Shown here: in pieces, positions 1 to 64,000 of the stretch
How positions within the stretch are numbered: the stretch's first letter is position 1
How the letters are laid out: each line of letters begins with the position of its first letter
Source of the DNA: Bradyrhizobium prioriisuperbiae
Lineage (GTDB): Bacteria > Pseudomonadota > Alphaproteobacteria > Rhizobiales > Xanthobacteraceae
Direction of reading: 5' to 3'
Assembly (NCBI RefSeq): GCF_032397745.1
Contig: NZ_CP135921.1
Location: 6,064,501-6,128,500, forward strand
DNA length: 64,000 nt
The notes under the pieces: generated by a model
What the model was told of the DNA's origin: nothing
Database searches by the model: none
Seen by the model: only the letters and a program-made list of their open reading frames with translations
Translations under genes and position numbers: made by a program

Positions 1-1
1 C

Positions 2-823
2 CATGCCGCGAAGATCAACCTGCGGGTGGTGCTGAGTGTCTGGAAGGATCTGCCGAAATATTGGGCGACGCTGCTGCGATCGTCTGTGATCGGTTGCTGG
101 CTCGGCATCACGCCGGGCGGCGCAATCGCGGCCTCGTTCATGGGCTACAACCTGGCCAAGCGGTTTTCCAAGGACAAGGAAAGTTTCGGCAAGGGACGGA
201 TCGAAGGCGTGTTCGCGCCGGAAACCGCGGCGCATGCTTCGGGCACCGCGGCGCTGCTGCCGATGCTGGCGCTGGGCATTCCCGGATCGGGCACCGCCGC
301 GATTCTGCTCGGCGGCCTGATGGTGTGGGGCCTCAATCCCGGACCACTGCTGTTCGTCGAACAGAAGGATTTCGTCTGGGGACTGATCGCCTCGATGTAT
401 CTCGGCAATGTCGTCGGCCTCGTGCTGGTGCTCTCCACCGTGCCGATCTTCGCGGCGATCCTGCGGGTGCCGTTTGCCGCCGTCGCCCCGATGATCGTGG
501 TGTCCTGCGCCATCGGCGCCTATGCGATCCAGAACGCGATGTTCGACATCTGGCTGATGCTCGGGTTCGGCGTGGTCGGTTATATCTTCAAGAAGATCGG
601 CATTCCGCTGGCGCCGCTGACGCTGGCGCTGGTGCTTGGCAGCCGCGCCGAAGATGCTTTCCGTCTGTCGATGATCGGCGCGGGCGGTGACGTCAGGGTG
701 TTCTGGTCCAACGGCCTTGTCGGCTCGATCACCACGCTTGCCATCATCCTGCTGTTCTGGCCGGTGATCGAGAAGGCGTTTTCGCGGCTCGGCTCGCTCC
801 GGCACCAGCCCGAAGGGGCTTGA
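2..823 (+). CDS. TctA-family tripartite tricarboxylate transporter permease, 3' part
   Basis: This is the C-terminal part of a large membrane permease; the frame is open to the left window edge, so the start lies outside. The visible 273 residues are mostly hydrophobic helices with the Gly/Pro-rich stretches typical of TctA (DUF112), for example ITPGGAIAASF near residue 38 and LLPMLALGIPGSGTAAILL near residue 85. TctA is the large permease of TctABC secondary transporters that take up di- and tricarboxylates together with a periplasmic TctC. The usual length is about 500 residues, so about half is missing. The partner genes would lie upstream; nothing downstream on this strand belongs to it. 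The ligand cannot be told from the sequence. Confidence 0.85.
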   Translation, partial: HAAKINLRVVLSVWKDLPKYWATLLRSSVIGCWLGITPGGAIAASFMGYNLAKRFSKDKESFGKGRIEGVFAPETAAHASGTAALLPMLALGIPGSGTAAILLGGLMVWGLNPGPLLFVEQKDFVWGLIASMYLGNVVGLVLVLSTVPIFAAILRVPFAAVAPMIVVSCAIGAYAIQNAMFDIWLMLGFGVVGYIFKKIGIPLAPLTLALVLGSRAEDAFRLSMIGAGGDVRVFWSNGLVGSITTLAIILLFWPVIEKAFSRLGSLRHQPEGA

Positions 824-842
824 GGTCGCGGGTGTTCTGACT

Positions 843-932
843 CTAGTACCCGGAATCAGAGCCAAGTGACACGAGCAACCACTGTACGTGCCCACCGATT
901 CTGAATCACGTTTGATCAAAAGTGGGTACTAG
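843..932. repeat. Intergenic palindromic element with 9-bp inverted ends
   Basis: CTAGTACCC (843-851) and GGGTACTAG (924-932) form a perfect 9-bp inverted repeat around 72 bases. The inner part holds a further palindrome, TTTGATCAAA (911-920). No open frame lies inside. It sits between the transporter gene and the toxin-antitoxin pair, whose 3' ends converge, so it could also help stop transcription. Whether it is a dispersed family needs a genome search. Confidence 0.4.
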
Positions 933-1004
933 CGTTGCGGGGCTTGTCCCGGCACCCTCGATCAGGCAGTTGGCTTGATATCGCGGTTTAAACGGCGGCG
1001 GGGC

Positions 1005-1307
1005 TCACACCAACTCCATACGCAGCTGGCGCCCAACCGCTTGGGCGGCGCGCGTCAAAGTGCCGAGTGTGACAGACTCGTTCTCCGGATCGAGGAGACG
1101 GTCGAGTTGAGCGCGGCTGGTTTGCATGCGGTTGGCCAGTTCCGTCTTCGAAATATCCTCTCGCTTCATCAGCTCATCGAGTTGCCGGACAAGGACGCGC
1201 TTGATGGCGCGTGCGGTGACGCCCTCATAGATCCCCTCCTGCTTCAGGAAGTCGTCGAAGGACGAGCCAATTTTCCCGGCGACCTTTTTCTTTGCAGGCT
1301 TGGTCAT
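1005..1307 (-). CDS. HigA-like antitoxin, XRE-family helix-turn-helix
   Basis: A 100-residue DNA-binding protein with a Lys-rich N-terminus (MTKPAKKKVAGK) and an XRE/HTH_3 helix-turn-helix around residues 50-85 (ISKTELANRMQTSRAQLDRL). It follows the RelE-like toxin gene; its ATG overlaps the toxin TGA (ATGA), so the two are translationally coupled. Toxin-first order and HTH antitoxin are the HigBA arrangement. The antitoxin would bind and neutralise the toxin and repress the shared promoter near 1664-1700. The start is set by the overlap; a longer open frame extends upstream inside the toxin gene and is not used. Confidence 0.8.
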   Translation of the reverse strand: MTKPAKKKVAGKIGSSFDDFLKQEGIYEGVTARAIKRVLVRQLDELMKREDISKTELANRMQTSRAQLDRLLDPENESVTLGTLTRAAQAVGRQLRMELV

Positions 1308-1663
1308 GTGATGCCCTTTTTTCGCTTCATAGCCAATTCTAAATCTGCGTCCGGTGTTTTTTGCGTCTTCTTGATGAAGGCATGCAGCAGCACCATCTTG
1401 CCGTCGTGTTCGCAGAACAGCACCCGTGCGATGCGACCTTGTGTCAGGGTGCTGCGCACCTCCCACAACCCACGTCTCAACGGGCGGCATAGCGGCATAC
1501 CTATCGGCCAGGCGAACTCGACATCCTTGATGTCTTCGCCGACGGTCCTGCGATCGTTCTCTGGCAACTCCTTGAGCCATTCGCGCACCGGCTCACGGCC
1601 GGATGGCAAGGCATAAAAGAAGGCAGGCAGCTGTTTCAGCGGCATCTTCTCCAAATGTACCAT
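1304..1663 (-). CDS. HigB/RelE-like toxin (phage-derived Gp49-like family)
   Basis: A 119-residue protein of the Gp49-like/HigB group of RelE-superfamily toxins: the N-terminal helix REPVREWLKELPE, a central LRRGLWEVRSTL and the beta-strand core RIARVLFCEHDGKMVLLHAF followed by FIKKTQKTP are the family pattern. Members are ribosome-dependent mRNA interferases or related growth inhibitors; the activity here is inferred. First gene of a two-gene operon with the XRE antitoxin (4-base overlap). An alternative ATG at 1645 has GGAG just upstream and may be the real start, giving 113 residues. The pair is a typical mobile accessory module. Confidence 0.8.
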   Translation of the reverse strand: MVHLEKMPLKQLPAFFYALPSGREPVREWLKELPENDRRTVGEDIKDVEFAWPIGMPLCRPLRRGLWEVRSTLTQGRIARVLFCEHDGKMVLLHAFIKKTQKTPDADLELAMKRKKGIT

Positions 1664-1730
1664 TTTTGATACGTTTGTTCAAGGCCCAACTCCGGTTAGA
1701 GGCCGTCTTGTCGCACGATGCGATTTGAAG

Positions 1731-2750
1731 TCAGGGCAGGGATCTCGTCGACCGGCGGACGATCAGCTCCGGCTCGAGAATAATGTGCTGAACCGCATGC
1801 GCCCGGGTTTCAATTTCCTTCAGCAGCAGCTTTGCCGCGTCGCGGCCCATGTCGCGATGCCCGATGCGCACCGTGGTCAGTGGTGGCGACACCAGGTCGA
1901 CCAGCGGCATGTCGTTGTGACCGACGATCGAAATATCCTTTGGGCAGTTGAGGCCGAGCTGGCCGATCGCATCCAGCGTGCCCAGCGCGAGCAGGTCATT
2001 GGCGGCGACGATCCCGGTCAGTCCCGGAATTGATGAGATGAGCTTGGTCGCGGGGGCAATGCCGGCCTCGCGCGAATAACGCTCGGCCTCCTCGATATGA
2101 CCGGACAGCCCGTGCTGGGCCATCGCCTTGTTGAAGCCGTCCCGTCGCAGCGCGCCGGTGGAGGTGGTCATCGGGCCGGAGAGGTGGCCGATGACCCGAT
2201 GTCCGCGGCTCACCAGATGATCGACCGCAAGCCGGATGCCCTTTTCATCGTCGGACACCACCGACGAGACGCGGTCGCGGAATTCGAAACGATTGACCAG
2301 GACGACGGGAACGCCGCGGTCGAGACAATAGCTGACCACGTCGTCGTCGCGTGACACGGTGGCGAGCACCAGGCCATCGACCCGCTGGTTGATGAGATTG
2401 TCGATGAACGCGATCTGCTGTGACGCGTCGTTGCCGGCGTCGGCCACGATTGGGGAGTAGCCTTCGGCGGCCAGCGCTTCGGCGATGCCGCCAAGGATCG
2501 GTGCGAACACCGGATTGGCGATATCGGGAAGGATGACGCCGATCAGTTGCGAGCGTCCGGTGCGCAGGCTCGCCGCCAGCCGGTTCGGCTGATATCCGAG
2601 CGACTGCGCCAGGCTGATGATTTTTTCAGCAACATCCCCGGCTACCAGATGGCGCTTCTGCGGGTCGAGCGCGCGCGAGACCGTCGAGGTGTGCACCCCC
2701 GTGGCTTCCGCGATCTGTTTCAGGGTGGGCGGGCTGGCCCGGGTCATCAT
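1731..2750 (-). CDS. LacI-family transcriptional repressor
   Basis: A 339-residue regulator. Residues about 10-30 form the LacI helix-turn-helix (LKQIAEATGVHTSTVSRAL), followed by the hinge helix (NRLAASLRTGRS, about 57-68) and a periplasmic-binding-protein-like effector domain (IGVILPDIANPVFAPILGG onward; C-terminal DISIVGHNDMPLVDLVSPPL). It is divergent from the dioxygenase operon, and two LacI-type operators lie between them, so it most likely represses that operon and is released by a pathway compound. The start is the first of two adjacent ATGs; the longer open frame upstream runs through the divergent promoter and dioxygenase gene and is rejected. The inducer is unknown. Confidence 0.92.
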   Translation of the reverse strand: MMTRASPPTLKQIAEATGVHTSTVSRALDPQKRHLVAGDVAEKIISLAQSLGYQPNRLAASLRTGRSQLIGVILPDIANPVFAPILGGIAEALAAEGYSPIVADAGNDASQQIAFIDNLINQRVDGLVLATVSRDDDVVSYCLDRGVPVVLVNRFEFRDRVSSVVSDDEKGIRLAVDHLVSRGHRVIGHLSGPMTTSTGALRRDGFNKAMAQHGLSGHIEEAERYSREAGIAPATKLISSIPGLTGIVAANDLLALGTLDAIGQLGLNCPKDISIVGHNDMPLVDLVSPPLTTVRIGHRDMGRDAAKLLLKEIETRAHAVQHIILEPELIVRRSTRSLP

Positions 2751-2792
2751 GTTTCGCCATTCAAATGAAGCGGACGCATTATGTCGAACCCC

Positions 2793-2821
2793 TTGACAAA
2801 CTGCAATCGATTGCATTATTG
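2793..2821 (+). promoter_or_regulatory. Probable promoter of the dioxygenase operon
   Basis: A perfect TTGACA -35 hexamer (2793-2798) is followed 15-17 bases later by AT-rich CATTAT/TTATTG (2814-2821) as a weaker -10. The first LacI-type operator lies exactly in the spacer, which is a standard position for repression. Confidence 0.55.
2802..2815. promoter_or_regulatory. LacI-family operator 1
   Basis: TGCAATCGATTGCA is a perfect 14-bp palindrome with the central CG typical of LacI/GalR-family operators. It lies between the -35 and -10 of the dioxygenase promoter and 52 bases from the divergent regulator's start codon, so it may serve both directions. Confidence 0.75.
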
Positions 2822-2822
2822 C

Positions 2823-2836
2823 TGCAAACGATTGCA
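2823..2836. promoter_or_regulatory. LacI-family operator 2
   Basis: TGCAAACGATTGCA matches operator 1 at 13 of 14 positions. The centres are 21 bp apart, two helical turns, so two dimers could sit on the same DNA face. It overlaps the likely transcription start, just before the ribosome binding site AAGGAGG (2842-2848). Confidence 0.7.
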
Positions 2837-2853
2837 ATAACAAGGAGGCTGCG

Positions 2854-3792
2854 ATGTCCACATCATTGGCGGCGCGCGAGACCAAGGAATTCCAGGGGCG
2901 GATCATTGACGGGGTCGACGACGTCACCCCGACGGTGATTGCCGCAATGGCGCAGGCGTCGAACGTGCGGGTGCGCGAAATCGGCGAAGCCTTCGTTCGC
3001 CACATGCATGCCTTCGCCCGCGAGGTGAAGCTGACCGAGGCGGAATACGACATCGGCATCGATTTTCTTAATCGGATCGGCCAGGCCACCAACGATCATC
3101 ACAACGAAGGCATCCTGTTCGCCGATGCCGTCGGCTTCTCCACCCTGGTCTGCCTGATGAACAATGGCAACTATGGTGCGACCGAGACTGCGGCGGCGCT
3201 GCTCGGTCCGTTCTGGCGCATGAACTCGCCACGGACGGAAGCGGGTGGTTCGATCGTCCGCTCGCCGACGCCCGGGGCGGAGCTGTTCGTGTCCTGCCAG
3301 ATCAAGGACGCCAAGGGCGCGCCGATCGAAGGGGTCGAAGTGGATGTCTGGCAGTCCTCGCCGGTTGGTCTTTACGAAAACCAGGACGACACCCAGGCCG
3401 ACATGAATTTGCGCGGCAAGTTCATGACGGACGCGCAGGGGCGCTTCGGTTTTCGCTCGGTCAGACCGGCGGGCTATCCGGTCCCGACCGATGGCCCGGT
3501 TGGCGATATGCTGCGCGCGCAAAATCGCCATCCATATCGCCCTGCGCACATTCACTTCCTCGGTTTCAAGCAGGGCTTCAAGACGCTCATCACCCAGATA
3601 TTTGTCGACGAAGACAAATATCTCGAAACCGATGCGGTATTCGGTGTCACCCGTCATCTGGTCGGCAACTATCAGCGCCACGACAGCGGCACGCCGCCGG
3701 CCGCCGGCGTCACAGCACCATGGTATACCCTCGAATACACCTTTGTGATGGAAGCTGGCGAGGCCAAGCTTCCGATTCCTCCCATCAAGTGA
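2854..3792 (+). CDS. Intradiol ring-cleavage dioxygenase (hydroxyquinol/catechol 1,2-dioxygenase type)
   Basis: A 312-residue Fe(III) dioxygenase. The N-terminal helical dimerisation domain (to about residue 120) and the beta-sandwich catalytic domain are both present. The iron ligands are Tyr174 (VGLYENQ), Tyr208 (RPAGYPVPTDG), His232 and His234 (RPAHIHF). This group opens catechols or hydroxyquinol between the hydroxyls, giving muconates or maleylacetate; the overall look is closest to hydroxyquinol 1,2-dioxygenase, but the substrate is inferred. Strong ribosome binding site AAGGAGG six bases before ATG. First gene of a LacI-controlled operon that runs to the amidohydrolase at 11.2 kb. Confidence 0.9.
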   Translation: MSTSLAARETKEFQGRIIDGVDDVTPTVIAAMAQASNVRVREIGEAFVRHMHAFAREVKLTEAEYDIGIDFLNRIGQATNDHHNEGILFADAVGFSTLVCLMNNGNYGATETAAALLGPFWRMNSPRTEAGGSIVRSPTPGAELFVSCQIKDAKGAPIEGVEVDVWQSSPVGLYENQDDTQADMNLRGKFMTDAQGRFGFRSVRPAGYPVPTDGPVGDMLRAQNRHPYRPAHIHFLGFKQGFKTLITQIFVDEDKYLETDAVFGVTRHLVGNYQRHDSGTPPAAGVTAPWYTLEYTFVMEAGEAKLPIPPIK

Positions 3793-3798
3793 GTGGTC

Positions 3799-4560
3799 AT
3801 GCCGTATCCGGTTTCTTTGAAAGATAAAGTCGTTCTGATCATCGGCGGCGCGGGCGGCATCGGTGCCGCCAGTGCGCGCCAGTTTGCCGAGATCGGCGCG
3901 CGCGTCGTCATCACCCATCGCGACGGGGCCGACAAGGCGCTTGCGGCGAAGGCGCTGATCGACGGATTGCCGGGCAAGGGACATGCGGCGTTGCCCGCCG
4001 ATGTCGCGACAACCTCGACACTGATTGCCTTGCGCGACGCCATTACCACGCAATACGGGCGGCTGGACGTGCTGGTAAACTCAGCCGGCTTTACCAAGGC
4101 GGTGCCGCATGCCGACCTCGAGGGGCTGAACGACGATTTCATCGACCGCATGTTCCAGGTGAATTGGCGCGGCCAGTTCGCTGCTATCAGGACCTTCGTG
4201 CCGCTGCTCAAGGCCTCCGGCGATGGCCTGATCGTCTCGGTGTCGTCGATCGCCGGCATCAGCGGCAGTGGATCGTCGATCGTCTATGGCGCGACCAAGG
4301 CCGGCATCGACGTGATGACCAAGTCGCTGGCGCGGGTACTGGCCCCTGAGGTGCGGGTGCTCGGCGTCTCGCCAGGTGCGGTGGATACCAATTTTGTGCC
4401 GGGACGCGGGGCCGAATTCAATGCCAAGGCGGCTGCCTCGATCCCCTTGAAGCGGGTTGCAACCCCGGACGATGTGGGCGCGGCCATCGTCGCCTGCGCA
4501 ACTCATCTCGCTTACTCGACCGGCTCGACGATTCTCGTCGACGGCGGCCGGATTCTCTAG
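3799..4560 (+). CDS. SDR-family oxidoreductase
   Basis: A 253-residue classical short-chain dehydrogenase/reductase. The nucleotide motif is GGAGGIG (residues 17-22, a variant of TGxxxGIG), the structural motif is NSAG (94-97) and the active site has Ser149/150 with YGATK (Tyr163, Lys167). Acidic residues are absent and His40-Arg41 follow beta-2, which suggests NADP(H). It starts 6 bases after the dioxygenase; a GTG two codons earlier is possible. In this operon it may reduce a ring-cleavage product or dehydrogenate an alcohol; the substrate is not visible. Confidence 0.88.
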   Translation: MPYPVSLKDKVVLIIGGAGGIGAASARQFAEIGARVVITHRDGADKALAAKALIDGLPGKGHAALPADVATTSTLIALRDAITTQYGRLDVLVNSAGFTKAVPHADLEGLNDDFIDRMFQVNWRGQFAAIRTFVPLLKASGDGLIVSVSSIAGISGSGSSIVYGATKAGIDVMTKSLARVLAPEVRVLGVSPGAVDTNFVPGRGAEFNAKAAASIPLKRVATPDDVGAAIVACATHLAYSTGSTILVDGGRIL

Positions 4561-4615
4561 GGCCTTCCTGGTTGCATCGGAACCAGACTCTAAATTTTAT
4601 ATAGAGGACTTCGAC

Positions 4616-5527
4616 ATGCGCGATCCCCGCGACAAGGTTTTCATCACCTGTGCCGTCACCGGCAACCTGACCACGCCGGACCAGACCCCGCATCTGCCGA
4701 TCACGCCGGAGCAGATCGCCGACGCCTGTCTTGGCGCCGCCGAGGCGGGCGCCGCGGTCGTCCACATCCATGTGCGCGATCCGGAGACGGGCAAGCCGTC
4801 CATGGAGCTCGGTTATTATCGCGACGTGGTCGAGCGCATTCGTGCCAGGAACACCCAGCTGATCCTGAACATCACCACCGGCCCGGGCGGCCGTTTCGTG
4901 CCGTCGCCGGATGAGCCGCGCATCGCCGGCCCCGGCACCACCTTGATGAATCCGGAAAAGCGGGTCGAACACATCGCGGCGCTGAAGCCGGAAATCTGCA
5001 CCATCGACCTCAACACCATGAACTCCGGCAAGGAAGTGGTGATCAACACGCCCGGCAACGTGCGGCGGATGGCCAAGGTGATGCGGGAAGCCGGCGTCAA
5101 GCCGGAGGTGGAGCTGTTCGATTCCGGCGACATCGCGCTGATGCTCGATTTGCTCAAGGACGGCTCGCTGCAGGGCCCGGTGCTGTGCTCGTTCGTGATG
5201 GGCGTGCGGTATGGCTTCCAGCCGTCGCCGGAGACCGTGCTTTACGCACGCAACCTGCTGCCGTCGGATGCGCAATTCACCGCCATCGGCATCGGCCGCT
5301 CCGCGTTCACATCCGTAGCGCAATCTTATCTGGCCGGGGGCCATGTTCGCGTCGGCCTGGAGGATGCGGTCTATTTGTCGCGTGGCGAACTCGCGCCATC
5401 CAATGCCGTGATGGTGGAAAAGGCGCGCCGCATGGTGGAAGATCTCGGCGGCCAGATCGCAACCCCGCGCGAGGCGCGCGAGATCATCGGCCTGCCGGCG
5501 CGGCTGGCTGATGCCTGCGGCGCCTGA
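4616..5527 (+). CDS. Beta-keto acid cleavage enzyme (BKACE, DUF849)
   Basis: A 303-residue TIM-barrel enzyme of the BKACE family, whose founding member is 3-keto-5-aminohexanoate cleavage enzyme (Kce). The zinc motif HIHVRD (His50, His52) and the later VGLEDAVY glutamate are present. Members condense a beta-keto acid with acetyl-CoA and release acetoacetate plus a new CoA ester. Next to a ring-cleavage dioxygenase a plausible substrate is 3-oxoadipate, giving succinyl-CoA and acetoacetate, but that is inference. The start has AGAGGA seven bases upstream; the open frame extends further upstream inside the SDR gene and is not used. Confidence 0.9.
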   Translation: MRDPRDKVFITCAVTGNLTTPDQTPHLPITPEQIADACLGAAEAGAAVVHIHVRDPETGKPSMELGYYRDVVERIRARNTQLILNITTGPGGRFVPSPDEPRIAGPGTTLMNPEKRVEHIAALKPEICTIDLNTMNSGKEVVINTPGNVRRMAKVMREAGVKPEVELFDSGDIALMLDLLKDGSLQGPVLCSFVMGVRYGFQPSPETVLYARNLLPSDAQFTAIGIGRSAFTSVAQSYLAGGHVRVGLEDAVYLSRGELAPSNAVMVEKARRMVEDLGGQIATPREAREIIGLPARLADACGA

Positions 5528-5537
5528 GGAGGGGACG

Positions 5538-6569
5538 ATGACAGTTGCAAGCGCCAGGACGAACGCAACGGCCGTTGCCGTCGAGGCCACATGCCTGCGC
5601 CTGACCGCCAAGGCAGCCGATGCCGCCTCCGTCGCGCCCGTCGTCGAGCGGCACCAGCTGGTCCGCGGGCTCGACGATATGCTGGTCGAAGTGAAGGCGG
5701 CTGCCGTCAATCCGTCGGACGTCAAGGCGGCCACTGGACTGATGCCTTACGCGGTGTTTCCGCGTACGCCGGGACGTGACTTCGCCGGCATGGTCGTCGA
5801 TGGTCCCGCTGAGTGGATCGGGCGCGAGGTGTTTGGCTCGTCCGGTGACCTCGGCATCCGCCGCGACGGAACCCACGCCACCCACCTTGTGGTCGAGGCG
5901 GCAGCGCTGGTCGAGAAGCCTGCGTCGATTTCGATGGAGGAGGCCGCCGGCATCGGCGTTCCCTTCGTCACCGCGATCGAAGGCTTTCGTCGCACCAGTC
6001 AGCCCAAGCCCGGCGAAACCGTCCTGATCATGGGAGTCAACGGCAAGGTCGGCCAGGCGGCGGCGCAGCTCGCCACCTGGCATGGCGCGCGGGTGATCGG
6101 GGTCGTGCGCAAGGACGAGCCGTACCAGGGGCACGCCAATGGGCCCATCGAATTGATCAACTCCGCGACCACGGAGATCGCGCCGCGGGCGCGCGAGATG
6201 ACCGCCGGCAAGGGCGTCGATATCATTTTCAATACCGTCGGTGGCGAGGCGTATTTTCAGGCGGCCAACAAGGCGCTGGCTCTGGCGGGTCGGCAGATCC
6301 TGATTGCCACCGTCGACAAGACCGTGAACTTCAATATCCTGGAGTTCTACCGCGGACGTCACACTTACTTCGGTGTGGACACGCTGGCGTTCTCGTCGAT
6401 CGCGAGCGGCGAGATCCTGCGGGAAGCCGTCGCGGGCTTTGCCAGCGGTCATCTCAAGCCGTTTCCGATCGCCGATAGCGCGATCTATTCCCTGCAGGAC
6501 GCCAAACAGGCGTATGCGGCGGTGACCGGTTCGGCGCGCGATCGTATCGTTCTCAGACCGGTGGGGTAG
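5538..6569 (+). CDS. Quinone-oxidoreductase-like MDR (zinc-independent alcohol dehydrogenase family)
   Basis: A 343-residue medium-chain dehydrogenase/reductase. The GroES-like domain holds AAVNPSDVKAATG and PRTPGRDFAGMV; the Rossmann domain holds GETVLIMGVNGKVGQAAAQ and GKGVDIIFNTVGG. Structural-zinc cysteines are absent, which places it with NADPH:quinone oxidoreductase/enoyl reductase types. Ribosome binding site GAGGAGGGG precedes ATG; the gene starts 10 bases after the BKACE stop. No maleylacetate reductase of the iron type is present, so this or the SDR could do that reduction; this is a hypothesis. Confidence 0.85.
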   Translation: MTVASARTNATAVAVEATCLRLTAKAADAASVAPVVERHQLVRGLDDMLVEVKAAAVNPSDVKAATGLMPYAVFPRTPGRDFAGMVVDGPAEWIGREVFGSSGDLGIRRDGTHATHLVVEAAALVEKPASISMEEAAGIGVPFVTAIEGFRRTSQPKPGETVLIMGVNGKVGQAAAQLATWHGARVIGVVRKDEPYQGHANGPIELINSATTEIAPRAREMTAGKGVDIIFNTVGGEAYFQAANKALALAGRQILIATVDKTVNFNILEFYRGRHTYFGVDTLAFSSIASGEILREAVAGFASGHLKPFPIADSAIYSLQDAKQAYAAVTGSARDRIVLRPVG

Positions 6570-6572
6570 GCC

Positions 6573-6920
6573 ATGCATGTGACGCGGTTCGCCCAGGCGC
6601 TGGCCTACTTTCCACCTGAACATCATGACATGCGCTGCCTGCGCCTGCAGGGGCGCGAGGCCGGTCCGTCAGATACGCTGTGGCTGGGCATGTCGCAGAT
6701 CCTGCCGGGCGGCCACACCTCGCTTGACGCATCACCGATCGAGAAGATCTATTTCGTCGTTGAGGGAGAACTGACCATCGAAACCCCTGACGGCGAAATC
6801 ACGCTGTCACAGTTTGATTCCTGTCGCATCGCACCCAACGAGGCGCGGGCGCTCAAAAACAAAACCAACAAGCCGGTCATTGTCCTGTTGTCGATGCCTC
6901 TGGCAGCGGCAGGCAAATGA
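6573..6920 (+). CDS. Small cupin-domain protein
   Basis: A 115-residue single cupin_2 barrel. The two cupin motifs are visible in weak form: PGGHTSLDASPIEKIYFVVEGEL (motif 1, about residues 47-69) and FDSCRIAPNEARALKNKTN (motif 2). The metal-binding histidines are partly replaced (His48 and Glu54 remain), so metal binding is uncertain. It starts three bases after the MDR gene. Such cupins in catabolic operons act as isomerases, decarboxylases or ligand binders; no function can be assigned. Confidence 0.75.
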   Translation: MHVTRFAQALAYFPPEHHDMRCLRLQGREAGPSDTLWLGMSQILPGGHTSLDASPIEKIYFVVEGELTIETPDGEITLSQFDSCRIAPNEARALKNKTNKPVIVLLSMPLAAAGK

Positions 6921-6940
6921 AGGCCATCACGGAGGAAACA

Positions 6941-7957
6941 ATGCCCACGAAAGTTTTGAAACGACTGCTGCCCGCCGCTCTGATCATAGCGATGATCGCG
7001 TCATCAGCGACATCAGCTCTGGCGCAGACCCCGGTCAAGATCGGGATCGGATTCGGGATCGGCTTTCTGCCGACCTTCATCCTGCGCGACATGAACCTGA
7101 TCGAGAAGCATGCCAAGGCCGCCGGCCTTGACGTCAAGACGGAGTATCAGCGGATTTCCGGCTCGTCGGCGATGCAGGATGCGGTGCTGTCCGGATCGGT
7201 TGACCTCGGCACCTACGGGGTTGCCGCCATGCTGTTCGCCTGGGACAAGGCGCGCAACACGCCGCAGCAGATCTTCGGTATCGCGGGGGTTAATTCCAGC
7301 CCGCTCATCCTCGTGACCAACAAGCCGGAGGTCAAGAAAATCTCTGATCTTGCGCCGACCGACAAGATCGCGATGCCGGCGCTGGTGTCGCCGCAGATGT
7401 ATGCGCTGCAGATGGTGTCGGAAAAGATCTTCGGTCCGGGCCAGGAAGACAAGCTGAAGCCGCAGGTGGTGGCGCTGCCACATCCGGAATCGCTCAATGC
7501 CATGCTGTCCGGCGGCACCGAGGTGAAGGCTTATTTCGCCCCGCCGCCGTTCGCCCAGATCGCCTTGGAAAGCGGCAAGGCCCACGCCATCACCTCGACT
7601 GAGGAAGCCTTTGGCGGGCGATCGTCGTTTCTGATCGTCGGTGCGACCAAGCGTTATCTCGACGCCAATCCGAAAATGATCGAGGTCGTGGTCAAGGCGC
7701 TGACGGAGGCGAGCGACCTGATCCGCAACGAGCCCGATAAGGCCGCGGAACTGTATCTCAAGGCCGAGCCGTCAAAACTGTTCGACCAGGCCAAGGTGGC
7801 GGCGCTCTTGAAAGCCAACCCGGATGACTTCGGCGTCGCCGTCTACGGCGTGAAGCAGACGGCGGATTTCATGGCGCGGCAGAAGCTGATCAAGACCGTG
7901 CCGGCGAATTTCAAGGACGTCTTTATCGGGCCGGTCCAGCAGACCGCGAGCAACTGA
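6941..7957 (+). CDS. NitT/TauT/SsuA-type ABC transporter substrate-binding protein
   Basis: A 338-residue periplasmic protein with a clear Sec signal peptide (KVLKRLLPAALIIAMIA then cleavage after SALA). The mature part has the NMT1/SsuA-like fold pattern (VKIGIGFGIGFLPTFILRD, GSVDLGTYGVAAMLF, LLKANPDDFGV). The start at 6941 has GGAGGA five bases upstream; an earlier ATG at 6917 overlaps the cupin stop but would lengthen the signal peptide unnaturally. With the next two genes it forms an importer, presumably for the substrate of this operon. Relatives bind sulfonates, nitrate, pyrimidines or aromatic acids. Confidence 0.88.
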   Translation: MPTKVLKRLLPAALIIAMIASSATSALAQTPVKIGIGFGIGFLPTFILRDMNLIEKHAKAAGLDVKTEYQRISGSSAMQDAVLSGSVDLGTYGVAAMLFAWDKARNTPQQIFGIAGVNSSPLILVTNKPEVKKISDLAPTDKIAMPALVSPQMYALQMVSEKIFGPGQEDKLKPQVVALPHPESLNAMLSGGTEVKAYFAPPPFAQIALESGKAHAITSTEEAFGGRSSFLIVGATKRYLDANPKMIEVVVKALTEASDLIRNEPDKAAELYLKAEPSKLFDQAKVAALLKANPDDFGVAVYGVKQTADFMARQKLIKTVPANFKDVFIGPVQQTASN

Positions 7958-8026
7958 CCGGTATGGGCACGCCCGGTGCAACGGGCGGCGCCATGTCGTG
8001 ACGAACCTGCCGTATCGGAGGAAGCA

Positions 8027-8854
8027 ATGCAGATGGCCCAACGACTGACCCCCGCCGAGCCGGCCGACGCCACGATATCAGCCGTCGGGGCGCCGGTTCT
8101 CGCCGTCGATGGCGTCACCCTGCAGTACAAGACGCCGGAGCATCTGGTGACGGCGACCTATCGCGTCGGCTTCGATATCTATGCCGGTGACAGGTTGGTG
8201 CTGCTCGGCCCGTCGGGCTGCGGCAAGTCGACTTTGCTGAAGTCGATCGCCGGCTTCCACAAGCCGGTGGCGGGGTCGATCAAACTGAAGGGCAAGCCGG
8301 TCACGGGGCCCGGACCGGACCGCATGATGGTGTTCCAGGAATTCGACCAGCTGTTTCCCTGGAAGAGCGTGTTGGACAATGTCGCATTTCCGATGCGCGA
8401 GAACGGTGTCTCAAGGGCCGAGGCGGATGCGCGCGCCCGCGACGCCATCGCCAAGGTCAACCTGACCAAGTTCACCGACGTGTTTCCACACATGCTGTCC
8501 GGTGGCATGAAGCAGCGCGTCGCCATTGCCCGTGCAATGGCGATGAAGCCGGATGTGCTGCTGATGGACGAGCCGTATGCCGCGCTCGATGCGCTGACGC
8601 GGCGAAAAATGCAGGAAGAGCTGCTGCAGCTCTGGGACGATATCCGCTTCACCCTGGTGTTCGTGACCCACTCGATCGAGGAAGCGGTCATTGTCGGTTC
8701 GCGGGTGGTGGTGCTGTCGCCGCATCCGGGGCAGGTGCGGGCGGAGCTGAATTGCCATCATCTCGGCGTTGCGCACCAGGATGGCGCGGAATTCCAGATG
8801 CTGACGCGGCGGATCGCCGCGATGCTGTTCGAAGACAAGACCGTCGGGCAGTGA
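8027..8854 (+). CDS. NitT/TauT/SsuB-type ABC transporter ATP-binding protein
   Basis: A 275-residue ABC ATPase with Walker A GPSGCGKST, a Q-loop in MVFQEFDQLFPWKSV, signature LSGGMKQR, Walker B VLLMDEPYAALD and the H-loop FVTHSIEEA. The FPWKSVLDNV stretch is typical of the SsuB/TauB group. The chosen ATG has GGAGGA upstream; the open frame extends 17 codons further without a ribosome binding site. It powers the importer formed with 6941-7957 and 8866-9753. Confidence 0.92.
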   Translation: MQMAQRLTPAEPADATISAVGAPVLAVDGVTLQYKTPEHLVTATYRVGFDIYAGDRLVLLGPSGCGKSTLLKSIAGFHKPVAGSIKLKGKPVTGPGPDRMMVFQEFDQLFPWKSVLDNVAFPMRENGVSRAEADARARDAIAKVNLTKFTDVFPHMLSGGMKQRVAIARAMAMKPDVLLMDEPYAALDALTRRKMQEELLQLWDDIRFTLVFVTHSIEEAVIVGSRVVVLSPHPGQVRAELNCHHLGVAHQDGAEFQMLTRRIAAMLFEDKTVGQ

Positions 8855-8865
8855 GGGAGGCGATC

Positions 8866-9753
8866 ATGAGCGAGATGACTTTGAAACTGACCCCGCCGAT
8901 CCGCACCGAGCACGAATACGCGGTGTCAGCTCCGGTCGGCCTTGGCGATGTCGAGAAGCCACTGTCGCTGCTGGAGCGGCTGGCCAACAATGTCGCGGTC
9001 CGGCGCGGGCTGATCCTGATCGGACTTGCCATTGTCTGGGAATTGTATGGCCGCTGGCTGAATTCGCCGCTGACGTTTCCGACCTTCCTCGACACGATTG
9101 ATGCGCTGAAAAGCGGCATCGCCTCGGGTGTGATCCCGCAGCGGCTGTTCGTGACCCTGCAGACGCTCGTCGCGGGGTATGCGATCGGGCTGGTGATCGC
9201 CGCGCTGTTCACCAGCCTTGCGGTGACAACGCGGGTCGGCACGGATCTGTTGTCGACGCTGACGGCGATGTTCAACCCGCTGCCGGCGATCGCGCTGCTG
9301 CCGCTGGCGCTGTTGTGGTTTGGCCTGGGACGTTCCTCGCTGATCTTTGTCATCATTCATTCGGTGCTGTGGGCGGTGGCACTCAACATGCACAGCGGCT
9401 TTCTGTCGGTGTCGGAAACCCAGCGCATGGCCGGGCGCACCTTCGGCCTGTCGGGTCTTCGTCTTGTGCTGAAGATTCTGGTGCCGGCGGCATTTCCCGC
9501 CATCCTGGCCGGCCTCAAGATCGGCTGGGCGTTCGCCTGGCGCACCCTGATCGCGGCCGAGCTCGTGTTCGGTGTGTCATCGGGGCAGGGTGGGCTCGGC
9601 TGGTACATCTTTGAGAATCGCAACACGCTCGATACCGCTGCCGTGTTCGCCGGACTGTTGACCGTGATGGCGGTTGGCCTGTTTGTCGAAGGCGTGATTT
9701 TCCGTGCCATTGAAGCCAGGACGGTCCGGCGCTGGGGGATGCAGCGCGGCTAA
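8866..9753 (+). CDS. NitT/TauT/SsuC-type ABC transporter permease
   Basis: A 295-residue inner-membrane permease with about six helices and the EAA-like loop AGRTFGLSGLRLVLKILVPAAFPAILAGLKIG that contacts the ATPase (around residues 195-230). GAGGGAGG precedes ATG, 11 bases after the ATPase stop. A further open frame upstream runs inside the ATPase gene and is not real. Third component of the SsuABC-like importer in the dioxygenase operon. Confidence 0.9.
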   Translation: MSEMTLKLTPPIRTEHEYAVSAPVGLGDVEKPLSLLERLANNVAVRRGLILIGLAIVWELYGRWLNSPLTFPTFLDTIDALKSGIASGVIPQRLFVTLQTLVAGYAIGLVIAALFTSLAVTTRVGTDLLSTLTAMFNPLPAIALLPLALLWFGLGRSSLIFVIIHSVLWAVALNMHSGFLSVSETQRMAGRTFGLSGLRLVLKILVPAAFPAILAGLKIGWAFAWRTLIAAELVFGVSSGQGGLGWYIFENRNTLDTAAVFAGLLTVMAVGLFVEGVIFRAIEARTVRRWGMQRG

Positions 9754-9791
9754 GATTTCAAGCTCCATAACAAAAAACATTTGGGGGAAAC

Positions 9792-11237
9792 ATGTCCATC
9801 CTGACGATCGATCGCCGCAGTGTGCTGGCGGGCGCAGCCTTGCCTTTGCTCTCAGCGCAACTGCCGGCCCAGGCGCAAACCGCGCCTGCTGCGGGCCGCC
9901 CGATCCTGATCCGCGGCGCCACCGTCCTGACACTGGACGATGCCATCGGTACGTTGCCGCGCGGCGACGTGCTGGTGCGCGACGGCCGCATCGCCGACAT
10001 CAAGCCGAACATCGAGGCCGCGGATGCCCAGGTGATCGACGGCACCGGCTGCATTGCGTCGCCGGGCTTCGTCAACAGCCACATCCATCTCGCGCAGGCG
10101 ATCCTGCGCGGGCTGGCCGGCGATGCCACGCTCGATCAGTATTTCAAGCAGATCGTCTTCAAGTATACCCGTCACATCAAGCCGGAGGATCTCGCCGCCA
10201 GCGACTATGCCGGCGCGCTGGAGCAGTTATCCGCCGGCACCACGACATTGTTCGACTGGTGCCGCGAAGCGCAGACGCCGGCGCATGCCGATGCCATTGT
10301 CGATGCCATGAAGCGCTCGGGTATTCGGGCCTTTTTCGGGTATGGCGTCACCGGCCCCGCCCAGGGCGGTGCGGCGATTTGGGACGACGTCAAACGCCTG
10401 CGCAACGGTCCGCTGTCGTCTGACAGCGGTCGTGTTCGCCTTGCATTGGCATTGCGTGGGCCGGATTCCTCGCCGATGAATGAATCCGAAGATGATTTCC
10501 GCGCCGCGCGCGATCTCGGCCTGCTGCACCAGTTCCACGTCGGTGTGCTGCTCTATTCGGCGCGCACCCGGCGCGGTGTCGCCCAACTGGCGGAGAAGGG
10601 GCTGATCGGGCCGGGGGCCATCCTGGTCCATGCCAACGATCTCGACGAGGACGAGTACAAGATCACTGCCGACAAGGGCGCCAAGATCGCGACCACGCCA
10701 GAGGTCGAGATGATGATGGGCCATGGCCAACCGGTGATGGGGCGGGCCGTCAAAGCCGGACACCGTCCGGCGATTGGCGTCGATGTCGTGACCGGCGTCG
10801 GCGGCGACATGTTTGCCCAAATGCGCGCGGCGATCTCGGCGCAGCGCCTGGCCGATAATCTTGCGGCTGCTGCCGCCAAGACGCCGCTGCCCAAAGTGAC
10901 GCTGACCGCTCGTCAGGCGCTGGAAGCCTCCACCATCGATGGTGCTCGGATGCTGGGGCTCGAGCGGGAAATCGGCTCGCTGACGCCGGGCAAGCGCGCC
11001 GATATCATTCTGGTGCGCGCCGATGCGCTCGGCACCGCGCCGCTCAACGATCCCGTTGGCACCGTAGTGCTGCAATCAAGCCCGGCCAATGTCGATACCG
11101 TGATGGTCGAGGGCGAGCTGATCAAGAGCGGCGGCCAGTTCGTTGGCCGTGATGCGGCCCGTGCTGTGAAAGAGCTCAGTGAGCGCTCACGCGATCTCAA
11201 TGCTCGCGTCGAGGCGGCGGCGCGCAACCCGGGATAG
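9792..11237 (+). CDS. Exported amidohydrolase (cytosine deaminase/AtzA-like subtype)
   Basis: A 481-residue metal-dependent hydrolase. The N-terminus has a twin-arginine-type signal (DRRSVLAGAALPLL, then Ala-rich to about residue 32), so it is probably folded before export to the periplasm. The metal ligands follow the amidohydrolase subtype with HxH near the start: His97-x-His99 (VNSHIHL), His249 (QFHVG), His280 (LVHAND) and Asp331 (IGVDVVTG). The relatives deaminate or dechlorinate N-heterocycles and purines. As last gene of the operon, 38 bases after the permease, it may release the compound then imported by the ABC transporter. A convergent hairpin follows at 11251-11281. Confidence 0.85.
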   Translation: MSILTIDRRSVLAGAALPLLSAQLPAQAQTAPAAGRPILIRGATVLTLDDAIGTLPRGDVLVRDGRIADIKPNIEAADAQVIDGTGCIASPGFVNSHIHLAQAILRGLAGDATLDQYFKQIVFKYTRHIKPEDLAASDYAGALEQLSAGTTTLFDWCREAQTPAHADAIVDAMKRSGIRAFFGYGVTGPAQGGAAIWDDVKRLRNGPLSSDSGRVRLALALRGPDSSPMNESEDDFRAARDLGLLHQFHVGVLLYSARTRRGVAQLAEKGLIGPGAILVHANDLDEDEYKITADKGAKIATTPEVEMMMGHGQPVMGRAVKAGHRPAIGVDVVTGVGGDMFAQMRAAISAQRLADNLAAAAAKTPLPKVTLTARQALEASTIDGARMLGLEREIGSLTPGKRADIILVRADALGTAPLNDPVGTVVLQSSPANVDTVMVEGELIKSGGQFVGRDAARAVKELSERSRDLNARVEAAARNPG

Positions 11238-11250
11238 TGAGTTCATGAAT

Positions 11251-11281
11251 CATTGGGTCCCGCGTGAAGCAGGACCCAATG
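11251..11281. terminator. Bidirectional terminator between convergent genes
   Basis: Perfect 10-bp inverted repeat CATTGGGTCC (11251-11260) / GGACCCAATG (11272-11281) with an 11-base loop, in the 47-base gap between the amidohydrolase stop and the mipZ stop. Confidence 0.75.
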
Positions 11282-11284
11282 TTC

Positions 11285-12139
11285 TCAGGCTGCGTCCCGA
11301 GCAACCACCCCAGTACTGGCCGTCACGTCGCCGAACCCCATCGTATTGAGCAGGTTCTGCATCTCAAGCCGCGCACTCACGTGCGACAGCGTGGGGCGAG
11401 TCCCCAGCGTGACTTCGTCGAGGTCATCGACAGCCGTCAGGCCGCGTGGAAAGAACTCGCGGAAGATCACCCGTTTCGCCAAGCCGTCGACGCAGCGGAA
11501 ATTATTCATTTGCGAGAGTTCTTGCAGTCCCTCTCCGACCAGGCGCTTGTTGCGCGACGCCAACATCGAGAGGCGGTTGCGCAGCACGATCCAGTCGGTG
11601 GCAGCCTCATGAAGAAGCTGTCGCTGGCGGCGCGCCTCTTCGACCATCTCGGAATAGCGGCTGGTGCCGGTGACGCCGAAACTCTCGGGGTCGACGGTGC
11701 CGAGCACGTCGAAGTCGACGAAGCTGTCGTTCAGCGGCGTGATCAGGGTGTCGGCCAGGGAATGCGCCAGTCGCGCCAGATAGCTGTCGTGACCGGGCGT
11801 GTCGATGACAATGGCGTCGTACAAGCGCGCGAGTTCGGCGACAGTGTCCGACAGGGTCTTGCATCCGGCCGCCTCGTCCTCGGCAGTGGGATAGGCGACG
11901 CTGCCGAAACAAAAATGATCCGGCGTTTCCAGGTCGCGCGCGATCCGCTTGGCCCAGGCCCGTCTGTTCTCGATGTAGTGGGTGAAGCTGCGTTGCCTGA
12001 AATCGAGATCGATTGTTGCAACACGTTGCTGCGACTTGAGCAGCGCAATGGCAATGTTCATCGCGACAGTGGACTTGCCCGATCCACCCTTTTCGTTGCC
12101 CACGACGATGACGCGAGCAGTTGCGCTTTCAACCGACAT
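11285..12139 (-). CDS. mipZ: MipZ, ParA-like ATPase that positions the division plane
   Basis: A 284-residue ParA-superfamily ATPase with the deviant Walker A GNEKGGSGKST (residues 14-24), ATIDLDFRQRSFTHYIENRRAW, the Walker B-like IVIDTPGHDSYLARLAHSLAD and the stretch PLNDSFVDFDVLGTVDP that matches Caulobacter MipZ. MipZ forms a polar gradient on ParB/nucleoid and blocks FtsZ assembly away from midcell; it is a core alphaproteobacterial gene. It is monocistronic here, converging on the catabolic operon, so its neighbours are not functionally linked. A short inverted repeat (ATCTCA/TGAGAT, 12242-12258) lies about 100 bases upstream. Confidence 0.93.
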   Translation of the reverse strand: MSVESATARVIVVGNEKGGSGKSTVAMNIAIALLKSQQRVATIDLDFRQRSFTHYIENRRAWAKRIARDLETPDHFCFGSVAYPTAEDEAAGCKTLSDTVAELARLYDAIVIDTPGHDSYLARLAHSLADTLITPLNDSFVDFDVLGTVDPESFGVTGTSRYSEMVEEARRQRQLLHEAATDWIVLRNRLSMLASRNKRLVGEGLQELSQMNNFRCVDGLAKRVIFREFFPRGLTAVDDLDEVTLGTRPTLSHVSARLEMQNLLNTMGFGDVTASTGVVARDAA

Positions 12140-12320
12140 CAGAGCAGCCCTCGAAGATCTGGTTGATGTATAGGATGTGCATGTATTGCAGGTTGCAGCA
12201 GTAGCTCTGATTCTTCCGGTTCCCGCAAGTTGTTCGCGATGATCTCATTGATTGAGATAAAGTTGTGAGCGCGCGGTGCGACAATTCGCAGATGCGAGTC
12301 GTTCGATCGCTGCGTGTGCG

Positions 12321-12785
12321 TCAGCGCACCGGCAGCGCGATCGAGTATTTCACCTGGCTCAGCGCGAAACTCGATTCAATAGAAGCGATTCCATCGAGCC
12401 GCGTCAGTTTGGTCTTCAGGAATGTTTCATAGGAGGCGAGGTCGGCGGCGACGACGCGCAGGAGATAGTCGCGGTTCCCCGTCATCAGATAACACTCGAG
12501 CACTTCTTCCCAGCGCGAGATCGCCTTGGCGAAACGATCGAGGTCCTCTTCCTTCTGTCGCGCCAGCTTGATCGAGATGAAGACGCTGACATGCAGCCCC
12601 AGCGACTTCTGGTCGACGGTGGCGATATAGCCGGTGATGACGCCGCGTTCTTCCAGCAGCTTGACCCGGCGATGGCAGGGCGAGATCGACAGGCCGACCT
12701 GATCTGCCAGCTCCTGCATGGTCACACGGCTGTCCGCCTGCAGCACGGCGAGGATCTTGCGGTCTATCGGATCGAGGTCGGTCAT
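12321..12785 (-). CDS. Lrp/AsnC-family transcriptional regulator
   Basis: A 154-residue Lrp-type regulator: winged helix-turn-helix in residues 1-60 (DRKILAVLQADSRVTMQELADQVGLS and CHRRVKLLEERGVI) and a C-terminal RAM/ligand domain (YLMTGNRDYLLRVVAADL). Such proteins sense amino acids and often control the adjacent gene. It is divergent from the E1 gene at 12924, and a long perfect palindrome lies between them. It therefore most likely regulates that gene and itself. Confidence 0.92.
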   Translation of the reverse strand: MTDLDPIDRKILAVLQADSRVTMQELADQVGLSISPCHRRVKLLEERGVITGYIATVDQKSLGLHVSVFISIKLARQKEEDLDRFAKAISRWEEVLECYLMTGNRDYLLRVVAADLASYETFLKTKLTRLDGIASIESSFALSQVKYSIALPVR

Positions 12786-12811
12786 TGGGATAAATCGCCT
12801 GATTTTGCATC

Positions 12812-12836
12812 ATTATTGGTAATTTATACCAATAAT
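12812..12836. promoter_or_regulatory. Probable Lrp-family operator
   Basis: ATTATTGGTA (12812-12821) and TACCAATAAT (12827-12836) form a perfect 10-bp inverted repeat with a 5-base spacer. It lies 27 bases upstream of the lrp start codon and 88 bases upstream of the E1 start. The AT-rich centre and symmetric arms match known Lrp-family sites. Confidence 0.75.
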
Positions 12837-12923
12837 GTGCCGGCTGGCGAGTGTCTTTGGGAACGAACTGGATCACATTATGATTAGGCTCGTGCTCATC
12901 CAATCTGAGTCCCGGGTGATGTC

Positions 12924-15323
12924 ATGTCGAACGCGCCGTCCCGTATCGAGATCCTTTCTGCCCTGACCCGCAAGGCGCTGTGGCTCTCGTCGTGGACCAT
13001 CCACAACGCCAACCACATCCGTCCCAATGTCGACGGCTTGAAAGTCGGCGGCCACCAGGCCTCGTCGGCCTCGCTCGCCGCGATCATGTCGGCGCTGTAT
13101 TTCTCCGTGCTCAAGCCGGAGGATCGCGTCGCTGTGAAGCCGCACGCAAGCCCGGTGTTTCATGCCATCCAGTATCTGCTGGGGCAGCAGACCCGCGACA
13201 AACTCGAGAACTTTCGCGGCCTGAAGGGCGCGCAGTCCTATCCGTCGCGTACCAAGGACACCGACGATGTCGATTTCTCCACCGGCTCGGTCGGGCTCGG
13301 CGTGGCGCAGACACTCTTTTCCTCGCTGGTGCAGTCCTACGTCACCGCCCACGGCTGGATGAAGGACCGGCCCGAAGGCCGCATGATCGCGCTGGTCGGC
13401 GATGCCGAGATGGACGAGGGCAACATCTTCGAGGCGCTGGCCGAAGGCTGGAAGCAGGGCCTGCGCAACACCTGGTGGGTGGTCGACTACAACCGCCAGA
13501 GCCTGGACGCGGTGGTGCGCGAAGGCCTGTGGGAAAAATTCGAGGTGATGTTCCGCAATTTCGGTTGGGACGTCGTCATCATCAAGTACGGCAAGCTGAT
13601 GCGCCAGGCGTTCGCCGAGCCCGGCGGCGAAGCCCTGCGCAAATGGATCGATGGGTGCCCCAACCAGATGTATGCGGCGCTGTCGTTCCAGGGCGGCGCG
13701 GCGTTCCGCAAGCACCTTTTGGACGACATCGGCGATCAGGGGCCGGTGACGCGGCTGATCGAGAAGCGGTCTGACGCGGAATTGCTGGCGCTGATGTCGA
13801 ACCTCGGCGGCCATGACGTGGAAACGCTGATCGACGCCTTCGAGGCGATCGATCACGACCGTCCGGTCTGCTTCATCGCCTACACCATCAAGGGCATCGG
13901 ACTGCCGTTCCAGGGCCACAAGGACAACCACGCCGGCCTGATGACCGTCAATCAGATGGAAGCCTGGCGCGCCACCCAAAAGATTCGTCCGGGGCACGAG
14001 TGGGACAAGTTCGAGGGGCTGGACTTGCCCCCAGCCGTGCTCGAGGAATTCCTGTCCAACGTGCCATTCGCGCGCGAGGGACGCCGGCGGCTGCAGGCGC
14101 CGCAGATCCCGGTGCCAGATCGCCTGCCGTTCAAGCCGGCCGCGCGAATGTCGACCCAGCAGGGCTTTGGCCTGGTGCTGAGCGAACTGGCGCGCACCGA
14201 TACGGAGCTGGCGGAACGCATCGTCACCACATCGCCTGACGTTACAGTCTCCACCAATCTCGGCGGCTGGGTGAACCGGCGCGGCTTGTTTGCCCGCGCC
14301 GAGCAGGCTGACGAATTCCGCAAGGAAAAGATCCCGTCGACCTTCACCTGGGACTTCTCGCCGAAGGGACAGCACATCGAGCTCGGCATCGCGGAGATGA
14401 ACCTGTTCATCCTGCTGTCCGCGCTCGGCCTGTCTCATTCCATCAATGGCGCGCGCCTGTTGCCGGTCGGCACGCTGTACGATCCCTTCATCGAGCGCGG
14501 CCTCGATGCGCTGAACTATGCCTGTTACCAGGACGCGCGCTTCATGGTCGCGGCGACGCCGTCGGGCATTTCGCTGGCGCCGGAAGGCGGCGCGCATCAG
14601 TCGATCGCCACGCCTTTGATCGGCATGGCGCAAGATGGGCTGTCGTCGTTCGAGCCCGCCTTTGTCGATGAGTTGGCCGCGATCATGCGCTGGGGGTTCC
14701 AGCACATGCAGAAGGACGCCCAGAAGGACGTGTCAGACTCGACGCAGCCGGGGCAGGAGGGTGGCGGCTCGGTGTATCTGCGGCTGTCGACCCGCACCAT
14801 CGACCAGCCGCAGCGCCAGCTCACGCCGGAGCTGGAAGCCAACATCACTGACGGTGCCTACTGGATGCGCAAGCCAGGTCCTAACGCCGAGCTGGTGATC
14901 GCCTATACCGGCACGATTGCGCCGGAGGCCATCGAAGCGACCGGACTGCTCGGCGATGGCCGCCGCGACATCGGGCTGCTGGCGATTACCTCGGCCGACC
15001 GGCTCTACAGCGGCTGGACCGCTTCACGCCGGCGCCAGCGCGAGGGCGCGCTGACCAGCATGAGCCATATCGAACGGCTGCTTGCGCCGCTGCCGCGCCA
15101 TTGCGGCATCGTCTCGGTGATCGACGGCCACCCGGCGACGCTGGCCTGGCTCGGCGGCGTGCACGGTCATCGCGTGGAGGCGCTCGGCGTCGACCACTTC
15201 GGCCAGACCGGCACCATCGACGATCTCTATGCGCACTACGGCATCGACACCAACGCCATCATCGAAGCCGCTGAGCGGCTGACGCGCGGCGGACCGATCT
15301 TCCATCGCAAGGTGGCGGTCTGA
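12924..15323 (+). CDS. AceE-like homodimeric 2-oxoacid dehydrogenase E1 / transketolase-family enzyme
   Basis: A 799-residue thiamine-diphosphate enzyme. The N-terminal domain carries GGHQASSASLAAIMSALYF (substrate/TPP pocket) and the TPP-Mg motif GDAEMDEGN...DYN (Gly159-Asp160 to Asn190). The middle domain includes HIELGIAEMNLFILLSALGL and the acid residues for TPP activation, and the C-terminal domain is of transketolase type. It aligns in layout with pyruvate dehydrogenase E1 of the single-chain AceE type (about 890 residues) but is shorter. No E2 or E3 gene is beside it, so the true substrate and partners are unknown. Control by the divergent Lrp regulator points to a link with amino-acid or branched ketoacid metabolism. 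Confidence 0.82.
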   Translation: MSNAPSRIEILSALTRKALWLSSWTIHNANHIRPNVDGLKVGGHQASSASLAAIMSALYFSVLKPEDRVAVKPHASPVFHAIQYLLGQQTRDKLENFRGLKGAQSYPSRTKDTDDVDFSTGSVGLGVAQTLFSSLVQSYVTAHGWMKDRPEGRMIALVGDAEMDEGNIFEALAEGWKQGLRNTWWVVDYNRQSLDAVVREGLWEKFEVMFRNFGWDVVIIKYGKLMRQAFAEPGGEALRKWIDGCPNQMYAALSFQGGAAFRKHLLDDIGDQGPVTRLIEKRSDAELLALMSNLGGHDVETLIDAFEAIDHDRPVCFIAYTIKGIGLPFQGHKDNHAGLMTVNQMEAWRATQKIRPGHEWDKFEGLDLPPAVLEEFLSNVPFAREGRRRLQAPQIPVPDRLPFKPAARMSTQQGFGLVLSELARTDTELAERIVTTSPDVTVSTNLGGWVNRRGLFARAEQADEFRKEKIPSTFTWDFSPKGQHIELGIAEMNLFILLSALGLSHSINGARLLPVGTLYDPFIERGLDALNYACYQDARFMVAATPSGISLAPEGGAHQSIATPLIGMAQDGLSSFEPAFVDELAAIMRWGFQHMQKDAQKDVSDSTQPGQEGGGSVYLRLSTRTIDQPQRQLTPELEANITDGAYWMRKPGPNAELVIAYTGTIAPEAIEATGLLGDGRRDIGLLAITSADRLYSGWTASRRRQREGALTSMSHIERLLAPLPRHCGIVSVIDGHPATLAWLGGVHGHRVEALGVDHFGQTGTIDDLYAHYGIDTNAIIEAAERLTRGGPIFHRKVAV

Positions 15324-15368
15324 CAGCGGGCGTCACCCAGCCGCTTGGAGATTTTCTGAAGCGGCAAC

Positions 15369-16331
15369 TCAGACGTGCCTGCGACGATCTGACGATCGCG
15401 CAGGCACGGGAGCGGCGGCACGTTTGCCCCTGCTGGCTGACTTCGCTTCTTCCCGCATCAACGCGATGAAAGCGCGAAGCCCGGCCGTCATATGCCGGTG
15501 ACCGGGGTAATAAAGACGCAGCCCCGGGAATGGCGGCGTCCAGTCTTCCAGGACGGCTTGCAGGTGTCCGGCGGCGAGATGATCCGCCACCCAGAAGTCG
15601 CTGAGAAACGCCAGCCCCAGGCCTTCGAGCGCGGCTTCGATCATCAAGCCGTCGTTGTCGAGCGTGAGCCTGCCCGGGACATCCATGGTGATCTCTTCGC
15701 CCCGCTTTTCAAATTCCCAGCGGTAGAGTTTGCCGCCGGGCATGCGTCTGCGAATGCATTCGTGTGACAGCAAATCCGCAGGTGTCAGCGGCATCGATGC
15801 GCGCGCGAAATAGGCCGGCGCTCCCACCACGATAAAACGGGAATCCGGGCCGCAGGGGATCGCGATCATGTCCAGCGGAACGGATTCAGCCAGGCGAACG
15901 CCGGCATCGAAACCTTCCGCGACAATATCGATAGGACGGCCTTCCAACACCAGTTCGACATTCATGTCGGGATAGCGCCGAAGAAATTTCGCGACCACAG
16001 GGCGCAGGATCTGATGCGCGGCGCGTTCCTTCAGATTGATGCGAAGCGTGCCGGCGGGCGTGTCGCGAAACGCGTTCACGTCTTCCATCGCCCCGGCGAT
16101 CTCGCTCAGTGCAGGACGCACCCGGGCGAGAAAGCGCTCTCCCGCTTCCGACAACGCCACGCTGCGGGTGGTGCGATTGATGAGGCGGACCCCAAGCCGT
16201 TTTTCCAGCCCGGCGATGGCGTGGCTGAGGGCGGACGGCGAAATGCCGAGTTCTGCCGCCGCGGCACGAAAACTGCGATGCGCGGAAATCGTGGCGACGG
16301 CATTCAGTTCGAAAAGACCGGTCTGTAACAT
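15369..16331 (-). CDS. LysR-family transcriptional regulator
   Basis: A 320-residue LysR-type regulator: HTH_1 at residues about 5-62 ([43 protein letters not shown]) followed by a periplasmic-binding-like effector domain of the CrgA/YafC kind. The C-terminal tail is basic and unstructured. It is divergent from the SDR gene at 16444 with a 112-base gap, the classic layout for LysR control of its neighbour. The effector is unknown. Confidence 0.92.
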
Positions 16332-16364
16332 TGTGCGATATCCTGCATCAGGTCATGCCATTTT

Positions 16365-16380
16365 ATGCGTATTATTGCAT
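16365..16380. promoter_or_regulatory. Candidate LysR-type box
   Basis: ATGC (16365-16368) and GCAT (16377-16380) flank the AT-rich centre GTATTATT in the divergent LysR/SDR promoter. This resembles a LysR interrupted palindrome but is short. Confidence 0.35.
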
Positions 16381-16443
16381 CAATCAAGGTGCCCTATATC
16401 GAGCCGACGATCAGGATCGAACAGGCATTCCAAAGGCATCCCC

Positions 16444-17271
16444 ATGGCAAAGACATTCCTCATCACAGGCGTTTCCAGCGGTTTCGGCCGGGCATTGGCG
16501 GAGGCCGCGGTGAACGATGGCCACATCGTCGCCGGCACCGTGCGTAACGACGCCGACAAGACAACATTCGAGGCGCTGGGCCGAAGCGCGCATGCGGTGA
16601 TCCTCGACGTCACCAACACCGCAGCGATCGCGCCCGCGGTTGCCGGCATCGAGACCAGGATCGGCGCGATCGACGTTCTGGTGAACAATGCCGGCTATGG
16701 CCACGAGGGCATTCTGGAAGAATCGTCGATCGACGATCTGCGGCGCCAGTTCGAGGTCAACGTGTTCGGCGCCGTTGCGATGATCCAGGCGGTGTTGCCC
16801 TCCATGCGCAAGCGACGTGCCGGGCATATCCTCAACATCACGTCGATGGGCGGAATCATCACGCTGCCGGGCCTCAGCTATTACCACGGCAGCAAGTTCG
16901 CGCTGGAAGGGATATCCGAATCTCTTGGCAAGGAAGTCAAAGACCTTGGCATCAAGGTCACCGCGGTCGAGCCAGGTGGCTTCCGGACCGACTGGGCCGG
17001 ACGATCGATGGTGCGAGCGGGACGATCGATCGGGGACTACGATGCTGTCATGGAGCCAGTCCGCAAGCGCCGCATGGAAATGAGCGGCCGGCAGGTCGGC
17101 GACCCCACGAAAGCCGCACAGGCGATGCTGAAAGTCGCCCTGTCGGACAATCCACCGGCGCACCTGCTGCTCGGAAGCGACGCCGTGCGGATGGTCGAAG
17201 AAAAAATCAAATCGCTGCAGGCCGAATTCGACGCATGGAAAAGCGTTTCGCTGTCCACCGATGTGACCTGA
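16444..17271 (+). CDS. SDR-family oxidoreductase
   Basis: A 275-residue classical SDR. TGVSSGFG (residues about 8-15) binds the cofactor, NNAG is at about 80-83 and the catalytic set is Ser in NITSMGG and YYHGSKFALEG (Tyr-x3-Lys). Residues after beta-2 (TVRNDADK) favour NADP. It resembles the group often annotated as oxidoreductase/short-chain dehydrogenase near LysR regulators. Probably the target of the divergent LysR gene. Substrate unknown. Confidence 0.9.
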   Translation: MAKTFLITGVSSGFGRALAEAAVNDGHIVAGTVRNDADKTTFEALGRSAHAVILDVTNTAAIAPAVAGIETRIGAIDVLVNNAGYGHEGILEESSIDDLRRQFEVNVFGAVAMIQAVLPSMRKRRAGHILNITSMGGIITLPGLSYYHGSKFALEGISESLGKEVKDLGIKVTAVEPGGFRTDWAGRSMVRAGRSIGDYDAVMEPVRKRRMEMSGRQVGDPTKAAQAMLKVALSDNPPAHLLLGSDAVRMVEEKIKSLQAEFDAWKSVSLSTDVT

Positions 17272-17291
17272 ATAATTGAAACCTCAAGAGT

Positions 17292-17329
17292 CCCGGGCGC
17301 AACACACTCAGCCTTGTCGCGCGTCCGGG
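17292..17329. terminator. Possible terminator between convergent SDR and livF
   Basis: CCCGGGCGC (17292-17300) pairs with GCGTCCGGG (17321-17329) with one mismatch and a 20-base loop. It lies 21 bases after the SDR stop. No clear U-tract. Confidence 0.35.
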
Positions 17330-17398
17330 GCATGTATGGTTCGACATCCGCAGGTCCGGTGGCTCCTGCTGCCGGCGGGCTGTGCCCTGGCTCATGCG

Positions 17399-18106
17399 TC
17401 AGATCCCCAGATAGATCTGGCGGATATACTCATCATCCGCGAGTTCAGCGGCCTTGCCCTCGCGCACCGTGCGGCCGTGCTCCAGCACATAGACCCGGTC
17501 GGTGATCCGCAGCGTCGAGGTTGCATCCTGCTCCACGATCAGGATCGCGGTGCCGTCGCGGCGGATCTGCTCGACCGCGTCGAAGATCAGTTTCTTCAGT
17601 CGCGGCGCGATGCCCACTGAGGGCTCGTCGAGCAGCAAGAGTTCAGGCCGTCCCATCATGGCGCGGCCGATCGCCACCATCTGCTGTTCGCCGCCGGACA
17701 GGGTGCTGGACTGCTGGGTCTGTCGTTCCCGCAGCACTGGGAACAGCGCGAACACCCGTTCCAGGTCCTGTTCGATCTCCGCCTTGTTGTTGCGGAGATA
17801 AGCGCCGAGCTGCAGGTTTTTCAGCACCGACAGTTCCGGAAACAGTTTGCGCCCCTCGGGGCAGTGGCAGATGCCGCGCGCCACCACATGATAAGCCGCG
17901 AGACCGTCGAGCGCCTGGCCCTTGAACGACAGCGATCCCTTGGAGGGAATGGCGCGCGAGATCGCCTTCAGGAGCGTGGTCTTGCCGGCGCCGTTCGGGC
18001 CGAGCACGCCGACCAGTTCGCCCTTGTCGACATGGATCGAGACGTCTTCGATCGCCAGCGCCTTGCCATAACTGACGCTGAGGTTTCGGATATCAAGCAG
18101 AGGCAC
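17399..18106 (-). CDS. livF: Branched-chain amino acid-type ABC transporter ATP-binding protein LivF
   Basis: A 235-residue ABC ATPase of the LivF group: Walker A GPNGAGKTT, GICHCPEGRKLFPELSV (Q-loop region typical of LivF), signature LSGGEQQM, Walker B LLLLDEPSVGIAP, and the VEQDATSTLRITDRVYVLEHGR H-loop region. Last gene of livKHMGF; its start overlaps livG by 14 bases. Ligands of this family include branched-chain amino acids but also amides, urea and aromatic acids, so the substrate is not proven. Confidence 0.93.
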   Translation of the reverse strand: MPLLDIRNLSVSYGKALAIEDVSIHVDKGELVGVLGPNGAGKTTLLKAISRAIPSKGSLSFKGQALDGLAAYHVVARGICHCPEGRKLFPELSVLKNLQLGAYLRNNKAEIEQDLERVFALFPVLRERQTQQSSTLSGGEQQMVAIGRAMMGRPELLLLDEPSVGIAPRLKKLIFDAVEQIRRDGTAILIVEQDATSTLRITDRVYVLEHGRTVREGKAAELADDEYIRQIYLGI

Positions 18107-18836
18107 GGTGGTCCTCCGACTGTCCGATATAGGCCTCGATCACCCGGGGATGGCGCACGATCTCCGACGGCGGTGAGATGGCGATGATCTCGCCGAAATT
18201 CATCGCGATCACCCGCGACACCAGCGCCATGAACTCGCGCAGCTTGTGCTCGATCAACAGGATCGTCAGGTCCTCCTCGCGGTGCAGCTTGCGGATCAAC
18301 TGTGCCAGCGGCTCGATCTCGCTGCTGCCGAGGCCGGCGAAGGGCTCGTCGAGCAGGAGCAGCTTCGGCCGCGTTGCCAGTGCGCGTGCGATTTCCAGCC
18401 GCCGCAGATCGCCATAAGGCAGTGTCTCGACCGGCTCGCGGCCTTTGCCGCCGAGGCCGACTTGCTCCAGCAATTGCTGTGCGCGGGCTTCCTTGTCTTT
18501 GTCGGCGTGGGCGCGGGGCGAGAGACAGGCGACCACAACGTTTTCCAGCACGTTCATGCCGACAAAGGGACGGGTGAGCTGGAAGGTGCGGGCGATGCCG
18601 CGATTGACGATCTTGTAGGGCGCGAGGCGCTGCAGCCTCTCGCCCTCGAACATCACGCTGCCGGTGTCGAACGAGATGAAGCCGGTCAAGAGATTGAACA
18701 GGGTGGTCTTGCCGGCGCCGTTGGGCCCGAGGATTCCCGTCAGCTCGCCCTTCTGCAGGGTGAAGGAGACATTTTTCACGGCGGTGAGGCCGCCGAAGCG
18801 CTTGGAGACGCCGTCGACTTCGAGAAGGGCACTCAT
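18093..18836 (-). CDS. livG: Branched-chain amino acid-type ABC transporter ATP-binding protein LivG
   Basis: A 247-residue ABC ATPase with Walker A GPNGAGKTT, the LivG-typical NRGIARTFQLTRPF, degenerate signature LPYGDLRRLEIARAL and Walker B LLLLDEPFAGL. The start ATG overlaps the livM stop (ATGA). A long open frame upstream in the same frame runs antisense-free through livM in another phase and is not real. Together with LivF it energises the LivHM permease. Confidence 0.93.
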   Translation of the reverse strand: MSALLEVDGVSKRFGGLTAVKNVSFTLQKGELTGILGPNGAGKTTLFNLLTGFISFDTGSVMFEGERLQRLAPYKIVNRGIARTFQLTRPFVGMNVLENVVVACLSPRAHADKDKEARAQQLLEQVGLGGKGREPVETLPYGDLRRLEIARALATRPKLLLLDEPFAGLGSSEIEPLAQLIRKLHREEDLTILLIEHKLREFMALVSRVIAMNFGEIIAISPPSEIVRHPRVIEAYIGQSEDHRASA

Positions 18837-19762
18837 CGCCAGCGCTCCGTCAGCCGCCGCCACGCCGGCGCGATCAGCCCGTTGGGCAGGAAGAACAGGA
18901 TCAGCATCAAGGTGAGGGTGTAGATCCAGAGCCGGTATTCGCCGAAGCCGCGCAACATCTCGGTGAGCAGGGTCAGCAGGATGGCGCCGACGGCGGCGCC
19001 GTAGATCGAGCCGATACCGCCGACATACACCATGATGATCACGGTGATGGACACGACCACCGAGAACAGCGGCGGACTGACCTGGAGTTGGTAGTGCGCG
19101 TAAAGCGCGCCGCCGAGGCCGGCAAACGCAGCCGAGATCGCCAGCGACGCGATCTTGTAGAAGGTCGCGTTGATGCCAGCCGCCTGGCAGGTGGCTTCGT
19201 CGCCGCGGATCGCCCGCAGCAGCAAGCCCCAGTGCGAGTGCGCCAGTGCTGTGAGGATCGCGACCGTGACCACCAGGATGGCCAGGACGAACCAGTAGTA
19301 ATGCAGCGGGTTCTTGATCAGCGGATCGAGACCATAAAGCCCTTCCTCGCCGCCGGTGTACTCCCAGAAGATCAGGCAGAGCCGCTGCAGGATCGCGGAC
19401 GCGGACAGCATCGCCAGCGCGAAGTAGGGCCCCCGCAGCCGCAGTGTCGGGAAACCGACGATGATGCTGAAGATGACAGCGACCGCGACGCCGGCCGGCA
19501 GGCTGTACCAGGGATCGGTGAACCAGGTCGTGCCCATGAAGCCGGCGGTGTAGGCGCCGGCGCCGATGAACAGCGAATGGCCGAAATTCTCCCGGCCGGT
19601 CAGGCCGGACATGAAGTCCCAGCTCGCCGCCCAGATGCCGTAGATGGCGCACACCGTCAGCACGCCGGTGAGATAATTGCTGGCCACCAGCATCGGCAAC
19701 AGCGCGAGAATGGCGACGAGGATCACGGCGCCGGTGAGATCGATCAGTGCATTGCGCCGCAT
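18833..19762 (-). CDS. livM: Branched-chain amino acid-type ABC transporter permease LivM
   Basis: A 309-residue membrane protein with about nine to ten helices, starting with MRRNALIDLTG and including FGHSLFIGAGAYTAGF and the LivM loop LLLRAIRGDEATCQAAGIN. It begins one base after the livH stop (TAGCATG). The stretch VYVGGIGSIYGAAVGAILL is the usual C-terminal LivM motif. Works with LivH as the transmembrane pore. Confidence 0.92.
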   Translation of the reverse strand: MRRNALIDLTGAVILVAILALLPMLVASNYLTGVLTVCAIYGIWAASWDFMSGLTGRENFGHSLFIGAGAYTAGFMGTTWFTDPWYSLPAGVAVAVIFSIIVGFPTLRLRGPYFALAMLSASAILQRLCLIFWEYTGGEEGLYGLDPLIKNPLHYYWFVLAILVVTVAILTALAHSHWGLLLRAIRGDEATCQAAGINATFYKIASLAISAAFAGLGGALYAHYQLQVSPPLFSVVVSITVIIMVYVGGIGSIYGAAVGAILLTLLTEMLRGFGEYRLWIYTLTLMLILFFLPNGLIAPAWRRLTERWR

Positions 19763-19763
19763 G

Positions 19764-20618
19764 CTAAAATGCCGCCCGCCGGCCGAGCAGGCCCGACGGC
19801 CTGACCATGAGAGTGATGACGACGGCAACGAGCGATACGAGTTCGGTCCAGGACGTCGAGACGAGGTAAGCGACGATGGTCTCGGAATATCCCAGCAGCA
19901 GCGACGCCAGGATGCTTCCGGGGATCGAGCCCAGGCCGCCGACAATCACAATGGCGAACGCCTTCACCATCGGCAGCAGCCCCATGGTCGGCTGCACCGT
20001 GAGGAACGGCGACACCAGCACGCCGGCCAGCGCCGCGGTGCCTGCCGAGATCGCCATCACGATGGAGAAGATGCGGTTGGTCGGGATGCCCATGTATTCC
20101 GCCGCCTGCGGGTCCTGCGATACCGCGAGAATGGCGGCACCGAGCCGGGTGCGCTGGATGAACAGCCACAGGCAGCACAGCATCAGCACCGAGGCTACCA
20201 GCGCCAACAGCCGCTGGCCGCTGATGTCGACGCCGCCGATGCTGAGCTTGTCGGCGACAAAGCTGGGCACATTGCGGTATTCGGAGCCGAAGGTGATGAA
20301 CAGGCCCTGTTCGACCGCCAGCGACACCGCAAGGGTGATCATCAGCACCGCAAGCTGCGAGTGCCGCAGCGGGCGAACCAGATAGCGCTCCATCACCACG
20401 CCAAAGCCCGCCACCAGCAGCATGGCAAGCGGCGCCGCGATGAACAGCGGCAGCTTGAAAATGGCGGTGAAGACGTAGGCCGAATAGGCGCCGAGCGCGT
20501 AGAACGAGCCGTGGGCCAGATTGAGGATGCGGGCGACGCCGAAGATGAGGGTGAAGCCGACCGCCAGCATGGCGTAGATCGCGCTGGAGACCGCACCATA
20601 GATCAGGATTTGAAGCAT
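19764..20618 (-). CDS. livH: Branched-chain amino acid-type ABC transporter permease LivH
   Basis: A 284-residue membrane permease of the LivH group: MLAVGFTLIFGVARILNLAHG near the N-terminus and FAIVIVGGLGSIPGSILASLLLG near the C-terminus are family signatures. It follows livK after a 75-base gap that contains a hairpin, and it is translationally tight with livM. Confidence 0.92.
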   Translation of the reverse strand: MLQILIYGAVSSAIYAMLAVGFTLIFGVARILNLAHGSFYALGAYSAYVFTAIFKLPLFIAAPLAMLLVAGFGVVMERYLVRPLRHSQLAVLMITLAVSLAVEQGLFITFGSEYRNVPSFVADKLSIGGVDISGQRLLALVASVLMLCCLWLFIQRTRLGAAILAVSQDPQAAEYMGIPTNRIFSIVMAISAGTAALAGVLVSPFLTVQPTMGLLPMVKAFAIVIVGGLGSIPGSILASLLLGYSETIVAYLVSTSWTELVSLVAVVITLMVRPSGLLGRRAAF

Positions 20619-20646
20619 GTGACCTGCATCGAACCGAGTTCAGTAA

Positions 20647-20675
20647 ATGGCCGGACCCGATTGAGGTCCGGCCAT
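20647..20675 (-). terminator. Hairpin between livK and livH (attenuator or mRNA stabiliser)
   Basis: ATGGCCGGACC (20647-20657) and GGTCCGGCCAT (20665-20675) form a perfect 11-bp stem with a 7-base loop. It lies directly after the livK stop and before livH. No strong U-run follows, so it likely lowers downstream expression or protects the livK message. Confidence 0.65.
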
Positions 20676-20693
20676 CGTTCGAAACACAGGCTG

Positions 20694-21917
20694 TCAGTTG
20701 CTCAGCCAGGGCGGGTTGATCATCTTGCCGGTGGCGGCTTCCTTCGGCCACACCACCACGCGCGCGCCGTCCTTCTGCCACTGCACGAACAGCAGGTTTT
20801 GCAGGCCGGGGCCGGTCTTCACATCATGGGTCTCGTCGAACACCAGCTTGCCGGCGATGCCGACATGGTCGGTCTTCTCGAGCTCCTTGATGACCGCGTT
20901 GGGATCGGTCGACTTGGCGCGGGCGACGGCGTCGGCATAGACGTAAACAGCGTCGTAGGCGCCGATGCCGGTATAGACGGGAGCGGTTCCGAACCGCTTC
21001 ACGAATTCATCCCAGAACGGGATGGTCTTCGGGGTCAGCGGGGCGCGGATCGCGAACAGGCCGACGGTCTCCGAGTTGGCCTTGCCGCCGACGCGGGTGA
21101 AGAAATCGGCGTCCTGGCTTTTCACGTCGATGCCGCCGATCGGAATTGGCACCTGGGCGTCATGCCACTGCTTGACGAAGATGTCGGACGAGGCGTGCGA
21201 CAGGATCACGATCAGGTATTGCGCGCCGCTGTCCTTGACCTTGGCGAACAGCGGGGAGAAGTCGGAGGTCGAGGTGTCGAACAGCTCGGCCATCTTCACT
21301 TCGGTGCCGCCGTCGGTCGCGCCCTTCTTCAGGATCGGCACCAGGTCCTGCACCCATTTGGCGTTTTCACCGACAATGGCGATCTTGCTGAGCTTGAGAT
21401 CGCCTTTAAGCTTGCCGTTGATGAAGTCGACCAGCGCGCGGGCCTGGTGCGCCGCGTTGATCGGGAAGGCGCGGAAGATGTATTTGTAGTTCTCGTAGTC
21501 GCTCTTGACCTTCGCCGTGATCGCGGGCGATGCAGCGCCGACCCCGATATAGATGGTTTTGGCGTTGGAGATATGCGGCAACTGCGCCAGCGTCACGCCG
21601 CTGGTGTAGCCGCCGATCAGGACGTCGACCTTGTCGTCGGCGGTCAGCTTCTTGATCGCGGCGATGCCCTGTTCCGGATTTTCGGTCTCATCCGCGACCA
21701 CCAGTTCGATCTTGCGGCCGAGCAGGCCGCCCTTGGCGTTGATTTCGTCCGCCGCGATCTTGGCGGCATTCTGGGTGTCGCGTCCGACCTGGAGCTGGAT
21801 CGAGGTCGGGATGCCGATCTTGATGGGTGGTTGCTGGGCTGACGCCGGCGCCGCGAAGATGAGTGCGCCGAAACTCACGACACTCGCGGATGCGAGCAGC
21901 TTCAGAAATGGTCGCAT
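20694..21917 (-). CDS. livK: Branched-chain amino acid-type ABC transporter substrate-binding protein LivK
   Basis: A 407-residue periplasmic binding protein with a signal peptide (PFLKLLASASVVSFGALIF, cleavage after ASA) and the Peripla_BP_6 fold: IKIGIPTSIQLQVGRDTQNAA, INAKGGLLGRKIELVVADE and VDVLIGGYTSGVTLAQLP. First gene of livKHMGF; GGGAG lies upstream of ATG. The sequence alone does not fix the ligand. Confidence 0.9.
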   Translation of the reverse strand: MRPFLKLLASASVVSFGALIFAAPASAQQPPIKIGIPTSIQLQVGRDTQNAAKIAADEINAKGGLLGRKIELVVADETENPEQGIAAIKKLTADDKVDVLIGGYTSGVTLAQLPHISNAKTIYIGVGAASPAITAKVKSDYENYKYIFRAFPINAAHQARALVDFINGKLKGDLKLSKIAIVGENAKWVQDLVPILKKGATDGGTEVKMAELFDTSTSDFSPLFAKVKDSGAQYLIVILSHASSDIFVKQWHDAQVPIPIGGIDVKSQDADFFTRVGGKANSETVGLFAIRAPLTPKTIPFWDEFVKRFGTAPVYTGIGAYDAVYVYADAVARAKSTDPNAVIKELEKTDHVGIAGKLVFDETHDVKTGPGLQNLLFVQWQKDGARVVVWPKEAATGKMINPPWLSN

Positions 21918-22143
21918 GTCGTTACTCCCTCAAGCATCTGGATTTGACTCCGATGCGTTTATTTTTGGGAGTTTCAGAGTGCCCGTCGGGAAAAGATCAA
22001 GTCAAGGGGTGAATGCCCGGCTGCGGCAACGTCTGCTCATTTCAGCATTGTGCAATGCAAGGGGAGGCCGTCATCGATCGGCGGATCGAAAACCGGCAAG
22101 TGCTTGCTCGTTTTAAACGTTTGACTGAATTGCCCGCCGCTGC

Positions 22144-22359
22144 TCAATAATGTGGCGGTGGCGGTTCCTGCTGGGCTGATACACCTGACTTGCTTTCCGC
22201 GTCCTGCACGCGATCGGTCAGGCGGGCGACCTCGCGCTTCAGCGCATCGATCTGGGCCCACTGCGCTGTCACAGTCTTGTTCAACGTCTCGATGATCTCG
22301 TCCTGGTAGGCGACGCGGATTTCGAGGGCGTCGAGCCGGTCGGTTGCCACATCACTCAT
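22144..22359 (-). CDS. slyX: SlyX family protein
   Basis: A 71-residue coiled-coil protein. The heptad pattern RLDALEIRVAYQDEIIETLN through IDALKREVARLTDRV and the C-terminal PPPPHY tail are diagnostic of SlyX. Function unknown in the family. The start overlaps the end of trhO by 8 bases, so the two are co-translated. Confidence 0.9.
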   Translation of the reverse strand: MSDVATDRLDALEIRVAYQDEIIETLNKTVTAQWAQIDALKREVARLTDRVQDAESKSGVSAQQEPPPPHY

Positions 22360-23122
22360 CGCACGAGCCGCTGGTTTCCGTTTCACGAACGGGTGTCTGC
22401 TCGACAAGTCCATGTCCGAGCGCGACGCGCTCGTCGAACACGAAGCAGCCGCCGCGCCAGCGGCTGTCCGATTCCGGAATATCCTCGAGATATCTGAGGA
22501 TGCCCCCCTTGAGGTGATAGACCTGTTCGAAGCCGTGCGACAGCAAATAGGAGCTGGCCTTCTCGCAGCGGATGCCGCCGGTGCAGAACATTGCGATCTT
22601 CTTGTGCCTGGCGGGGTCGAGCGCGGACTTGGCGAAGTCGCGGAAGTCGCTGAAGCGCGCCATCTTCGGGTCCACGGCGCCTTCGAAGGTGCCCATCTCC
22701 ACCTCGAACGCATTGCGGGTGTCGATGACAAGCACATCCGGCGCGGCCAGCAGCTCATTCCAGTCGGCGGGCGCCACATAGGTGCCGACCCGGCGGGTGG
22801 GGTCGGCTATGTTGTCGCCGAGGGTGACGATCTCCTTCTTGAGGCGGATCTTCAGCCGGCGGAACGGCATGTCCGTTGCGGTCGATAGTTTCAGTTCGAG
22901 GCCGTCGAGCCGGCCGCCGAACAGGGGGCCGTTTCGCAGCTCATCGACGAAGCGGTCGATCGCGTCGGGCAGGCCGCTGATGGTGCCGTTCAGGCCCTCA
23001 TGGGCCAACAGTAGGGAACCCTTCAGTCCGAGCCCTTCGCAAAGGTCGCGCAATGGTTCCCGCAGCGCACGGAAGTCCGGCAACGGGACGAATTGATAAA
23101 GGGCTGCGACCGCATAAGGCAT
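22352..23122 (-). CDS. trhO: tRNA uridine(34) hydroxylase TrhO (rhodanese-domain, YceA family)
   Basis: A 256-residue protein with the TrhO N-terminal domain (LKGSLLLAHEGLNGTISG, FRRLKIRLKKEIV) and a rhodanese domain (VLVIDTRNAFEVEMGTFEGA) holding the catalytic Cys in CTGGIRCEKAS. TrhO makes 5-hydroxyuridine at the tRNA wobble position using oxygen. Its length is shorter than E. coli TrhO (about 350 residues), as is common for the alphaproteobacterial form. Operon with slyX. Confidence 0.92.
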   Translation of the reverse strand: MPYAVAALYQFVPLPDFRALREPLRDLCEGLGLKGSLLLAHEGLNGTISGLPDAIDRFVDELRNGPLFGGRLDGLELKLSTATDMPFRRLKIRLKKEIVTLGDNIADPTRRVGTYVAPADWNELLAAPDVLVIDTRNAFEVEMGTFEGAVDPKMARFSDFRDFAKSALDPARHKKIAMFCTGGIRCEKASSYLLSHGFEQVYHLKGGILRYLEDIPESDSRWRGGCFVFDERVALGHGLVEQTPVRETETSGSCDE

Positions 23123-23619
23123 TTGCGCGCTTTAGCATCTCCCGAACGCCTCGAAAACGGGCCATTGCAGTTGCGGTATCCTATTTGCACCACTTCACTT
23201 TTTCGAGACGTCGTTGCGGCGCCCGATAGCGGTCTGGTATATCAGTTGGGCGAGGGGATTCCTAAAAAACAACAGACATGTTTGACTTGGCCGCGGATCG
23301 GGGAATGGCATGCCGATGATCGGCCCTGTGTGAGCTTGAGCTGGGGGAACGGCAGACCCTGACGTCGAGCCATAAAGTACTGAATTTATGAATCCTGTTC
23401 ATATGATTATGCGGCCCGGGACGGCTAATCGCGTCGGTTCGGTCGCCTTAATTAGAGGTCGCAACCCAGACCGCCCACCGGGGAAGTTGCAATGACAAAG
23501 GTGGGATCGAGAGACGACATGCGTGATGTGGGGCGCCGTTTTGAAACAGCGGCGCGGTGGGGATTCCAGAATCAACCAGGGCGCGTCCATGGCCGCGCGG
23601 CAGGGATAACGGCGCGCCG
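23123..23619. other. Gene-free stretch upstream of the RND pump
   Basis: About 500 bases with no convincing gene. It is more AT-rich than its surroundings around 23250-23290 and 23375-23410 and should hold the divergent promoters of trhO and the pump. An open frame at 23093-23362 has no recognisable features. No regulator gene lies here. Confidence 0.5.
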
Positions 23620-26600
23620 ATGATCAATCTTGTTCGCATCGCGCTGACGCGCCCTTATACATTCGTCGTGCTGGCCCTGCTGCTCCTGATCGTCGGGCCG
23701 CTCGCCGCCTTGCGCACCCCGACCGATATTTTCCCCGAGATCCGCATTCCGGTGATCGGCGTGGTCTGGCAGTACACGGGTTTGCCGCCGGATCAGATGT
23801 CCGGGCGTATCACGACGCCGTTCCAGAAGGCGCTGACCACCACCGTCAATGACATCGAGCACATCGAAGCCAACTCCTACAACGGCTTCGGCATCATCAA
23901 GATCTTCTTCCAGCCCAATGTGGACATCCGCACCGCCAATGCGCAGGTGACGGCGATCTCGCAAACCCTGCTCAAGCAGATGCCGCCGGGTGCGACGCCG
24001 CCGCTGGTCCTGAACTACAGCGCCGCCACGGTTCCGATCCTGCAGATCGCACTGGCCGGCGAGGGGCTGACCGAGCAAAATCTCGGCGACCTCGCCATCA
24101 ATGTGGTCCGCACCCCGCTGGTGACCATCCCGGGCGCCGCGATTCCCTATCCGTTCGGCGGCAAGCAGCGCCAGGTCCAGATCGATCTGGATTCCGGCGC
24201 CATGCAGGCCCGCGGCCTCTCCGGGCAGGACGTCGCCAATACGCTGGCGGCCCAGAACCTGATCACCCCGGTCGGCACCCAGAAGATCGGCAGTTTCGAA
24301 TACACGATCCAGCTCAACAATGCGGCTGCGAGGCTGGAGGATCTGGGCAACCTGCCGATCAAGGCGGTCAACGGCGCGATGGTCTATCTGCGCGATGTCG
24401 CCCAGGTCCGCGACGGCAACCCGCCGCAGACCAACATCGTGCATGTGGAGGGCAACCGCTCGGCGCTGCTGCAGGTGCTGAAGAACGGCTCGGCCTCGAC
24501 GCTGGCGATCATCGCCGGCATCAAGCAGACTCTCGTGCAGATGAAGGACACGCTGCCCGAGCAGCTCAAGATCTCGCTGCTGGCCGACCAGTCGGTATTC
24601 GTACGCGGCGCCATCACCGGGGTTGCGGTCGAAGGCGCCATCGCGGCGGCACTGACCAGCATCATGATCCTGCTGTTTCTCGGCAGCTGGCGCTCGACCG
24701 TGATCATCGCAACCTCGATCCCGCTGGCCATTCTCGGCGCGATCATTGCGCTGTCGCTGATCGGCGAGACGCTGAACATCATGACCCTCGGCGGTCTTGC
24801 GCTGGCGGTGGGCATCCTGGTCGACGACGCCACGGTGACGATCGAAAACATCAACTGGCATCTCGAACACGGCAAGGATGTCGAGACCTCGATCATGGAC
24901 GGTGCGCAGCAAATTGTGACGCCGGCCTTCGTGTCGTTGCTCTGTATCTGCATCGTGTTCGTGCCGATGTTCTTCCTCGACGGCGTCGCCCGCTTCCTGT
25001 TTGTGCCGATGGCCGAAGCGGTGATGTTCGCGATGATCTGGTCGTTCATCCTGTCGCGCACCCTGGTGCCGACCATGGCGAATTACCTGCTGCGCGCCCA
25101 CGACACCGATGCCCATGACAAGCCGCCCTCGCGCAATCCGCTGGTTCGGTTCCAGCGCGGATTCGAAGCCGGTTTTGAAAAATTCCGTGCCGGCTATCGC
25201 GGCCTGCTGGAAATGGCGCTGGCGCATCGCGCCGTCTTCGTCGGCGGCTTTCTGGCGTTTGTCGGGGTGTCGTTCCTGCTGACGCCGTTCCTGGGGCGGA
25301 ATTTCTTTCCCGCCGTCGATACCGGCCAGATCCTGATGCATGTCCGCACCCAGGTCGGCACCCGGGTCGAGGAAAGCTCGTCGCAGTTCGCCGATATCAC
25401 CAAGGCGATCCGCAAGCTGATTCCGGCCAGTCAGCTCGACACCATCGTCGACAACATCGGCATGCCGATCAGCGGCATCAACATGACCTACAACAACACC
25501 GGCGTGATCGGAGCCCAGGACGGCGATATCCAGATCAAGCTGAAGGAAGACCATCGCCCGACGGCGGAGTATGTTCGCCTGCTGCGCGAGGAGCTGCCGC
25601 GGGCGTTCCCTGGTACCACCTTCGCCTTCCTGCCGGCCGACATCGTCAGCCAGATCCTGAACTTCGGTGCGCCGGCGCCGATTGATCTGCAGATCCGTGG
25701 CGCCAATCTTCCGGCCAACTTCACTTACGCTAACTTGGTGCTGAACAAGATCCGCCATATCCCGGGCGTCGCCGACGCCCGCATCCAGCAGTCGCAGAGC
25801 AATCCCACCTTCAACGTGGATGTGGATCGCACCCGCGCCCAATACATCGGACTGACCGAACGCGACGTCACCAACAGCCTTGTGGTGAATCTTGCCGGCA
25901 GCTCGCAGGTGTCGCCGACCTACTGGCTCAATCCGGACAACGGCATTTCCTATCCGATCGTGATGCAGACGCCGCAGTATCAGATCGACTCCTTGGGCGC
26001 TTTGCAGACGCTGCCGATCACCGCGACGGGCATCAGCTCGCTGCCGATCCTTGGCGGCATCGCCAACATCTCGCGCACCACGTCGAATGCGGTGGTGTCG
26101 CAATACAACATCCAGTCGATGGTGCAGATCTACGCCACCACCCAGGATCGCGACCTTGGCGCCGTCGCGGCCGACATCCAGAAGGTGGTTGCCGATACCG
26201 CGAAGGATGTGCCGAAAGGCAGTTCGGTGGTGCTGCAGGGGCAGGTGAAGACCATGAACAGCGCCTTCTCCGGGCTGCTGTTCGGCCTGCTCGGCGCCAT
26301 CGTGCTGATTTATCTGCTGATCGTGGTCAATTTCCAGTCATGGTCCGATCCGTTCGTGATCATCACGGCGTTGCCTGCGGCGCTCGCCGGCATCGTCTGG
26401 ATGCTGTTCACGACCCAGACCACGCTATCGGTGCCCGCTTTGACCGGCGCCATCATGTGCATGGGCGTCGCCACCGCCAACAGCGTGCTGGTGATCAGCT
26501 TCGCCCGCGAACGCCTTGAAGAATTGGGCGACCCGATCGCGGCGGCGCTGGACGCCGGCTTCGTCCGGTTCCGCCCGGTTCTGATGACCGCGCTGGCCAT

Positions 26601-26799
26601 GATTATCGGCATGGCGCCGATGGCGCTCGGGCTCGGGGAGGGCGGCGAACAGAACGCCCCGCTCGGCCGGGCTGTGGTCGGCGGCCTGATTTTCGCAACA
26701 ATTGCAACCCTGCTGTTCGTTCCCGTGGTATTCAGTCTGGTCCATGGGAAACGGCAAACCCCTTCTGCTGCGCCAACGGAGACGCCCCATGCCGCCTGA
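23620..26799 (+). CDS. RND-family efflux transporter permease subunit
   Basis: A 1059-residue inner-membrane pump of the AcrB/HAE1 superfamily: N-terminal TM helix followed by the porter-domain start LRTPTDIFPEI, an internal repeat of two six-helix bundles, and TM4 with Asp402-Asp403 (GILVDDATVTIEN), the equivalents of AcrB Asp407/408. In TM10 the residue that aligns with AcrB Lys940 is Ala953 (GVATANSVL), so the usual proton-relay lysine is missing. The start ATG (MINLVRIAL) is chosen because family members begin there. The adaptor gene overlaps its end by 11 bases; no outer-membrane channel gene is present. Confidence 0.92.
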   Translation: MINLVRIALTRPYTFVVLALLLLIVGPLAALRTPTDIFPEIRIPVIGVVWQYTGLPPDQMSGRITTPFQKALTTTVNDIEHIEANSYNGFGIIKIFFQPNVDIRTANAQVTAISQTLLKQMPPGATPPLVLNYSAATVPILQIALAGEGLTEQNLGDLAINVVRTPLVTIPGAAIPYPFGGKQRQVQIDLDSGAMQARGLSGQDVANTLAAQNLITPVGTQKIGSFEYTIQLNNAAARLEDLGNLPIKAVNGAMVYLRDVAQVRDGNPPQTNIVHVEGNRSALLQVLKNGSASTLAIIAGIKQTLVQMKDTLPEQLKISLLADQSVFVRGAITGVAVEGAIAAALTSIMILLFLGSWRSTVIIATSIPLAILGAIIALSLIGETLNIMTLGGLALAVGILVDDATVTIENINWHLEHGKDVETSIMDGAQQIVTPAFVSLLCICIVFVPMFFLDGVARFLFVPMAEAVMFAMIWSFILSRTLVPTMANYLLRAHDTDAHDKPPSRNPLVRFQRGFEAGFEKFRAGYRGLLEMALAHRAVFVGGFLAFVGVSFLLTPFLGRNFFPAVDTGQILMHVRTQVGTRVEESSSQFADITKAIRKLIPASQLDTIVDNIGMPISGINMTYNNTGVIGAQDGDIQIKLKEDHRPTAEYVRLLREELPRAFPGTTFAFLPADIVSQILNFGAPAPIDLQIRGANLPANFTYANLVLNKIRHIPGVADARIQQSQSNPTFNVDVDRTRAQYIGLTERDVTNSLVVNLAGSSQVSPTYWLNPDNGISYPIVMQTPQYQIDSLGALQTLPITATGISSLPILGGIANISRTTSNAVVSQYNIQSMVQIYATTQDRDLGAVAADIQKVVADTAKDVPKGSSVVLQGQVKTMNSAFSGLLFGLLGAIVLIYLLIVVNFQSWSDPFVIITALPAALAGIVWMLFTTQTTLSVPALTGAIMCMGVATANSVLVISFARERLEELGDPIAAALDAGFVRFRPVLMTALAMIIGMAPMALGLGEGGEQNAPLGRAVVGGLIFATIATLLFVPVVFSLVHGKRQTPSAAPTETPHAA

Positions 26800-27988
26800 A
26801 CAACCCGCTTCCGCAATCAGCGGCCGGAAGCTCAGTATTGTCGGCGTGGTGGTCGGCATTGGCCTGATTGTCGTGGTCGTGACCGGCATCGTGGCTCGCG
26901 AGAAGGGCGATGCGCATCTGCGCGAGTGGACCGAGACCCAGTCGATTCCGACCGTCGCGGTCGCCCCACCGGGCAGCAAGACGCTGACCCCGGCACTCAA
27001 CTTGCCCGGACGGCTCGAGGCTTACTCCCGCGCGCCGATTTTCGCGCGCGTCAGCGGTTATGTGACCAGTTGGAAAGTGGACATCGGCGCGCGCGTGAAG
27101 TCCGGCGATCTCCTGGCTGAGATCGAAGCCCCGGATCTCGACCAGCAGTTGCTGCAGGCCCGCGCCGATCTTGCGAATGCGCAGGCCGCGGCCAAGCTCT
27201 CGGAAGCAACCTTGAAACGCCGGCAAACCCTGCTGACGCAGAATTTCGCATCACAGCAGGACGTCGACGAGCGCACCGCCGACCTGAACAGCAAGAACGC
27301 GCTGGTCAAGTCCGGCCAGGCCAATGTCGACCGGCTGGAAGCGCTGGCTGCCTACAAGCGGCTGACGGCGCCGTTCGACGGCATCGTCACCGCGCGTGAT
27401 ACCGACGTCGGCGCCCTGATCAACGCCGGCAACGGTGGTGCCGCGATGTTCGTGATTTCGGACATCAAGAAGCTGCGCGTCTATGTCAACGTTCCGCAGA
27501 ATTATGTGCCGTCCATCAAGATCGGCACCAAGGGCTCTATCACCGTTCCGGAATATCCGGAGCGCGCGTTCCAGGCGGTGGTGGAATCCTCATCCCAGGC
27601 CGTCGATGTGTCGTCGGGTACCACCCGCATGCAGCTCGGTGTCGAGAACGACAAGGGCGAGCTCTTGCCCGGCAGCTACAGCAATGTGCGGCTGGATCTG
27701 TCACGCGACGTGCAACCGCTGCACATTCCGGCCAGCGCATTGATCTTCGACCAGAACGGCCTGCGTGTCGCCACCGTCGGCGCGAACGATCGCGTGCTGT
27801 TCAAGAAGGTGACGATCGCGCGCGATCTCGGCCGCGAGATCGAGATCGCAACGGGACTTGCCGCCGACGACCGGGTGATCCTGACGCCGCCGGACGGATT
27901 GGCCGACAACGATCAGGTGCGCATCGCTGGCGCGCCACAACGCAAGAACGTTCCGACAGCGTCCGCTGCGCAGGATGGCAAGAGCTGA
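26789..27988 (+). CDS. RND efflux periplasmic adaptor (membrane fusion protein)
   Basis: A 399-residue HlyD/AcrA-type adaptor. It has one N-terminal TM anchor (LSIVGVVVGIGLIVVVVTGIV), a biotinyl-lipoyl half motif (ARVSGYVTSWKVDIGARVKSGDLLAEIE), a coiled-coil hairpin (about 130-200) and beta-barrel and membrane-proximal domains (AAYKRLTAPFDGIVTARDTDVGALI). Its position after the pump is the reverse of the usual adaptor-first order. It links the pump to an outer-membrane channel encoded elsewhere. Confidence 0.9.
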   Translation: MPPEQPASAISGRKLSIVGVVVGIGLIVVVVTGIVAREKGDAHLREWTETQSIPTVAVAPPGSKTLTPALNLPGRLEAYSRAPIFARVSGYVTSWKVDIGARVKSGDLLAEIEAPDLDQQLLQARADLANAQAAAKLSEATLKRRQTLLTQNFASQQDVDERTADLNSKNALVKSGQANVDRLEALAAYKRLTAPFDGIVTARDTDVGALINAGNGGAAMFVISDIKKLRVYVNVPQNYVPSIKIGTKGSITVPEYPERAFQAVVESSSQAVDVSSGTTRMQLGVENDKGELLPGSYSNVRLDLSRDVQPLHIPASALIFDQNGLRVATVGANDRVLFKKVTIARDLGREIEIATGLAADDRVILTPPDGLADNDQVRIAGAPQRKNVPTASAAQDGKS

Positions 27989-27993
27989 CGTCT

Positions 27994-28022
27994 GCGGCGG
28001 TCCGCTGATATCGGGCCGCCGC
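27994..28022. terminator. Terminator between convergent genes
   Basis: GCGGCGGTCC (27994-28003) and GGGCCGCCGC (28013-28022) pair over 10 bp with one G-T wobble and a 9-base loop, in the 44-base gap between the adaptor stop and the epimerase stop. Confidence 0.6.
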
Positions 28023-28032
28023 CATGACGTCA

Positions 28033-28941
28033 TTAGCGGTCCAAATTCCCCTGGTTCTGATCTGCCAAGGTGTCCTGGATCATCGTTTCGAGGCTGCTGG
28101 CGCGGACGCCGAGGAGTCGCTCGGTATCATCCGCGTCGACCAGCAGCGGTTTGTCGAACAGGTAGGACATCTCGATGGCTTCCCTGAAGCCAAGTCCTTC
28201 CAGTTCGATCGATGTGAGCCGGCGCAGTTCAGGCGCTTCGCGGTTGAGGGCAATTGCGAACTTTCCAATCAGCTCGCGGATTGACGCGTTCTGCGTTGGC
28301 ACATGAAACGCATGCCCCCATGGCCCGGTATAGTGCGCGGCCGCCACCAGCGTCTTCGCGGTGTCCCTGGTAAACGACCAGGCGTGGAGCGCGTCTGGAT
28401 CCCCCGGAAACTGGACCGCTTCATTCCTAAGAAGGGAGGGCAATGCAAGCAGCGAAAAATACGTGACCGCTCCCCGGCCCAGATAGTCGCTGGCCCGGAC
28501 CTCGACGGCAGGAACGTTCGATCGGACAGCACGCTGCCACATCACGTTTCGAACCGCGCCCTTTCTCGTGGTCGGATCCGGCGTCAGGTCTGGTCGAAGG
28601 GGGATTGTGGCGTTTTCACCATAGGCGTACAGATTGCCGAGAATGACGATCTTGGCGCCCACCGCCTCGGCGGCCTTGACTGTCCCGTCCATGATCGGAA
28701 AGAAGTCCGTCGGCCATCGGTGGTAGGCGGCCATGGCGCACATCAGGATCGCGTCCGCGCCTTTGCTGATCCCAGCCAATTGCATTGCATCGCTGGCATC
28801 TGCCGAAACGGTGCGCACGGAGTTTGTCTCCAGCGAACCTGCGTTCCTGCTGGTCAGAACGACATGGTGTCCTTCTTCCGCAAGAAGGCGTGCTGTCTCA
28901 CGACCGACAGGGCCAGCTCCAACAACGACATAAAAACTCAT
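28033..28941 (-). CDS. NAD-dependent epimerase/dehydratase-like protein
   Basis: A 302-residue extended/atypical SDR. The N-terminal motif is VVVGAGPVGRETARLLAEEGH (a GxGxxG type) and the middle has ILGNLYAYGEN and the typical insert for sugar or nucleotide substrates, but the YxxxK triad is not obvious (the Tyr is in LYAYG, no Lys three residues on). It may bind NAD(P) without standard catalysis. Divergent from the AraC regulator at 29058, which may control it. Substrate unknown. Confidence 0.75.
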   Translation of the reverse strand: MSFYVVVGAGPVGRETARLLAEEGHHVVLTSRNAGSLETNSVRTVSADASDAMQLAGISKGADAILMCAMAAYHRWPTDFFPIMDGTVKAAEAVGAKIVILGNLYAYGENATIPLRPDLTPDPTTRKGAVRNVMWQRAVRSNVPAVEVRASDYLGRGAVTYFSLLALPSLLRNEAVQFPGDPDALHAWSFTRDTAKTLVAAAHYTGPWGHAFHVPTQNASIRELIGKFAIALNREAPELRRLTSIELEGLGFREAIEMSYLFDKPLLVDADDTERLLGVRASSLETMIQDTLADQNQGNLDR

Positions 28942-29057
28942 TTCCGGATCCTCAGCGCTGATTCCAAGAAATCAGCTTTAGCGCTTGGTGCCGTTGAAAT
29001 TCGAGCACGATCCGCCAAATATTGGATACGTTCCGCCAAGAGTTCGAGAAGTAGCCA

Positions 29058-29879
29058 ATGCGTCCTCAGATCGATTCAGCTCCATGGTCGACCGCCGTCA
29101 GTATTGCATCAACGCATGGCGAGCCGGGCTCGCATCCGTTGCCGGCGATCGATGCTCATCGGATCAGAGTGCACCTCAGTCCCGCCACCCGTTCCTTTTG
29201 TCGCGAGACGGGATACCCGGCTCTGCGCGAAGTGGGCGACATCGACCTCATTCCATCCGGAACTGCTGGCGGATTCGATGCGGAGACAGCCTACGAGTCG
29301 CTTGAGATCCGTCTTTCGCCCACGGTACTGGATCGTGTCGCAGCCGAGATCGGGCGCCCCGCAAGTGCCGGGGCGTTTGAAATGCGCCATATGCTGCGCA
29401 ACGACCGAATTTTCTTGTTGGCTCGAGCTCTCGAAAATGACCTCACGGCGAGTTCGCCAAGCGGAATCTTGTATGCCGAGAGCGTCGGCGTCGCGCTGGC
29501 AATTCAGCTGCTCGGCCTGACTGAAGATCCACCCGCGCGTGCGATCCGCCTTTCCCCCAATCAGCTCAAGCGAGTGCTGTCCTATATCGACGCTCACCTG
29601 GATCAGCCTCTCACGCTCGAGACATTGAGCCGGGAGGCTGGCGTCAGCAGTTCGCATCTGCGGACATGGTTCAAGGTGGCCACGGGCCTGACGGTTCATC
29701 GCTACGTTTTGCGGAGAAGAGTGGAGCGGGCGCGTGTGCTCCTGCTTCAAGGAGCTCTAAGACCAAGCGAGGTCGCGCTGGAGGTCGGCTTCGCCCACCA
29801 ATCCCATCTGGCACGATGGATTCGCCGGGAATTCGGTTGCACACCAAATAGCCTGCGTCGAACGCGACCTTCGAGATGA
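29058..29879 (+). CDS. AraC-family transcriptional regulator
   Basis: A 273-residue regulator with the two-HTH AraC domain at the C-terminus: QPLTLETLSREAGVSSSHLR (HTH 1) and LRPSEVALEVGFAHQSHLARW (HTH 2) followed by FGCTPNSLRR. The N-terminal half has no recognised effector domain. Divergent from the epimerase-like gene with 116 bases between start codons. A start upstream (28985) in another frame is not used. GGCGCCC spacing gives no clear ribosome binding site. Confidence 0.88.
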   Translation: MRPQIDSAPWSTAVSIASTHGEPGSHPLPAIDAHRIRVHLSPATRSFCRETGYPALREVGDIDLIPSGTAGGFDAETAYESLEIRLSPTVLDRVAAEIGRPASAGAFEMRHMLRNDRIFLLARALENDLTASSPSGILYAESVGVALAIQLLGLTEDPPARAIRLSPNQLKRVLSYIDAHLDQPLTLETLSREAGVSSSHLRTWFKVATGLTVHRYVLRRRVERARVLLLQGALRPSEVALEVGFAHQSHLARWIRREFGCTPNSLRRTRPSR

Positions 29880-30009
29880 GCGCTGTGTCCGGCATTTTAA
29901 CGATTCTCGACCGGAAACGTTAATCATACCTCTTAAGCTCCGGGAACCGTTTTTGCTGTCTAATCCTCTGCGATGAGTAGCTGAGTACGCGTATCGCTGG
30001 GGTTGGAGT

Positions 30010-31107
30010 ATGTCGTTAGTTGATGGGTCTCTCGGCCGAAGGAATTTGCTTCTGGCGTCCGATCGGGGCGACCGGAGCCGGGAGCTCGAGCAGATTTTGT
30101 CCATGGTCGGCCATGTCGATGTGGTGTCCACGTCGGACATGCCGGAGAAGCCGGCCAAAAGCCTCTCGGGAATCGTGGTCGACATCGACCTGCGCTCGAC
30201 TGAGAGCGTGCAGCGCGTTCGCAACAAGTTAGTCAGCAAGGCGTATCAGTCGATGCCGCGCCTGTTCGTGCTTGCCGATACCCTGCATCACGGCTCGACC
30301 CAGGCTTGGGCTCTCGGTGCCACCGATACGATCCAGCGTCCGTTCGACCCGCAGGCGGTTCTGCGCCGGCTGACCGCGTCATTCGCAGAGACATCCGAGA
30401 AGAGCGAGACGTCCAGTGCCGCCCGCGAAGCGCTGATGCGCGGCGTCGCGGCTGCGCATGCCGCGCTGGTGCGCGTGTTCGAGAAACTGCGTGCAGGCGT
30501 GCCGCTGTCGCCTGATGACGTGATGCAGGAAGAAACCCGCATCCTGAAAGCGCTCAAGCGCTCCTCGATCCGGGAATGGATCCTCGCCGTTCGCAAACAT
30601 CATAACCGCAGCTACCGGCACTGCCTGCTGGTGACCGGCTTTGCCGTCGCCTTCGGCCAGCAGCTCGGCATGCGCGAGGAAGACCAGCGCCGGCTGGCGC
30701 GGGCCGGCCTCATTCACGATGTCGGCAAGGCGTTTATCCCGGTCGCTATCCTGAACAAGGCAAGCGCGTTGAGCGCGACTGAGGAAGAGACCATGCGCGA
30801 GCACACCCGCCGCGGCTTCGATGCGCTCTCGGCGCAGGCAAGTTTCCCGCGCGAGATGCTCGACGTTGTGCTGCATCATCACGAATTGCTCGACGGCACC
30901 GGATATCCAGACCGCCTGCGCAATGGCGAAATCTCGGACATCGTGCGCATCATCACCATTGTCGATATCTTCTCGACCTTTGTGGAGCGGGCCAACCACG
31001 AACCCGAATTCACCCGCGAGAAGGCCTTCTCCACCCTCGAGCACATGAGCGGCAAGGTGGACCAGCAACTGGTGCAGGCCTTCCGCCCGGTCGCGCTGGG
31101 CTCGTGA
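30010..31107 (+). CDS. HD-GYP domain protein with degenerate receiver (probable c-di-GMP phosphodiesterase)
   Basis: A 365-residue protein. Residues 1-125 resemble a receiver domain but lack a clear phospho-Asp pocket; residues about 190-345 form an HD-GYP domain with HDVGK (metal ligands), HHHELLDGTGYP (GYP motif) and IITIVDIFSTFV. HD-GYP proteins hydrolyse c-di-GMP to pGpG or GMP. All core motifs are intact, so activity is likely. GGAG precedes ATG. It lies 188 bases upstream of the orphan pqqA on the same strand; a functional link is not shown. Confidence 0.88.
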   Translation: MSLVDGSLGRRNLLLASDRGDRSRELEQILSMVGHVDVVSTSDMPEKPAKSLSGIVVDIDLRSTESVQRVRNKLVSKAYQSMPRLFVLADTLHHGSTQAWALGATDTIQRPFDPQAVLRRLTASFAETSEKSETSSAAREALMRGVAAAHAALVRVFEKLRAGVPLSPDDVMQEETRILKALKRSSIREWILAVRKHHNRSYRHCLLVTGFAVAFGQQLGMREEDQRRLARAGLIHDVGKAFIPVAILNKASALSATEEETMREHTRRGFDALSAQASFPREMLDVVLHHHELLDGTGYPDRLRNGEISDIVRIITIVDIFSTFVERANHEPEFTREKAFSTLEHMSGKVDQQLVQAFRPVALGS

Positions 31108-31131
31108 ACCTGGGTCGGGTGACCCGTCAGC

Positions 31132-31168
31132 TTTGTCCAAGAGAGAAATTGTTTTGTCCGGGAGAGAA
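31132..31168 (+). promoter_or_regulatory. Direct repeat upstream of pqqA (candidate activator site)
   Basis: TTTGTCCAAGAGAGAA (31132-31147) and TTTGTCCGGGAGAGAA (31153-31168) are 16-base direct repeats matching at 14 positions, with starts 21 bases apart, two helical turns. They lie about 130-165 bases upstream of the pqqA start codon. The layout suits a regulator bound in tandem, such as a LuxR-type response regulator. Confidence 0.5.
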
Positions 31169-31295
31169 GTCTTGGCGATGAGACCCGGTCCGCCGGTGCT
31201 CGTCGCCCGGTCTTCCGCTCTTGCGCGGTATCGGGCGCGGTCCTAGGCTTGATGTCGACGCGGTGTTCGCGTCCAAATCTCTCTTGGAGGATGCA

Positions 31296-31376
31296 ATGGC
31301 CTGGAAGACCCCTAAGGTTGTCGAAGTTCCGGTGGGCATGGAAATCAACATGTACGCCTGCGCAGCGCGCAAATAA
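31296..31376 (+). CDS. pqqA: PqqA, PQQ precursor peptide (orphan copy)
   Basis: A 26-residue peptide, too short for routine gene calls. It starts MAWKTPKVVEVPVGMEINM and ends YACAARK. The Glu16 and Tyr20 that PqqE/PqqD and later enzymes fuse to make pyrroloquinoline quinone are in the conserved spacing ExNMY. TGGAGG lies 5-10 bases upstream. No pqqBCDE genes follow; a hairpin ends the unit at 31411-31438. The biosynthetic operon must be elsewhere, and this would be a separately controlled precursor gene. Confidence 0.88.
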   Translation: MAWKTPKVVEVPVGMEINMYACAARK

Positions 31377-31410
31377 GCAGCCAGATAAGCTGAATCGAAA
31401 CAACTGGCCC

Positions 31411-31438
31411 GGCTCGACAGCAATGCTTGCGTCGAGCC
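31411..31438 (+). terminator. Hairpin terminator after pqqA
   Basis: GGCTCGAC (31411-31418) and GTCGAGCC (31431-31438) form a perfect 8-bp stem with a 12-base loop, 35 bases after the pqqA stop. Confidence 0.6.
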
Positions 31439-31448
31439 GTGGCACGTC

Positions 31449-31501
31449 GTGTTATCACGCTACTACAAGTGATGCTGTGTTATGATGCTACTACAGTGAT
31501 G
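31449..31501. repeat. Two imperfect tandem copies of a 26-base unit
   Basis: GTGTTATCACGCTACTACAA... (31449-31474) is repeated as GTGTTATGATGCTACTACAG... (31477-31501) with 28-base period and three differences. The stretch is AT-rich compared with its surroundings. It lies between pqqA and the 3' end of the response regulator. Function unknown; could be binding sites or replication slippage. Confidence 0.55.
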
Positions 31502-31643
31502 GCGCACACGGCTTAATTTTGATTCGCAAAAAGAAAAACTAATCGAAGCAAAAATCACTTCGAGATCGCTTCCTGATGGAACCGGTGTCTCACTCGCAAG
31601 CCACATTGAGACGCGGGCCGGCGAAAAATCGTTCTTCGCAACC

Positions 31644-32576
31644 TCACTTTCGCGACGCCTTCACAGCCATCGCCGCGGCCGCGGTACGGTTCTCCACCCC
31701 GAGTTTGGCGTAGATCTGCTCCAGGTGTTTGTCGACGGTGCGCGGGCTGAGCCCCAGGATCTGGGCGATGTCCCGGTTGGCCTTGCCTTTGCTGAGCCAC
31801 GCCAGCACTTCGCCTTCGCGAGCAGTCAGGCCCAACTCCTTGCTGAACTGCGCCGGGGTGTCAGGGCTGGTTTCCTTTGCGATCCGCAACAGGAATTCGT
31901 CGGGGCCGAGCTTGCCCATGAACTGCAGCCGAAGCTGGTCGTTCAGGAGCGGGGCGGCCGGCGGCTTGGCGTCGGCCCGTCCGTCCTCGATGTCCCGCAG
32001 CCAATCCGGCAGAGAGGCGGGGAGTGTGACCCGGTCGGATGTCGCCGATCCCAGCAGCTTCTGCGCCTGCGGCGTCGCCCACACCACCTTGCCCTCGCGA
32101 TTGGCCGCAAACAGAAAGCGACCGGAGACGTCGAGTGCCATCCGGGCGCTCTGCGCCAGCCGCGCATTTGCCAGATGCACTCTGATGCGCGCCAGCATTT
32201 CCTGGATCGCGATCGGCTTGGTCACATAGTCGACGCCGCCGGCATCGAGGCCGCGCACGATATGCTCGGTGTCCGCCAATCCCGTCATGAAGATCACGGG
32301 CACATGGCCGAGGCCGGCATCGCCCTTCAGCCGCCGGCAGGTCTCGAAACCGTCCATGCCCGGCATCACCGCGTCGAGCAGGATGATGTCGGGGGTGATC
32401 TGCTCGACGATCCGCATGCCGGCCGCGCCATCGAGCGCGACCATCACAGTCATGCCGGCGGCATCCAGCGCATCGGTCAAGAGCCGCAGCGTTTCCGGCG
32501 AGTCATCGATGACAAGGGCGACGTCGCGCCGTTTCGGATCATGAATCATTGGATTGATGGTACGGGGAATCGACAT
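31644..32576 (-). CDS. LuxR-type response regulator (REC, PAS-like, HTH)
   Basis: A 310-residue response regulator: receiver domain in residues about 18-135 with DD in VIDDSPE, phospho-acceptor Asp in IILLDAVMPGMDG and the conserved Lys in YVTKPIA; a PAS-like middle (MALDVSGRFLFAANREGKVV); and a LuxR HTH (TAREGEVLAWLSKGKANRDI, SPRTVDKHLEQIYAKLGVENR). Its start overlaps the kinase gene (38 bases from the first ATG, 11 from the second), so kinase and regulator form a two-component pair. Likely targets are the amide operon upstream or pqqA downstream. Confidence 0.9.
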   Translation of the reverse strand: MSIPRTINPMIHDPKRRDVALVIDDSPETLRLLTDALDAAGMTVMVALDGAAGMRIVEQITPDIILLDAVMPGMDGFETCRRLKGDAGLGHVPVIFMTGLADTEHIVRGLDAGGVDYVTKPIAIQEMLARIRVHLANARLAQSARMALDVSGRFLFAANREGKVVWATPQAQKLLGSATSDRVTLPASLPDWLRDIEDGRADAKPPAAPLLNDQLRLQFMGKLGPDEFLLRIAKETSPDTPAQFSKELGLTAREGEVLAWLSKGKANRDIAQILGLSPRTVDKHLEQIYAKLGVENRTAAAAMAVKASRK

Positions 32577-35500
32577 CTTGCGAACACAGCATTTTCAGGG
32601 TGGCGGCGTATTGGTTGAAATCGAAATCGTCGACCAATGAACGGATCCGGGTAACGAAGGCGGTGTGCTCAGGATAATCCGCATCCAGCTGATCGAGCTT
32701 GGCCTGGATCGCCCGGACGTGGCCGATCTCGCCGAGGTCGATCAGCTCCTGCATGTCCTGGGTCGACGGCAGCGAGCCGCTGCCCGGCGTCCACACCGGC
32801 TCGGGTTTCTCGCGGCTGTCGTATTGCCAATCAATCTTCAGCAATTGTCCGATTTGCTCCAGCACCCGCGACACGTCGATCGGCTTCATCAGGTAGCCGT
32901 CGTGGAAGGGCTGCGCCAGCGGCATGCCGTGGGCTTCCAGTGCGCTGGCCGAAATCATCAGGATCCGTGCCTGGTGATGCCCGCTGCCGCGCAGCGCTTC
33001 GGCGACGCTCCAGCCGTCCATGCCCGGCATCGAGATGTCGAGCAGGAACAGATCGGGCCGGCAGTGCTGCGCCAGCGCAAGGCAGGAGGGGCCGTCCTGC
33101 GCGCTGAGGATGATGAAGCCGAGCGGGCTCAGCACCTGGCGCAGCAGGTCGCGGTGCGAGGGATCGTCATCGGTGATCAGGATGGTCTTGCGCGGGCCGT
33201 GATATCCGAACACGGGTTTCGCGATCGGAGCGATCCGGGTCGGGTTGGTGACTTCGGACAGCAGGAGTTTGACGCGGAAGGTGCTGCCGGTGCCCACCGT
33301 GCTGGTGACGCGGATGTCGCCCCCCATCACGCCGGCCAGCAGGCGGCTGATGGTGAGCCCAAGGCCCGTTCCGGTGTGCGGCTGCGAGCTGCCGAGCGCG
33401 CCGCGCTCGAACGGCGCGAAAATGCGCTCCAGGTCGTCCGGCTGGATGCCCGGTCCGGTGTCGATGATTTCGAACTCGGCGACCGGGCTGCGGTAATGCA
33501 TCACGAACTGCACGCTGCCGCTGGCCGTGAACTTGATGGCGTTGGAGAGCAGGTTGATCAGGATCTGGCGCAGCCGTTTCTCGTCGGCGAACACCACCGG
33601 TGGCAGATAGCCCGGGCGGCGGAAGACGAAGTCGATGCCCTTGGCGGCGGCCTGCAGCCGGAACATCCCCACGAGCTGGTCGAGGAATTCGCCGAGGCGG
33701 ACCTCGTCGCGGGAGAGATAAAGCCGGCCGGCCTCGATCTTGGAAATGTCGAGGATGCCGTCGATCAGTCCGGAGAGATGGTCGGCGCTCCGGCGCACCA
33801 CACGCACCTGGTCGCGCGGCTTGGTTTCCAGGCTGGAATCCTGTTCCAGCAGTTGCGCATAGCCGCTGATGGCATTGAGTGGCGACCTTAGTTCATGACT
33901 GAGCCCCACCACATAACGGCTTTTGGCGAGGTTGGCGGATTCGGCGACCTCCTTGGCGCGCTGTAGTTCGGCATCGGTGCGCTTGTGGGCATCGATTTCC
34001 TGGATCAGCAGCGTGGTCTGCCGGCGGGTTTCGTCTTCCGCCGCGCGCCGGCTCTGCTGCGCCAGCACGAACAGCCAGGCCACCACGGCGATGATGATGA
34101 CCAGCGCGAAAAACACCTTCCACAGCACGTCGGAGAGCTGCACCGCTTCGGTGGTGATTTCGGTGGATGACTGCAAATAGATCAGTCCCAGTGTCAGCCC
34201 GACCAGGCCGGACGAGATCAGGAACACCCGCAGATAATGCCCGAGCTGGGAGTTGAGATATGCCTGGATACGCTGCGGCAGGATCTTGCCGAGGGAGTCC
34301 GAGATCTGTCCCTGCACGCGGGCGTGCGGCTTGCAGAGGTCGTGGCAGCGCGCATCGAGGGAGCAGCACAGCGAACAGATCGGGCCGGAGTAGGCGGGGC
34401 AGGAGGCCATGTCCTCGGGCTCGAACGAATGCTCACAGATGCAGCAGGGAATCTGCTCCAGGTCCTGCCAGCTCCGCTTCGGCTTGCGCGCGATGTAGTA
34501 TTTGCCGCGCGTCGCCAGCGCGATGGCCGGCGCCGAGACAAAGGCTGCCAATAGCGCCACGAACGGCGACAGTGCTTTCGCGGTCGGTCCGAACAGGCCG
34601 TAGAATGCGCTGACGGAGACGATGGTCGCGATTGCCATGGCGCCGACACCGACCGGATTGATGTCGTAGAGATGCGCGCGCTTGAACTCCATCAATTGTG
34701 GACGCAGCCCCAGCGGTTTGTTGATGACGAGATCCGCCACCAGCGCGCCGACCCAGGCGATCGCCACATTGGAGTAGAGCGCCAGCGTTTGTTCCAGCGC
34801 CTTGTAGACCCCGATCTCCATCAGGAGCACGGCGACCACGACATTGAACACCAGCCAGACCACGCGTCCCGGATGGTTGTGGGTCAGGCGCGAGAAGAAG
34901 TTCGACCAGGCGATCGATCCCGCATATGCATTGGTCACGTTGATCTTGATCTGCGAGAGAATGACGAAGGTGCCGGTCAGCGCCAGCGCCAGGTCGGGCT
35001 GCGACAGCACATATCGGAAGGCCGACAGATACATCTGCGTCGGCTCTGCCGCGTGCTCGGGGGCGATGCCATGACTGAGTGCGAAGAAGGCAAGAAATGA
35101 TCCCGCCAGCAGCTTGATCGCACCGATCACGATCCAGCCGGGGCCGGCGCTGAGCAGCGCCACCCACCATGACGTCTTTGAGGTGCGGCGATCGCGCGGC
35201 AGGAAACGCAGGAAGTCGACCTGTTCGCCGATCTGCGCCACCAGCGAAAACACCACCGACGCCGCCGTGCCGAACAGCAGCAGGTCGAGATGGCCGGCCG
35301 GATTGCCATGCTCGCCGGTGAACTGTGTCCAGGCGACAAAGGAGTCGCGGTTACCGTAGGCGATCGCCGCGAACGGCAGGATATGCAGGATGACCCACAG
35401 CGGCTGGGTCCAGAGCTGGAAGCGGCTGATCAGCGTGATGCCGTGGGTCACCAGCGGGATGATCACCACGGCGCTGACCAGATATCCGATCGGGCGGGGG

Positions 35501-35940
35501 ATCCCGAAGCAGAGCTCCAGCGCCATCGCCAGGATCACCGCTTCGATGGCGAAGAAAATGAACGTGAAGGTGGCGTAGATCAGCGAGGTGATGGTGGAGC
35601 CGATGTAGCCGAAGCCGGCGCCGCGGGTCAGCAGATCGATGTCCACGCCGCAGCGCGCGGCATAGTAGGCGATCGGCAGCCCGCAGCAGAAGATGATGAC
35701 ACTGACCACAAGGATGGCGGCGACTGAATTGGTGGCGCCGTAATTGAGAGTGATGGTGCCACCGATCGCTTCCAGCGCCAGGAACGAAATCGCGCCGAGC
35801 GCGGTGTTGGCGACGCGAGCGGCGGACCAGCGTCGCGCGCTCTTGGCGGTGAAGCGGAGCGCGTAGTCTTCCAGCGTCTGGTTGGCGACCCACTGATTGT
35901 ACTGGCGCCTGACGCGGTCTATCCGCTGCCGCCCCTCCAC
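32539..35940 (-). CDS. Transporter-like hybrid histidine kinase (NCS1-type domain, Cys-rich linker, HK, receiver)
   Basis: A 1133-residue sensor. Residues about 30-480 form 12 membrane helices resembling NCS1 purine/cytosine/hydantoin permeases. Residues 499-539 are a cluster of nine Cys (499, 500, 502, 514, 522, 525, 526, 532, 536) plus His504, 533, 539, probably a metal-binding knuckle. Two further helices (about 570-590, 607-627) lead to HisKA with His682 (SHELRSPLN), an HATPase (NLLSNAIKF, GTGLGLTIS) and a receiver (LFLLDISMPGMDGW), then a short helical tail. The plan recalls CbrA-type transporter-kinases but with another transporter family. Divergent from the amide ABC operon and coupled to the response regulator. 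Confidence 0.88.
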   Translation of the reverse strand: MEGRQRIDRVRRQYNQWVANQTLEDYALRFTAKSARRWSAARVANTALGAISFLALEAIGGTITLNYGATNSVAAILVVSVIIFCCGLPIAYYAARCGVDIDLLTRGAGFGYIGSTITSLIYATFTFIFFAIEAVILAMALELCFGIPRPIGYLVSAVVIIPLVTHGITLISRFQLWTQPLWVILHILPFAAIAYGNRDSFVAWTQFTGEHGNPAGHLDLLLFGTAASVVFSLVAQIGEQVDFLRFLPRDRRTSKTSWWVALLSAGPGWIVIGAIKLLAGSFLAFFALSHGIAPEHAAEPTQMYLSAFRYVLSQPDLALALTGTFVILSQIKINVTNAYAGSIAWSNFFSRLTHNHPGRVVWLVFNVVVAVLLMEIGVYKALEQTLALYSNVAIAWVGALVADLVINKPLGLRPQLMEFKRAHLYDINPVGVGAMAIATIVSVSAFYGLFGPTAKALSPFVALLAAFVSAPAIALATRGKYYIARKPKRSWQDLEQIPCCICEHSFEPEDMASCPAYSGPICSLCCSLDARCHDLCKPHARVQGQISDSLGKILPQRIQAYLNSQLGHYLRVFLISSGLVGLTLGLIYLQSSTEITTEAVQLSDVLWKVFFALVIIIAVVAWLFVLAQQSRRAAEDETRRQTTLLIQEIDAHKRTDAELQRAKEVAESANLAKSRYVVGLSHELRSPLNAISGYAQLLEQDSSLETKPRDQVRVVRRSADHLSGLIDGILDISKIEAGRLYLSRDEVRLGEFLDQLVGMFRLQAAAKGIDFVFRRPGYLPPVVFADEKRLRQILINLLSNAIKFTASGSVQFVMHYRSPVAEFEIIDTGPGIQPDDLERIFAPFERGALGSSQPHTGTGLGLTISRLLAGVMGGDIRVTSTVGTGSTFRVKLLLSEVTNPTRIAPIAKPVFGYHGPRKTILITDDDPSHRDLLRQVLSPLGFIILSAQDGPSCLALAQHCRPDLFLLDISMPGMDGWSVAEALRGSGHHQARILMISASALEAHGMPLAQPFHDGYLMKPIDVSRVLEQIGQLLKIDWQYDSREKPEPVWTPGSGSLPSTQDMQELIDLGEIGHVRAIQAKLDQLDADYPEHTAFVTRIRSLVDDFDFNQYAATLKMLCSQDVDSPYHQSNDS

Positions 35941-36101
35941 CCTTGTTACCCCTCAAATTGGCCGAACCGCCTCGGCTCACCTCTTGCCAAAATCTACGTC
36001 GCTGTTTTGCGGTGCAGTATACGCGATCCTGCGTATCTGTGCAGCGCACAATTTCAGCAATCCTCGATCAGAACGTGAGCTTACAACCAGAAGGGGTGAT
36101 C

Positions 36102-37364
36102 ATGTCTGAGGAACAGGATAGAGGGTTGCAATCGGCATTTCGCCGAAAGCTGTTGATGGGGATGGCGGCGCTGCCCGCCATGTCGCTGCTGCCGACGCCA
36201 TCATTGGCACAGGCGCCGGCAACGTCGGCGGTCAACACCACGGGCCTTGCGGTCACCGACACCGAGGTCACGGTCGGTATCCTGCACTCGGTGACCGGCA
36301 CCATGGCCATCAGCGAGACTGGTTCCGTCGAAGCCGAAAAGCTTGCCATCGAGCAGATCAACGCCGCGGGCGGCGTGCTCGGCCGCAAGATCAAGTTCAT
36401 CCAGGAAGACGGCGCCAGCGATTGGCCGACGTTTGCCGAAAAGGCCAAGAAGCTGCTGGTCAACGACAAGTGCGCCGCCGTGATGGGCTGCTGGACCTCG
36501 GCCTCGCGCAAGGCGGTGCTGCCGGTGTTCGAGCAGTACAACGGCATGCTGTACTACCCGACCTTCTATGAAGGCCTGGAGCAGTCCAAGAACGTCATCT
36601 ACACCGGACAGGAAGCCACCCAGCAGATCATCGCCGGCCTCGACTGGGTCAACAAGACCAAGAGCGCCAAGAGCTTTTATCTGCTCGGCTCCGACTACAT
36701 CTGGCCGCGCACCTCCAACAAGATCGCGCGCAAGCACATCGAGGGACACCTGCAGGGCTGCAAGGTGGTCGGCGAGGAATACTTCCCGCTGGGCCACACC
36801 CAGTTCAACTCGGTGATCAACAAGATCAAGCTGACCAAGCCGGACGTGATCTACGCCATCATCGTCGGCGGCTCCAACGTCGCCTTCTACAAGCAGCTCA
36901 AGGCCGCCGGCATCGATCTCTCCAAGCAGACCCTGCTGACCATCTCGGTCACCGAGGACGAGATCGACGGCATCGGTGGTGAAAACATCGCCGGCGCCTA
37001 TGCCTGCATGAAGTATTTCCAGTCCCTCGACAACGCCAACAACAAGACGTTCGTGCCCGCGTTCAAGAAGATGTGGGGCGAAAAGACCGTGATCGGCGAC
37101 GTCACCCAGGCTGCTTATCTCGGCCCGTGGCTGTGGAAATTGACGGTGGAGAAGGCCGGCAGCTTCGACATCGACAAGGTCGCGGCCGCATCCCCGGGCG
37201 TGGAATTCAAGGGCGCGCCGGAAGGCTATGTGCGCATCCACGAAAACCATCATCTGTGGTCCAAGACCCGCGTCGGCCGCGCCCGCGCCGACGGGCAGTA
37301 CGAACTGATCTACGAGACCGCGGATCTGGTCGAGCCGGATCCGTTCCCCAAAGGTTACCAGTAA
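36102..37364 (+). CDS. UrtA/FmdD-type ABC transporter substrate-binding protein (amide or urea)
   Basis: A 420-residue periplasmic binding protein. The signal region carries FRRKLLMGMAALPAMSLLPTPSLA (Tat-like RRK, cleavage after SLA). The mature part has GILHSVTGTMAISETG, INAAGGVLGRKIKFIQEDGA, the aromatic CWTSASRKAVLPVFE and YYPTFYEGLEQSKNV, as in UrtA and FmdD. Because fmdA and fmdB end this operon, the ligand is probably a short amide such as formamide or acetamide rather than urea; this is inference. AAGGGG precedes ATG. A further open frame upstream in the divergent promoter is rejected. Confidence 0.88.
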   Translation: MSEEQDRGLQSAFRRKLLMGMAALPAMSLLPTPSLAQAPATSAVNTTGLAVTDTEVTVGILHSVTGTMAISETGSVEAEKLAIEQINAAGGVLGRKIKFIQEDGASDWPTFAEKAKKLLVNDKCAAVMGCWTSASRKAVLPVFEQYNGMLYYPTFYEGLEQSKNVIYTGQEATQQIIAGLDWVNKTKSAKSFYLLGSDYIWPRTSNKIARKHIEGHLQGCKVVGEEYFPLGHTQFNSVINKIKLTKPDVIYAIIVGGSNVAFYKQLKAAGIDLSKQTLLTISVTEDEIDGIGGENIAGAYACMKYFQSLDNANNKTFVPAFKKMWGEKTVIGDVTQAAYLGPWLWKLTVEKAGSFDIDKVAAASPGVEFKGAPEGYVRIHENHHLWSKTRVGRARADGQYELIYETADLVEPDPFPKGYQ

Positions 37365-37482
37365 GCGTTTTCGGCCTCCCAGGCCCGGACCGTTCGGTCC
37401 GTGCCGACGCCCCGCGCCGCGGTCCTCATCCCGCGGCGCGGGCACTCTCCGGAGAGACGATGAGATGAAGTGGAACAGTTAT

Positions 37483-37596
37483 CCGTCACCCTGAGGTGGC
37501 CGCGCAGCGGCCCTCGAAGGGCGACGGCCCGAGCGGGTAGCTCCGGGGCCGTTCCATCCTTCGAGGCGCGCAAGAGCGCGCACCTCAGGATGACGG
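37483..37596. repeat. Large intergenic palindromic repeat within the amide operon
   Basis: CCGTCACCCTGAGGTG (37483-37498) pairs with CACCTCAGGATGACGG (37581-37596) with one mismatch, and inner arms (CCCTCGAAGG / CCTTCGAGG) extend the fold over 114 bases. It lies between the binding-protein gene and the first permease. The motif is of a kind common in Bradyrhizobium-type genomes. It could lower read-through or shield the upstream message. Confidence 0.65.
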
Positions 37597-37643
37597 AACT
37601 GCAGTTCAACCGCGTTTAGCAAAGACGACAGCAGGAGAGGTTG

Positions 37644-38570
37644 ATGTTCGGCGACTATTCGCTTGGTGATCTCAGCTCGATCTTTGTGATGCAGGGCTTT
37701 GCAGGCCTGATCCTGTTCTCGGTGTTCGTGCTGATGGCGCTGGGCCTGGCGATCATCTTCGGCCAGATGGGCGTCATCAACATGGCGCACGGCGAGTTCA
37801 TGATCCTGGGCGCCTACGTCACCTGGCTGACGTCGAGCTTCTTCCAGGCGCATTTTCCGGCGCTGTTCAGCGGCTACTTCTTTGTTGCGATGATCCTCGC
37901 ATTCTTTGCCTCAGGCGCACTGGGCATGCTGGTGGAATGGGCGCTGATCCGCCATCTCTACAAGCGTCCGCTCGATACGCTGCTGGCCACCTGGGGCCTG
38001 AGCCTGATCCTGCAGCAGACTTATCGTTCGGTGTTCGGCGCCCGCGAGGTTGGCGTCGAACTGCCGGAATGGATGATGGGCTCCAAGCAGGTCACCGACA
38101 CCATCGAGATTCCCATCAACGGCATCTTCGTGATGTGCCTGACAGTGCTGATCACGCTGGCTGTCGCCTACATCATGTACAAGTCGCGCTGGGGCCAGCA
38201 GGTGCGCGCCGTAATGCAGAACCGCGTCATGGCCGGTGCCGTCGGCATCAACACCGACAAGGTCGATCGCTACACCTTCGCGCTGGGCTGCGGCATTGCC
38301 GGGATCGCCGGCAGCGCCTTCACCATGATCGGCTCCACAGGGCCGACCGCCGGCCAGCTTTACATCGTCGACACCTTCCTGGTCGTGGTGTTTGGCGGCG
38401 CCGCCAGCCTCCTGGGCACCATAGCCTCCGCGTTCACCATCTCGCAGGCCCGCTCCACACTTGAGTTCTTCACCTCCGGATCGATGGCGCAAGTGATCAC
38501 GCTGCTCGCGATCGTGGGCATTCTGATGCTGCGGCCGCAGGGGCTGTTCGCCCTCAAGGTCCGCAAATAA
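37644..38570 (+). CDS. UrtB/FmdE-type ABC transporter permease
   Basis: A 308-residue permease of the LivH/UrtB group: GLAIIFGQMGVINMAHGEFM near the N-terminus, PLDTLLATWGLSLILQQTYR, the EAA-like loop VRAVMQNRVMAGAVGIN and a VVFGGAASLLGTIASAF motif. AGGAGA lies upstream of ATG (a TTG one codon earlier is not used). Forms the channel with the next gene. Confidence 0.9.
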   Translation: MFGDYSLGDLSSIFVMQGFAGLILFSVFVLMALGLAIIFGQMGVINMAHGEFMILGAYVTWLTSSFFQAHFPALFSGYFFVAMILAFFASGALGMLVEWALIRHLYKRPLDTLLATWGLSLILQQTYRSVFGAREVGVELPEWMMGSKQVTDTIEIPINGIFVMCLTVLITLAVAYIMYKSRWGQQVRAVMQNRVMAGAVGINTDKVDRYTFALGCGIAGIAGSAFTMIGSTGPTAGQLYIVDTFLVVVFGGAASLLGTIASAFTISQARSTLEFFTSGSMAQVITLLAIVGILMLRPQGLFALKVRK

Positions 38571-38589
38571 CACGACGGGGGCTGGGGCT

Positions 38590-39744
38590 ATGAACGACAA
38601 TCCGCGCTTCTTTACGCGCTCCGAACTGGTGGGATTGGCCGCGCTCGCGCTGCTGCTGGTGGTGATCCTGCCGGTCAGCCTCGATGTGTTCCGGCTGAAC
38701 CTGGTGGCCAAGTATCTGACCTACTCATTTGTCGCGCTCGGGCTGGTGCTGTGCTGGGGATACGGCGGCATTCTCAGCCTGGGGCAGGGCGTGTTCTTTG
38801 GCCTCGGCGGCTATTGCATGGCGATGTTCCTCAAGCTGGAGGCATCGAGTGTTGCCAACACCAAGATCCAGTCGACCCCGGGCATTCCCGACTTCATGGA
38901 CTGGAATCAGCTGACCCAGCTGCCGTTCTTCTGGAAGCCGTTTCACAGCCTGACCTTCACCATCGTGGCCATTCTGGTGGTTCCCGCCATCTTCGCTTTC
39001 ATCATCGGTGCGGCGATGTTCAAGCGCCGGGTCGGCGGCGTCTATTTCGCGATCATCACCCAGGCGGTGGCCGCCATCCTGACCATCCTGATCGTGGGCC
39101 AGCAGGGTTACACCGGCGGCATCAATGGCATCACCGACCTGCGCACCCTCAATGGCTGGGACATCCGCACCGACCACGCCAAGTTCATTCTCTACTTCGT
39201 CGAGGTCGCCTGTCTGTTCGGCTGCATCGGCGTGGCGCAATTCATCCGCCACTCCAAGCTCGGCCGCATCCTGGTAGCGATGCGCGACAAGGAAGACCGC
39301 GTCCGCTTCTCCGGCTACAGCGTCGCCAACTTTAAGATCTTTGCATTCTGCGCCGCGGCCGTGTTCGCCGCGATCGGCGGCGCGCTATTCACTCTCGAGG
39401 TCGGCTTCATGTCGCCGTCCTTCGTCGGCATCGTGCCCTCGATCGAAATGGTGATCTACACCGCGGTGGGCGGCCGTCTGTCGATCTTCGGCGCCGTCTA
39501 CGGCACGCTGCTGGTGAATTTCGCCAAGACCAGCCTGTCGGAATCCTTCCCGCAATTGTGGCTGTTCGGCCTCGGCGCATTGTTCATTGCGGTGGTGCTT
39601 GCGTTCCCGGACGGCCTGGCCGGCATCTGGCGCGACCATGTGCAATCGCGGATCGACAGGTTGCTGTCACGCAAGGTCAAGAATGGCGCCGACAAGGGCA
39701 GCTGGACTGACAGTTCGGTCGCCGACGGCGCTCCGGCGGAGTGA
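38590..39744 (+). CDS. UrtC/FmdF-type ABC transporter permease
   Basis: A 384-residue permease of the LivM/UrtC group with YSFVALGLVLCWGYGGILSL, GQGVFFGLGGYCMAMFLKLE (UrtC-like), a cytoplasmic loop HSKLGRILVAMRDKEDRVRF and ANFKIFAFCAAAVFAAIGGAL. It starts 19 bases after the previous stop. Second transmembrane subunit of the amide importer. Confidence 0.9.
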   Translation: MNDNPRFFTRSELVGLAALALLLVVILPVSLDVFRLNLVAKYLTYSFVALGLVLCWGYGGILSLGQGVFFGLGGYCMAMFLKLEASSVANTKIQSTPGIPDFMDWNQLTQLPFFWKPFHSLTFTIVAILVVPAIFAFIIGAAMFKRRVGGVYFAIITQAVAAILTILIVGQQGYTGGINGITDLRTLNGWDIRTDHAKFILYFVEVACLFGCIGVAQFIRHSKLGRILVAMRDKEDRVRFSGYSVANFKIFAFCAAAVFAAIGGALFTLEVGFMSPSFVGIVPSIEMVIYTAVGGRLSIFGAVYGTLLVNFAKTSLSESFPQLWLFGLGALFIAVVLAFPDGLAGIWRDHVQSRIDRLLSRKVKNGADKGSWTDSSVADGAPAE

Positions 39745-39754
39745 GGAGGGCATC

Positions 39755-40510
39755 ATGCTGGTCGGTCATCAACCCAAGGACTTCCTGCTCGCGGTCGAAA
39801 GTCTCACCGTGTCGTTTGACGGCTTCAAGGCGGTCAACGATCTCTCCTTCTATGTCGACGAGAATGAGATCCGCGTCATCATTGGGCCAAACGGCGCCGG
39901 TAAAACCACCGTGCTCGATTTGATCTGCGGCAAGACCAAGGCCACCGCGGGCTCCATCCAGTTCCGCGGCAAGGAGCTGACCCGGATGAAGGAAAACCAG
40001 ATCGTCCAGGCGGGCGTCGGGCGCAAGTTCCAGACCCCGTCGATCTATGACGATCTCACCGTGTTCGAGAATCTGGAAATCTCCTATCCGCGCGGCCGCA
40101 CCGTGTTCGGCGCGCTGGCGTTCAAGCGCGATGCGGCGGTGCGCGATCGGGTGGAGGAGATCGCCGAGATGATCTTTTTGAAGGATCGCCTCCATATGAG
40201 CGCGGACCTGCTCAGCCACGGCCAGAAGCAGTGGCTGGAGATCGGCATGCTGCTGATCCAGGACCCGGAACTTCTGATGCTGGACGAGCCGGTCGCCGGC
40301 ATGAGCGTCAGCGAACGGGTGAAGACCGCCGAGCTGCTCAACCGCATCATCAAGGATCGTTCGGTGCTGGTGATCGAGCACGACATGAAATTCGTCGAGG
40401 ATATCGCCCACAAGGTTACGGTGCTGCACCAGGGCCAGATCCTCTCGGAAGGCTCGATGGACAAGGTCAAGAGCGACCCCAAAGTCATCGAAGTCTATCT
40501 CGGACACTGA
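39755..40510 (+). CDS. UrtD-type ABC transporter ATP-binding protein
   Basis: A 251-residue ABC ATPase: Walker A GPNGAGKTT, RKFQTPSIYDDLTVFENLEI, signature LSHGQKQWLEIGM (the UrtD variant of LSGGQ), Walker B LLMLDEPVAGM and VIEHDMKFVEDI. GAGGAGGG precedes ATG, ten bases after the permease stop. One of two ATPases of the importer. Confidence 0.92.
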   Translation: MLVGHQPKDFLLAVESLTVSFDGFKAVNDLSFYVDENEIRVIIGPNGAGKTTVLDLICGKTKATAGSIQFRGKELTRMKENQIVQAGVGRKFQTPSIYDDLTVFENLEISYPRGRTVFGALAFKRDAAVRDRVEEIAEMIFLKDRLHMSADLLSHGQKQWLEIGMLLIQDPELLMLDEPVAGMSVSERVKTAELLNRIIKDRSVLVIEHDMKFVEDIAHKVTVLHQGQILSEGSMDKVKSDPKVIEVYLGH

Positions 40511-40524
40511 GCGGGAGACATGTG

Positions 40525-41214
40525 ATGCTGGCAATCTCGGATCTTCATGTCGCCTACGGCCAGAGCGAGGTGCTGCACGGCCTTAATGTCTCCGTCGCGC
40601 CCAACGAAATCGTGGCGATCATGGGCCGCAACGGCATGGGCAAGACCACCCTGATGAAATCCCTGATGGGGATCGTGCCGACCAAAAGCGGTTCGGTCAC
40701 CATGAACGGCGTCGAGGTGTCCGGACTCAAGAGTTACGAGCGGGTGGCCCAGGGCCTGGCCTATGTGCCGCAGGGCCGGATGATTTTTTCCGCCATGACG
40801 GTGCAGGAAAATATCGAGACGGGCCTCGTCACGTCGGGTGCAAAGAACGTGCCCGCGGATATCTATGAGCTGTTTCCGGTGCTGCTGGAGATGAAAGGTC
40901 GCCGTGGCGGCAACCTCTCGGGTGGCCAGCAGCAGCAACTCGCGATCGCCCGTGCGCTCGCAACCAAGCCCAAGGTGCTGCTGCTGGACGAACCGACCGA
41001 AGGCATCCAGCCCTCGATCATCCGCGAGATGGCGCGGACGCTCAAACGAATCCGCGACGAGCGAGGGCTCTCCATCGTGGTGTCTGAGCAGGTGCTGAGC
41101 TTTGCGCTGGATATCGCCGACCGCGTGCTGGTGATTGAGAACGGCGAGATCGTCCGCGACGATCCGCGCGCCGGGATCGATGAGGCTCAAATCGCCAAAT
41201 TCCTGTCCGTCTAA
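40525..41214 (+). CDS. UrtE-type ABC transporter ATP-binding protein
   Basis: A 229-residue ABC ATPase: Walker A GRNGMGKTT (the UrtE/LivF variant), LAYVPQGRMIFSAMTVQENI, signature LSGGQQQQLAIARAL, Walker B LLLLDEPTEGIQPS and SIVVSEQVLSFALDIADRVL. The open frame extends upstream inside the previous gene; the ATG after GGGAGA is chosen. Second ATPase of the importer. Confidence 0.92.
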   Translation: MLAISDLHVAYGQSEVLHGLNVSVAPNEIVAIMGRNGMGKTTLMKSLMGIVPTKSGSVTMNGVEVSGLKSYERVAQGLAYVPQGRMIFSAMTVQENIETGLVTSGAKNVPADIYELFPVLLEMKGRRGGNLSGGQQQQLAIARALATKPKVLLLDEPTEGIQPSIIREMARTLKRIRDERGLSIVVSEQVLSFALDIADRVLVIENGEIVRDDPRAGIDEAQIAKFLSV

Positions 41215-41250
41215 CTCCAAACGTCACTTGCAAAAGAAGGGGAGCGTTCG

Positions 41251-42480
41251 ATGCCTGACACACTGATCAAGGTTGACCTCACGCAATCGGCTTATGAAAA
41301 CGACAAGATCCACAACCGCTGGCATCCCGATATTCCGATGGTGGAATGGGTCAGCCCCGGCGATGACTTCATCATCGAGACCTACGACTGGACCGGCGGC
41401 TTCATCAAGAACAACGATTCCGCCGATGACGTCCGCGACATCGATCTGTCGATCGTGCACTTCCTCTCCGGCCCGATCGGGGTGAAGGGCGCCGAGCCCG
41501 GCGATCTCCTGGTGGTCGACCTGCTCGACGTCGGCCCGATGAAGGAAAGCCTCTGGGGCTTCAACGGCTTTTTCTCCAAGCAGAACGGCGGCGGATTCCT
41601 CACCGATCACTTCCCGCTGGCGCAGAAGTCGATTTGGGACTTCAAGGGCATGTACACCTCGTCGCGGCATATTCCCGGCGTGAACTTCGCCGGCCTGATC
41701 CATCCCGGCCTGATCGGTTGTCTGCCCGATCCAAAACTGCTCGCAACCTGGAACGAGCGCGAGACCGCGCTGATCGCCACCAATCCGACCCGTGTTCCCG
41801 GTCTTGCCAATCCCCCCTTCGGCCCGACCGCGCACATGGGCCGCCTCAAGGGTGACGACAAGGCCAAGGCGGCGGCGGAGGGCGCACGCACGGTGCCGCC
41901 GCGCGAGCATGGCGGCAACTGCGACATCAAGGATCTGTCGCGGGGCTCGAAGATCTATTTCCCGGTCTATGTGCCCGGCGGCGGCCTCTCCATGGGCGAT
42001 CTGCACTTCAGCCAGGGCGACGGCGAAATCACCTTCTGCGGCGCCATCGAGATGGCCGGCTGGCTGCACATCAAGGTCGATGTGATCAAGGACGGCGTGG
42101 CCAAATACGGCATCAAGAACCCGGTGTTCAAGCCGTCGCCGGTGACGCCGAACTACAAGGATTATCTGATTTTCGAGGGCATCTCGGTCGACGAGCAGGG
42201 CAAGCAGCATTATCTCGACGTCCACATCGCCTATCGCCAGGCCTGTCTCAATGCCATCGAGTATCTGAAGAAGTTCGGCTACTCCGGCGCCCAGGCCTAT
42301 TCTATCCTCGGCACCGCGCCATGCCAGGGCCACATCTCCGGCGTGGTCGATGTGCCCAACGCCTGCGCCACCCTGTGGCTGCCGACGGAAATCTTCGACT
42401 TCGACATCATGCCGTCGTCGGCGGGGCCGATCAAACACATCAAGGGCGGCATCGACATGCCGCTGTCGCAGGACAAATAA
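41251..42480 (+). CDS. fmdA: Formamidase/acetamidase FmdA
   Basis: A 409-residue enzyme of the FmdA_AmdA family that hydrolyses formamide (or other short amides) to ammonia and the acid. Typical stretches are HNRWHPDIPMVEWVSPGDDF, LSGPIGVKGAEPGDLLVVDLLDV, GIIHPGLIG-like FAGLIHPGLIG, the metal-site GGNCDIKDLSRGSKIYFPV and LSMGDLHFSQGDGE. It is 36 bases after the last ABC gene with AGGGGAG before ATG. It supplies nitrogen from the amide taken up by the importer. Confidence 0.95.
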   Translation: MPDTLIKVDLTQSAYENDKIHNRWHPDIPMVEWVSPGDDFIIETYDWTGGFIKNNDSADDVRDIDLSIVHFLSGPIGVKGAEPGDLLVVDLLDVGPMKESLWGFNGFFSKQNGGGFLTDHFPLAQKSIWDFKGMYTSSRHIPGVNFAGLIHPGLIGCLPDPKLLATWNERETALIATNPTRVPGLANPPFGPTAHMGRLKGDDKAKAAAEGARTVPPREHGGNCDIKDLSRGSKIYFPVYVPGGGLSMGDLHFSQGDGEITFCGAIEMAGWLHIKVDVIKDGVAKYGIKNPVFKPSPVTPNYKDYLIFEGISVDEQGKQHYLDVHIAYRQACLNAIEYLKKFGYSGAQAYSILGTAPCQGHISGVVDVPNACATLWLPTEIFDFDIMPSSAGPIKHIKGGIDMPLSQDK

Positions 42481-42488
42481 GCTGACCG

Positions 42489-42570
42489 TGTAGCCCGCAT
42501 GAGCGTCAGCGACATGCGGGAGCCGCATCGCGATCAATCCCGGGTGTCGCTTACGCTCACCCGGGCTACA
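42489..42570. repeat. Intergenic palindromic repeat between fmdA and fmdB
   Basis: TGTAGCCCG (42489-42497) and CGGGCTACA (42562-42570) are perfect 9-bp inverted ends around 64 bases with weaker inner pairing (CATGAGCGTCAGCGACATG region). Repeats of this type occur between genes in related genomes. It separates fmdA from fmdB and may act as a hairpin in the mRNA. Confidence 0.65.
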
Positions 42571-42593
42571 GCTCCTCTCTCTGGAGACCCAAC

Positions 42594-42932
42594 ATGCCGG
42601 TCTATGAATATCTCTGCGACGATTGCGGCCCCTTCACCAACATGCGCCCGATGGCGGAATGTGACGAGCCGGATGACTGTCCGGCCTGCGGCACGGTGGC
42701 GCCGCGCGTCATTCTCACCGCGCCACATTTCTCCTGTCTTCCGGCCTCCACCCGCAAGGCCCACGCGACCAATGAGCGCAGCGCCCATGCGCCGAAGACG
42801 CTGGGTGAGTACAAGGCCTCTCACGCTCCCGGATGCGGCTGCTGTTCCGGCAAGGCCTCGCGGCTGATGACCAAGAGCAAGAGCGGAGCCAAGGGCTTTC
42901 CCAGCGCAAGGCCGTGGATGATCAGCCATTGA
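42594..42932 (+). CDS. fmdB: FmdB-type zinc-ribbon protein
   Basis: A 112-residue protein starting with the FmdB zinc ribbon MPVYEYLCDDCGPFTNMRPM and CPACG (Cys8/Cys11 and Cys39/Cys42 type knuckles). In Methylophilus FmdB is a putative regulator of the formamide genes. The C-terminal half is disordered with a second Cys cluster (GCGCCSGKAS). Last gene of the amide operon. Confidence 0.9.
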   Translation: MPVYEYLCDDCGPFTNMRPMAECDEPDDCPACGTVAPRVILTAPHFSCLPASTRKAHATNERSAHAPKTLGEYKASHAPGCGCCSGKASRLMTKSKSGAKGFPSARPWMISH

Positions 42933-43077
42933 CGTCGACACTGGCTCTGCTGGCGCTGCGGCGCACACTGGTCGCACTGGCCGGCCGGTGCATTTAATCG
43001 TTTGGCGGGCTTGATGGGCCGGCCAAACCGACGCACTGTCGCGGCGTGCCGGCATTTCGGCCGACGGGCGACACATC

Positions 43078-44256
43078 ATGACCACGACTTCGATGAGCCG
43101 ACTGGTCCTGCCGGGATTGGGTCTGTGCGTCGTCTGTGCCGTGTCGGCTGCCGCGCTTGTGTTTGCGTATGTCCGCCACGAGGTGCCGTCTCAACCGAAA
43201 GTCGCGTTCGTGGCACCAACGGCGACAAAGCCGGCCACAGGCGTAGCTGAGGACAAGCCGGTTCCGCTCGCAAAGGCCTTGGCGGAGGCCAATGCCGTGG
43301 TGGCCGCACTCGGCACAGCAGCGCCGGATGTCAGTGACGGTGGTCCGGCCTTCGATGTCGCTAGCATCGAGCCGGGCGGCGATGCGGTGATCGCGGGCAG
43401 GGCAGCGCCCGGTGCGACGGTCGAACTGCTGCGGAACGGTGAGCCGCATGACCGTGCGGTTGCCGATCGCTCCGGGCAATTTGCCATGGTGCCGCCCCGG
43501 CTTCCGGCGGGCAGCTACGACCTGACCCTGCGGGTCACGCAGCCCGACGGCAAGCAAATCACATCCCGGCAAAGTGTGGCGGTGGTGATCGAGCCGGGCC
43601 AGCAGGAACGGCCGGTGGCGGCCTTGATGACCCCGGGCAAGCCGACCGTGGTCCTGTCGCAGCCGGCAACGCCCGCGCCGGCAGGCGGTCCGGTTGCTGT
43701 GGAGACGGTCGAGACGGAGGCGGGCGGCAAGCTCTACATCAGCGGCCGCTCTCGCCCCGGTGCGACGATCAGACTTTATCTCAACGACAGTTATCTGGCG
43801 TCTGTGACAGCGGCCGCCGATGGACGCTTTGCGGTGACCATCAACAAGGGTGTGGCGCCCGGCAGCTATCGCGTTAGGCTGGACGAAGTGGAGGGCAGCG
43901 CTGGAGCGGTCCGGTCGCGGGCGGAGGTTCCGTTCAACGTCCCGGATGCGGTGATGGCCACAGGGTCCGTGCCGGAGCAGAGCGCCGCGTCCAACGAGAA
44001 GAATGCAATTGCATCAGGGCCGCGGCTTGCCGCTGCCATCACGCCACCCGTCGGTGGATCGCCGTCTGCCGTGGTCGTGCCCGGCATTGTCACGACCACC
44101 GTATCCCGCGGTGACAGCCTTTGGCGCATCAGCCAGCTCGCCTATGGTGCCGGCACGCGATACGCGGTGATCTACAACGCCAACCGCCAGCAGATCCGCA
44201 ATCCGGATCGCATCTATCCCGGCCAGATCTTTGTCCTTCCCACGAAGGAGCGCTGA
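43078..44256 (+). CDS. LysM peptidoglycan-binding protein with Ig-like repeats
   Basis: A 392-residue envelope protein. One N-terminal TM/signal anchor (LVLPGLGLCVVCAVSAAALVF), then two bacterial Ig-like units (about residues 95-180 and 205-300, each with GxAxPGATVxLxxNG-type strands) and a C-terminal LysM domain (VSRGDSLWRISQLAYGAGTR to IYPGQIFVLP). It should sit in the periplasm bound to peptidoglycan. Role unknown; it neighbours a lytic transglycosylase, suggesting cell-wall work. Confidence 0.85.
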   Translation: MTTTSMSRLVLPGLGLCVVCAVSAAALVFAYVRHEVPSQPKVAFVAPTATKPATGVAEDKPVPLAKALAEANAVVAALGTAAPDVSDGGPAFDVASIEPGGDAVIAGRAAPGATVELLRNGEPHDRAVADRSGQFAMVPPRLPAGSYDLTLRVTQPDGKQITSRQSVAVVIEPGQQERPVAALMTPGKPTVVLSQPATPAPAGGPVAVETVETEAGGKLYISGRSRPGATIRLYLNDSYLASVTAAADGRFAVTINKGVAPGSYRVRLDEVEGSAGAVRSRAEVPFNVPDAVMATGSVPEQSAASNEKNAIASGPRLAAAITPPVGGSPSAVVVPGIVTTTVSRGDSLWRISQLAYGAGTRYAVIYNANRQQIRNPDRIYPGQIFVLPTKER

Positions 44257-44446
44257 GCTCACTTGCGGTACCGCGACCTGATTTCTGCGAGAGGTCACGT
44301 GCGGGCACCGTGGCCGGGGACATCCAGACCGGGCCCATATACGCAGTCCGCCGAGGTTTGCCATCGTTGGTTCCGACGGCTAACTTCGCGGTTGCGTCGG
44401 CAGGGGCGGTGACCGCGTCCGACGCGGATCGCGCGGAGGGCTTGGA

Positions 44447-45250
44447 ATGACCAGGGGTTGGCAGCTCAAAACGATCTCTGCGGCCGTCCTTGTGGCGCTT
44501 GCTGGGATGATCGGCCAGGCGGTTGCCGCGCAGTGCGGCAGTACATCGGCCGGCTTCGAGGCGTGGAAGGAGCAGTTCGCCGCGGAAGCGCGGGGGCGGG
44601 CCAGCGCTTCTGCCATCGCCGCGCTGATGGGGACGACGTATTCCAGCGCCACCATCGCCGCCGACCGCAACCAGCACAGCATGCGGCTGTCGCTGGACCA
44701 GTTTCTTGCCAGGCGCGGCGGCCCTGCCATCGTGTCGCGCGGGCGGTCGCTCAAGCAATCCAGCGCGGCGATGTTTGCCTCCATCGAGCAGCGCTACGGC
44801 GTTCCGCCAGGCCCGCTCCTGGCCATATGGGGAATGGAGACGGGGTTCGGCCGCTCGCGGGGAAATCAGAACACGCTGTCCGCGGTGGCGACGCTCGCCT
44901 ATGACTGTCGCCGATCGGAGTATTTCACCGACCAACTGAATGCAGCCCTGACCCTGGTCGGCCGGGGTGTCTTCTCGGCCAACACTCGCGGCTCGATGCA
45001 TGGCGAGGTCGGCCATACCCAATTCCTGCCCAAGAACATCCTGACCTATGGCACCGGCGGAAGCCTCGACAATGCGAGCACCGCACTGAGCTCGACGGCC
45101 AATTTCCTGCGAGGCCATGGCTGGCGTGCGGGCGGGGGCTATCAGCCCGGCGACGGCAACTTTGCCGCGATCCAGGCCTGGAATGCCGCGCCGGTCTATC
45201 AGAAGGCCATCGCCATTATCGGCCAGCAGATCGATGGCGGAGAGCGCTGA
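44447..45250 (+). CDS. MltB-family lytic murein transglycosylase
   Basis: A 267-residue protein with a signal peptide (TISAAVLVALAGMIGQAVA, then AQC; the Cys after cleavage could be a lipoprotein cysteine but the lipobox is poor). The SLT_2/MltB domain has the catalytic Glu in AIWGMETGFGRSRG and the ending YGTGGSLDNASTALSSTANF. It cuts peptidoglycan to 1,6-anhydromuropeptides. 190 bases after the LysM gene; shorter than E. coli MltB, without a C-terminal PG-binding domain. Confidence 0.88.
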   Translation: MTRGWQLKTISAAVLVALAGMIGQAVAAQCGSTSAGFEAWKEQFAAEARGRASASAIAALMGTTYSSATIAADRNQHSMRLSLDQFLARRGGPAIVSRGRSLKQSSAAMFASIEQRYGVPPGPLLAIWGMETGFGRSRGNQNTLSAVATLAYDCRRSEYFTDQLNAALTLVGRGVFSANTRGSMHGEVGHTQFLPKNILTYGTGGSLDNASTALSSTANFLRGHGWRAGGGYQPGDGNFAAIQAWNAAPVYQKAIAIIGQQIDGGER

Positions 45251-45426
45251 AGCGAACTTGGCCAAAGCTTTTGTCGGCCGGCGGTTATTCCGTAACGCAG
45301 AAGCGCCGGTTCTCGATGCGCTCGCCATTGTCATACATCCAGCGGGCTATGGACTCGTACCGGTTTGTGGCGCACTGCGCCGAGGCGATCGTGGTCGCCG
45401 TCGCGGCGTCATGACCTGAGCTGTCG

Positions 45427-46134
45427 TCAGTACAGCGCGGCGCGGTTGAGCGCTTCGTCGAAATGTCGCGTCATCATCTTGCGCGCCTTGATGGCGTCGC
45501 GGTTGCGGATCGCCTGCACGATGCCTTCGTGGGTTTTCAGGATCTGCTTCCATTCGGCCAGCGACGTGATCGAGCAGAGCCCGTCATAGATCATGCTCTT
45601 GATCGACATGGTCAGCGCTTCGGTGGTGATGGCGTACAGCGGGTTGCCCGACGCCTGCGCGATGGCTGCATGCAGCTCGAAGTCGGTGACCAGGAACTGC
45701 TTGGGATTCTGCAGGCTGCCGCGCAGGCCTTCGATCGCCACGTCAAGCCGGCACAGATGCGCGTCGGTGCGTTCGCTGGCGGCGAGCACCGCGGCTTCGC
45801 ATTCGACGGTCCGGCGAAACGTTCCGATATGTCGGAACGTCACCTGCCGCGTCGCGAGGCCATGATCGAAGGCCCGCGCCATCGCATTGGGCTCCAGCCG
45901 ATGCACGATCGGCCGTCGGCCATTGGCAATGTCGACGATGCCGACCGCCTCGAGCTGGGTGAGGGCTTCGCGCACGACACCGCGACTGACGCCGAAGATC
46001 GCGCCGAGCTCCTGCGCGCTTGGGAGAAAATCGCCGGCGCCAAGACCGTTTTCCACAATGTGATCCCGCACGCGGTCCACGACCTGGTCCACCAGGCTCA
46101 CGGCCTTGATCGGCTCCACCGGATTTTTCCTCAC
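45427..46134 (-). CDS. GntR-family (FadR subfamily) transcriptional regulator
   Basis: A 235-residue regulator: winged HTH in residues about 12-80 (FLPSAQELGAIFGVSRGVVREALTQLEAVGIV) and an FCD ligand domain with the metal ligands Asp, His in TDFELHAAIAQASGNPLY and the later THEGIVQAIRNRD and MTRHFD. FCD domains bind sugar acids or other carboxylates. Divergent from the ABC importer at 46459, its likely target. Confidence 0.92.
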   Translation of the reverse strand: MRKNPVEPIKAVSLVDQVVDRVRDHIVENGLGAGDFLPSAQELGAIFGVSRGVVREALTQLEAVGIVDIANGRRPIVHRLEPNAMARAFDHGLATRQVTFRHIGTFRRTVECEAAVLAASERTDAHLCRLDVAIEGLRGSLQNPKQFLVTDFELHAAIAQASGNPLYAITTEALTMSIKSMIYDGLCSITSLAEWKQILKTHEGIVQAIRNRDAIKARKMMTRHFDEALNRAALY

Positions 46135-46458
46135 GTTCGTTCTTATTTATCTGTGCGCATCGGCGCTCGCCCCAACATGTGAGGCGAGGGCGAACATACA
46201 TCGATCTGCGAACGCTAGACAATCCTACTGTCCGCCTATATGACAGCTAACAAGCAACACGGCGGATAACGCCGGGGCTGAGATGGACGAGGGGAGAGGC
46301 CGATGCGACAGTTTCCATCGTGCACGCACGCGTGGTTTGCGACATGATCGACGCGGACGATCGACCGATATCTGGCCGGCGGCGCGCTTGCGCCGCGGCA
46401 TGCGATTCAAACGCAAATCAAATCAAAAATCCAAATCAAGAACTGTAGGAGGACTGGA
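46135..46458. promoter_or_regulatory. Divergent GntR/ABC promoter region with candidate operator
   Basis: The 324-base gap holds no gene. CTGTC (46228-46232) and GACAG (46242-46246) form an inverted repeat with a 9-base spacer, and a second TAGACA lies 10 bases before, a possible GntR site. Ribosome binding sites AGGAGG (46447-46452) and GGGGAGG (46461-46467) precede two in-frame ATGs of the next gene. Confidence 0.45.
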
Positions 46459-47838
46459 ATGGGGAGGTCTCACATGAAGTGTATGGTTGCGGCGGGATTG
46501 GCGGCGGCTCTGCTGTCATCGACCGCGCCGGCGTCGGCGGACACGCTGACGGTGTGGTGGGTGAAGGGCTTCTACAAGGCCGAAGACGATGCGCTGAACC
46601 ACGCCATCAAGGGTTTCGAGGCGAAGACCGGCCACAAGGTCGAGCTGTCGCAGTATCCCGTGCAGGACATGATCCCGAAGACCGTCGCGGCGCTGGATTC
46701 CGGCACCCCGCCGGACGTGGCCTATGCGGACGTCTACGACTTCCAGGTCGCCGGCAAGTGGGCGTTCGACGGCAAGCTCGAAGACATCTCCGATATCATG
46801 GCGCCGCTCAAGGACAAGTTCGCGCCGAACACCCTAGAGACGGCCTATCTGCTCAATGGCAAGACCAACACGCGTGCCTATTACGCGTTCCCGATCAAGC
46901 AGCAGACCATGCATATCCAGTACTGGAAGGACATGCTGGAGAAAGCCGACATCAAGGCCTCCGACATTCCGACCGGATGGGACGACTACTGGAATTTCTG
47001 GTGCGAGAAGGTGCAGCCGGCCGTGCGCAAGGCCACCGGGCAGCGCATCTTCGGCATCGGCGTGCCGATGGGCGTGGACTCCAGCGACTCCTTCTATTCG
47101 TTCCTGACCTTCATGGACGCCTACAACGTCAAGCTTGTCGACGACAACGGCAAGCTCCTGGTCGACGATCCCAAGGTGAAGGAAGGCCTGGTCAAGGCGC
47201 TCAACAGTTATGTGATGCCGGCGCTGAAAGGCTGCGCGCCGCCGTCGGCCACCAGCTGGAAGGATCCGGACAACAACGTCGCCTTCCACAACCGTTCCAT
47301 CGTGCTGACCCACAACGCCACCATCTCGATCGCCGGCAAGTGGCTCGACGACAGCAACAACGAGTCGCTGACGCCGGAGCAGCGGGCACAAGCCAAGAAG
47401 AACTATGAGGAACTGATCGCGACCGCCGGGTTCCCCAACAAGCCGGATGGTTCGAAGATGGTCTATCGCGCTGCGGTGAAGGTCGGTGCCATCTTCTCGA
47501 ACTCGAAGAACAAGGCGGTGGCCAAACAGTTCGTGACATTCCTGCTGCAGGATGAGAACCTGAAGCCGTATGTCGAGGGATCGCTTGGCCGCTGGTTCCC
47601 GGTGACGAAGAGCGGGCAGGAAAGTCCGTTCTGGCAGGCGGATGCGCACCGCAAGTCGGTCTACAACCAGTTCAAGTCGGGGACCGTGACCTTCGAGTTC
47701 ACCAAGAACTACAAGTTCACCGTCGTCAACAACGAGAATGTCTGGGCGGTGGCGATGAACCGCGTGGTCAACGAAAAGATGCCGGCAGACAAGGCGGTCG
47801 ATGAAATGATTGCCCGCATCAAGGCGATCGCCAACTAG
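46459..47838 (+). CDS. Sugar-type ABC transporter substrate-binding protein (SBP family 1)
   Basis: A 459-residue periplasmic binding protein of the MalE/UgpB group. Signal peptide MVAAGLAAALLSSTAPASA, mature DTLTVWWVKGFYKAEDDAL, and the family pattern TPPDVAYADVYDFQ and NRSIVLTHNATISIAGKW. Both ATG 46459 and ATG 46474 have good ribosome binding sites; the first is used. First gene of a three-gene importer whose ATPase is missing. Sugar, polyol or sugar acid as ligand is inferred from the family and the FCD regulator. Confidence 0.88.
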   Translation: MGRSHMKCMVAAGLAAALLSSTAPASADTLTVWWVKGFYKAEDDALNHAIKGFEAKTGHKVELSQYPVQDMIPKTVAALDSGTPPDVAYADVYDFQVAGKWAFDGKLEDISDIMAPLKDKFAPNTLETAYLLNGKTNTRAYYAFPIKQQTMHIQYWKDMLEKADIKASDIPTGWDDYWNFWCEKVQPAVRKATGQRIFGIGVPMGVDSSDSFYSFLTFMDAYNVKLVDDNGKLLVDDPKVKEGLVKALNSYVMPALKGCAPPSATSWKDPDNNVAFHNRSIVLTHNATISIAGKWLDDSNNESLTPEQRAQAKKNYEELIATAGFPNKPDGSKMVYRAAVKVGAIFSNSKNKAVAKQFVTFLLQDENLKPYVEGSLGRWFPVTKSGQESPFWQADAHRKSVYNQFKSGTVTFEFTKNYKFTVVNNENVWAVAMNRVVNEKMPADKAVDEMIARIKAIAN

Positions 47839-47849
47839 GCTCTTGAAGG

Positions 47850-47873
47850 GCGAGGCGGCGCGCGCCGCCTCGC
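47850..47873 (+). terminator. Strong hairpin between binding-protein and permease genes
   Basis: GCGAGGCGGC (47850-47859) and GCCGCCTCGC (47864-47873) form a perfect 10-bp stem with a GCGC loop, followed by TTTCCTTTCC. It is a rho-independent terminator in form, placed 12 bases after the binding-protein stop, so it should lower permease expression relative to the binding protein. Confidence 0.8.
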
Positions 47874-47928
47874 TTTCCTTTCCGGATCACCAGGCGGGAC
47901 TGCCCGCCGCACACGCAGAGGCACACCC

Positions 47929-48807
47929 ATGTCCGTGCTGGCATCGGCCGCTCCCCCAGACACAGCCGAGGGACGATTCAGTCTGTCGCGGATGACGCCG
48001 GCGGAAAAGCTCGGCCTCATGATGATCGTGCCGTACGTCATCTTGTTCTTGGTGTTCGTGCTGTATCCGGTCTGTTACGGCCTGTGGCTGGCGCGCAATC
48101 CGGCGAGCTATGCCAAGCTTGCGGCCGATCCGATCTTCCTGCGCACCGTCATCAACACGGTGATTTTCCTCGGCGTCGGCATCACGCTGAAAATGATCAT
48201 CGCGCTGTTCCTGTCGGATTTCTTCGTGCAGGACCGCTGGTGGATCAAGATCCTGGCGCTGATCTTCATCCTGCCGTGGGCGGTGCCATCGATCACCACC
48301 ATCCTGTCGATCCGCTTCATGCTCAATCCGGAGTGGGGTATCATCAACCACACGATCTTTACCCTGACCGGCGACGACGGGCCGAACTGGCTGAACAATC
48401 CGACGCTGGCGCTGGCACTCGCCATGGTTGTACACATCTGGAAATCGCTGCCGTTCTGGACTCTGATTTTGGTTGCCGGGCGGCTGGCGATTCCGAACGA
48501 CCTCTATGAGGCCGCCGATGTTGACGGAGCCACAACGGTGCAGAAATTCCGCTTCGTGACATGGCCGTCGCTGCAGACACTGTGGCTGACCTGCCTGATC
48601 CTGTCGACGTTGTGGTCGCTCGGCGACTTCAACAGTGTGTATCTCTTGACCGGAGGCGGGCCCGCCGATCTCACCCATGTGCTGGCCACGTTGGGGCTGC
48701 GCTATCTGCGGCTCGACCAGGTCGAGATGTCGGTGGCGGCGGTGGTCTGCGCCATGCCGCTGGTCATTCCCCTGATTTACTTCATGATGAAACGGTTGGC
48801 CAAATGA
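47929..48807 (+). CDS. Sugar-type ABC transporter permease (MalF/UgpA type)
   Basis: A 292-residue permease with six helices and the EAA loop LYEAADVDGATTVQKFRFVTWPSLQ (around residues 185-210). N-terminal LGLMMIVPYVILFLVFVLYP is typical. 90 bases after the binding-protein gene beyond a terminator-like hairpin; its stop overlaps the next start (ATGA). Confidence 0.9.
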   Translation: MSVLASAAPPDTAEGRFSLSRMTPAEKLGLMMIVPYVILFLVFVLYPVCYGLWLARNPASYAKLAADPIFLRTVINTVIFLGVGITLKMIIALFLSDFFVQDRWWIKILALIFILPWAVPSITTILSIRFMLNPEWGIINHTIFTLTGDDGPNWLNNPTLALALAMVVHIWKSLPFWTLILVAGRLAIPNDLYEAADVDGATTVQKFRFVTWPSLQTLWLTCLILSTLWSLGDFNSVYLLTGGGPADLTHVLATLGLRYLRLDQVEMSVAAVVCAMPLVIPLIYFMMKRLAK

Positions 48808-49667
48808 GCGCGGTCGCACGAGAGGCCTTCTGGCACAAGATCACCACCGAGGCGAAGCTGCTGCTGATCGGCATCCCGGTGCTGCTGTGGACCATGGCGC
48901 CGATCTACCACATGATGCTGTTCGCCTTCTCGGCGAAGGACAGCGCAATGTCCGGCGCGCTGTGGCCGAAGGAGCCGACCCTCAACAATTTCGCCATCGT
49001 GTTCGGCCAGAAGCACTTTTATCTGCATCATTTCTGGCTGCAGTTCTGGAATTCGTTCGTGATCGCTGCGGCGACCGGGATCATCACGCTGTTCATCGCC
49101 ACGTTCGCGGCGTTCGCCATCAGCCGGCTGAAGGTGAGGGGCGGGGCGATGGTGATGAACCTCGCGCTGTTCACCTACTTCATTCCGGCGGCGTTCCTTG
49201 CCGTGCCGATGTATCGCACCATGGGCAATTACGGCCTGCTCAACACCCACTGGGCGATGATCCTGGCCATGGTGACGCTGTCGTCGCCCTACGCGATCTG
49301 GGTGCTCAAGCAGGCCTCCGACAAGCTGCCTTTCGAACTCGACGAGGCCGCCACCATGGACGGCGCCTCGCCCTGGCAGCTGTTCCGGCTGGTCTATCTG
49401 CCGCTGATGGTGCCGTCGCTGGTCGCGGTCGGCACCTACGCCCTGCTGCTCGCCTGGAACGAATATCTCTATGCTTTCCTGCTGTTGTCGCGCGACACCG
49501 ACATCACGCTGGGCGTGGCGCTCGGCAACTTCCTGGCGGCGGACGACTCGCCTTGGGAGTTGTTGATGGCGACGGGACTGGTCTACTCGCTGCCGCCGGT
49601 CGTCATCTATTATGTGTTCAAGCGCTACATGGTGTCCGGGCTGACCGCGGGCGCGGTGAAGAGCTGA
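48804..49667 (+). CDS. Sugar-type ABC transporter permease (MalG/UgpE type)
   Basis: A 287-residue permease with the EAA loop PFELDEAATMDGASPWQLFRLVYLPLMVPS (about residues 175-205) and the usual C-terminal RYMVSGLTAGAVKS. The ATG overlaps the previous stop by 4 bases. A longer open frame upstream lies inside the previous gene. No MsmK/UgpC-type ATPase gene follows within the window. Confidence 0.92.
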   Translation: MSAVAREAFWHKITTEAKLLLIGIPVLLWTMAPIYHMMLFAFSAKDSAMSGALWPKEPTLNNFAIVFGQKHFYLHHFWLQFWNSFVIAAATGIITLFIATFAAFAISRLKVRGGAMVMNLALFTYFIPAAFLAVPMYRTMGNYGLLNTHWAMILAMVTLSSPYAIWVLKQASDKLPFELDEAATMDGASPWQLFRLVYLPLMVPSLVAVGTYALLLAWNEYLYAFLLLSRDTDITLGVALGNFLAADDSPWELLMATGLVYSLPPVVIYYVFKRYMVSGLTAGAVKS

Positions 49668-49776
49668 GGCGCTCCCGTCGGGCGTCGCCTTGCTGGTTGC
49701 ATTTTGGAGAAAAACTTGTGGATCTGCGCGGTGTGAGACGACGCATGTCACGTGACTGCGCTACCGCTTGTTCTCG

Positions 49777-49801
49777 CCACAACTATAACTTATAGTTGTG
49801 G
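49777..49801. promoter_or_regulatory. Perfect 11-bp inverted repeat, operator or terminator
   Basis: CCACAACTATA (49777-49787) and TATAGTTGTGG (49791-49801) are separated by three bases and followed by TTTATTGTTT. The short spacer and AT-rich centre look like a dimeric regulator site; the T-rich tail also allows a terminator for the ABC operon. It lies 225 bases before the oxidase start codon. Confidence 0.6.
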
Positions 49802-49907
49802 TTTATTGTTTCATAAACTGTTTGGCCTATGGGATTTTGTTTGTGCGGGGCGATGCCTGGAATACCCGCGATTTTATCTAAATTGTCTTCTCAACACGTG
49901 ATTTTTG

Positions 49908-49921
49908 TCACCGCGCCGGGC
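49908..49921. promoter_or_regulatory. CRP/FNR-superfamily-like box
   Basis: GTGA-N6-TCAC (49908-49921, centre TTTTTG) keeps the core of the CRP/FNR-type site. It is 105 bases upstream of the multicopper oxidase start codon. The regulator is unknown. Confidence 0.4.
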
Positions 49922-50025
49922 GGACTTTCCGGTTTAGACCTCTTTTAGAACTCTAACCTGTAGTTGCACCTGGGGCGACAAACCGCAGCCGTTTGGCATG
50001 TGGCGTCCCCGGCAAGCGGGGAGCC

Positions 50026-53000
50026 ATGTCTATGGCCGCGTTTTTGTCGGACCGATTTGTTCTGCTGGTTACAATCGCGCTGAGTGCAATTGCAGGGATA
50101 GGGGCAAGTCTAAGTTCAGCGTCGGCCGCAGACGCCGTCTGCAGCGATGGCCAGCGCCGCACCATGCAGGCGAGTGTCGTCGCGTTCGATCAGCCGATGA
50201 TGATCAACCGGTTGGGCACCAACCGGCCGCAGGGCATGATCTACGCTTTGCTCGGCGATGTCGTTCCGATCGATGCCTCACAGAAGCTTGGACCGGGCAA
50301 TGTCCAGCTTCGGTCCGACAAGCGTCCGCGCCCGCTGGTGCTGCGCGTCAATGTCGGCGATTGCCTGAAGATCGATTTCCGGAATTTTCTCAGCGCTGCT
50401 CCCGCAAGTCCGCAGCAGCCGGTCACCCGCACCGCGTCGATCCATGTCACGGGCCTCGAGCCCGCCACCAACATCGCTGATGACGGCTTCGATGCCGGCA
50501 GCAATCCCGACGGCCAGGTCGCCCAGAGCTCGTGGCGCACCTACACGCTGTATGCCCCCGCCGAGGGCACGTTCCTGATGTACAGCCCGGCCGGCGACTT
50601 CAACGGCTTCGGCACGTCCCAGCAGATGGCTGGCTTGTTCGGTGCGGTGCATGTCGAGCCCAAGGGTGCCGAGTGGTATCGCAGCCAGGTCTCCAACGCC
50701 GACCTGATGCAGGCGACGCGGGGATCGCGCAACGGCCAGCCCATCATCGATTATGACGCGCGCTTCCGCGACGGCCCGCGTCGCGGCCAGCCGGTGCTGC
50801 GGATGACCGATGGCGACACGATCGTCGCGTCCGACCTCACTGCCGTCATCACCGGGCCGAACCATGGCCGTTTCCCCAAGGGCAGCCGTCCCACCGTCAA
50901 TCCGACATTGCTGCCGGATCGCGAAGCGCCGTTCCGCGAGATCACCTCGATCTATTCGGAGTCGCTCGATCTGGTTCAGGCGTTTCCGGATTACTACACC
51001 ACGCCCGGCACCAATCTTGTGGTCAGCGGCGGCGGCGACGGCTTCGCCATCAATTACGGCGCCTCGGGCATCGTCAACGAGATCCTGGCCAACCGGCTCA
51101 AGATCGGCCCGTCCGCCGATTGTCCGGAATGCAAGTTCGAGGAGTTTTTCCTGAGCTCATGGCCGAACGGCGATCCCGGGGTCGTGGTGGATGTGCCGGC
51201 CAACCTGAACTGCGTCGACAACTGGCTGTCCAATATCGGCGTGTCCGCCGTCACGCCCAACTCCAACCCGCCGACCACCACGTCGCAGAGCTGGGGCACC
51301 ACCCGTTGCAAGAATGCGGACATGCCGGGCCTGAAGCCGACCAAGGCGTTCTATCCGGACGATCCGTCGAACGTCTATCACAGCTATCTCGGCGACCACG
51401 TGATCTTCCGTGTGCTGCACGCCGGCGTGTCGGTCCATCACGTCCACCACCATCATGCGCATCAGTGGTTGTTCTCGCCGGAGCAGCCGGGCAGCAATTA
51501 TCTCGACAGCCAAGCGATCGGGCCCGGTTCGACTTTCTCGATGGAGCTGGTCTATTACGGCGCCGGCAACCAGAACCTGACCGCCGGCGATTCCATTTTC
51601 CACTGCCATTTCTATCCACACTTCGCCTCGGGCATGTGGGCGCTGTTTCGGGTGCACGACACGCTTGAACTTGGCACCGAGCTCGATGCCAATGGGCGGC
51701 CGAAGCCGGGCAGCCGCGCGCTGCCAGATCCGGAGATCATGACGGGCACGCCGACGCCGGCGGTGTTGCCGCTGCCGATGTACGCGATGGCGCCGGTGCC
51801 GGCGCCGGTCGAGATCGCCAACGGCCAGGTGCATTTTGCCAAGAAGCCGGACCGCAATCCCGGTTATCCGTTCTTTGTGCCGGGCCTCGCCGGCCATCGT
51901 CCGCCGCATCCGCCGCTGGCGTTTGCGCAGGACAAGGGCGACGTGCTCGACGGCGGCCTGCCGCGCCATCTGGTGATGGCTGGCCGGGTCGCGACCAATG
52001 TGCACAGCCAGACTGATTACACCAAGAACCTCGATCTGATCGATGCGCTGCGGCTGCCCGAGCAGGGCACCGTGGTCGAGCAACTGGCCATGAAGGCGCA
52101 TGAGCAGCGTTTCCAGCGCAGCATCACGCCGGAAGGGCAGCCCGCCGAATTCCGCCTGACCGGCGCGCCGCGCGCCTCCGGCGCACCGTTCGCCAATCCG
52201 ACGCCGCAGGATACCAAGGTGCAGAAGCGCCTGTACAAAGGCGCCGACGTGCAGATCGACACGGTGTTCAACAAGGCCGGCTGGCACTATCCGCAGCAGC
52301 GCATGATGGCGCTGTGGGATGACGTCAAGCCGCTGGTCAATGGCACCAAGCCGCCGGAGCCGCTGTTCGTCCGCGCCAACAATGGCGAACTGGTCGAATA
52401 CTGGCAGACCAACCTGGTGCCGTCCTATTACGAGCTCGACGATTATCAGGTGCGCACGCCGACCGACATCATCGGCCAGCACATCCATCTCGTGAAGTTC
52501 GATGTACTGGCGGCCGACGGCGCCGCCAATGGATTCAATTACGAGGACGGCACCTTCAGTCCGCAGGAGGTGCGCGACCGCATCAAGGCGATCAATGAGT
52601 TCGGCGGCATGTGCGAGCCGTTGCCCGGCCTGATCGATGTGCCGAAAACCTGTCCCCCCGGAGCGAACCGCGTGCCGAAGACCGCGAAGGCAATCCCCGC
52701 CCTCGGCGACGGCCCGACCAAGGACAGCCAGGACTGGAAGGGTGCGCAAGCGACCGTGCGGCTCTGGTACGTCGATCCCCTGAAGGATCTTCAGCGCGAG
52801 CGTTCCTACATGACCGTGTTCACGCACGATCATTTCTCTCCATCGACCCATCAGGAAGCCGGGCTTTACGGCGGCCTGCTGATCGAGCCCAGGGGCTCGA
52901 CCTGGACAACACCGGGTGGTGCGCTGCTGGGGCAGGGGCGTGATGACGGCGGTCCCACCAGTTATGCCGCCAGCATCCTGCCTCCATCAGGCAGCCCGGA

Positions 53001-55554
53001 GACCAGTTACCGCGAGTTCGCGCTGGCGTGGGCCGATACCCAGCTGGTTTACAACAACATCAGCAAGACCCGGCCCGATTGTTATCCGACCGGTCCGACC
53101 GCGCCGGGCTGTGTCCCGGTCGCGCCCGGCACATACACCGGCTGGTCCGACACCGCGAACGCGGTCAATCCGGCCGCGTCGCCGGTCACCGGCGCGGCGC
53201 AGCCGCTGGTGATCGCCGATTTCGGCTCCGGCACGTTCTCGATGAACTATCGCAACGAACCGCTGCCGCTGCGTCTGAACAACGCGACCGATCCGCGCGC
53301 CGGCGATGCGGCGTGGTCCTACGCCTCGATCCCCGGCCGCAATGCGGCCTTCGCCAAGCAGCCCGATGCCGGCGGCAAGATCAATCCGGCCTGCACCGAC
53401 AACTCCTGCTTTACCTATCCCAGGCTGCCGATCAGCAGCGGCATGAAGGGCGAGGATCCGTACACGCCGCTGTTCAACGTCTATCCGCAGGACCCGGTGC
53501 AGATCCGGCTGCTGGCGGGCGGCTTCACCACCATGCACGATGTCATCACCCACGGCCTGCCGTGGAAGTTCGAGCCGTACAACCCGAACTCGGGTTGGCG
53601 CGAGAGCCAGCTGACATTGCTGAGCGAGCATTTCGAACTGCATGTCAAGCCACCGCGCGCGGGCGATTATCTCTACAGCACCGGCGCGTCCTATGAGGGC
53701 ATGACCAACGGGATGTGGGGGCTATTGCGCGCCCATGCCACGGCGCAACCGGATCTCAAGCCGCTGCCGTCGAATCCGGCGCCGACCAGCCTGCCGTTCA
53801 CGCCACCCGCGGTCTCCGCGCAGTGCGACCGCGGCGTTCCCTGCAAGCGTCAGTTCGCCGTCACGGCGCTGACCATCGGCCAGGCGCTCGGGCAGGGGAC
53901 TGCCCTTACTTACAATGGCCGTGGCCTGACCCTGAAGGCGGGTCTTGCTGCGAACGAAGTGCTGAACGATCCCATGGCGATCATCTATGTGCGCAATGAG
54001 GATCTCTGCCAGCCGACGTCGGCCGCATGCGTACCCGGCGGATTGTTGAAGCGCGGTATCAAGGTCGAGCCGCTGGTGTTGCGGGTGGCCGCCGGTGACG
54101 TGGTGGAAGTCACCTTGACCAATGGCGTCGACACCAATGCTCAGACCTTCACGACGGCGATTCCCGGCGCCCGGGTCGGGATTCCGTATTCCAACCCGTA
54201 TCAGGCCATCAACCTGCTGCCGTCGACCAATGTCGGTCTGCATCCGCAGTTGCTGGCGTTCGACGTGAAGAGCGACAACGGCATCAATGTCGGTGAGAAC
54301 ACGGTCAGCACCGTGGCACCGACATACAACCGAACCTACACCTGGTACGCCGGCACAATCGAAGCCGGCCCGGGCGGCGTGCCGAAGGCGACGCCGGTGG
54401 AGTTCGGCGCGCTCAATCTGATGCCGGCGGATCCGCTCAATCATCCCTATCGTGGCCTGTTCGGCGGGCTCGTGGTCCAGCCGGCCGGTTCGACCTGGGT
54501 CGAGGATCCCGACAGCCATATGTCGGCCACGGTGTTTCTCGACGACGGCTCGTCGTTCCGCGATTTCGTGGTGATCGGCCAGGACGACGTCGACATTCTG
54601 CTCAACGGCAGCTCGAACTATGCCGCCGGCAATGCCTTGTCGGCGATCAATTACCGGACCGAGCCCGCGATCTATCGTTACGGTGAGTTGCTTGAGACAT
54701 ATCCCAATGCGCTGACCGCGGCGGTCAAGGATTGGTCGAACCTGACCGCCGCCAATCTCGGAACGCTTGGCAGCGTCAATTGGGCCGATGTGGACACCAG
54801 CAAGTATATCGCCAACGTGCTGGTCGGCGGTGAGCCGCAGACGCCGATCTTCCGTGCGCCCGCCGGCATGCCCGTGCGTTTCCGCCTGCTGCACGCCGGC
54901 GGCAACGGCGACAATCAGCAGGTGTTCGAGCTGAGCGGTCATGTCTGGCAAGCCGAGCCTTATCTCAACAACTCCACCGTGATCGGCGACAACAAGGCCT
55001 CGCCGATGCTCGGCGTCACCAGCGGCTATGGCGTGAGTTCGCATTTCGACGTGGTGATCCCGTCAGCCGGCGGCACCGCCAAGGTGGCGGGGGATTATAT
55101 TTATCGCACCTGGACCGCGGATCAGTTCCAGGTCGGTTTCTGGGGCTTGTTCCGCGTGGCGCCTCTCGTCGGGCCGATTGCCGGCGGTTTCCCCGACACG
55201 GTCGCGGTGACCGGCGCCGGTCCCGCTGACGGCGGCAAGTTCGCGGTGTCGGGTCATGTCACTGTGGCCGCCGCGCGATCGGCGATAGGACGGGTCCAGG
55301 CCTCACAGCTTCAGCTCAAGATTGATGGCGCGGCAATGACCACATCAGTCAATGCGGATGGTCGCTGGGAGGTGGTGCTGGACAAGGAGCCGGTGCGTGT
55401 TGAGGTGAGCTCGCCGAACGGCGGTGTCACCCAATGGGAGCGCCGTGCGCCACAACTGGCGGCGGACTTCGTCGCAGCGGCGGCGCCAGTGCCGCCGCCA
55501 TTGCGGCCGCGCCCGAGGGTTCCGAACCGGCGTCATGTTGGGCAACTGCAGTGA
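50026..55554 (+). CDS. Giant multicopper oxidase (MofA/MnxG-like, multiple cupredoxin domains)
   Basis: A 1842-residue exported protein: signal peptide FVLLVTIALSAIAGIGASL with cleavage near residue 35. It is built of at least six cupredoxin folds in about three blocks. Block 1 carries the copper centres HHVHHHHAH (471-479) and HCHFYPHFASGM (526-537), an exact HCHxxxHxxxxM type 1/3 motif. Block 2 has QHIH (819, 821), HDHFSPSTH (934-942, Cys replaced by Asp) and MHDVITH (1171-1176). Block 3 repeats block-1 sequence (RPLVLRVNVGD at 102, EPLVLRVAAGD at 1348). Ordinary MCOs have 450-600 residues; size and layout recall Mn(II) oxidases MofA and MnxG. GGGGA precedes ATG. First gene of a six-gene operon. 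Confidence 0.88.
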   Translation: MSMAAFLSDRFVLLVTIALSAIAGIGASLSSASAADAVCSDGQRRTMQASVVAFDQPMMINRLGTNRPQGMIYALLGDVVPIDASQKLGPGNVQLRSDKRPRPLVLRVNVGDCLKIDFRNFLSAAPASPQQPVTRTASIHVTGLEPATNIADDGFDAGSNPDGQVAQSSWRTYTLYAPAEGTFLMYSPAGDFNGFGTSQQMAGLFGAVHVEPKGAEWYRSQVSNADLMQATRGSRNGQPIIDYDARFRDGPRRGQPVLRMTDGDTIVASDLTAVITGPNHGRFPKGSRPTVNPTLLPDREAPFREITSIYSESLDLVQAFPDYYTTPGTNLVVSGGGDGFAINYGASGIVNEILANRLKIGPSADCPECKFEEFFLSSWPNGDPGVVVDVPANLNCVDNWLSNIGVSAVTPNSNPPTTTSQSWGTTRCKNADMPGLKPTKAFYPDDPSNVYHSYLGDHVIFRVLHAGVSVHHVHHHHAHQWLFSPEQPGSNYLDSQAIGPGSTFSMELVYYGAGNQNLTAGDSIFHCHFYPHFASGMWALFRVHDTLELGTELDANGRPKPGSRALPDPEIMTGTPTPAVLPLPMYAMAPVPAPVEIANGQVHFAKKPDRNPGYPFFVPGLAGHRPPHPPLAFAQDKGDVLDGGLPRHLVMAGRVATNVHSQTDYTKNLDLIDALRLPEQGTVVEQLAMKAHEQRFQRSITPEGQPAEFRLTGAPRASGAPFANPTPQDTKVQKRLYKGADVQIDTVFNKAGWHYPQQRMMALWDDVKPLVNGTKPPEPLFVRANNGELVEYWQTNLVPSYYELDDYQVRTPTDIIGQHIHLVKFDVLAADGAANGFNYEDGTFSPQEVRDRIKAINEFGGMCEPLPGLIDVPKTCPPGANRVPKTAKAIPALGDGPTKDSQDWKGAQATVRLWYVDPLKDLQRERSYMTVFTHDHFSPSTHQEAGLYGGLLIEPRGSTWTTPGGALLGQGRDDGGPTSYAASILPPSGSPETSYREFALAWADTQLVYNNISKTRPDCYPTGPTAPGCVPVAPGTYTGWSDTANAVNPAASPVTGAAQPLVIADFGSGTFSMNYRNEPLPLRLNNATDPRAGDAAWSYASIPGRNAAFAKQPDAGGKINPACTDNSCFTYPRLPISSGMKGEDPYTPLFNVYPQDPVQIRLLAGGFTTMHDVITHGLPWKFEPYNPNSGWRESQLTLLSEHFELHVKPPRAGDYLYSTGASYEGMTNGMWGLLRAHATAQPDLKPLPSNPAPTSLPFTPPAVSAQCDRGVPCKRQFAVTALTIGQALGQGTALTYNGRGLTLKAGLAANEVLNDPMAIIYVRNEDLCQPTSAACVPGGLLKRGIKVEPLVLRVAAGDVVEVTLTNGVDTNAQTFTTAIPGARVGIPYSNPYQAINLLPSTNVGLHPQLLAFDVKSDNGINVGENTVSTVAPTYNRTYTWYAGTIEAGPGGVPKATPVEFGALNLMPADPLNHPYRGLFGGLVVQPAGSTWVEDPDSHMSATVFLDDGSSFRDFVVIGQDDVDILLNGSSNYAAGNALSAINYRTEPAIYRYGELLETYPNALTAAVKDWSNLTAANLGTLGSVNWADVDTSKYIANVLVGGEPQTPIFRAPAGMPVRFRLLHAGGNGDNQQVFELSGHVWQAEPYLNNSTVIGDNKASPMLGVTSGYGVSSHFDVVIPSAGGTAKVAGDYIYRTWTADQFQVGFWGLFRVAPLVGPIAGGFPDTVAVTGAGPADGGKFAVSGHVTVAAARSAIGRVQASQLQLKIDGAAMTTSVNADGRWEVVLDKEPVRVEVSSPNGGVTQWERRAPQLAADFVAAAAPVPPPLRPRPRVPNRRHVGQLQ

Positions 55555-57476
55555 TCCCCCGAGGGGAGCGGCTGAGGTCCGCATCCATGGCCGCTGCGTT
55601 TGCGCTGCTGCAGTTGGCTGCGTGGGGTGACGCCACACCCGCGCGGGCCGAGCAGACCGAGAAGCAAGCCGAATCTGCAGGCGTATGCATCAGCTTCACG
55701 CTGTCAGCGCTGACGTCGGCGACAGCGCCATCGGCTGGTCGTGATGCCGCGTTCGCTTTCAAGCTCGCCATGGGCAACGACGCGCCGCTGCGCGGCGCCA
55801 AGCCCGCGGCCTGGCTGGTGCCGCATGCACCCGGCGACACGCTCGACGAGCGTCGCTGCCGGCGCATCGCGGCGGCCTTCGTGCGCGGCGCCAGCATGAC
55901 GGTGCCGGCCATCGACCTCAACGCCTTCTACATTCTGTCGCTCGGCGGCGACGCCAGTGTCTCGGTGATCGATCCCCGGATCGGCTTTGGCGGATCGCGG
56001 CTGCTGGATCTCGCCACCTTCGACGCCAACGCCACCGACTGGGCGCTGACACCGGACCAGGGCCTGCTGGCGGTGGCGCAGCCGTCCGTCGATCAGATTG
56101 CGCTGATCGACACCCGGGACTGGAGCATCAGGAGCAAAGTCAACGTGCCCGGTGCCACGCGACTGGCGCTCACGCCCGATGGGCGAACGTTGCTGGCGTC
56201 CTATCGGGCAGCTTCGGGCGGCAACGAAGCGGAGAACGGGCTCGCCCTTGTCGATCTCGGCACGCCGACTACGTCGCCGTCGCGCATCGCCACCGGTGCC
56301 GGTCCGCACGACATCGTTGTCGATAACGAGGGCCGGGTTGCCTTCGTGACCAATGCAGGGGCCGACACCGTGAGTGTCATTGACCTCGCAGCCAAGCGGA
56401 TAGCACGCACCGTACCCGCCGGCCATCGGCCGACCGTGCTCGCCTATTCGGCGCTGGCCCGGCGAGCCTACGTGGCCGCGGAGGACGGCAAGTTGACGAC
56501 TGTCAGCGCATCGCCATCGGCGCCGACAGCCACAATCGACGGGCCGCGCGGAATAACCGCGCTGCGATTTGCGCCGGGCGAGCGTTTCCTGCTCGCGGCC
56601 AGCCCGCAAGCGGGCGAGGTGGTGGTGCTCGATACCGCGACTGATCGCATCGTGCAGCGTTTTCCGGTCGCCGGCCAGCCCGACGCCATCGGCTTCTCCG
56701 ATCACGTCGTGTACATCCGCCGGCGCGCCAGCGAGTTCGTCGATGCGTTTCCGCTGGACCAGATCGGCATCGAGGGGCGCACGCCAAGCGCAATGAGCGT
56801 CGGCATGGGGCAGCTGGCACTGGGCGCCATGAGCGCGTCGGCGCGCGCCGATGTGATGGCTCCGGTGCCGGGCGGCGACGGCGTGATGATCGCAAGCCCA
56901 GGCGAGCGCACCATCTATTTTTATCGCGAAGGCATGGCCGCGCCCTCCGGCAGCTTCACCACCTACGGCCGCGAGCCGCGCGCGGTGCAGATCCTCGATC
57001 GCCGCCTGCGTGAGGCCGAGCCCGGCGTTTATCGCACGGTTGGCCGATTGCCTCGCGCGGGCACCTACGACGTCGTGCTTTATATCGACGCGCCGCGGCT
57101 CGTGCAGTGTTTCGAGGTGCGTATCGATGAGGATTCCAAAGGCGGTGACGGCACGGCGGCAACACCGCGGGTTGCTGACCTTGCGTTGAACGGCACGCCG
57201 CGTGCCGGTGCGCCGCTCGCCCTGCAATTCCGCCTTGTCGATCCGCAGACCGGCGCGCCCATGAACGGCGTGAGCGACGCGCGCATCCTTTCCTTTGCCA
57301 TCCCTGGGCAGAGCGCCGTGCGCAGCATTGCGAGGCCGCTCGGTGACGGCGCGTATGCGGCCGAAATCACCATGCCCGTGCCGGGCAATTATTACGTCTT
57401 CGTCGAGGCGCCTTCGGTCGCGCTGGCGCCGGCGGCAGGCCGGCTTGTTGCGGTCGCGCCTGCCGCCTCGCCGTAG
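55551..57476 (+). CDS. Periplasmic YVTN-type beta-propeller protein with C-terminal YtkA/FixH-like domain
   Basis: A 641-residue protein. From the GTG at 55551, which overlaps the oxidase stop (GTGA), it has a basic n-region (IPRGERLR), hydrophobic LLQLAAW and cleavage after ARA; ATG 55587 is an alternative. Residues about 125-420 carry six to seven propeller blades (DASVSVIDPR, DQIALIDTRDW, DTVSVIDLAAKRIARTV, GEVVVLDTATDRIVQRFPV). The last 90 residues (APLALQFRLVDPQTGAPMNG to MPVPGNYYVFVEAP) resemble YtkA/FixH-like domains. Such propellers occur as subunits of quinoprotein amine dehydrogenases and in cytochrome cd1; no heme or quinone site is visible here. Probably a scaffold of the oxidase complex. 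Confidence 0.82.
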   Translation: MIPRGERLRSASMAAAFALLQLAAWGDATPARAEQTEKQAESAGVCISFTLSALTSATAPSAGRDAAFAFKLAMGNDAPLRGAKPAAWLVPHAPGDTLDERRCRRIAAAFVRGASMTVPAIDLNAFYILSLGGDASVSVIDPRIGFGGSRLLDLATFDANATDWALTPDQGLLAVAQPSVDQIALIDTRDWSIRSKVNVPGATRLALTPDGRTLLASYRAASGGNEAENGLALVDLGTPTTSPSRIATGAGPHDIVVDNEGRVAFVTNAGADTVSVIDLAAKRIARTVPAGHRPTVLAYSALARRAYVAAEDGKLTTVSASPSAPTATIDGPRGITALRFAPGERFLLAASPQAGEVVVLDTATDRIVQRFPVAGQPDAIGFSDHVVYIRRRASEFVDAFPLDQIGIEGRTPSAMSVGMGQLALGAMSASARADVMAPVPGGDGVMIASPGERTIYFYREGMAAPSGSFTTYGREPRAVQILDRRLREAEPGVYRTVGRLPRAGTYDVVLYIDAPRLVQCFEVRIDEDSKGGDGTAATPRVADLALNGTPRAGAPLALQFRLVDPQTGAPMNGVSDARILSFAIPGQSAVRSIARPLGDGAYAAEITMPVPGNYYVFVEAPSVALAPAAGRLVAVAPAASP

Positions 57477-57513
57477 AGAGAATTTGAACACTGGACGTTG
57501 GAAGGGGAGTGTT

Positions 57514-60500
57514 ATGCCAGAGATCGATACCGGCAAGATTGCATACTGCCAGATTTACCCCGGGGTCGGCATCGCGCGGATCGGCAACAGTCCCACCGAG
57601 TTCTTCATCGGGCCGGAGACGCCGGACCAGGTGGTCGCGCCGGTTGGCGGCTTCAAGGACAAGGGCGGGCGGATCAAGCGGCAGGCCGCGCGCTTCCGTC
57701 TCTACGCCTTCGACAAGGACAACGCCTGTCTCGGTGAAGTCACCACGGGCGAGGGCGTCGACATCACCTGGACGGTGCATCTCGCCAATGCCAAGCCGAG
57801 CTTCAACACCTTTCTCGGCCGTTTCTGGCAAAGCCAGTATCCCAATTTCTACAAATACAATCCCAATGAGACACCGCTGCGCAACCAGGAGATCATGGAT
57901 CCCGAGCAGCGGCGCAAGCTCCTTGTCATCGATCCCGGTCCACGCTCTATCAAGCCCGGCGAGGGGCCCGTGGAGTTCGACACCGGCACCATTGGCCCGC
58001 TGCCGTACTCAGACATTCCGGTGCCGGCGAATGGGCCCGATCCTCTCGCGGGCACGCGTGACGGCTGGTGGAATTGCCCGACCAGGGATCGGCTGCCCAA
58101 GCCGGTCAAGATGTCCGTGAAGGAGACTGTGGCGCTCGGGACCCTGCGGGTCGACGACTCTGGCCGGCTTCTGGTGCTCGGCGGTTACGGACGCAGCGAC
58201 TCGCTGATTCCGAACAATCCGGTCGGCCGGCTGATGGACAGCAACTATTACGCCAACAACGATTACTGGTTCGACGATACGTCCGACGGTCCGGTGTCCG
58301 CCGAAGTACGGATCGGCGGCAAGCCGATCACGGTGAAGGACAGCGCGTGGGTGCTGGTGACGCCGCCCAAGTTCGCGGTCGATGCCCAGATGCCGACCAC
58401 GCTCTACGACACGGCGATGGAAACCTGGGAGAAAAAACAAAACGGCGGCAAGCTGCCCGAGCGGAAGGTGTCGTTCAGCCGCGACATCTATCCCATCCTG
58501 CGCCGCCTGGACGGTATCACCTGGCTCAATCGCACCGCCTACCAGCATCACGGCGCCAACACCAACAACGACTTCGCCAATGTGCACAGCGCGCTGTTCC
58601 AGCTGCTGCACAGCAAGCAGAAGAAGCAGGAGGTCGAGGCGGCCCAGGCACGCCAGCACATCTTCGGACGATTGCGCCCGCCCGGGCTGGTGCCGGCGAC
58701 GCCGAACGCGGCCGATACACCCGAAAGCCTGCCGTACGCCAGCTATCGGTTCATGCCGCAGATGTCCGGTGACGGTGGCGAGCCGACCACGCTGGAGGAT
58801 CCGGCCAGCTCCATCAACGACAAGGTCTATGATTGCACCACCGGCCAGGAATGGCCGGTGACCACGCCGACATCGCCGCCACCGGGCGGCTGCTATATCA
58901 CCTGGCTGACGCTGTCGGATCGCCAGTATGCCGACATGGGCCAGTGGGCGGCGGGCGCGTTCGACGACGACTGGACCGGGCCGCCGCAGCCGGTGCCGCT
59001 TGAAAGCCTGCCGGTCGCGGCGCAGCCGGATGCGCTCAATCGCGCCGCGTTTGATCCCTGCATCGGAGCGCCGTTCTATCCCGGCATCGAGATCACCTAC
59101 ATATCGACCGATCCGGCATTGTGGTCCGGTCCATGCCGCATCGACGCCGCGACCACGACGCCCGGTGGCATCACCTGCCACATGGCGCTGCCATGGCAGG
59201 CCGATTTCAGCGAATGCAATACCAACTGGTGGCCGACCGCGCGGCCGGACGATGTCGTCTCGGAAGCCGAACTCGACAGGGTGATGAACGCCTACAGCGA
59301 AGCCAGCGAAGGCACGCTCTCGCGCGCGCTGTCGGTGCGTGTGCCATGGGCGCGCGGCATTCCCTCCGTGTCGCCGGCGCTCGACAATGCGATGGTGAAG
59401 GCGTGGTCGCATTTCGGCTTCGTCGTGAAGAAGCAGGTCGCCAGCGGCGAGACCGTTTATGTCGAAACCGAGCGCTCGCCGTATTTCGGCAGCACTGAAC
59501 GCGACTTCTTCTATTATCTGATGAACATCGACGCCTATCCGGACTTCGTGCCGCGTGCGCACCAGCTGGTGCACCAGTATCTGGCGGAGGGGCGGCGCAA
59601 CGGGCAGGAGGCAGATCTGGATGAAGTGTGGACCTATTTCCCCTTCAGCCAGGAGGCGTTCGATGCGCGGCTGGAGCTGATCTACGCCAATTTCGTCCGC
59701 GACAATCAGACCACCGCCAATCCCGAGATGCTCTCGAGCCGCCAGTTCTCCCCGCCGAACTATCTCAGCACCAGCAACCGCGCCCAGCAGGCGTATCAGT
59801 TGCTGCAGATGGGGCCGTTCAATCAGCTTGATGGCGCCTGGCTGCGCCGGGCGGTTCCGGACGGGCCCGTGGACGAGGTCGGTGAGCTTTTGGCGCACAT
59901 CCGCCAGGACGAGCTCGGCGACGGCGTGGCGTCGCAGAACCACTCGAACGTCTACACCGATCTGCTCAAGAGCCTGAACTTCTACCTGCCGGATCTCTAC
60001 ACCCGCGCATACGCCGACGATCCGCGCCTGCTCGACGCGGCCTTCACCCAGCCGTGCTTCATCCTTGCGATCTCGCAGTTCGACGACGAGTTCCTGCCAG
60101 AGATCCTCGGCATGACGCTCTATCTGGAGTGGTCGTCGATCGGCCTCGTCACCACCGTGAACACGCTGAACGCGTTCGACATCAACCCGCTGTACTATTC
60201 GCTGCATGTCGGCATCGACAACGCCGCCGCCGGCCACGGCGCGCTGGCCAAGCGCGCCATCGAGATTTATCTCGATCGCGTCAGAGCGAGCGAAGGCCCC
60301 GAAGTGATGCAGCAGATCTGGGAGCGGATCTGGACCGGCTATGTCACGTTCGGCACCCTGGGGAATCTGGGCGACGCGATCCAGCAGCAGTTCACCAGCC
60401 AGAGCCTTGCCAGCCAGGTGCAGGCGCTGATCGTCAGGAAGGCGCCCTACGCCAGCCAGACTCACGGCCAGAAGACCCTGGGCAATGCCGCGATCAATGA

Positions 60501-61173
60501 CTGGTTCCTGGATCCGCCGGGCTTCATGAACGAGTTGCAGAAGTCGGGCCTGATCATTCCGGGCAAGCCGGAGATCAGCCCGTTCTTCCAGCTGCTCAGC
60601 TTCACCGGGCCGATGTACCACGTGTTCATGCCGGATGAGGAGCAGTTGCTGCGCGACTGGTGTTTCTCGCTCGCCGCGACCGCGGAGCCCCCGAACAAGA
60701 CCATCCTTCAGGGCATGAATTACGTCATCGACACCTTGCGCCAGCGCCAGGTCGGGCAGGCCGGACACAATGTCCGCATCACCGGGCCGGATCCGGACAA
60801 GAAGGGCGCCAGGCGCACGGAGTCGGTGCACTGGTGGTTCGACAGGGGCAATCTGCCTTTGATGAGCGCCCTGGCCAATCCGGACAATGGCTGGGTCGTG
60901 CCGTTCGATTCCATCGCCAGCCCGATCATGACCAGCCTGCTCGCCGGCAACGGCGCCATGGCGGATGATTTCCGCTCCATCGTGCCCGACACCGGAGGCC
61001 TGACCTGCGCCAACGTGTTCGCGCAATGGATCGATGCCGGCTGCCCGCTGCAGGAAAAGGTGGAGGAGGAGGCGGTGATGCTGCAACGGCCGCGCGAGAC
61101 AGCGCCGGTCACGCCGTATCGGATCTATCGGCGCAAGGATGGCAAGGTCTGGGGCATGGGTACGCCTCACTAA
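57514..61173 (+). CDS. LodA-family CTQ-type oxidase fused to a heme-oxygenase-like diiron domain
   Basis: A 1219-residue protein with no signal peptide. Residues 1-740 match LodA/GoxA (amino acid oxidases with cysteine tryptophylquinone): IYPGVGIARIGNSPTEF (14-30), LRVDDSGRLLVLGGYGRS (211-228), SAWVLVTPPKFAVD (277-290), DPCIGAPFYPGIE (514-526), MALPWQADF (557-565) and NWWPTARPDD (571-580). Cys516 with Trp561, 572 or 573 are candidates for the cofactor. LodA is normally about 700 residues. Residues about 780-1219 carry a second module with Glu800, His810, Glu872, His898, Asp902 and His908, the ligand set and order of heme-oxygenase-like diiron oxidases. GAAGGGGA precedes ATG. Substrate unknown; the family oxidises amino acid amines. 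Confidence 0.85.
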   Translation: MPEIDTGKIAYCQIYPGVGIARIGNSPTEFFIGPETPDQVVAPVGGFKDKGGRIKRQAARFRLYAFDKDNACLGEVTTGEGVDITWTVHLANAKPSFNTFLGRFWQSQYPNFYKYNPNETPLRNQEIMDPEQRRKLLVIDPGPRSIKPGEGPVEFDTGTIGPLPYSDIPVPANGPDPLAGTRDGWWNCPTRDRLPKPVKMSVKETVALGTLRVDDSGRLLVLGGYGRSDSLIPNNPVGRLMDSNYYANNDYWFDDTSDGPVSAEVRIGGKPITVKDSAWVLVTPPKFAVDAQMPTTLYDTAMETWEKKQNGGKLPERKVSFSRDIYPILRRLDGITWLNRTAYQHHGANTNNDFANVHSALFQLLHSKQKKQEVEAAQARQHIFGRLRPPGLVPATPNAADTPESLPYASYRFMPQMSGDGGEPTTLEDPASSINDKVYDCTTGQEWPVTTPTSPPPGGCYITWLTLSDRQYADMGQWAAGAFDDDWTGPPQPVPLESLPVAAQPDALNRAAFDPCIGAPFYPGIEITYISTDPALWSGPCRIDAATTTPGGITCHMALPWQADFSECNTNWWPTARPDDVVSEAELDRVMNAYSEASEGTLSRALSVRVPWARGIPSVSPALDNAMVKAWSHFGFVVKKQVASGETVYVETERSPYFGSTERDFFYYLMNIDAYPDFVPRAHQLVHQYLAEGRRNGQEADLDEVWTYFPFSQEAFDARLELIYANFVRDNQTTANPEMLSSRQFSPPNYLSTSNRAQQAYQLLQMGPFNQLDGAWLRRAVPDGPVDEVGELLAHIRQDELGDGVASQNHSNVYTDLLKSLNFYLPDLYTRAYADDPRLLDAAFTQPCFILAISQFDDEFLPEILGMTLYLEWSSIGLVTTVNTLNAFDINPLYYSLHVGIDNAAAGHGALAKRAIEIYLDRVRASEGPEVMQQIWERIWTGYVTFGTLGNLGDAIQQQFTSQSLASQVQALIVRKAPYASQTHGQKTLGNAAINDWFLDPPGFMNELQKSGLIIPGKPEISPFFQLLSFTGPMYHVFMPDEEQLLRDWCFSLAATAEPPNKTILQGMNYVIDTLRQRQVGQAGHNVRITGPDPDKKGARRTESVHWWFDRGNLPLMSALANPDNGWVVPFDSIASPIMTSLLAGNGAMADDFRSIVPDTGGLTCANVFAQWIDAGCPLQEKVEEEAVMLQRPRETAPVTPYRIYRRKDGKVWGMGTPH

Positions 61174-61191
61174 ATGGGCACGCCTTACTAA
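61156..61191 (+). repeat. 18-bp tandem duplication spanning the LodA stop codon
   Basis: ATGGGTACGCCTCACTAA (61156-61173) is followed at once by ATGGGCACGCCTTACTAA (61174-61191), two mismatches. The second copy repeats the last residues and stop codon in frame and gives a double stop. It looks like a recent slippage duplication. Confidence 0.85.
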
Positions 61192-61204
61192 GTGAGTGAA
61201 AGAT

Positions 61205-62329
61205 ATGGAAGTGAACACAACTCTGCCCGGTTACGTTGAAGTGGCTGTTATCGGTGGCGGCCCGGCCGGTGCCGTTGCCGCCCGAATGCTGGCGCAGCTC
61301 GGCGTCACCGTCGCATTGCTCGAAGCCGGACAGCATCATCCGCTGGTCGGCGAAACGCTGCCGCCTGCCGTGCGGCCGGTGCTGGATCGCCTGGGCTTGC
61401 GGGCTACGGTAGAGGCCGAGGGCTATCTTCCCTCGGTCGGCAGCTGGTCCGCCTGGGGTGATGCGGAGCCCTGGGGCCGCGACTTCATCTACAGTTATTT
61501 CGGTCATGGCTGGCATCTCGATCGCCGCCGCTTCGACGCGTTGCTGCGCGAAGCCGCGCGCGCGGCCGGAGCGCGGCTTGTGACAGGCGCATCAGTGATG
61601 GCATCCGCGCCTCTCGCGGGTGGTGGCTTCAGCCTGGCTCTTGCCGACGGCAGGGAGATCACCGCACGGATCGTGCTCGATGCCAGCGGACGCGGTGCCA
61701 GCTTCGCGCGGCAGCGCGGTGTCCGGCGCCAGACGCTCGACCGGATGGTGGCGCTGGTCGGCCATGTGGTGCGCCGCGCGGGTGCCGACGAGGAGCCGGC
61801 CGCCTCACTGGTCGAGGCGACGGCGGAAGGCTGGTGGTACTCGGCGCCGCTGCCGCAGGATCGCCTTGTCGTCGTGTTCATGACCGACAGCGATATCGCC
61901 CGCGAAATAGGGACCTCGACCGAAGGCTGGCTCGATCGGCTGTCCGCCGCGCCGCACACCGGCGCGCGCGCGCTGCGTTACGGCGCGGGCCTTGCCGGTC
62001 CGCCGGTCATCGTGCCGGCGGCGAGCGGCCGGCTGGAACGGTTCGGTGACGTGGATTGGCTGGCGATCGGCGATGCCGCCGCCACCCGCGATCCCTTGTC
62101 GTCGGAAGGCATTCTGATTGCGATGGAAAGCGGTCTCGACGCTGCTGAGGCCGCCGCGCGGGCGCTTCGCGGCGTTCGCGATGCGCTGCCGGCTGCGGCA
62201 GAGCGGCGCGAGGCCGGCTGGCGTGAGTATCTCGCGCTGCATGACCAGTATTACGACATGGAGCAACGCTGGCCGGACGCGCGATTCTGGCAACGGCGGC
62301 GCAGTCGCACGTTGCAGGCCGCCGAATAG
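61205..62329 (+). CDS. LodB-like FAD-dependent oxidoreductase
   Basis: A 374-residue flavoprotein of the geranylgeranyl-reductase/tryptophan-halogenase-like group: FAD motif VIGGGPAGAVAARML (16-30), GETLPPAVRPVLDRLGL, a second FAD segment IVLDASGRGASFARQRG and DWLAIGDAAATRDPLSSEG. In LodA/LodB pairs LodB is needed to make the tryptophylquinone in LodA, so this is most likely the maturase of the preceding protein. ATG 31 bases after the LodA stop; a GTG three codons earlier is possible. Cytosolic, like LodA. Confidence 0.88.
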   Translation: MEVNTTLPGYVEVAVIGGGPAGAVAARMLAQLGVTVALLEAGQHHPLVGETLPPAVRPVLDRLGLRATVEAEGYLPSVGSWSAWGDAEPWGRDFIYSYFGHGWHLDRRRFDALLREAARAAGARLVTGASVMASAPLAGGGFSLALADGREITARIVLDASGRGASFARQRGVRRQTLDRMVALVGHVVRRAGADEEPAASLVEATAEGWWYSAPLPQDRLVVVFMTDSDIAREIGTSTEGWLDRLSAAPHTGARALRYGAGLAGPPVIVPAASGRLERFGDVDWLAIGDAAATRDPLSSEGILIAMESGLDAAEAAARALRGVRDALPAAAERREAGWREYLALHDQYYDMEQRWPDARFWQRRRSRTLQAAE

Positions 62330-62347
62330 ACATCAGAGGAGCGTCGC

Positions 62348-63544
62348 ATGAGACATTCAATCGCCGCCGGACTCGCCCTGCTGTTATTTGCCGCGGTGCC
62401 GGGTAAGGCTCATGAGATGAAGGCGTATGACATGCACATGCATCATCAGGCCAGTCCGCAGCCGACGCGGCCGCCGGCGGCCGCGGTGCCCGATATGCCG
62501 GTGGTCGATCAGGATGGCAAGCGCCTCAATTTCTACAGCGATCTGGTGCGCGGACGCACCGTCGCGATCGACTTCGTCTACACATCCTGCACCACCATCT
62601 GCCCGATGCTGACGGCTCACTTCCGCATGGTGCAGCAGGAGCTCGAGGCGCGCGTCGGCAAGGATATCGCGCTGATTTCGGTCTCGATCGATCCAGTGAC
62701 TGACACCCCGGCGAAGCTCAAGGCGTTCGCCGCACCGTTCGAGCCGGGCCCGGGCTGGACCTTCGTCACCGGCGCACGCCCCGACATCGCAAGATTGCTC
62801 GACAAGCTGGGACAGCCGTTCGGCAACCCGGCGGACCATGCCCCGGTGGTGCTGGTCCGCAATGACAAGGTCGGTGGCTGGACCAATGTCGATGGCAACG
62901 ATCCCGTCGCCATTCGCGAGGCGCTGATCGGCGCCGCCGGACCCGGCACGAAGATCGATACGCCCAAAGCTGACGCGACCAGACCTGATACGATCAAGCC
63001 CGATACAATCAAGCCCGGCACGACGAAAACCAGCACCACGAAGGTCGATCCGACCGATGCCGCCTTGGCCTATATGCGCAACCCGCTGCTGCGAACGCAG
63101 GACGACAAGCCGGTGCATTTTTTCGATGATCTGTTGCGCGGCAAGGTCGTGCTGATCAATTTCATCCTGACCACCTGCAAGGACACCTGTCCGATGGTCA
63201 CGGCCAATCTGTCCAAGGTCCAGGAGCTGCTGGGGGACAAGGTCGGCCGTTCCATCAACATGATCTCGCTGTCGGTCGATCCGCAGCGCGACCAGCCGGC
63301 TGAGCTGAAGAAGTTCGCCGATAATTTCGACGTCAGGCCCGGCTGGTACTTTCTGACGGGTGAGCGGCCGGAGATCGATCCCTTGCTGCGCCGTCTCGCG
63401 GCCTATACCACCGATCCGCTCGACCACAGCACTGTCCTGGTGATCGGAAATATCGAAACTGGAAACTGGACCAAGATTTTCGGGATGGCGGAGCCCGCGT
63501 CCATCGCGCGCGCCGTGCTCGCGCTGCAGTCGTCGACCCAATGA
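62348..63544 (+). CDS. Tandem SCO1/SenC-type copper chaperone (two thioredoxin-like domains)
   Basis: A 398-residue exported protein. After the signal peptide (AAGLALLLFAAVPGKA) comes a His/Met-rich segment (HEMKAYDMHMHHQ, residues 22-34). Domain 1 (about 45-195) has the SCO copper motif Cys81-x3-Cys85 (SCTTICPM) with His164 (ADHAPVV). A Thr/Lys/Pro-repeat linker (PDTIKPDTIKPGTTKTSTTK, 213-232) leads to domain 2 (about 240-398) with Cys277-x3-Cys281 (TTCKDTCPM) and His360. SCO proteins normally have one such domain and load copper into cytochrome oxidase. Here it probably metallates the multicopper oxidase of the operon. GAGGAG precedes ATG. Confidence 0.92.
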   Translation: MRHSIAAGLALLLFAAVPGKAHEMKAYDMHMHHQASPQPTRPPAAAVPDMPVVDQDGKRLNFYSDLVRGRTVAIDFVYTSCTTICPMLTAHFRMVQQELEARVGKDIALISVSIDPVTDTPAKLKAFAAPFEPGPGWTFVTGARPDIARLLDKLGQPFGNPADHAPVVLVRNDKVGGWTNVDGNDPVAIREALIGAAGPGTKIDTPKADATRPDTIKPDTIKPGTTKTSTTKVDPTDAALAYMRNPLLRTQDDKPVHFFDDLLRGKVVLINFILTTCKDTCPMVTANLSKVQELLGDKVGRSINMISLSVDPQRDQPAELKKFADNFDVRPGWYFLTGERPEIDPLLRRLAAYTTDPLDHSTVLVIGNIETGNWTKIFGMAEPASIARAVLALQSSTQ

Positions 63545-63548
63545 CGTG

Positions 63549-64000
63549 ATGCGCCGCGCGCTGGCGATCACCGTCGTTGCGCTCGCGATCACGACAGGAC
63601 TGGCGTCAGCTGCGGACAATCAGCCGACCTCCGGCCAGCGCATCTTCCGGTTCGGCGGCGACGCGGGCGAGGTGCGCGCAACATTCGCTGCGTCCAACGC
63701 GATGCTGCCGCCGGTCGTGCGGCGTTGCGCGGGCTGTCATGGCGCCGACGGCGCGGGCACGCGCGAAGGCGGGGTGCCGACCCCGCCGATCTCCTGGGCT
63801 GCACTGGCTGTGCCGCGCGCCCCGTCGCCGGCGCGGCCGGGCCGCCCTGGTTACGATGAAGCCACACTCAAGCGCGCCTTGACCGAAGGGATCGATGCTG
63901 CCGGACGTCCGCTTGCCGCCGGCATGCCGCGCTTCCAGCTGTCGCCGACGCAAGTCACCGCGCTGCTGGACTATCTTCGCATCGTCGGAACCGACGCCGA
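63549..64000 (+). CDS. c-type cytochrome (3' end beyond the window)
   Basis: The first 150 residues are visible. Signal peptide ALAITVVALAITTGLASA; heme-binding Cys60-Ala-Gly-Cys63-His64 (RRCAGCHGADGAG); likely distal ligand Met126 (LAAGMPRFQLS); C-terminal helix TALLDYLRIVG. The single heme domain seems complete, so little may be missing. It starts 4 bases after the SCO gene. In this operon it should take electrons from, or give them to, the copper or quinone enzyme in the periplasm. Confidence 0.9.
   Translation, partial: MRRALAITVVALAITTGLASAADNQPTSGQRIFRFGGDAGEVRATFAASNAMLPPVVRRCAGCHGADGAGTREGGVPTPPISWAALAVPRAPSPARPGRPGYDEATLKRALTEGIDAAGRPLAAGMPRFQLSPTQVTALLDYLRIVGTDA

Follow-up and report, generated by a model that had tools for sequence, protein, structure and literature searches.

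An mnxG-type operon of Bradyrhizobium prioriisuperbiae with an inserted LodA-HDO/LodB gene pair

Bradyrhizobium prioriisuperbiae carries a six-gene cluster that is almost certainly an mnxG-type operon, and in which a LodA-HDO gene and a LodB-like gene are inserted among the core genes. By its modelled folds, LodA-HDO is a bifunctional protein that joins a GoxA/LodA-type CTQ quinoprotein to an HDO diiron domain. The mnxG core is known; the LodA-HDO/LodB insertion was not found described in this setting, and no paper linking MnxG and LodA was found among the open-licence PMC literature. The whole reading, that is, an MnxG-type metal-oxidase operon extended by an amine- or amino-acid-oxidising accessory enzyme, is given an even chance here. 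Its basis is which genes are present and how well they are conserved, together with the intact cofactor residues and the predicted folds. What the core parts do, which substrate is used, whether N-oxygenation takes place and how the oxidase and LodA halves are linked are all inferred from these.

The window is the whole stretch of DNA that was analysed, 64,000 nucleotides (G000:C1:6064501-6128500) of a genome of 9.08 Mb in a single contig. The features concerned are the following, in window positions:

49780-49798, strand not assigned: candidate operator, a perfect palindrome (9+1+9) with the sequence CAACTATAACTTATAGTTG, located in AT-rich DNA upstream
50026-55554, + strand: MnxG-type multicopper oxidase of 1842 aa with a signal-like N-terminus (NF041487, PDB 9bxa)
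55551-57476, + strand: beta-propeller of the YncE/lactonase type with a weak C-terminal YtkA-like domain and a signal-like N-terminus (domain profiles)
57514-61173, + strand: LodA-HDO (LodA_N, LodA_C and Haem_oxygenas_2)
61205-62329, + strand: LodB/GoxB-like FAD enzyme, presumed CTQ maturase (NF038174 GoxB, 233.0 bits; NF038171 LodB, 219.6 bits)
62348-63544, + strand: tandem SCO1/SenC protein with two SCO domains, CxxxCP motifs at 81 and 277 and a signal-like N-terminus
63549 to window-equivalent 64988, + strand: cytochrome c (CAGCH)-Peripla_BP_6 fusion (L001:14050-15489)

The ORF calls give six genes on the + strand separated by -4, 37, 31, 18 and 4 bases, exactly the spacing claimed in the initial annotation. 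Its proposal of a single operon with a conserved association is supported by gene order, by the relatives and by covarying distances, the operon itself being predicted. Alternative starts exist for the propeller gene (ATG, 55587) and for the sixth gene (GTG, 63546). This last gene is open at the window end (64000). Looking past that point, as the initial annotation had advised, revealed the cytochrome c-Peripla_BP_6 fusion, whose binding part is a type-I periplasmic, amino-acid-type binding protein. The next gene downstream codes for a LysR regulator on the opposite strand, which limits the run of co-oriented genes to these six. The GC content of the operon is 0.654 vs 0.625 for positions 1-50000 of the window, a difference that is not decisive for foreign composition.

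The AT-rich gap upstream of the operon has a GC content of 0.507. The palindrome located there is a single site in the genome when up to two mismatches are allowed; a degenerate second copy is present at 49948, and the upstream region of the Bradyrhizobium sp. SRS-191 locus (L003) contains a poor match alone (5 or fewer substitutions). A consensus scan of the + strand from 49640 to 50026, allowing up to two mismatches, found no sigma-54-like site that would support a promoter as in Pseudomonas putida GB-1. In the window as a whole, the consensus gave 34 matches vs 32.4 expected by chance. Further upstream (45427-49667), a GntR-type regulator and an ABC sugar-type transporter are encoded, as judged from the ORFs.

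In Pseudomonas putida, MnxG is known to oxidise Mn(II). The window oxidase matches the MnxG model NF041487 with 1075.9 bits, under the curated equivalog cut-off of 3100, and this is the sole NCBIfam model that it matches at E values up to 0.1. It also matches the MnxG chain of PDB 9bxa (E 2.7e-83). Scores of relatives against the same model are 500.8 (L107), 806.8 (L106), 1110.8 (L008) and 1433.7 bits (L028). Four copper motifs, to which the residues were assigned by inspection, are present: H472/H475/H477, H526-C527-H528..H532..M537, H819/H821 and H934/H936. Their His, Cys and Met residues have a conservation of 1.00 (rounded) across 76 aligned rows.

The initial annotation had included Mn among its guessed substrates. 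The oxidase does prove to be MnxG-type, and on sequence grounds Mn(II) would be its probable substrate, with modest confidence; since the score lies far below the equivalog cut-off, this substrate is not assured. The same low score could also fit a second explanation, in which the oxidase acts on phenolics, Cu(I) or Fe(II), the organic substrate being one that LodA-HDO either prepares or consumes. In its favour, nothing about SCO, YtkA or cytochrome c is specific to Mn, as these are components of general use in copper and redox systems. However, apart from SurA the core has the same genes as the mnxG operon, as far as the available part of the source describes that operon, and no NCBIfam model other than MnxG is matched, so that a different substrate appears rather unlikely.

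The scan of GTDB species genomes yielded 47 loci with an MnxG-type oxidase. Those in which 5 kb or more followed the oxidase were kept (34/47) and 13 were left out for short flanks; L017, with 1.5 kb downstream, is outside the 34. Profiles were built from the window proteins and iterated on the 47 loci. On either strand and anywhere in the locus, they detect the propeller in 30 of the 34 loci, SCO in 25, the cytochrome c-binding-protein fusion in 22 and LodA-HDO in 4. Although the YtkA match in the window propeller protein is sub-threshold, these profiles pick up propeller and YtkA parts beside other MnxG-type oxidases. Among the loci are representatives of Acidobacteria, Planctomycetota, myxobacteria (Sorangium, Polyangium, Pyxidicoccus) and other deltaproteobacteria, and also of Tahibacter, Massilia, Undibacterium and Bradyrhizobium. 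Within the phylum of the window, an MnxG match occurs in 4 of 398 sampled genomes, its own included and one of them marginal (E 9.7e-4), and none of these is over the cut-off.

Thus, homologous clusters elsewhere do not lack most of the genes, the finding that would have spoken against the association proposed at the outset: most relatives keep the propeller, SCO and the cytochrome fusion, LodA-HDO being present in 4/34. The oxidase does not require LodA-HDO, because 30 of the 34 long-flank loci are without it. The comparison with quinoprotein amine dehydrogenases made in the initial annotation found no support, since in most loci the oxidase is accompanied by the propeller and the cytochrome while LodA is missing, and since LodA-HDO has no signal-like segment ahead of its first domain; the propeller and cytochrome c as amine dehydrogenase subunits were rejected on the former ground.

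Several loci show other arrangements. In the Tahibacter-type loci L007, L008, L017 and L019, the SCO and cytochrome genes are upstream of the oxidase and propeller genes and on the opposite strand, and no LodA was detected. Bradyrhizobium diazoefficiens SZCCT0423 has another MnxG-type oxidase (L029:9911-17515), with an open frame of 2535 codons, in a locus without LodA. In Pyxidicoccus fallax (L010:13972-17434 and L128), a LodB-like gene and a divergent LodA-like gene are found on the opposite strand just behind the MnxG-type operon. In an operon of Acidobacteria gp7 (L011:21804-23486), SCO and cytochrome c are apparently fused within a single reading frame, with a weak binding-protein match.

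LodA-HDO can be divided into three regions: a CTQ-type amine/amino-acid oxidase part (residues about 10-660), a haem-oxygenase-like diiron part (about 655-963) and a further C-terminal region (964-1219), for which a new fold is not claimed. The initial annotation named domains that were recovered in all six genes, but it overlooked that LodA carries a fused Haem_oxygenas_2 (HDO) domain, which is matched by residues 764-942. The LodA part has the LodA/GoxA fold in its model, and the candidate CTQ residues C568 and W573, aligned to LodA, are present in 121 of 121 rows. The protein scores 281.4 bits vs a cut-off of 750 for GoxA and 192.3 vs 600 for LodA, and both scores of the adjoining LodB-like gene listed above are under the cut-off of 400. 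The LodA part is probably an active CTQ oxidase. The Cys-Trp spacing is 5 in the window protein and ranges from 5 to 35 among LodA-like families where it is measurable, a range that omits rows without the motif and the HDO row L104 (meaningless value of 243). The short CTQ loop was rejected as a unique novelty, since a spacing of 5 is also found in L052, a LodA relative without an HDO match.

Unlike the oxidase, the propeller, SCO and the cytochrome fusion, which have signal-like N-terminal segments, LodA-HDO has none. By hydropathy, such a segment ahead of the first domain was found in none of the 80 relatives that reach the domain start (3 of 83 did not reach it); this measure is non-specific, LodB, which is not expected to be exported, also scoring 2.04.

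The HDO part has a predicted HDO fold with a candidate 3-His/3-carboxylate diiron ligand set. Among the chains compared, its predicted fold is nearest to the N-oxygenases RohS, HrmI and SznF, with 13-17% sequence identity; by sequence, nothing significant was found in the PDB (one match, 9pfw, E 0.89). The model makes a diiron N-oxygenase plausible, a little short of an even chance, a shared fold not showing function.

LodA-HDO and LodB might instead be a source of H2O2 and ammonia for biofilm formation or competition, as in the case of Marinomonas LodA, the diiron domain then protecting against H2O2 or using it, and the co-location with the oxidase reflecting a shared surface or stationary-phase programme. 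According to the available parts of the sources, Marinomonas secretes its LodA during stationary phase, with an effect on biofilm architecture (PMC2855505), other LodA fusions have catalase-like domains, and in the group ID operons of Bradyrhizobium and Saccharophagus LodA/LodB are accompanied by a multicopper oxidase and a tyrosinase (PMC4417212). However, the group ID multicopper oxidase is a different one and is joined by that tyrosinase, and it is the N-oxygenases that the HDO part most resembles in its predicted fold; this explanation is possible, though unlikely.

The insertion recurs in other bacteria. Four loci have LodA-HDO immediately after the propeller and in the same orientation, namely those of Bradyrhizobium sp. 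SRS-191 (L003), of Massilia frigida (L004), of an Acidobacteria gp7 genome (L011) and of an Acidobacteriaceae genome (L013, where the contig ends just behind LodA). A blastn comparison (E 1e-10) of the sequence from window-equivalent 44001 onwards with L003 aligned only 50153-64983, which corresponds to the six genes. The upstream flanks gave no match at this threshold, and L003 has about 0.7 kb downstream. Homology with L003 being confined to these genes, the six-gene set is not due to chance.

In a larger sample, LodA-HDO occurs together with an MnxG-type oxidase in 22 of 75 cases on contigs of at least 12 kb, linkage being taken by proxy from contigs equal in size. Of 1482 LodA hits and 2981 oxidase hits, the proxy compared the best 120 of each, and this count is therefore probably a lower bound. 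By kinship, among the best 120 of the 1482 LodA hits, 10/19 close, 12/34 intermediate and 0/22 distant relatives are linked. All 22 linked rows fall in one 88-row clade of the LodA tree, which also holds unlinked members (for instance, L103). In the oxidase tree, for which FastTree gave a long-branch warning that mostly concerned outgroups, the LodA-linked rows are in one 121-row clade with a support of 90, or 100 with the Undibacterium rows added. By the same proxy, 22 of 66 eligible rows are linked within 87 rows of this clade, none of 21 in its Tahibacter-type subclade of 34 rows, to which the loci L007, L008 and L019, all without LodA, belong, and none of 7 in the Undibacterium sister clade.

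Oxidase and LodA distances are strongly correlated (Mantel r 0.946) over 26 pairs, 22 of them by proxy and 4 direct, with identities as low as 45% for LodA and 49% for the oxidase; none of 5000 permutations gave a value as high. The oxidase and LodA-HDO have thus undergone long-term co-inheritance, which by itself is not proof of a shared function, since shared inheritance alone suffices for correlated distances. The LodA pair could accordingly be a passenger, inserted once and anciently behind the propeller and kept, with no shared function, because the operon moves en bloc. In agreement with this, the upstream flanks are unrelated in the two rhizobial genomes and the block is rare in the order, so that it probably travels as a unit. 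However, the pair occupies the same position in several phyla, and the candidate cofactor residues are intact although the oxidase and LodA have diverged to the identities given above. A mere passenger is distinctly improbable.

LodA-HDO is also found away from MnxG (L103:8669-12481, L104:8467-13376 and L105:8764-13844). LodB is beside it in L104 and L105, and no LodB match was found in the 19.9 kb stretch of L103. Among 397 sampled genomes of the order, its own included, 16 have some LodA match and 2 a full-length LodA-HDO, namely that of the window and that of G328 (37-48% identity). In the phylum of G759, LodA-HDO (E 1e-50) is present in 2 of 396 sampled genomes, G759 included. The LodA-HDO carriers G328 and G1134 gave no MnxG match in their genomes. 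Some LodA match is present in 20 of the 45 genomes with an MnxG-type locus, and 11 extra loci from such genomes (L092-L102) have the LodA core with no HDO profile match.

In the reading that we favour, the multicopper oxidase would be exported and, beyond the cytoplasm, use O2 to oxidise a metal or a small molecule, most likely Mn(II). The SCO domains and the propeller/YtkA protein could supply and position copper, and the cytochrome c-binding-protein fusion might be either a link to electron transfer or a sensor of an amino-acid-like ligand. LodB would mature the CTQ enzyme, which would then oxidise an amine or amino acid, and the fused diiron domain may follow with another reaction that needs O2, probably an N-oxygenation. 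This could yield a small N-oxygenated compound with copper or Mn(III) as its metal, although a metal-binding product is doubtful. It is more doubtful still that LodA-HDO, through its CTQ and diiron parts, makes from an amine or amino acid an N-oxygenated metallophore for copper or Mn(III) dedicated to its own operon, either loading the MnxG-type oxidase or being cycled by it. If this were true, metal oxidation in this clade would be ligand-assisted and the ligand genetically linked.

What bacteria gain by oxidising manganese is an open question. The accessory genes of mnxG operons have, to our knowledge, no role assigned to them, nor is one given in the available text of the sources. The mnxG gene set extends well beyond pseudomonads, and an amine-oxidising, perhaps N-oxygenating enzyme would have been retained inside mnxG-type operons across several phyla. 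The locus joins three separate fields, that is, Mn oxidation, CTQ quinoproteins and diiron N-oxygenases, and the insertion offers a defined gene for deletion and a defined enzyme for assay.

With respect to known systems, the MnxG of PDB 9bxa, which we take to be that of the Bacillus Mnx complex, belongs by its sequence to the same family of multi-domain copper oxidases (E 2.7e-83). The Bacillus complex has small partners of the MnxE/MnxF type. Compared with LodA/GoxA and LodB/GoxB, the window proteins are below both equivalog cut-offs and LodA-HDO has fused HDO and C-terminal regions; the Cys-Trp spacing, counted from the alignment, is 65 in LodA and 5 here. The HDO half has its nearest folds in RohS, HrmI and SznF and is here fused to a quinoprotein. 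A survey of 2015 listed five LodA-pfam14518 fusion proteins (PMC4417212 Table 3). They have the same two domains, but pfam14518 is described as N-terminal in the available part of that paper, whereas here it follows the LodA part; a full-text word search of the paper found no mention of MnxG. The group ID operons share with the window the arrangement of LodA/LodB beside an oxidase, but their oxidase is of another type (pfam07731, pfam07732), a small gene lies between lodA and lodB in most of them, and no propeller, SCO or cytochrome fusion is described for them in the available text.

The closest likeness is to the mnxG operon of P. putida GB-1, which is composed of mnxG, a YVTN propeller, two SCO genes, an amino acid/amide substrate-binding protein with a cytochrome c domain, and SurA (PMC11409713 Table 4); a similar operon is found in Pseudomonas sp. 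OF001 (PMC8218464 Fig. 2 legend). As far as these parts of the sources go, four of the six window genes match the published operon, so that, contrary to the initial suggestion, the core is a described system. Operons of this type, also those of MS-1 and DSV-1, start with the giant oxidase and continue with propeller, SCO and cytochrome fusion, and in the window these three likewise stand behind the oxidase on the same strand. Since the unusual cytochrome c-binding-protein fusion is common to both, a common origin of the core with that of GB-1 is close to certain. The differences are that the SCO domains are in two genes in GB-1 and in one tandem gene here, that SurA is absent from the operon end at this locus, where the LysR gene follows on the other strand, and that no sigma-54-like site was found upstream, unlike the sites reported for GB-1. 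The order in the window is oxidase, propeller/YtkA, LodA-HDO, LodB, tandem SCO and cytochrome c-binding-protein fusion, the LodA-HDO/LodB pair being inserted between the propeller and SCO of the GB-1 arrangement.
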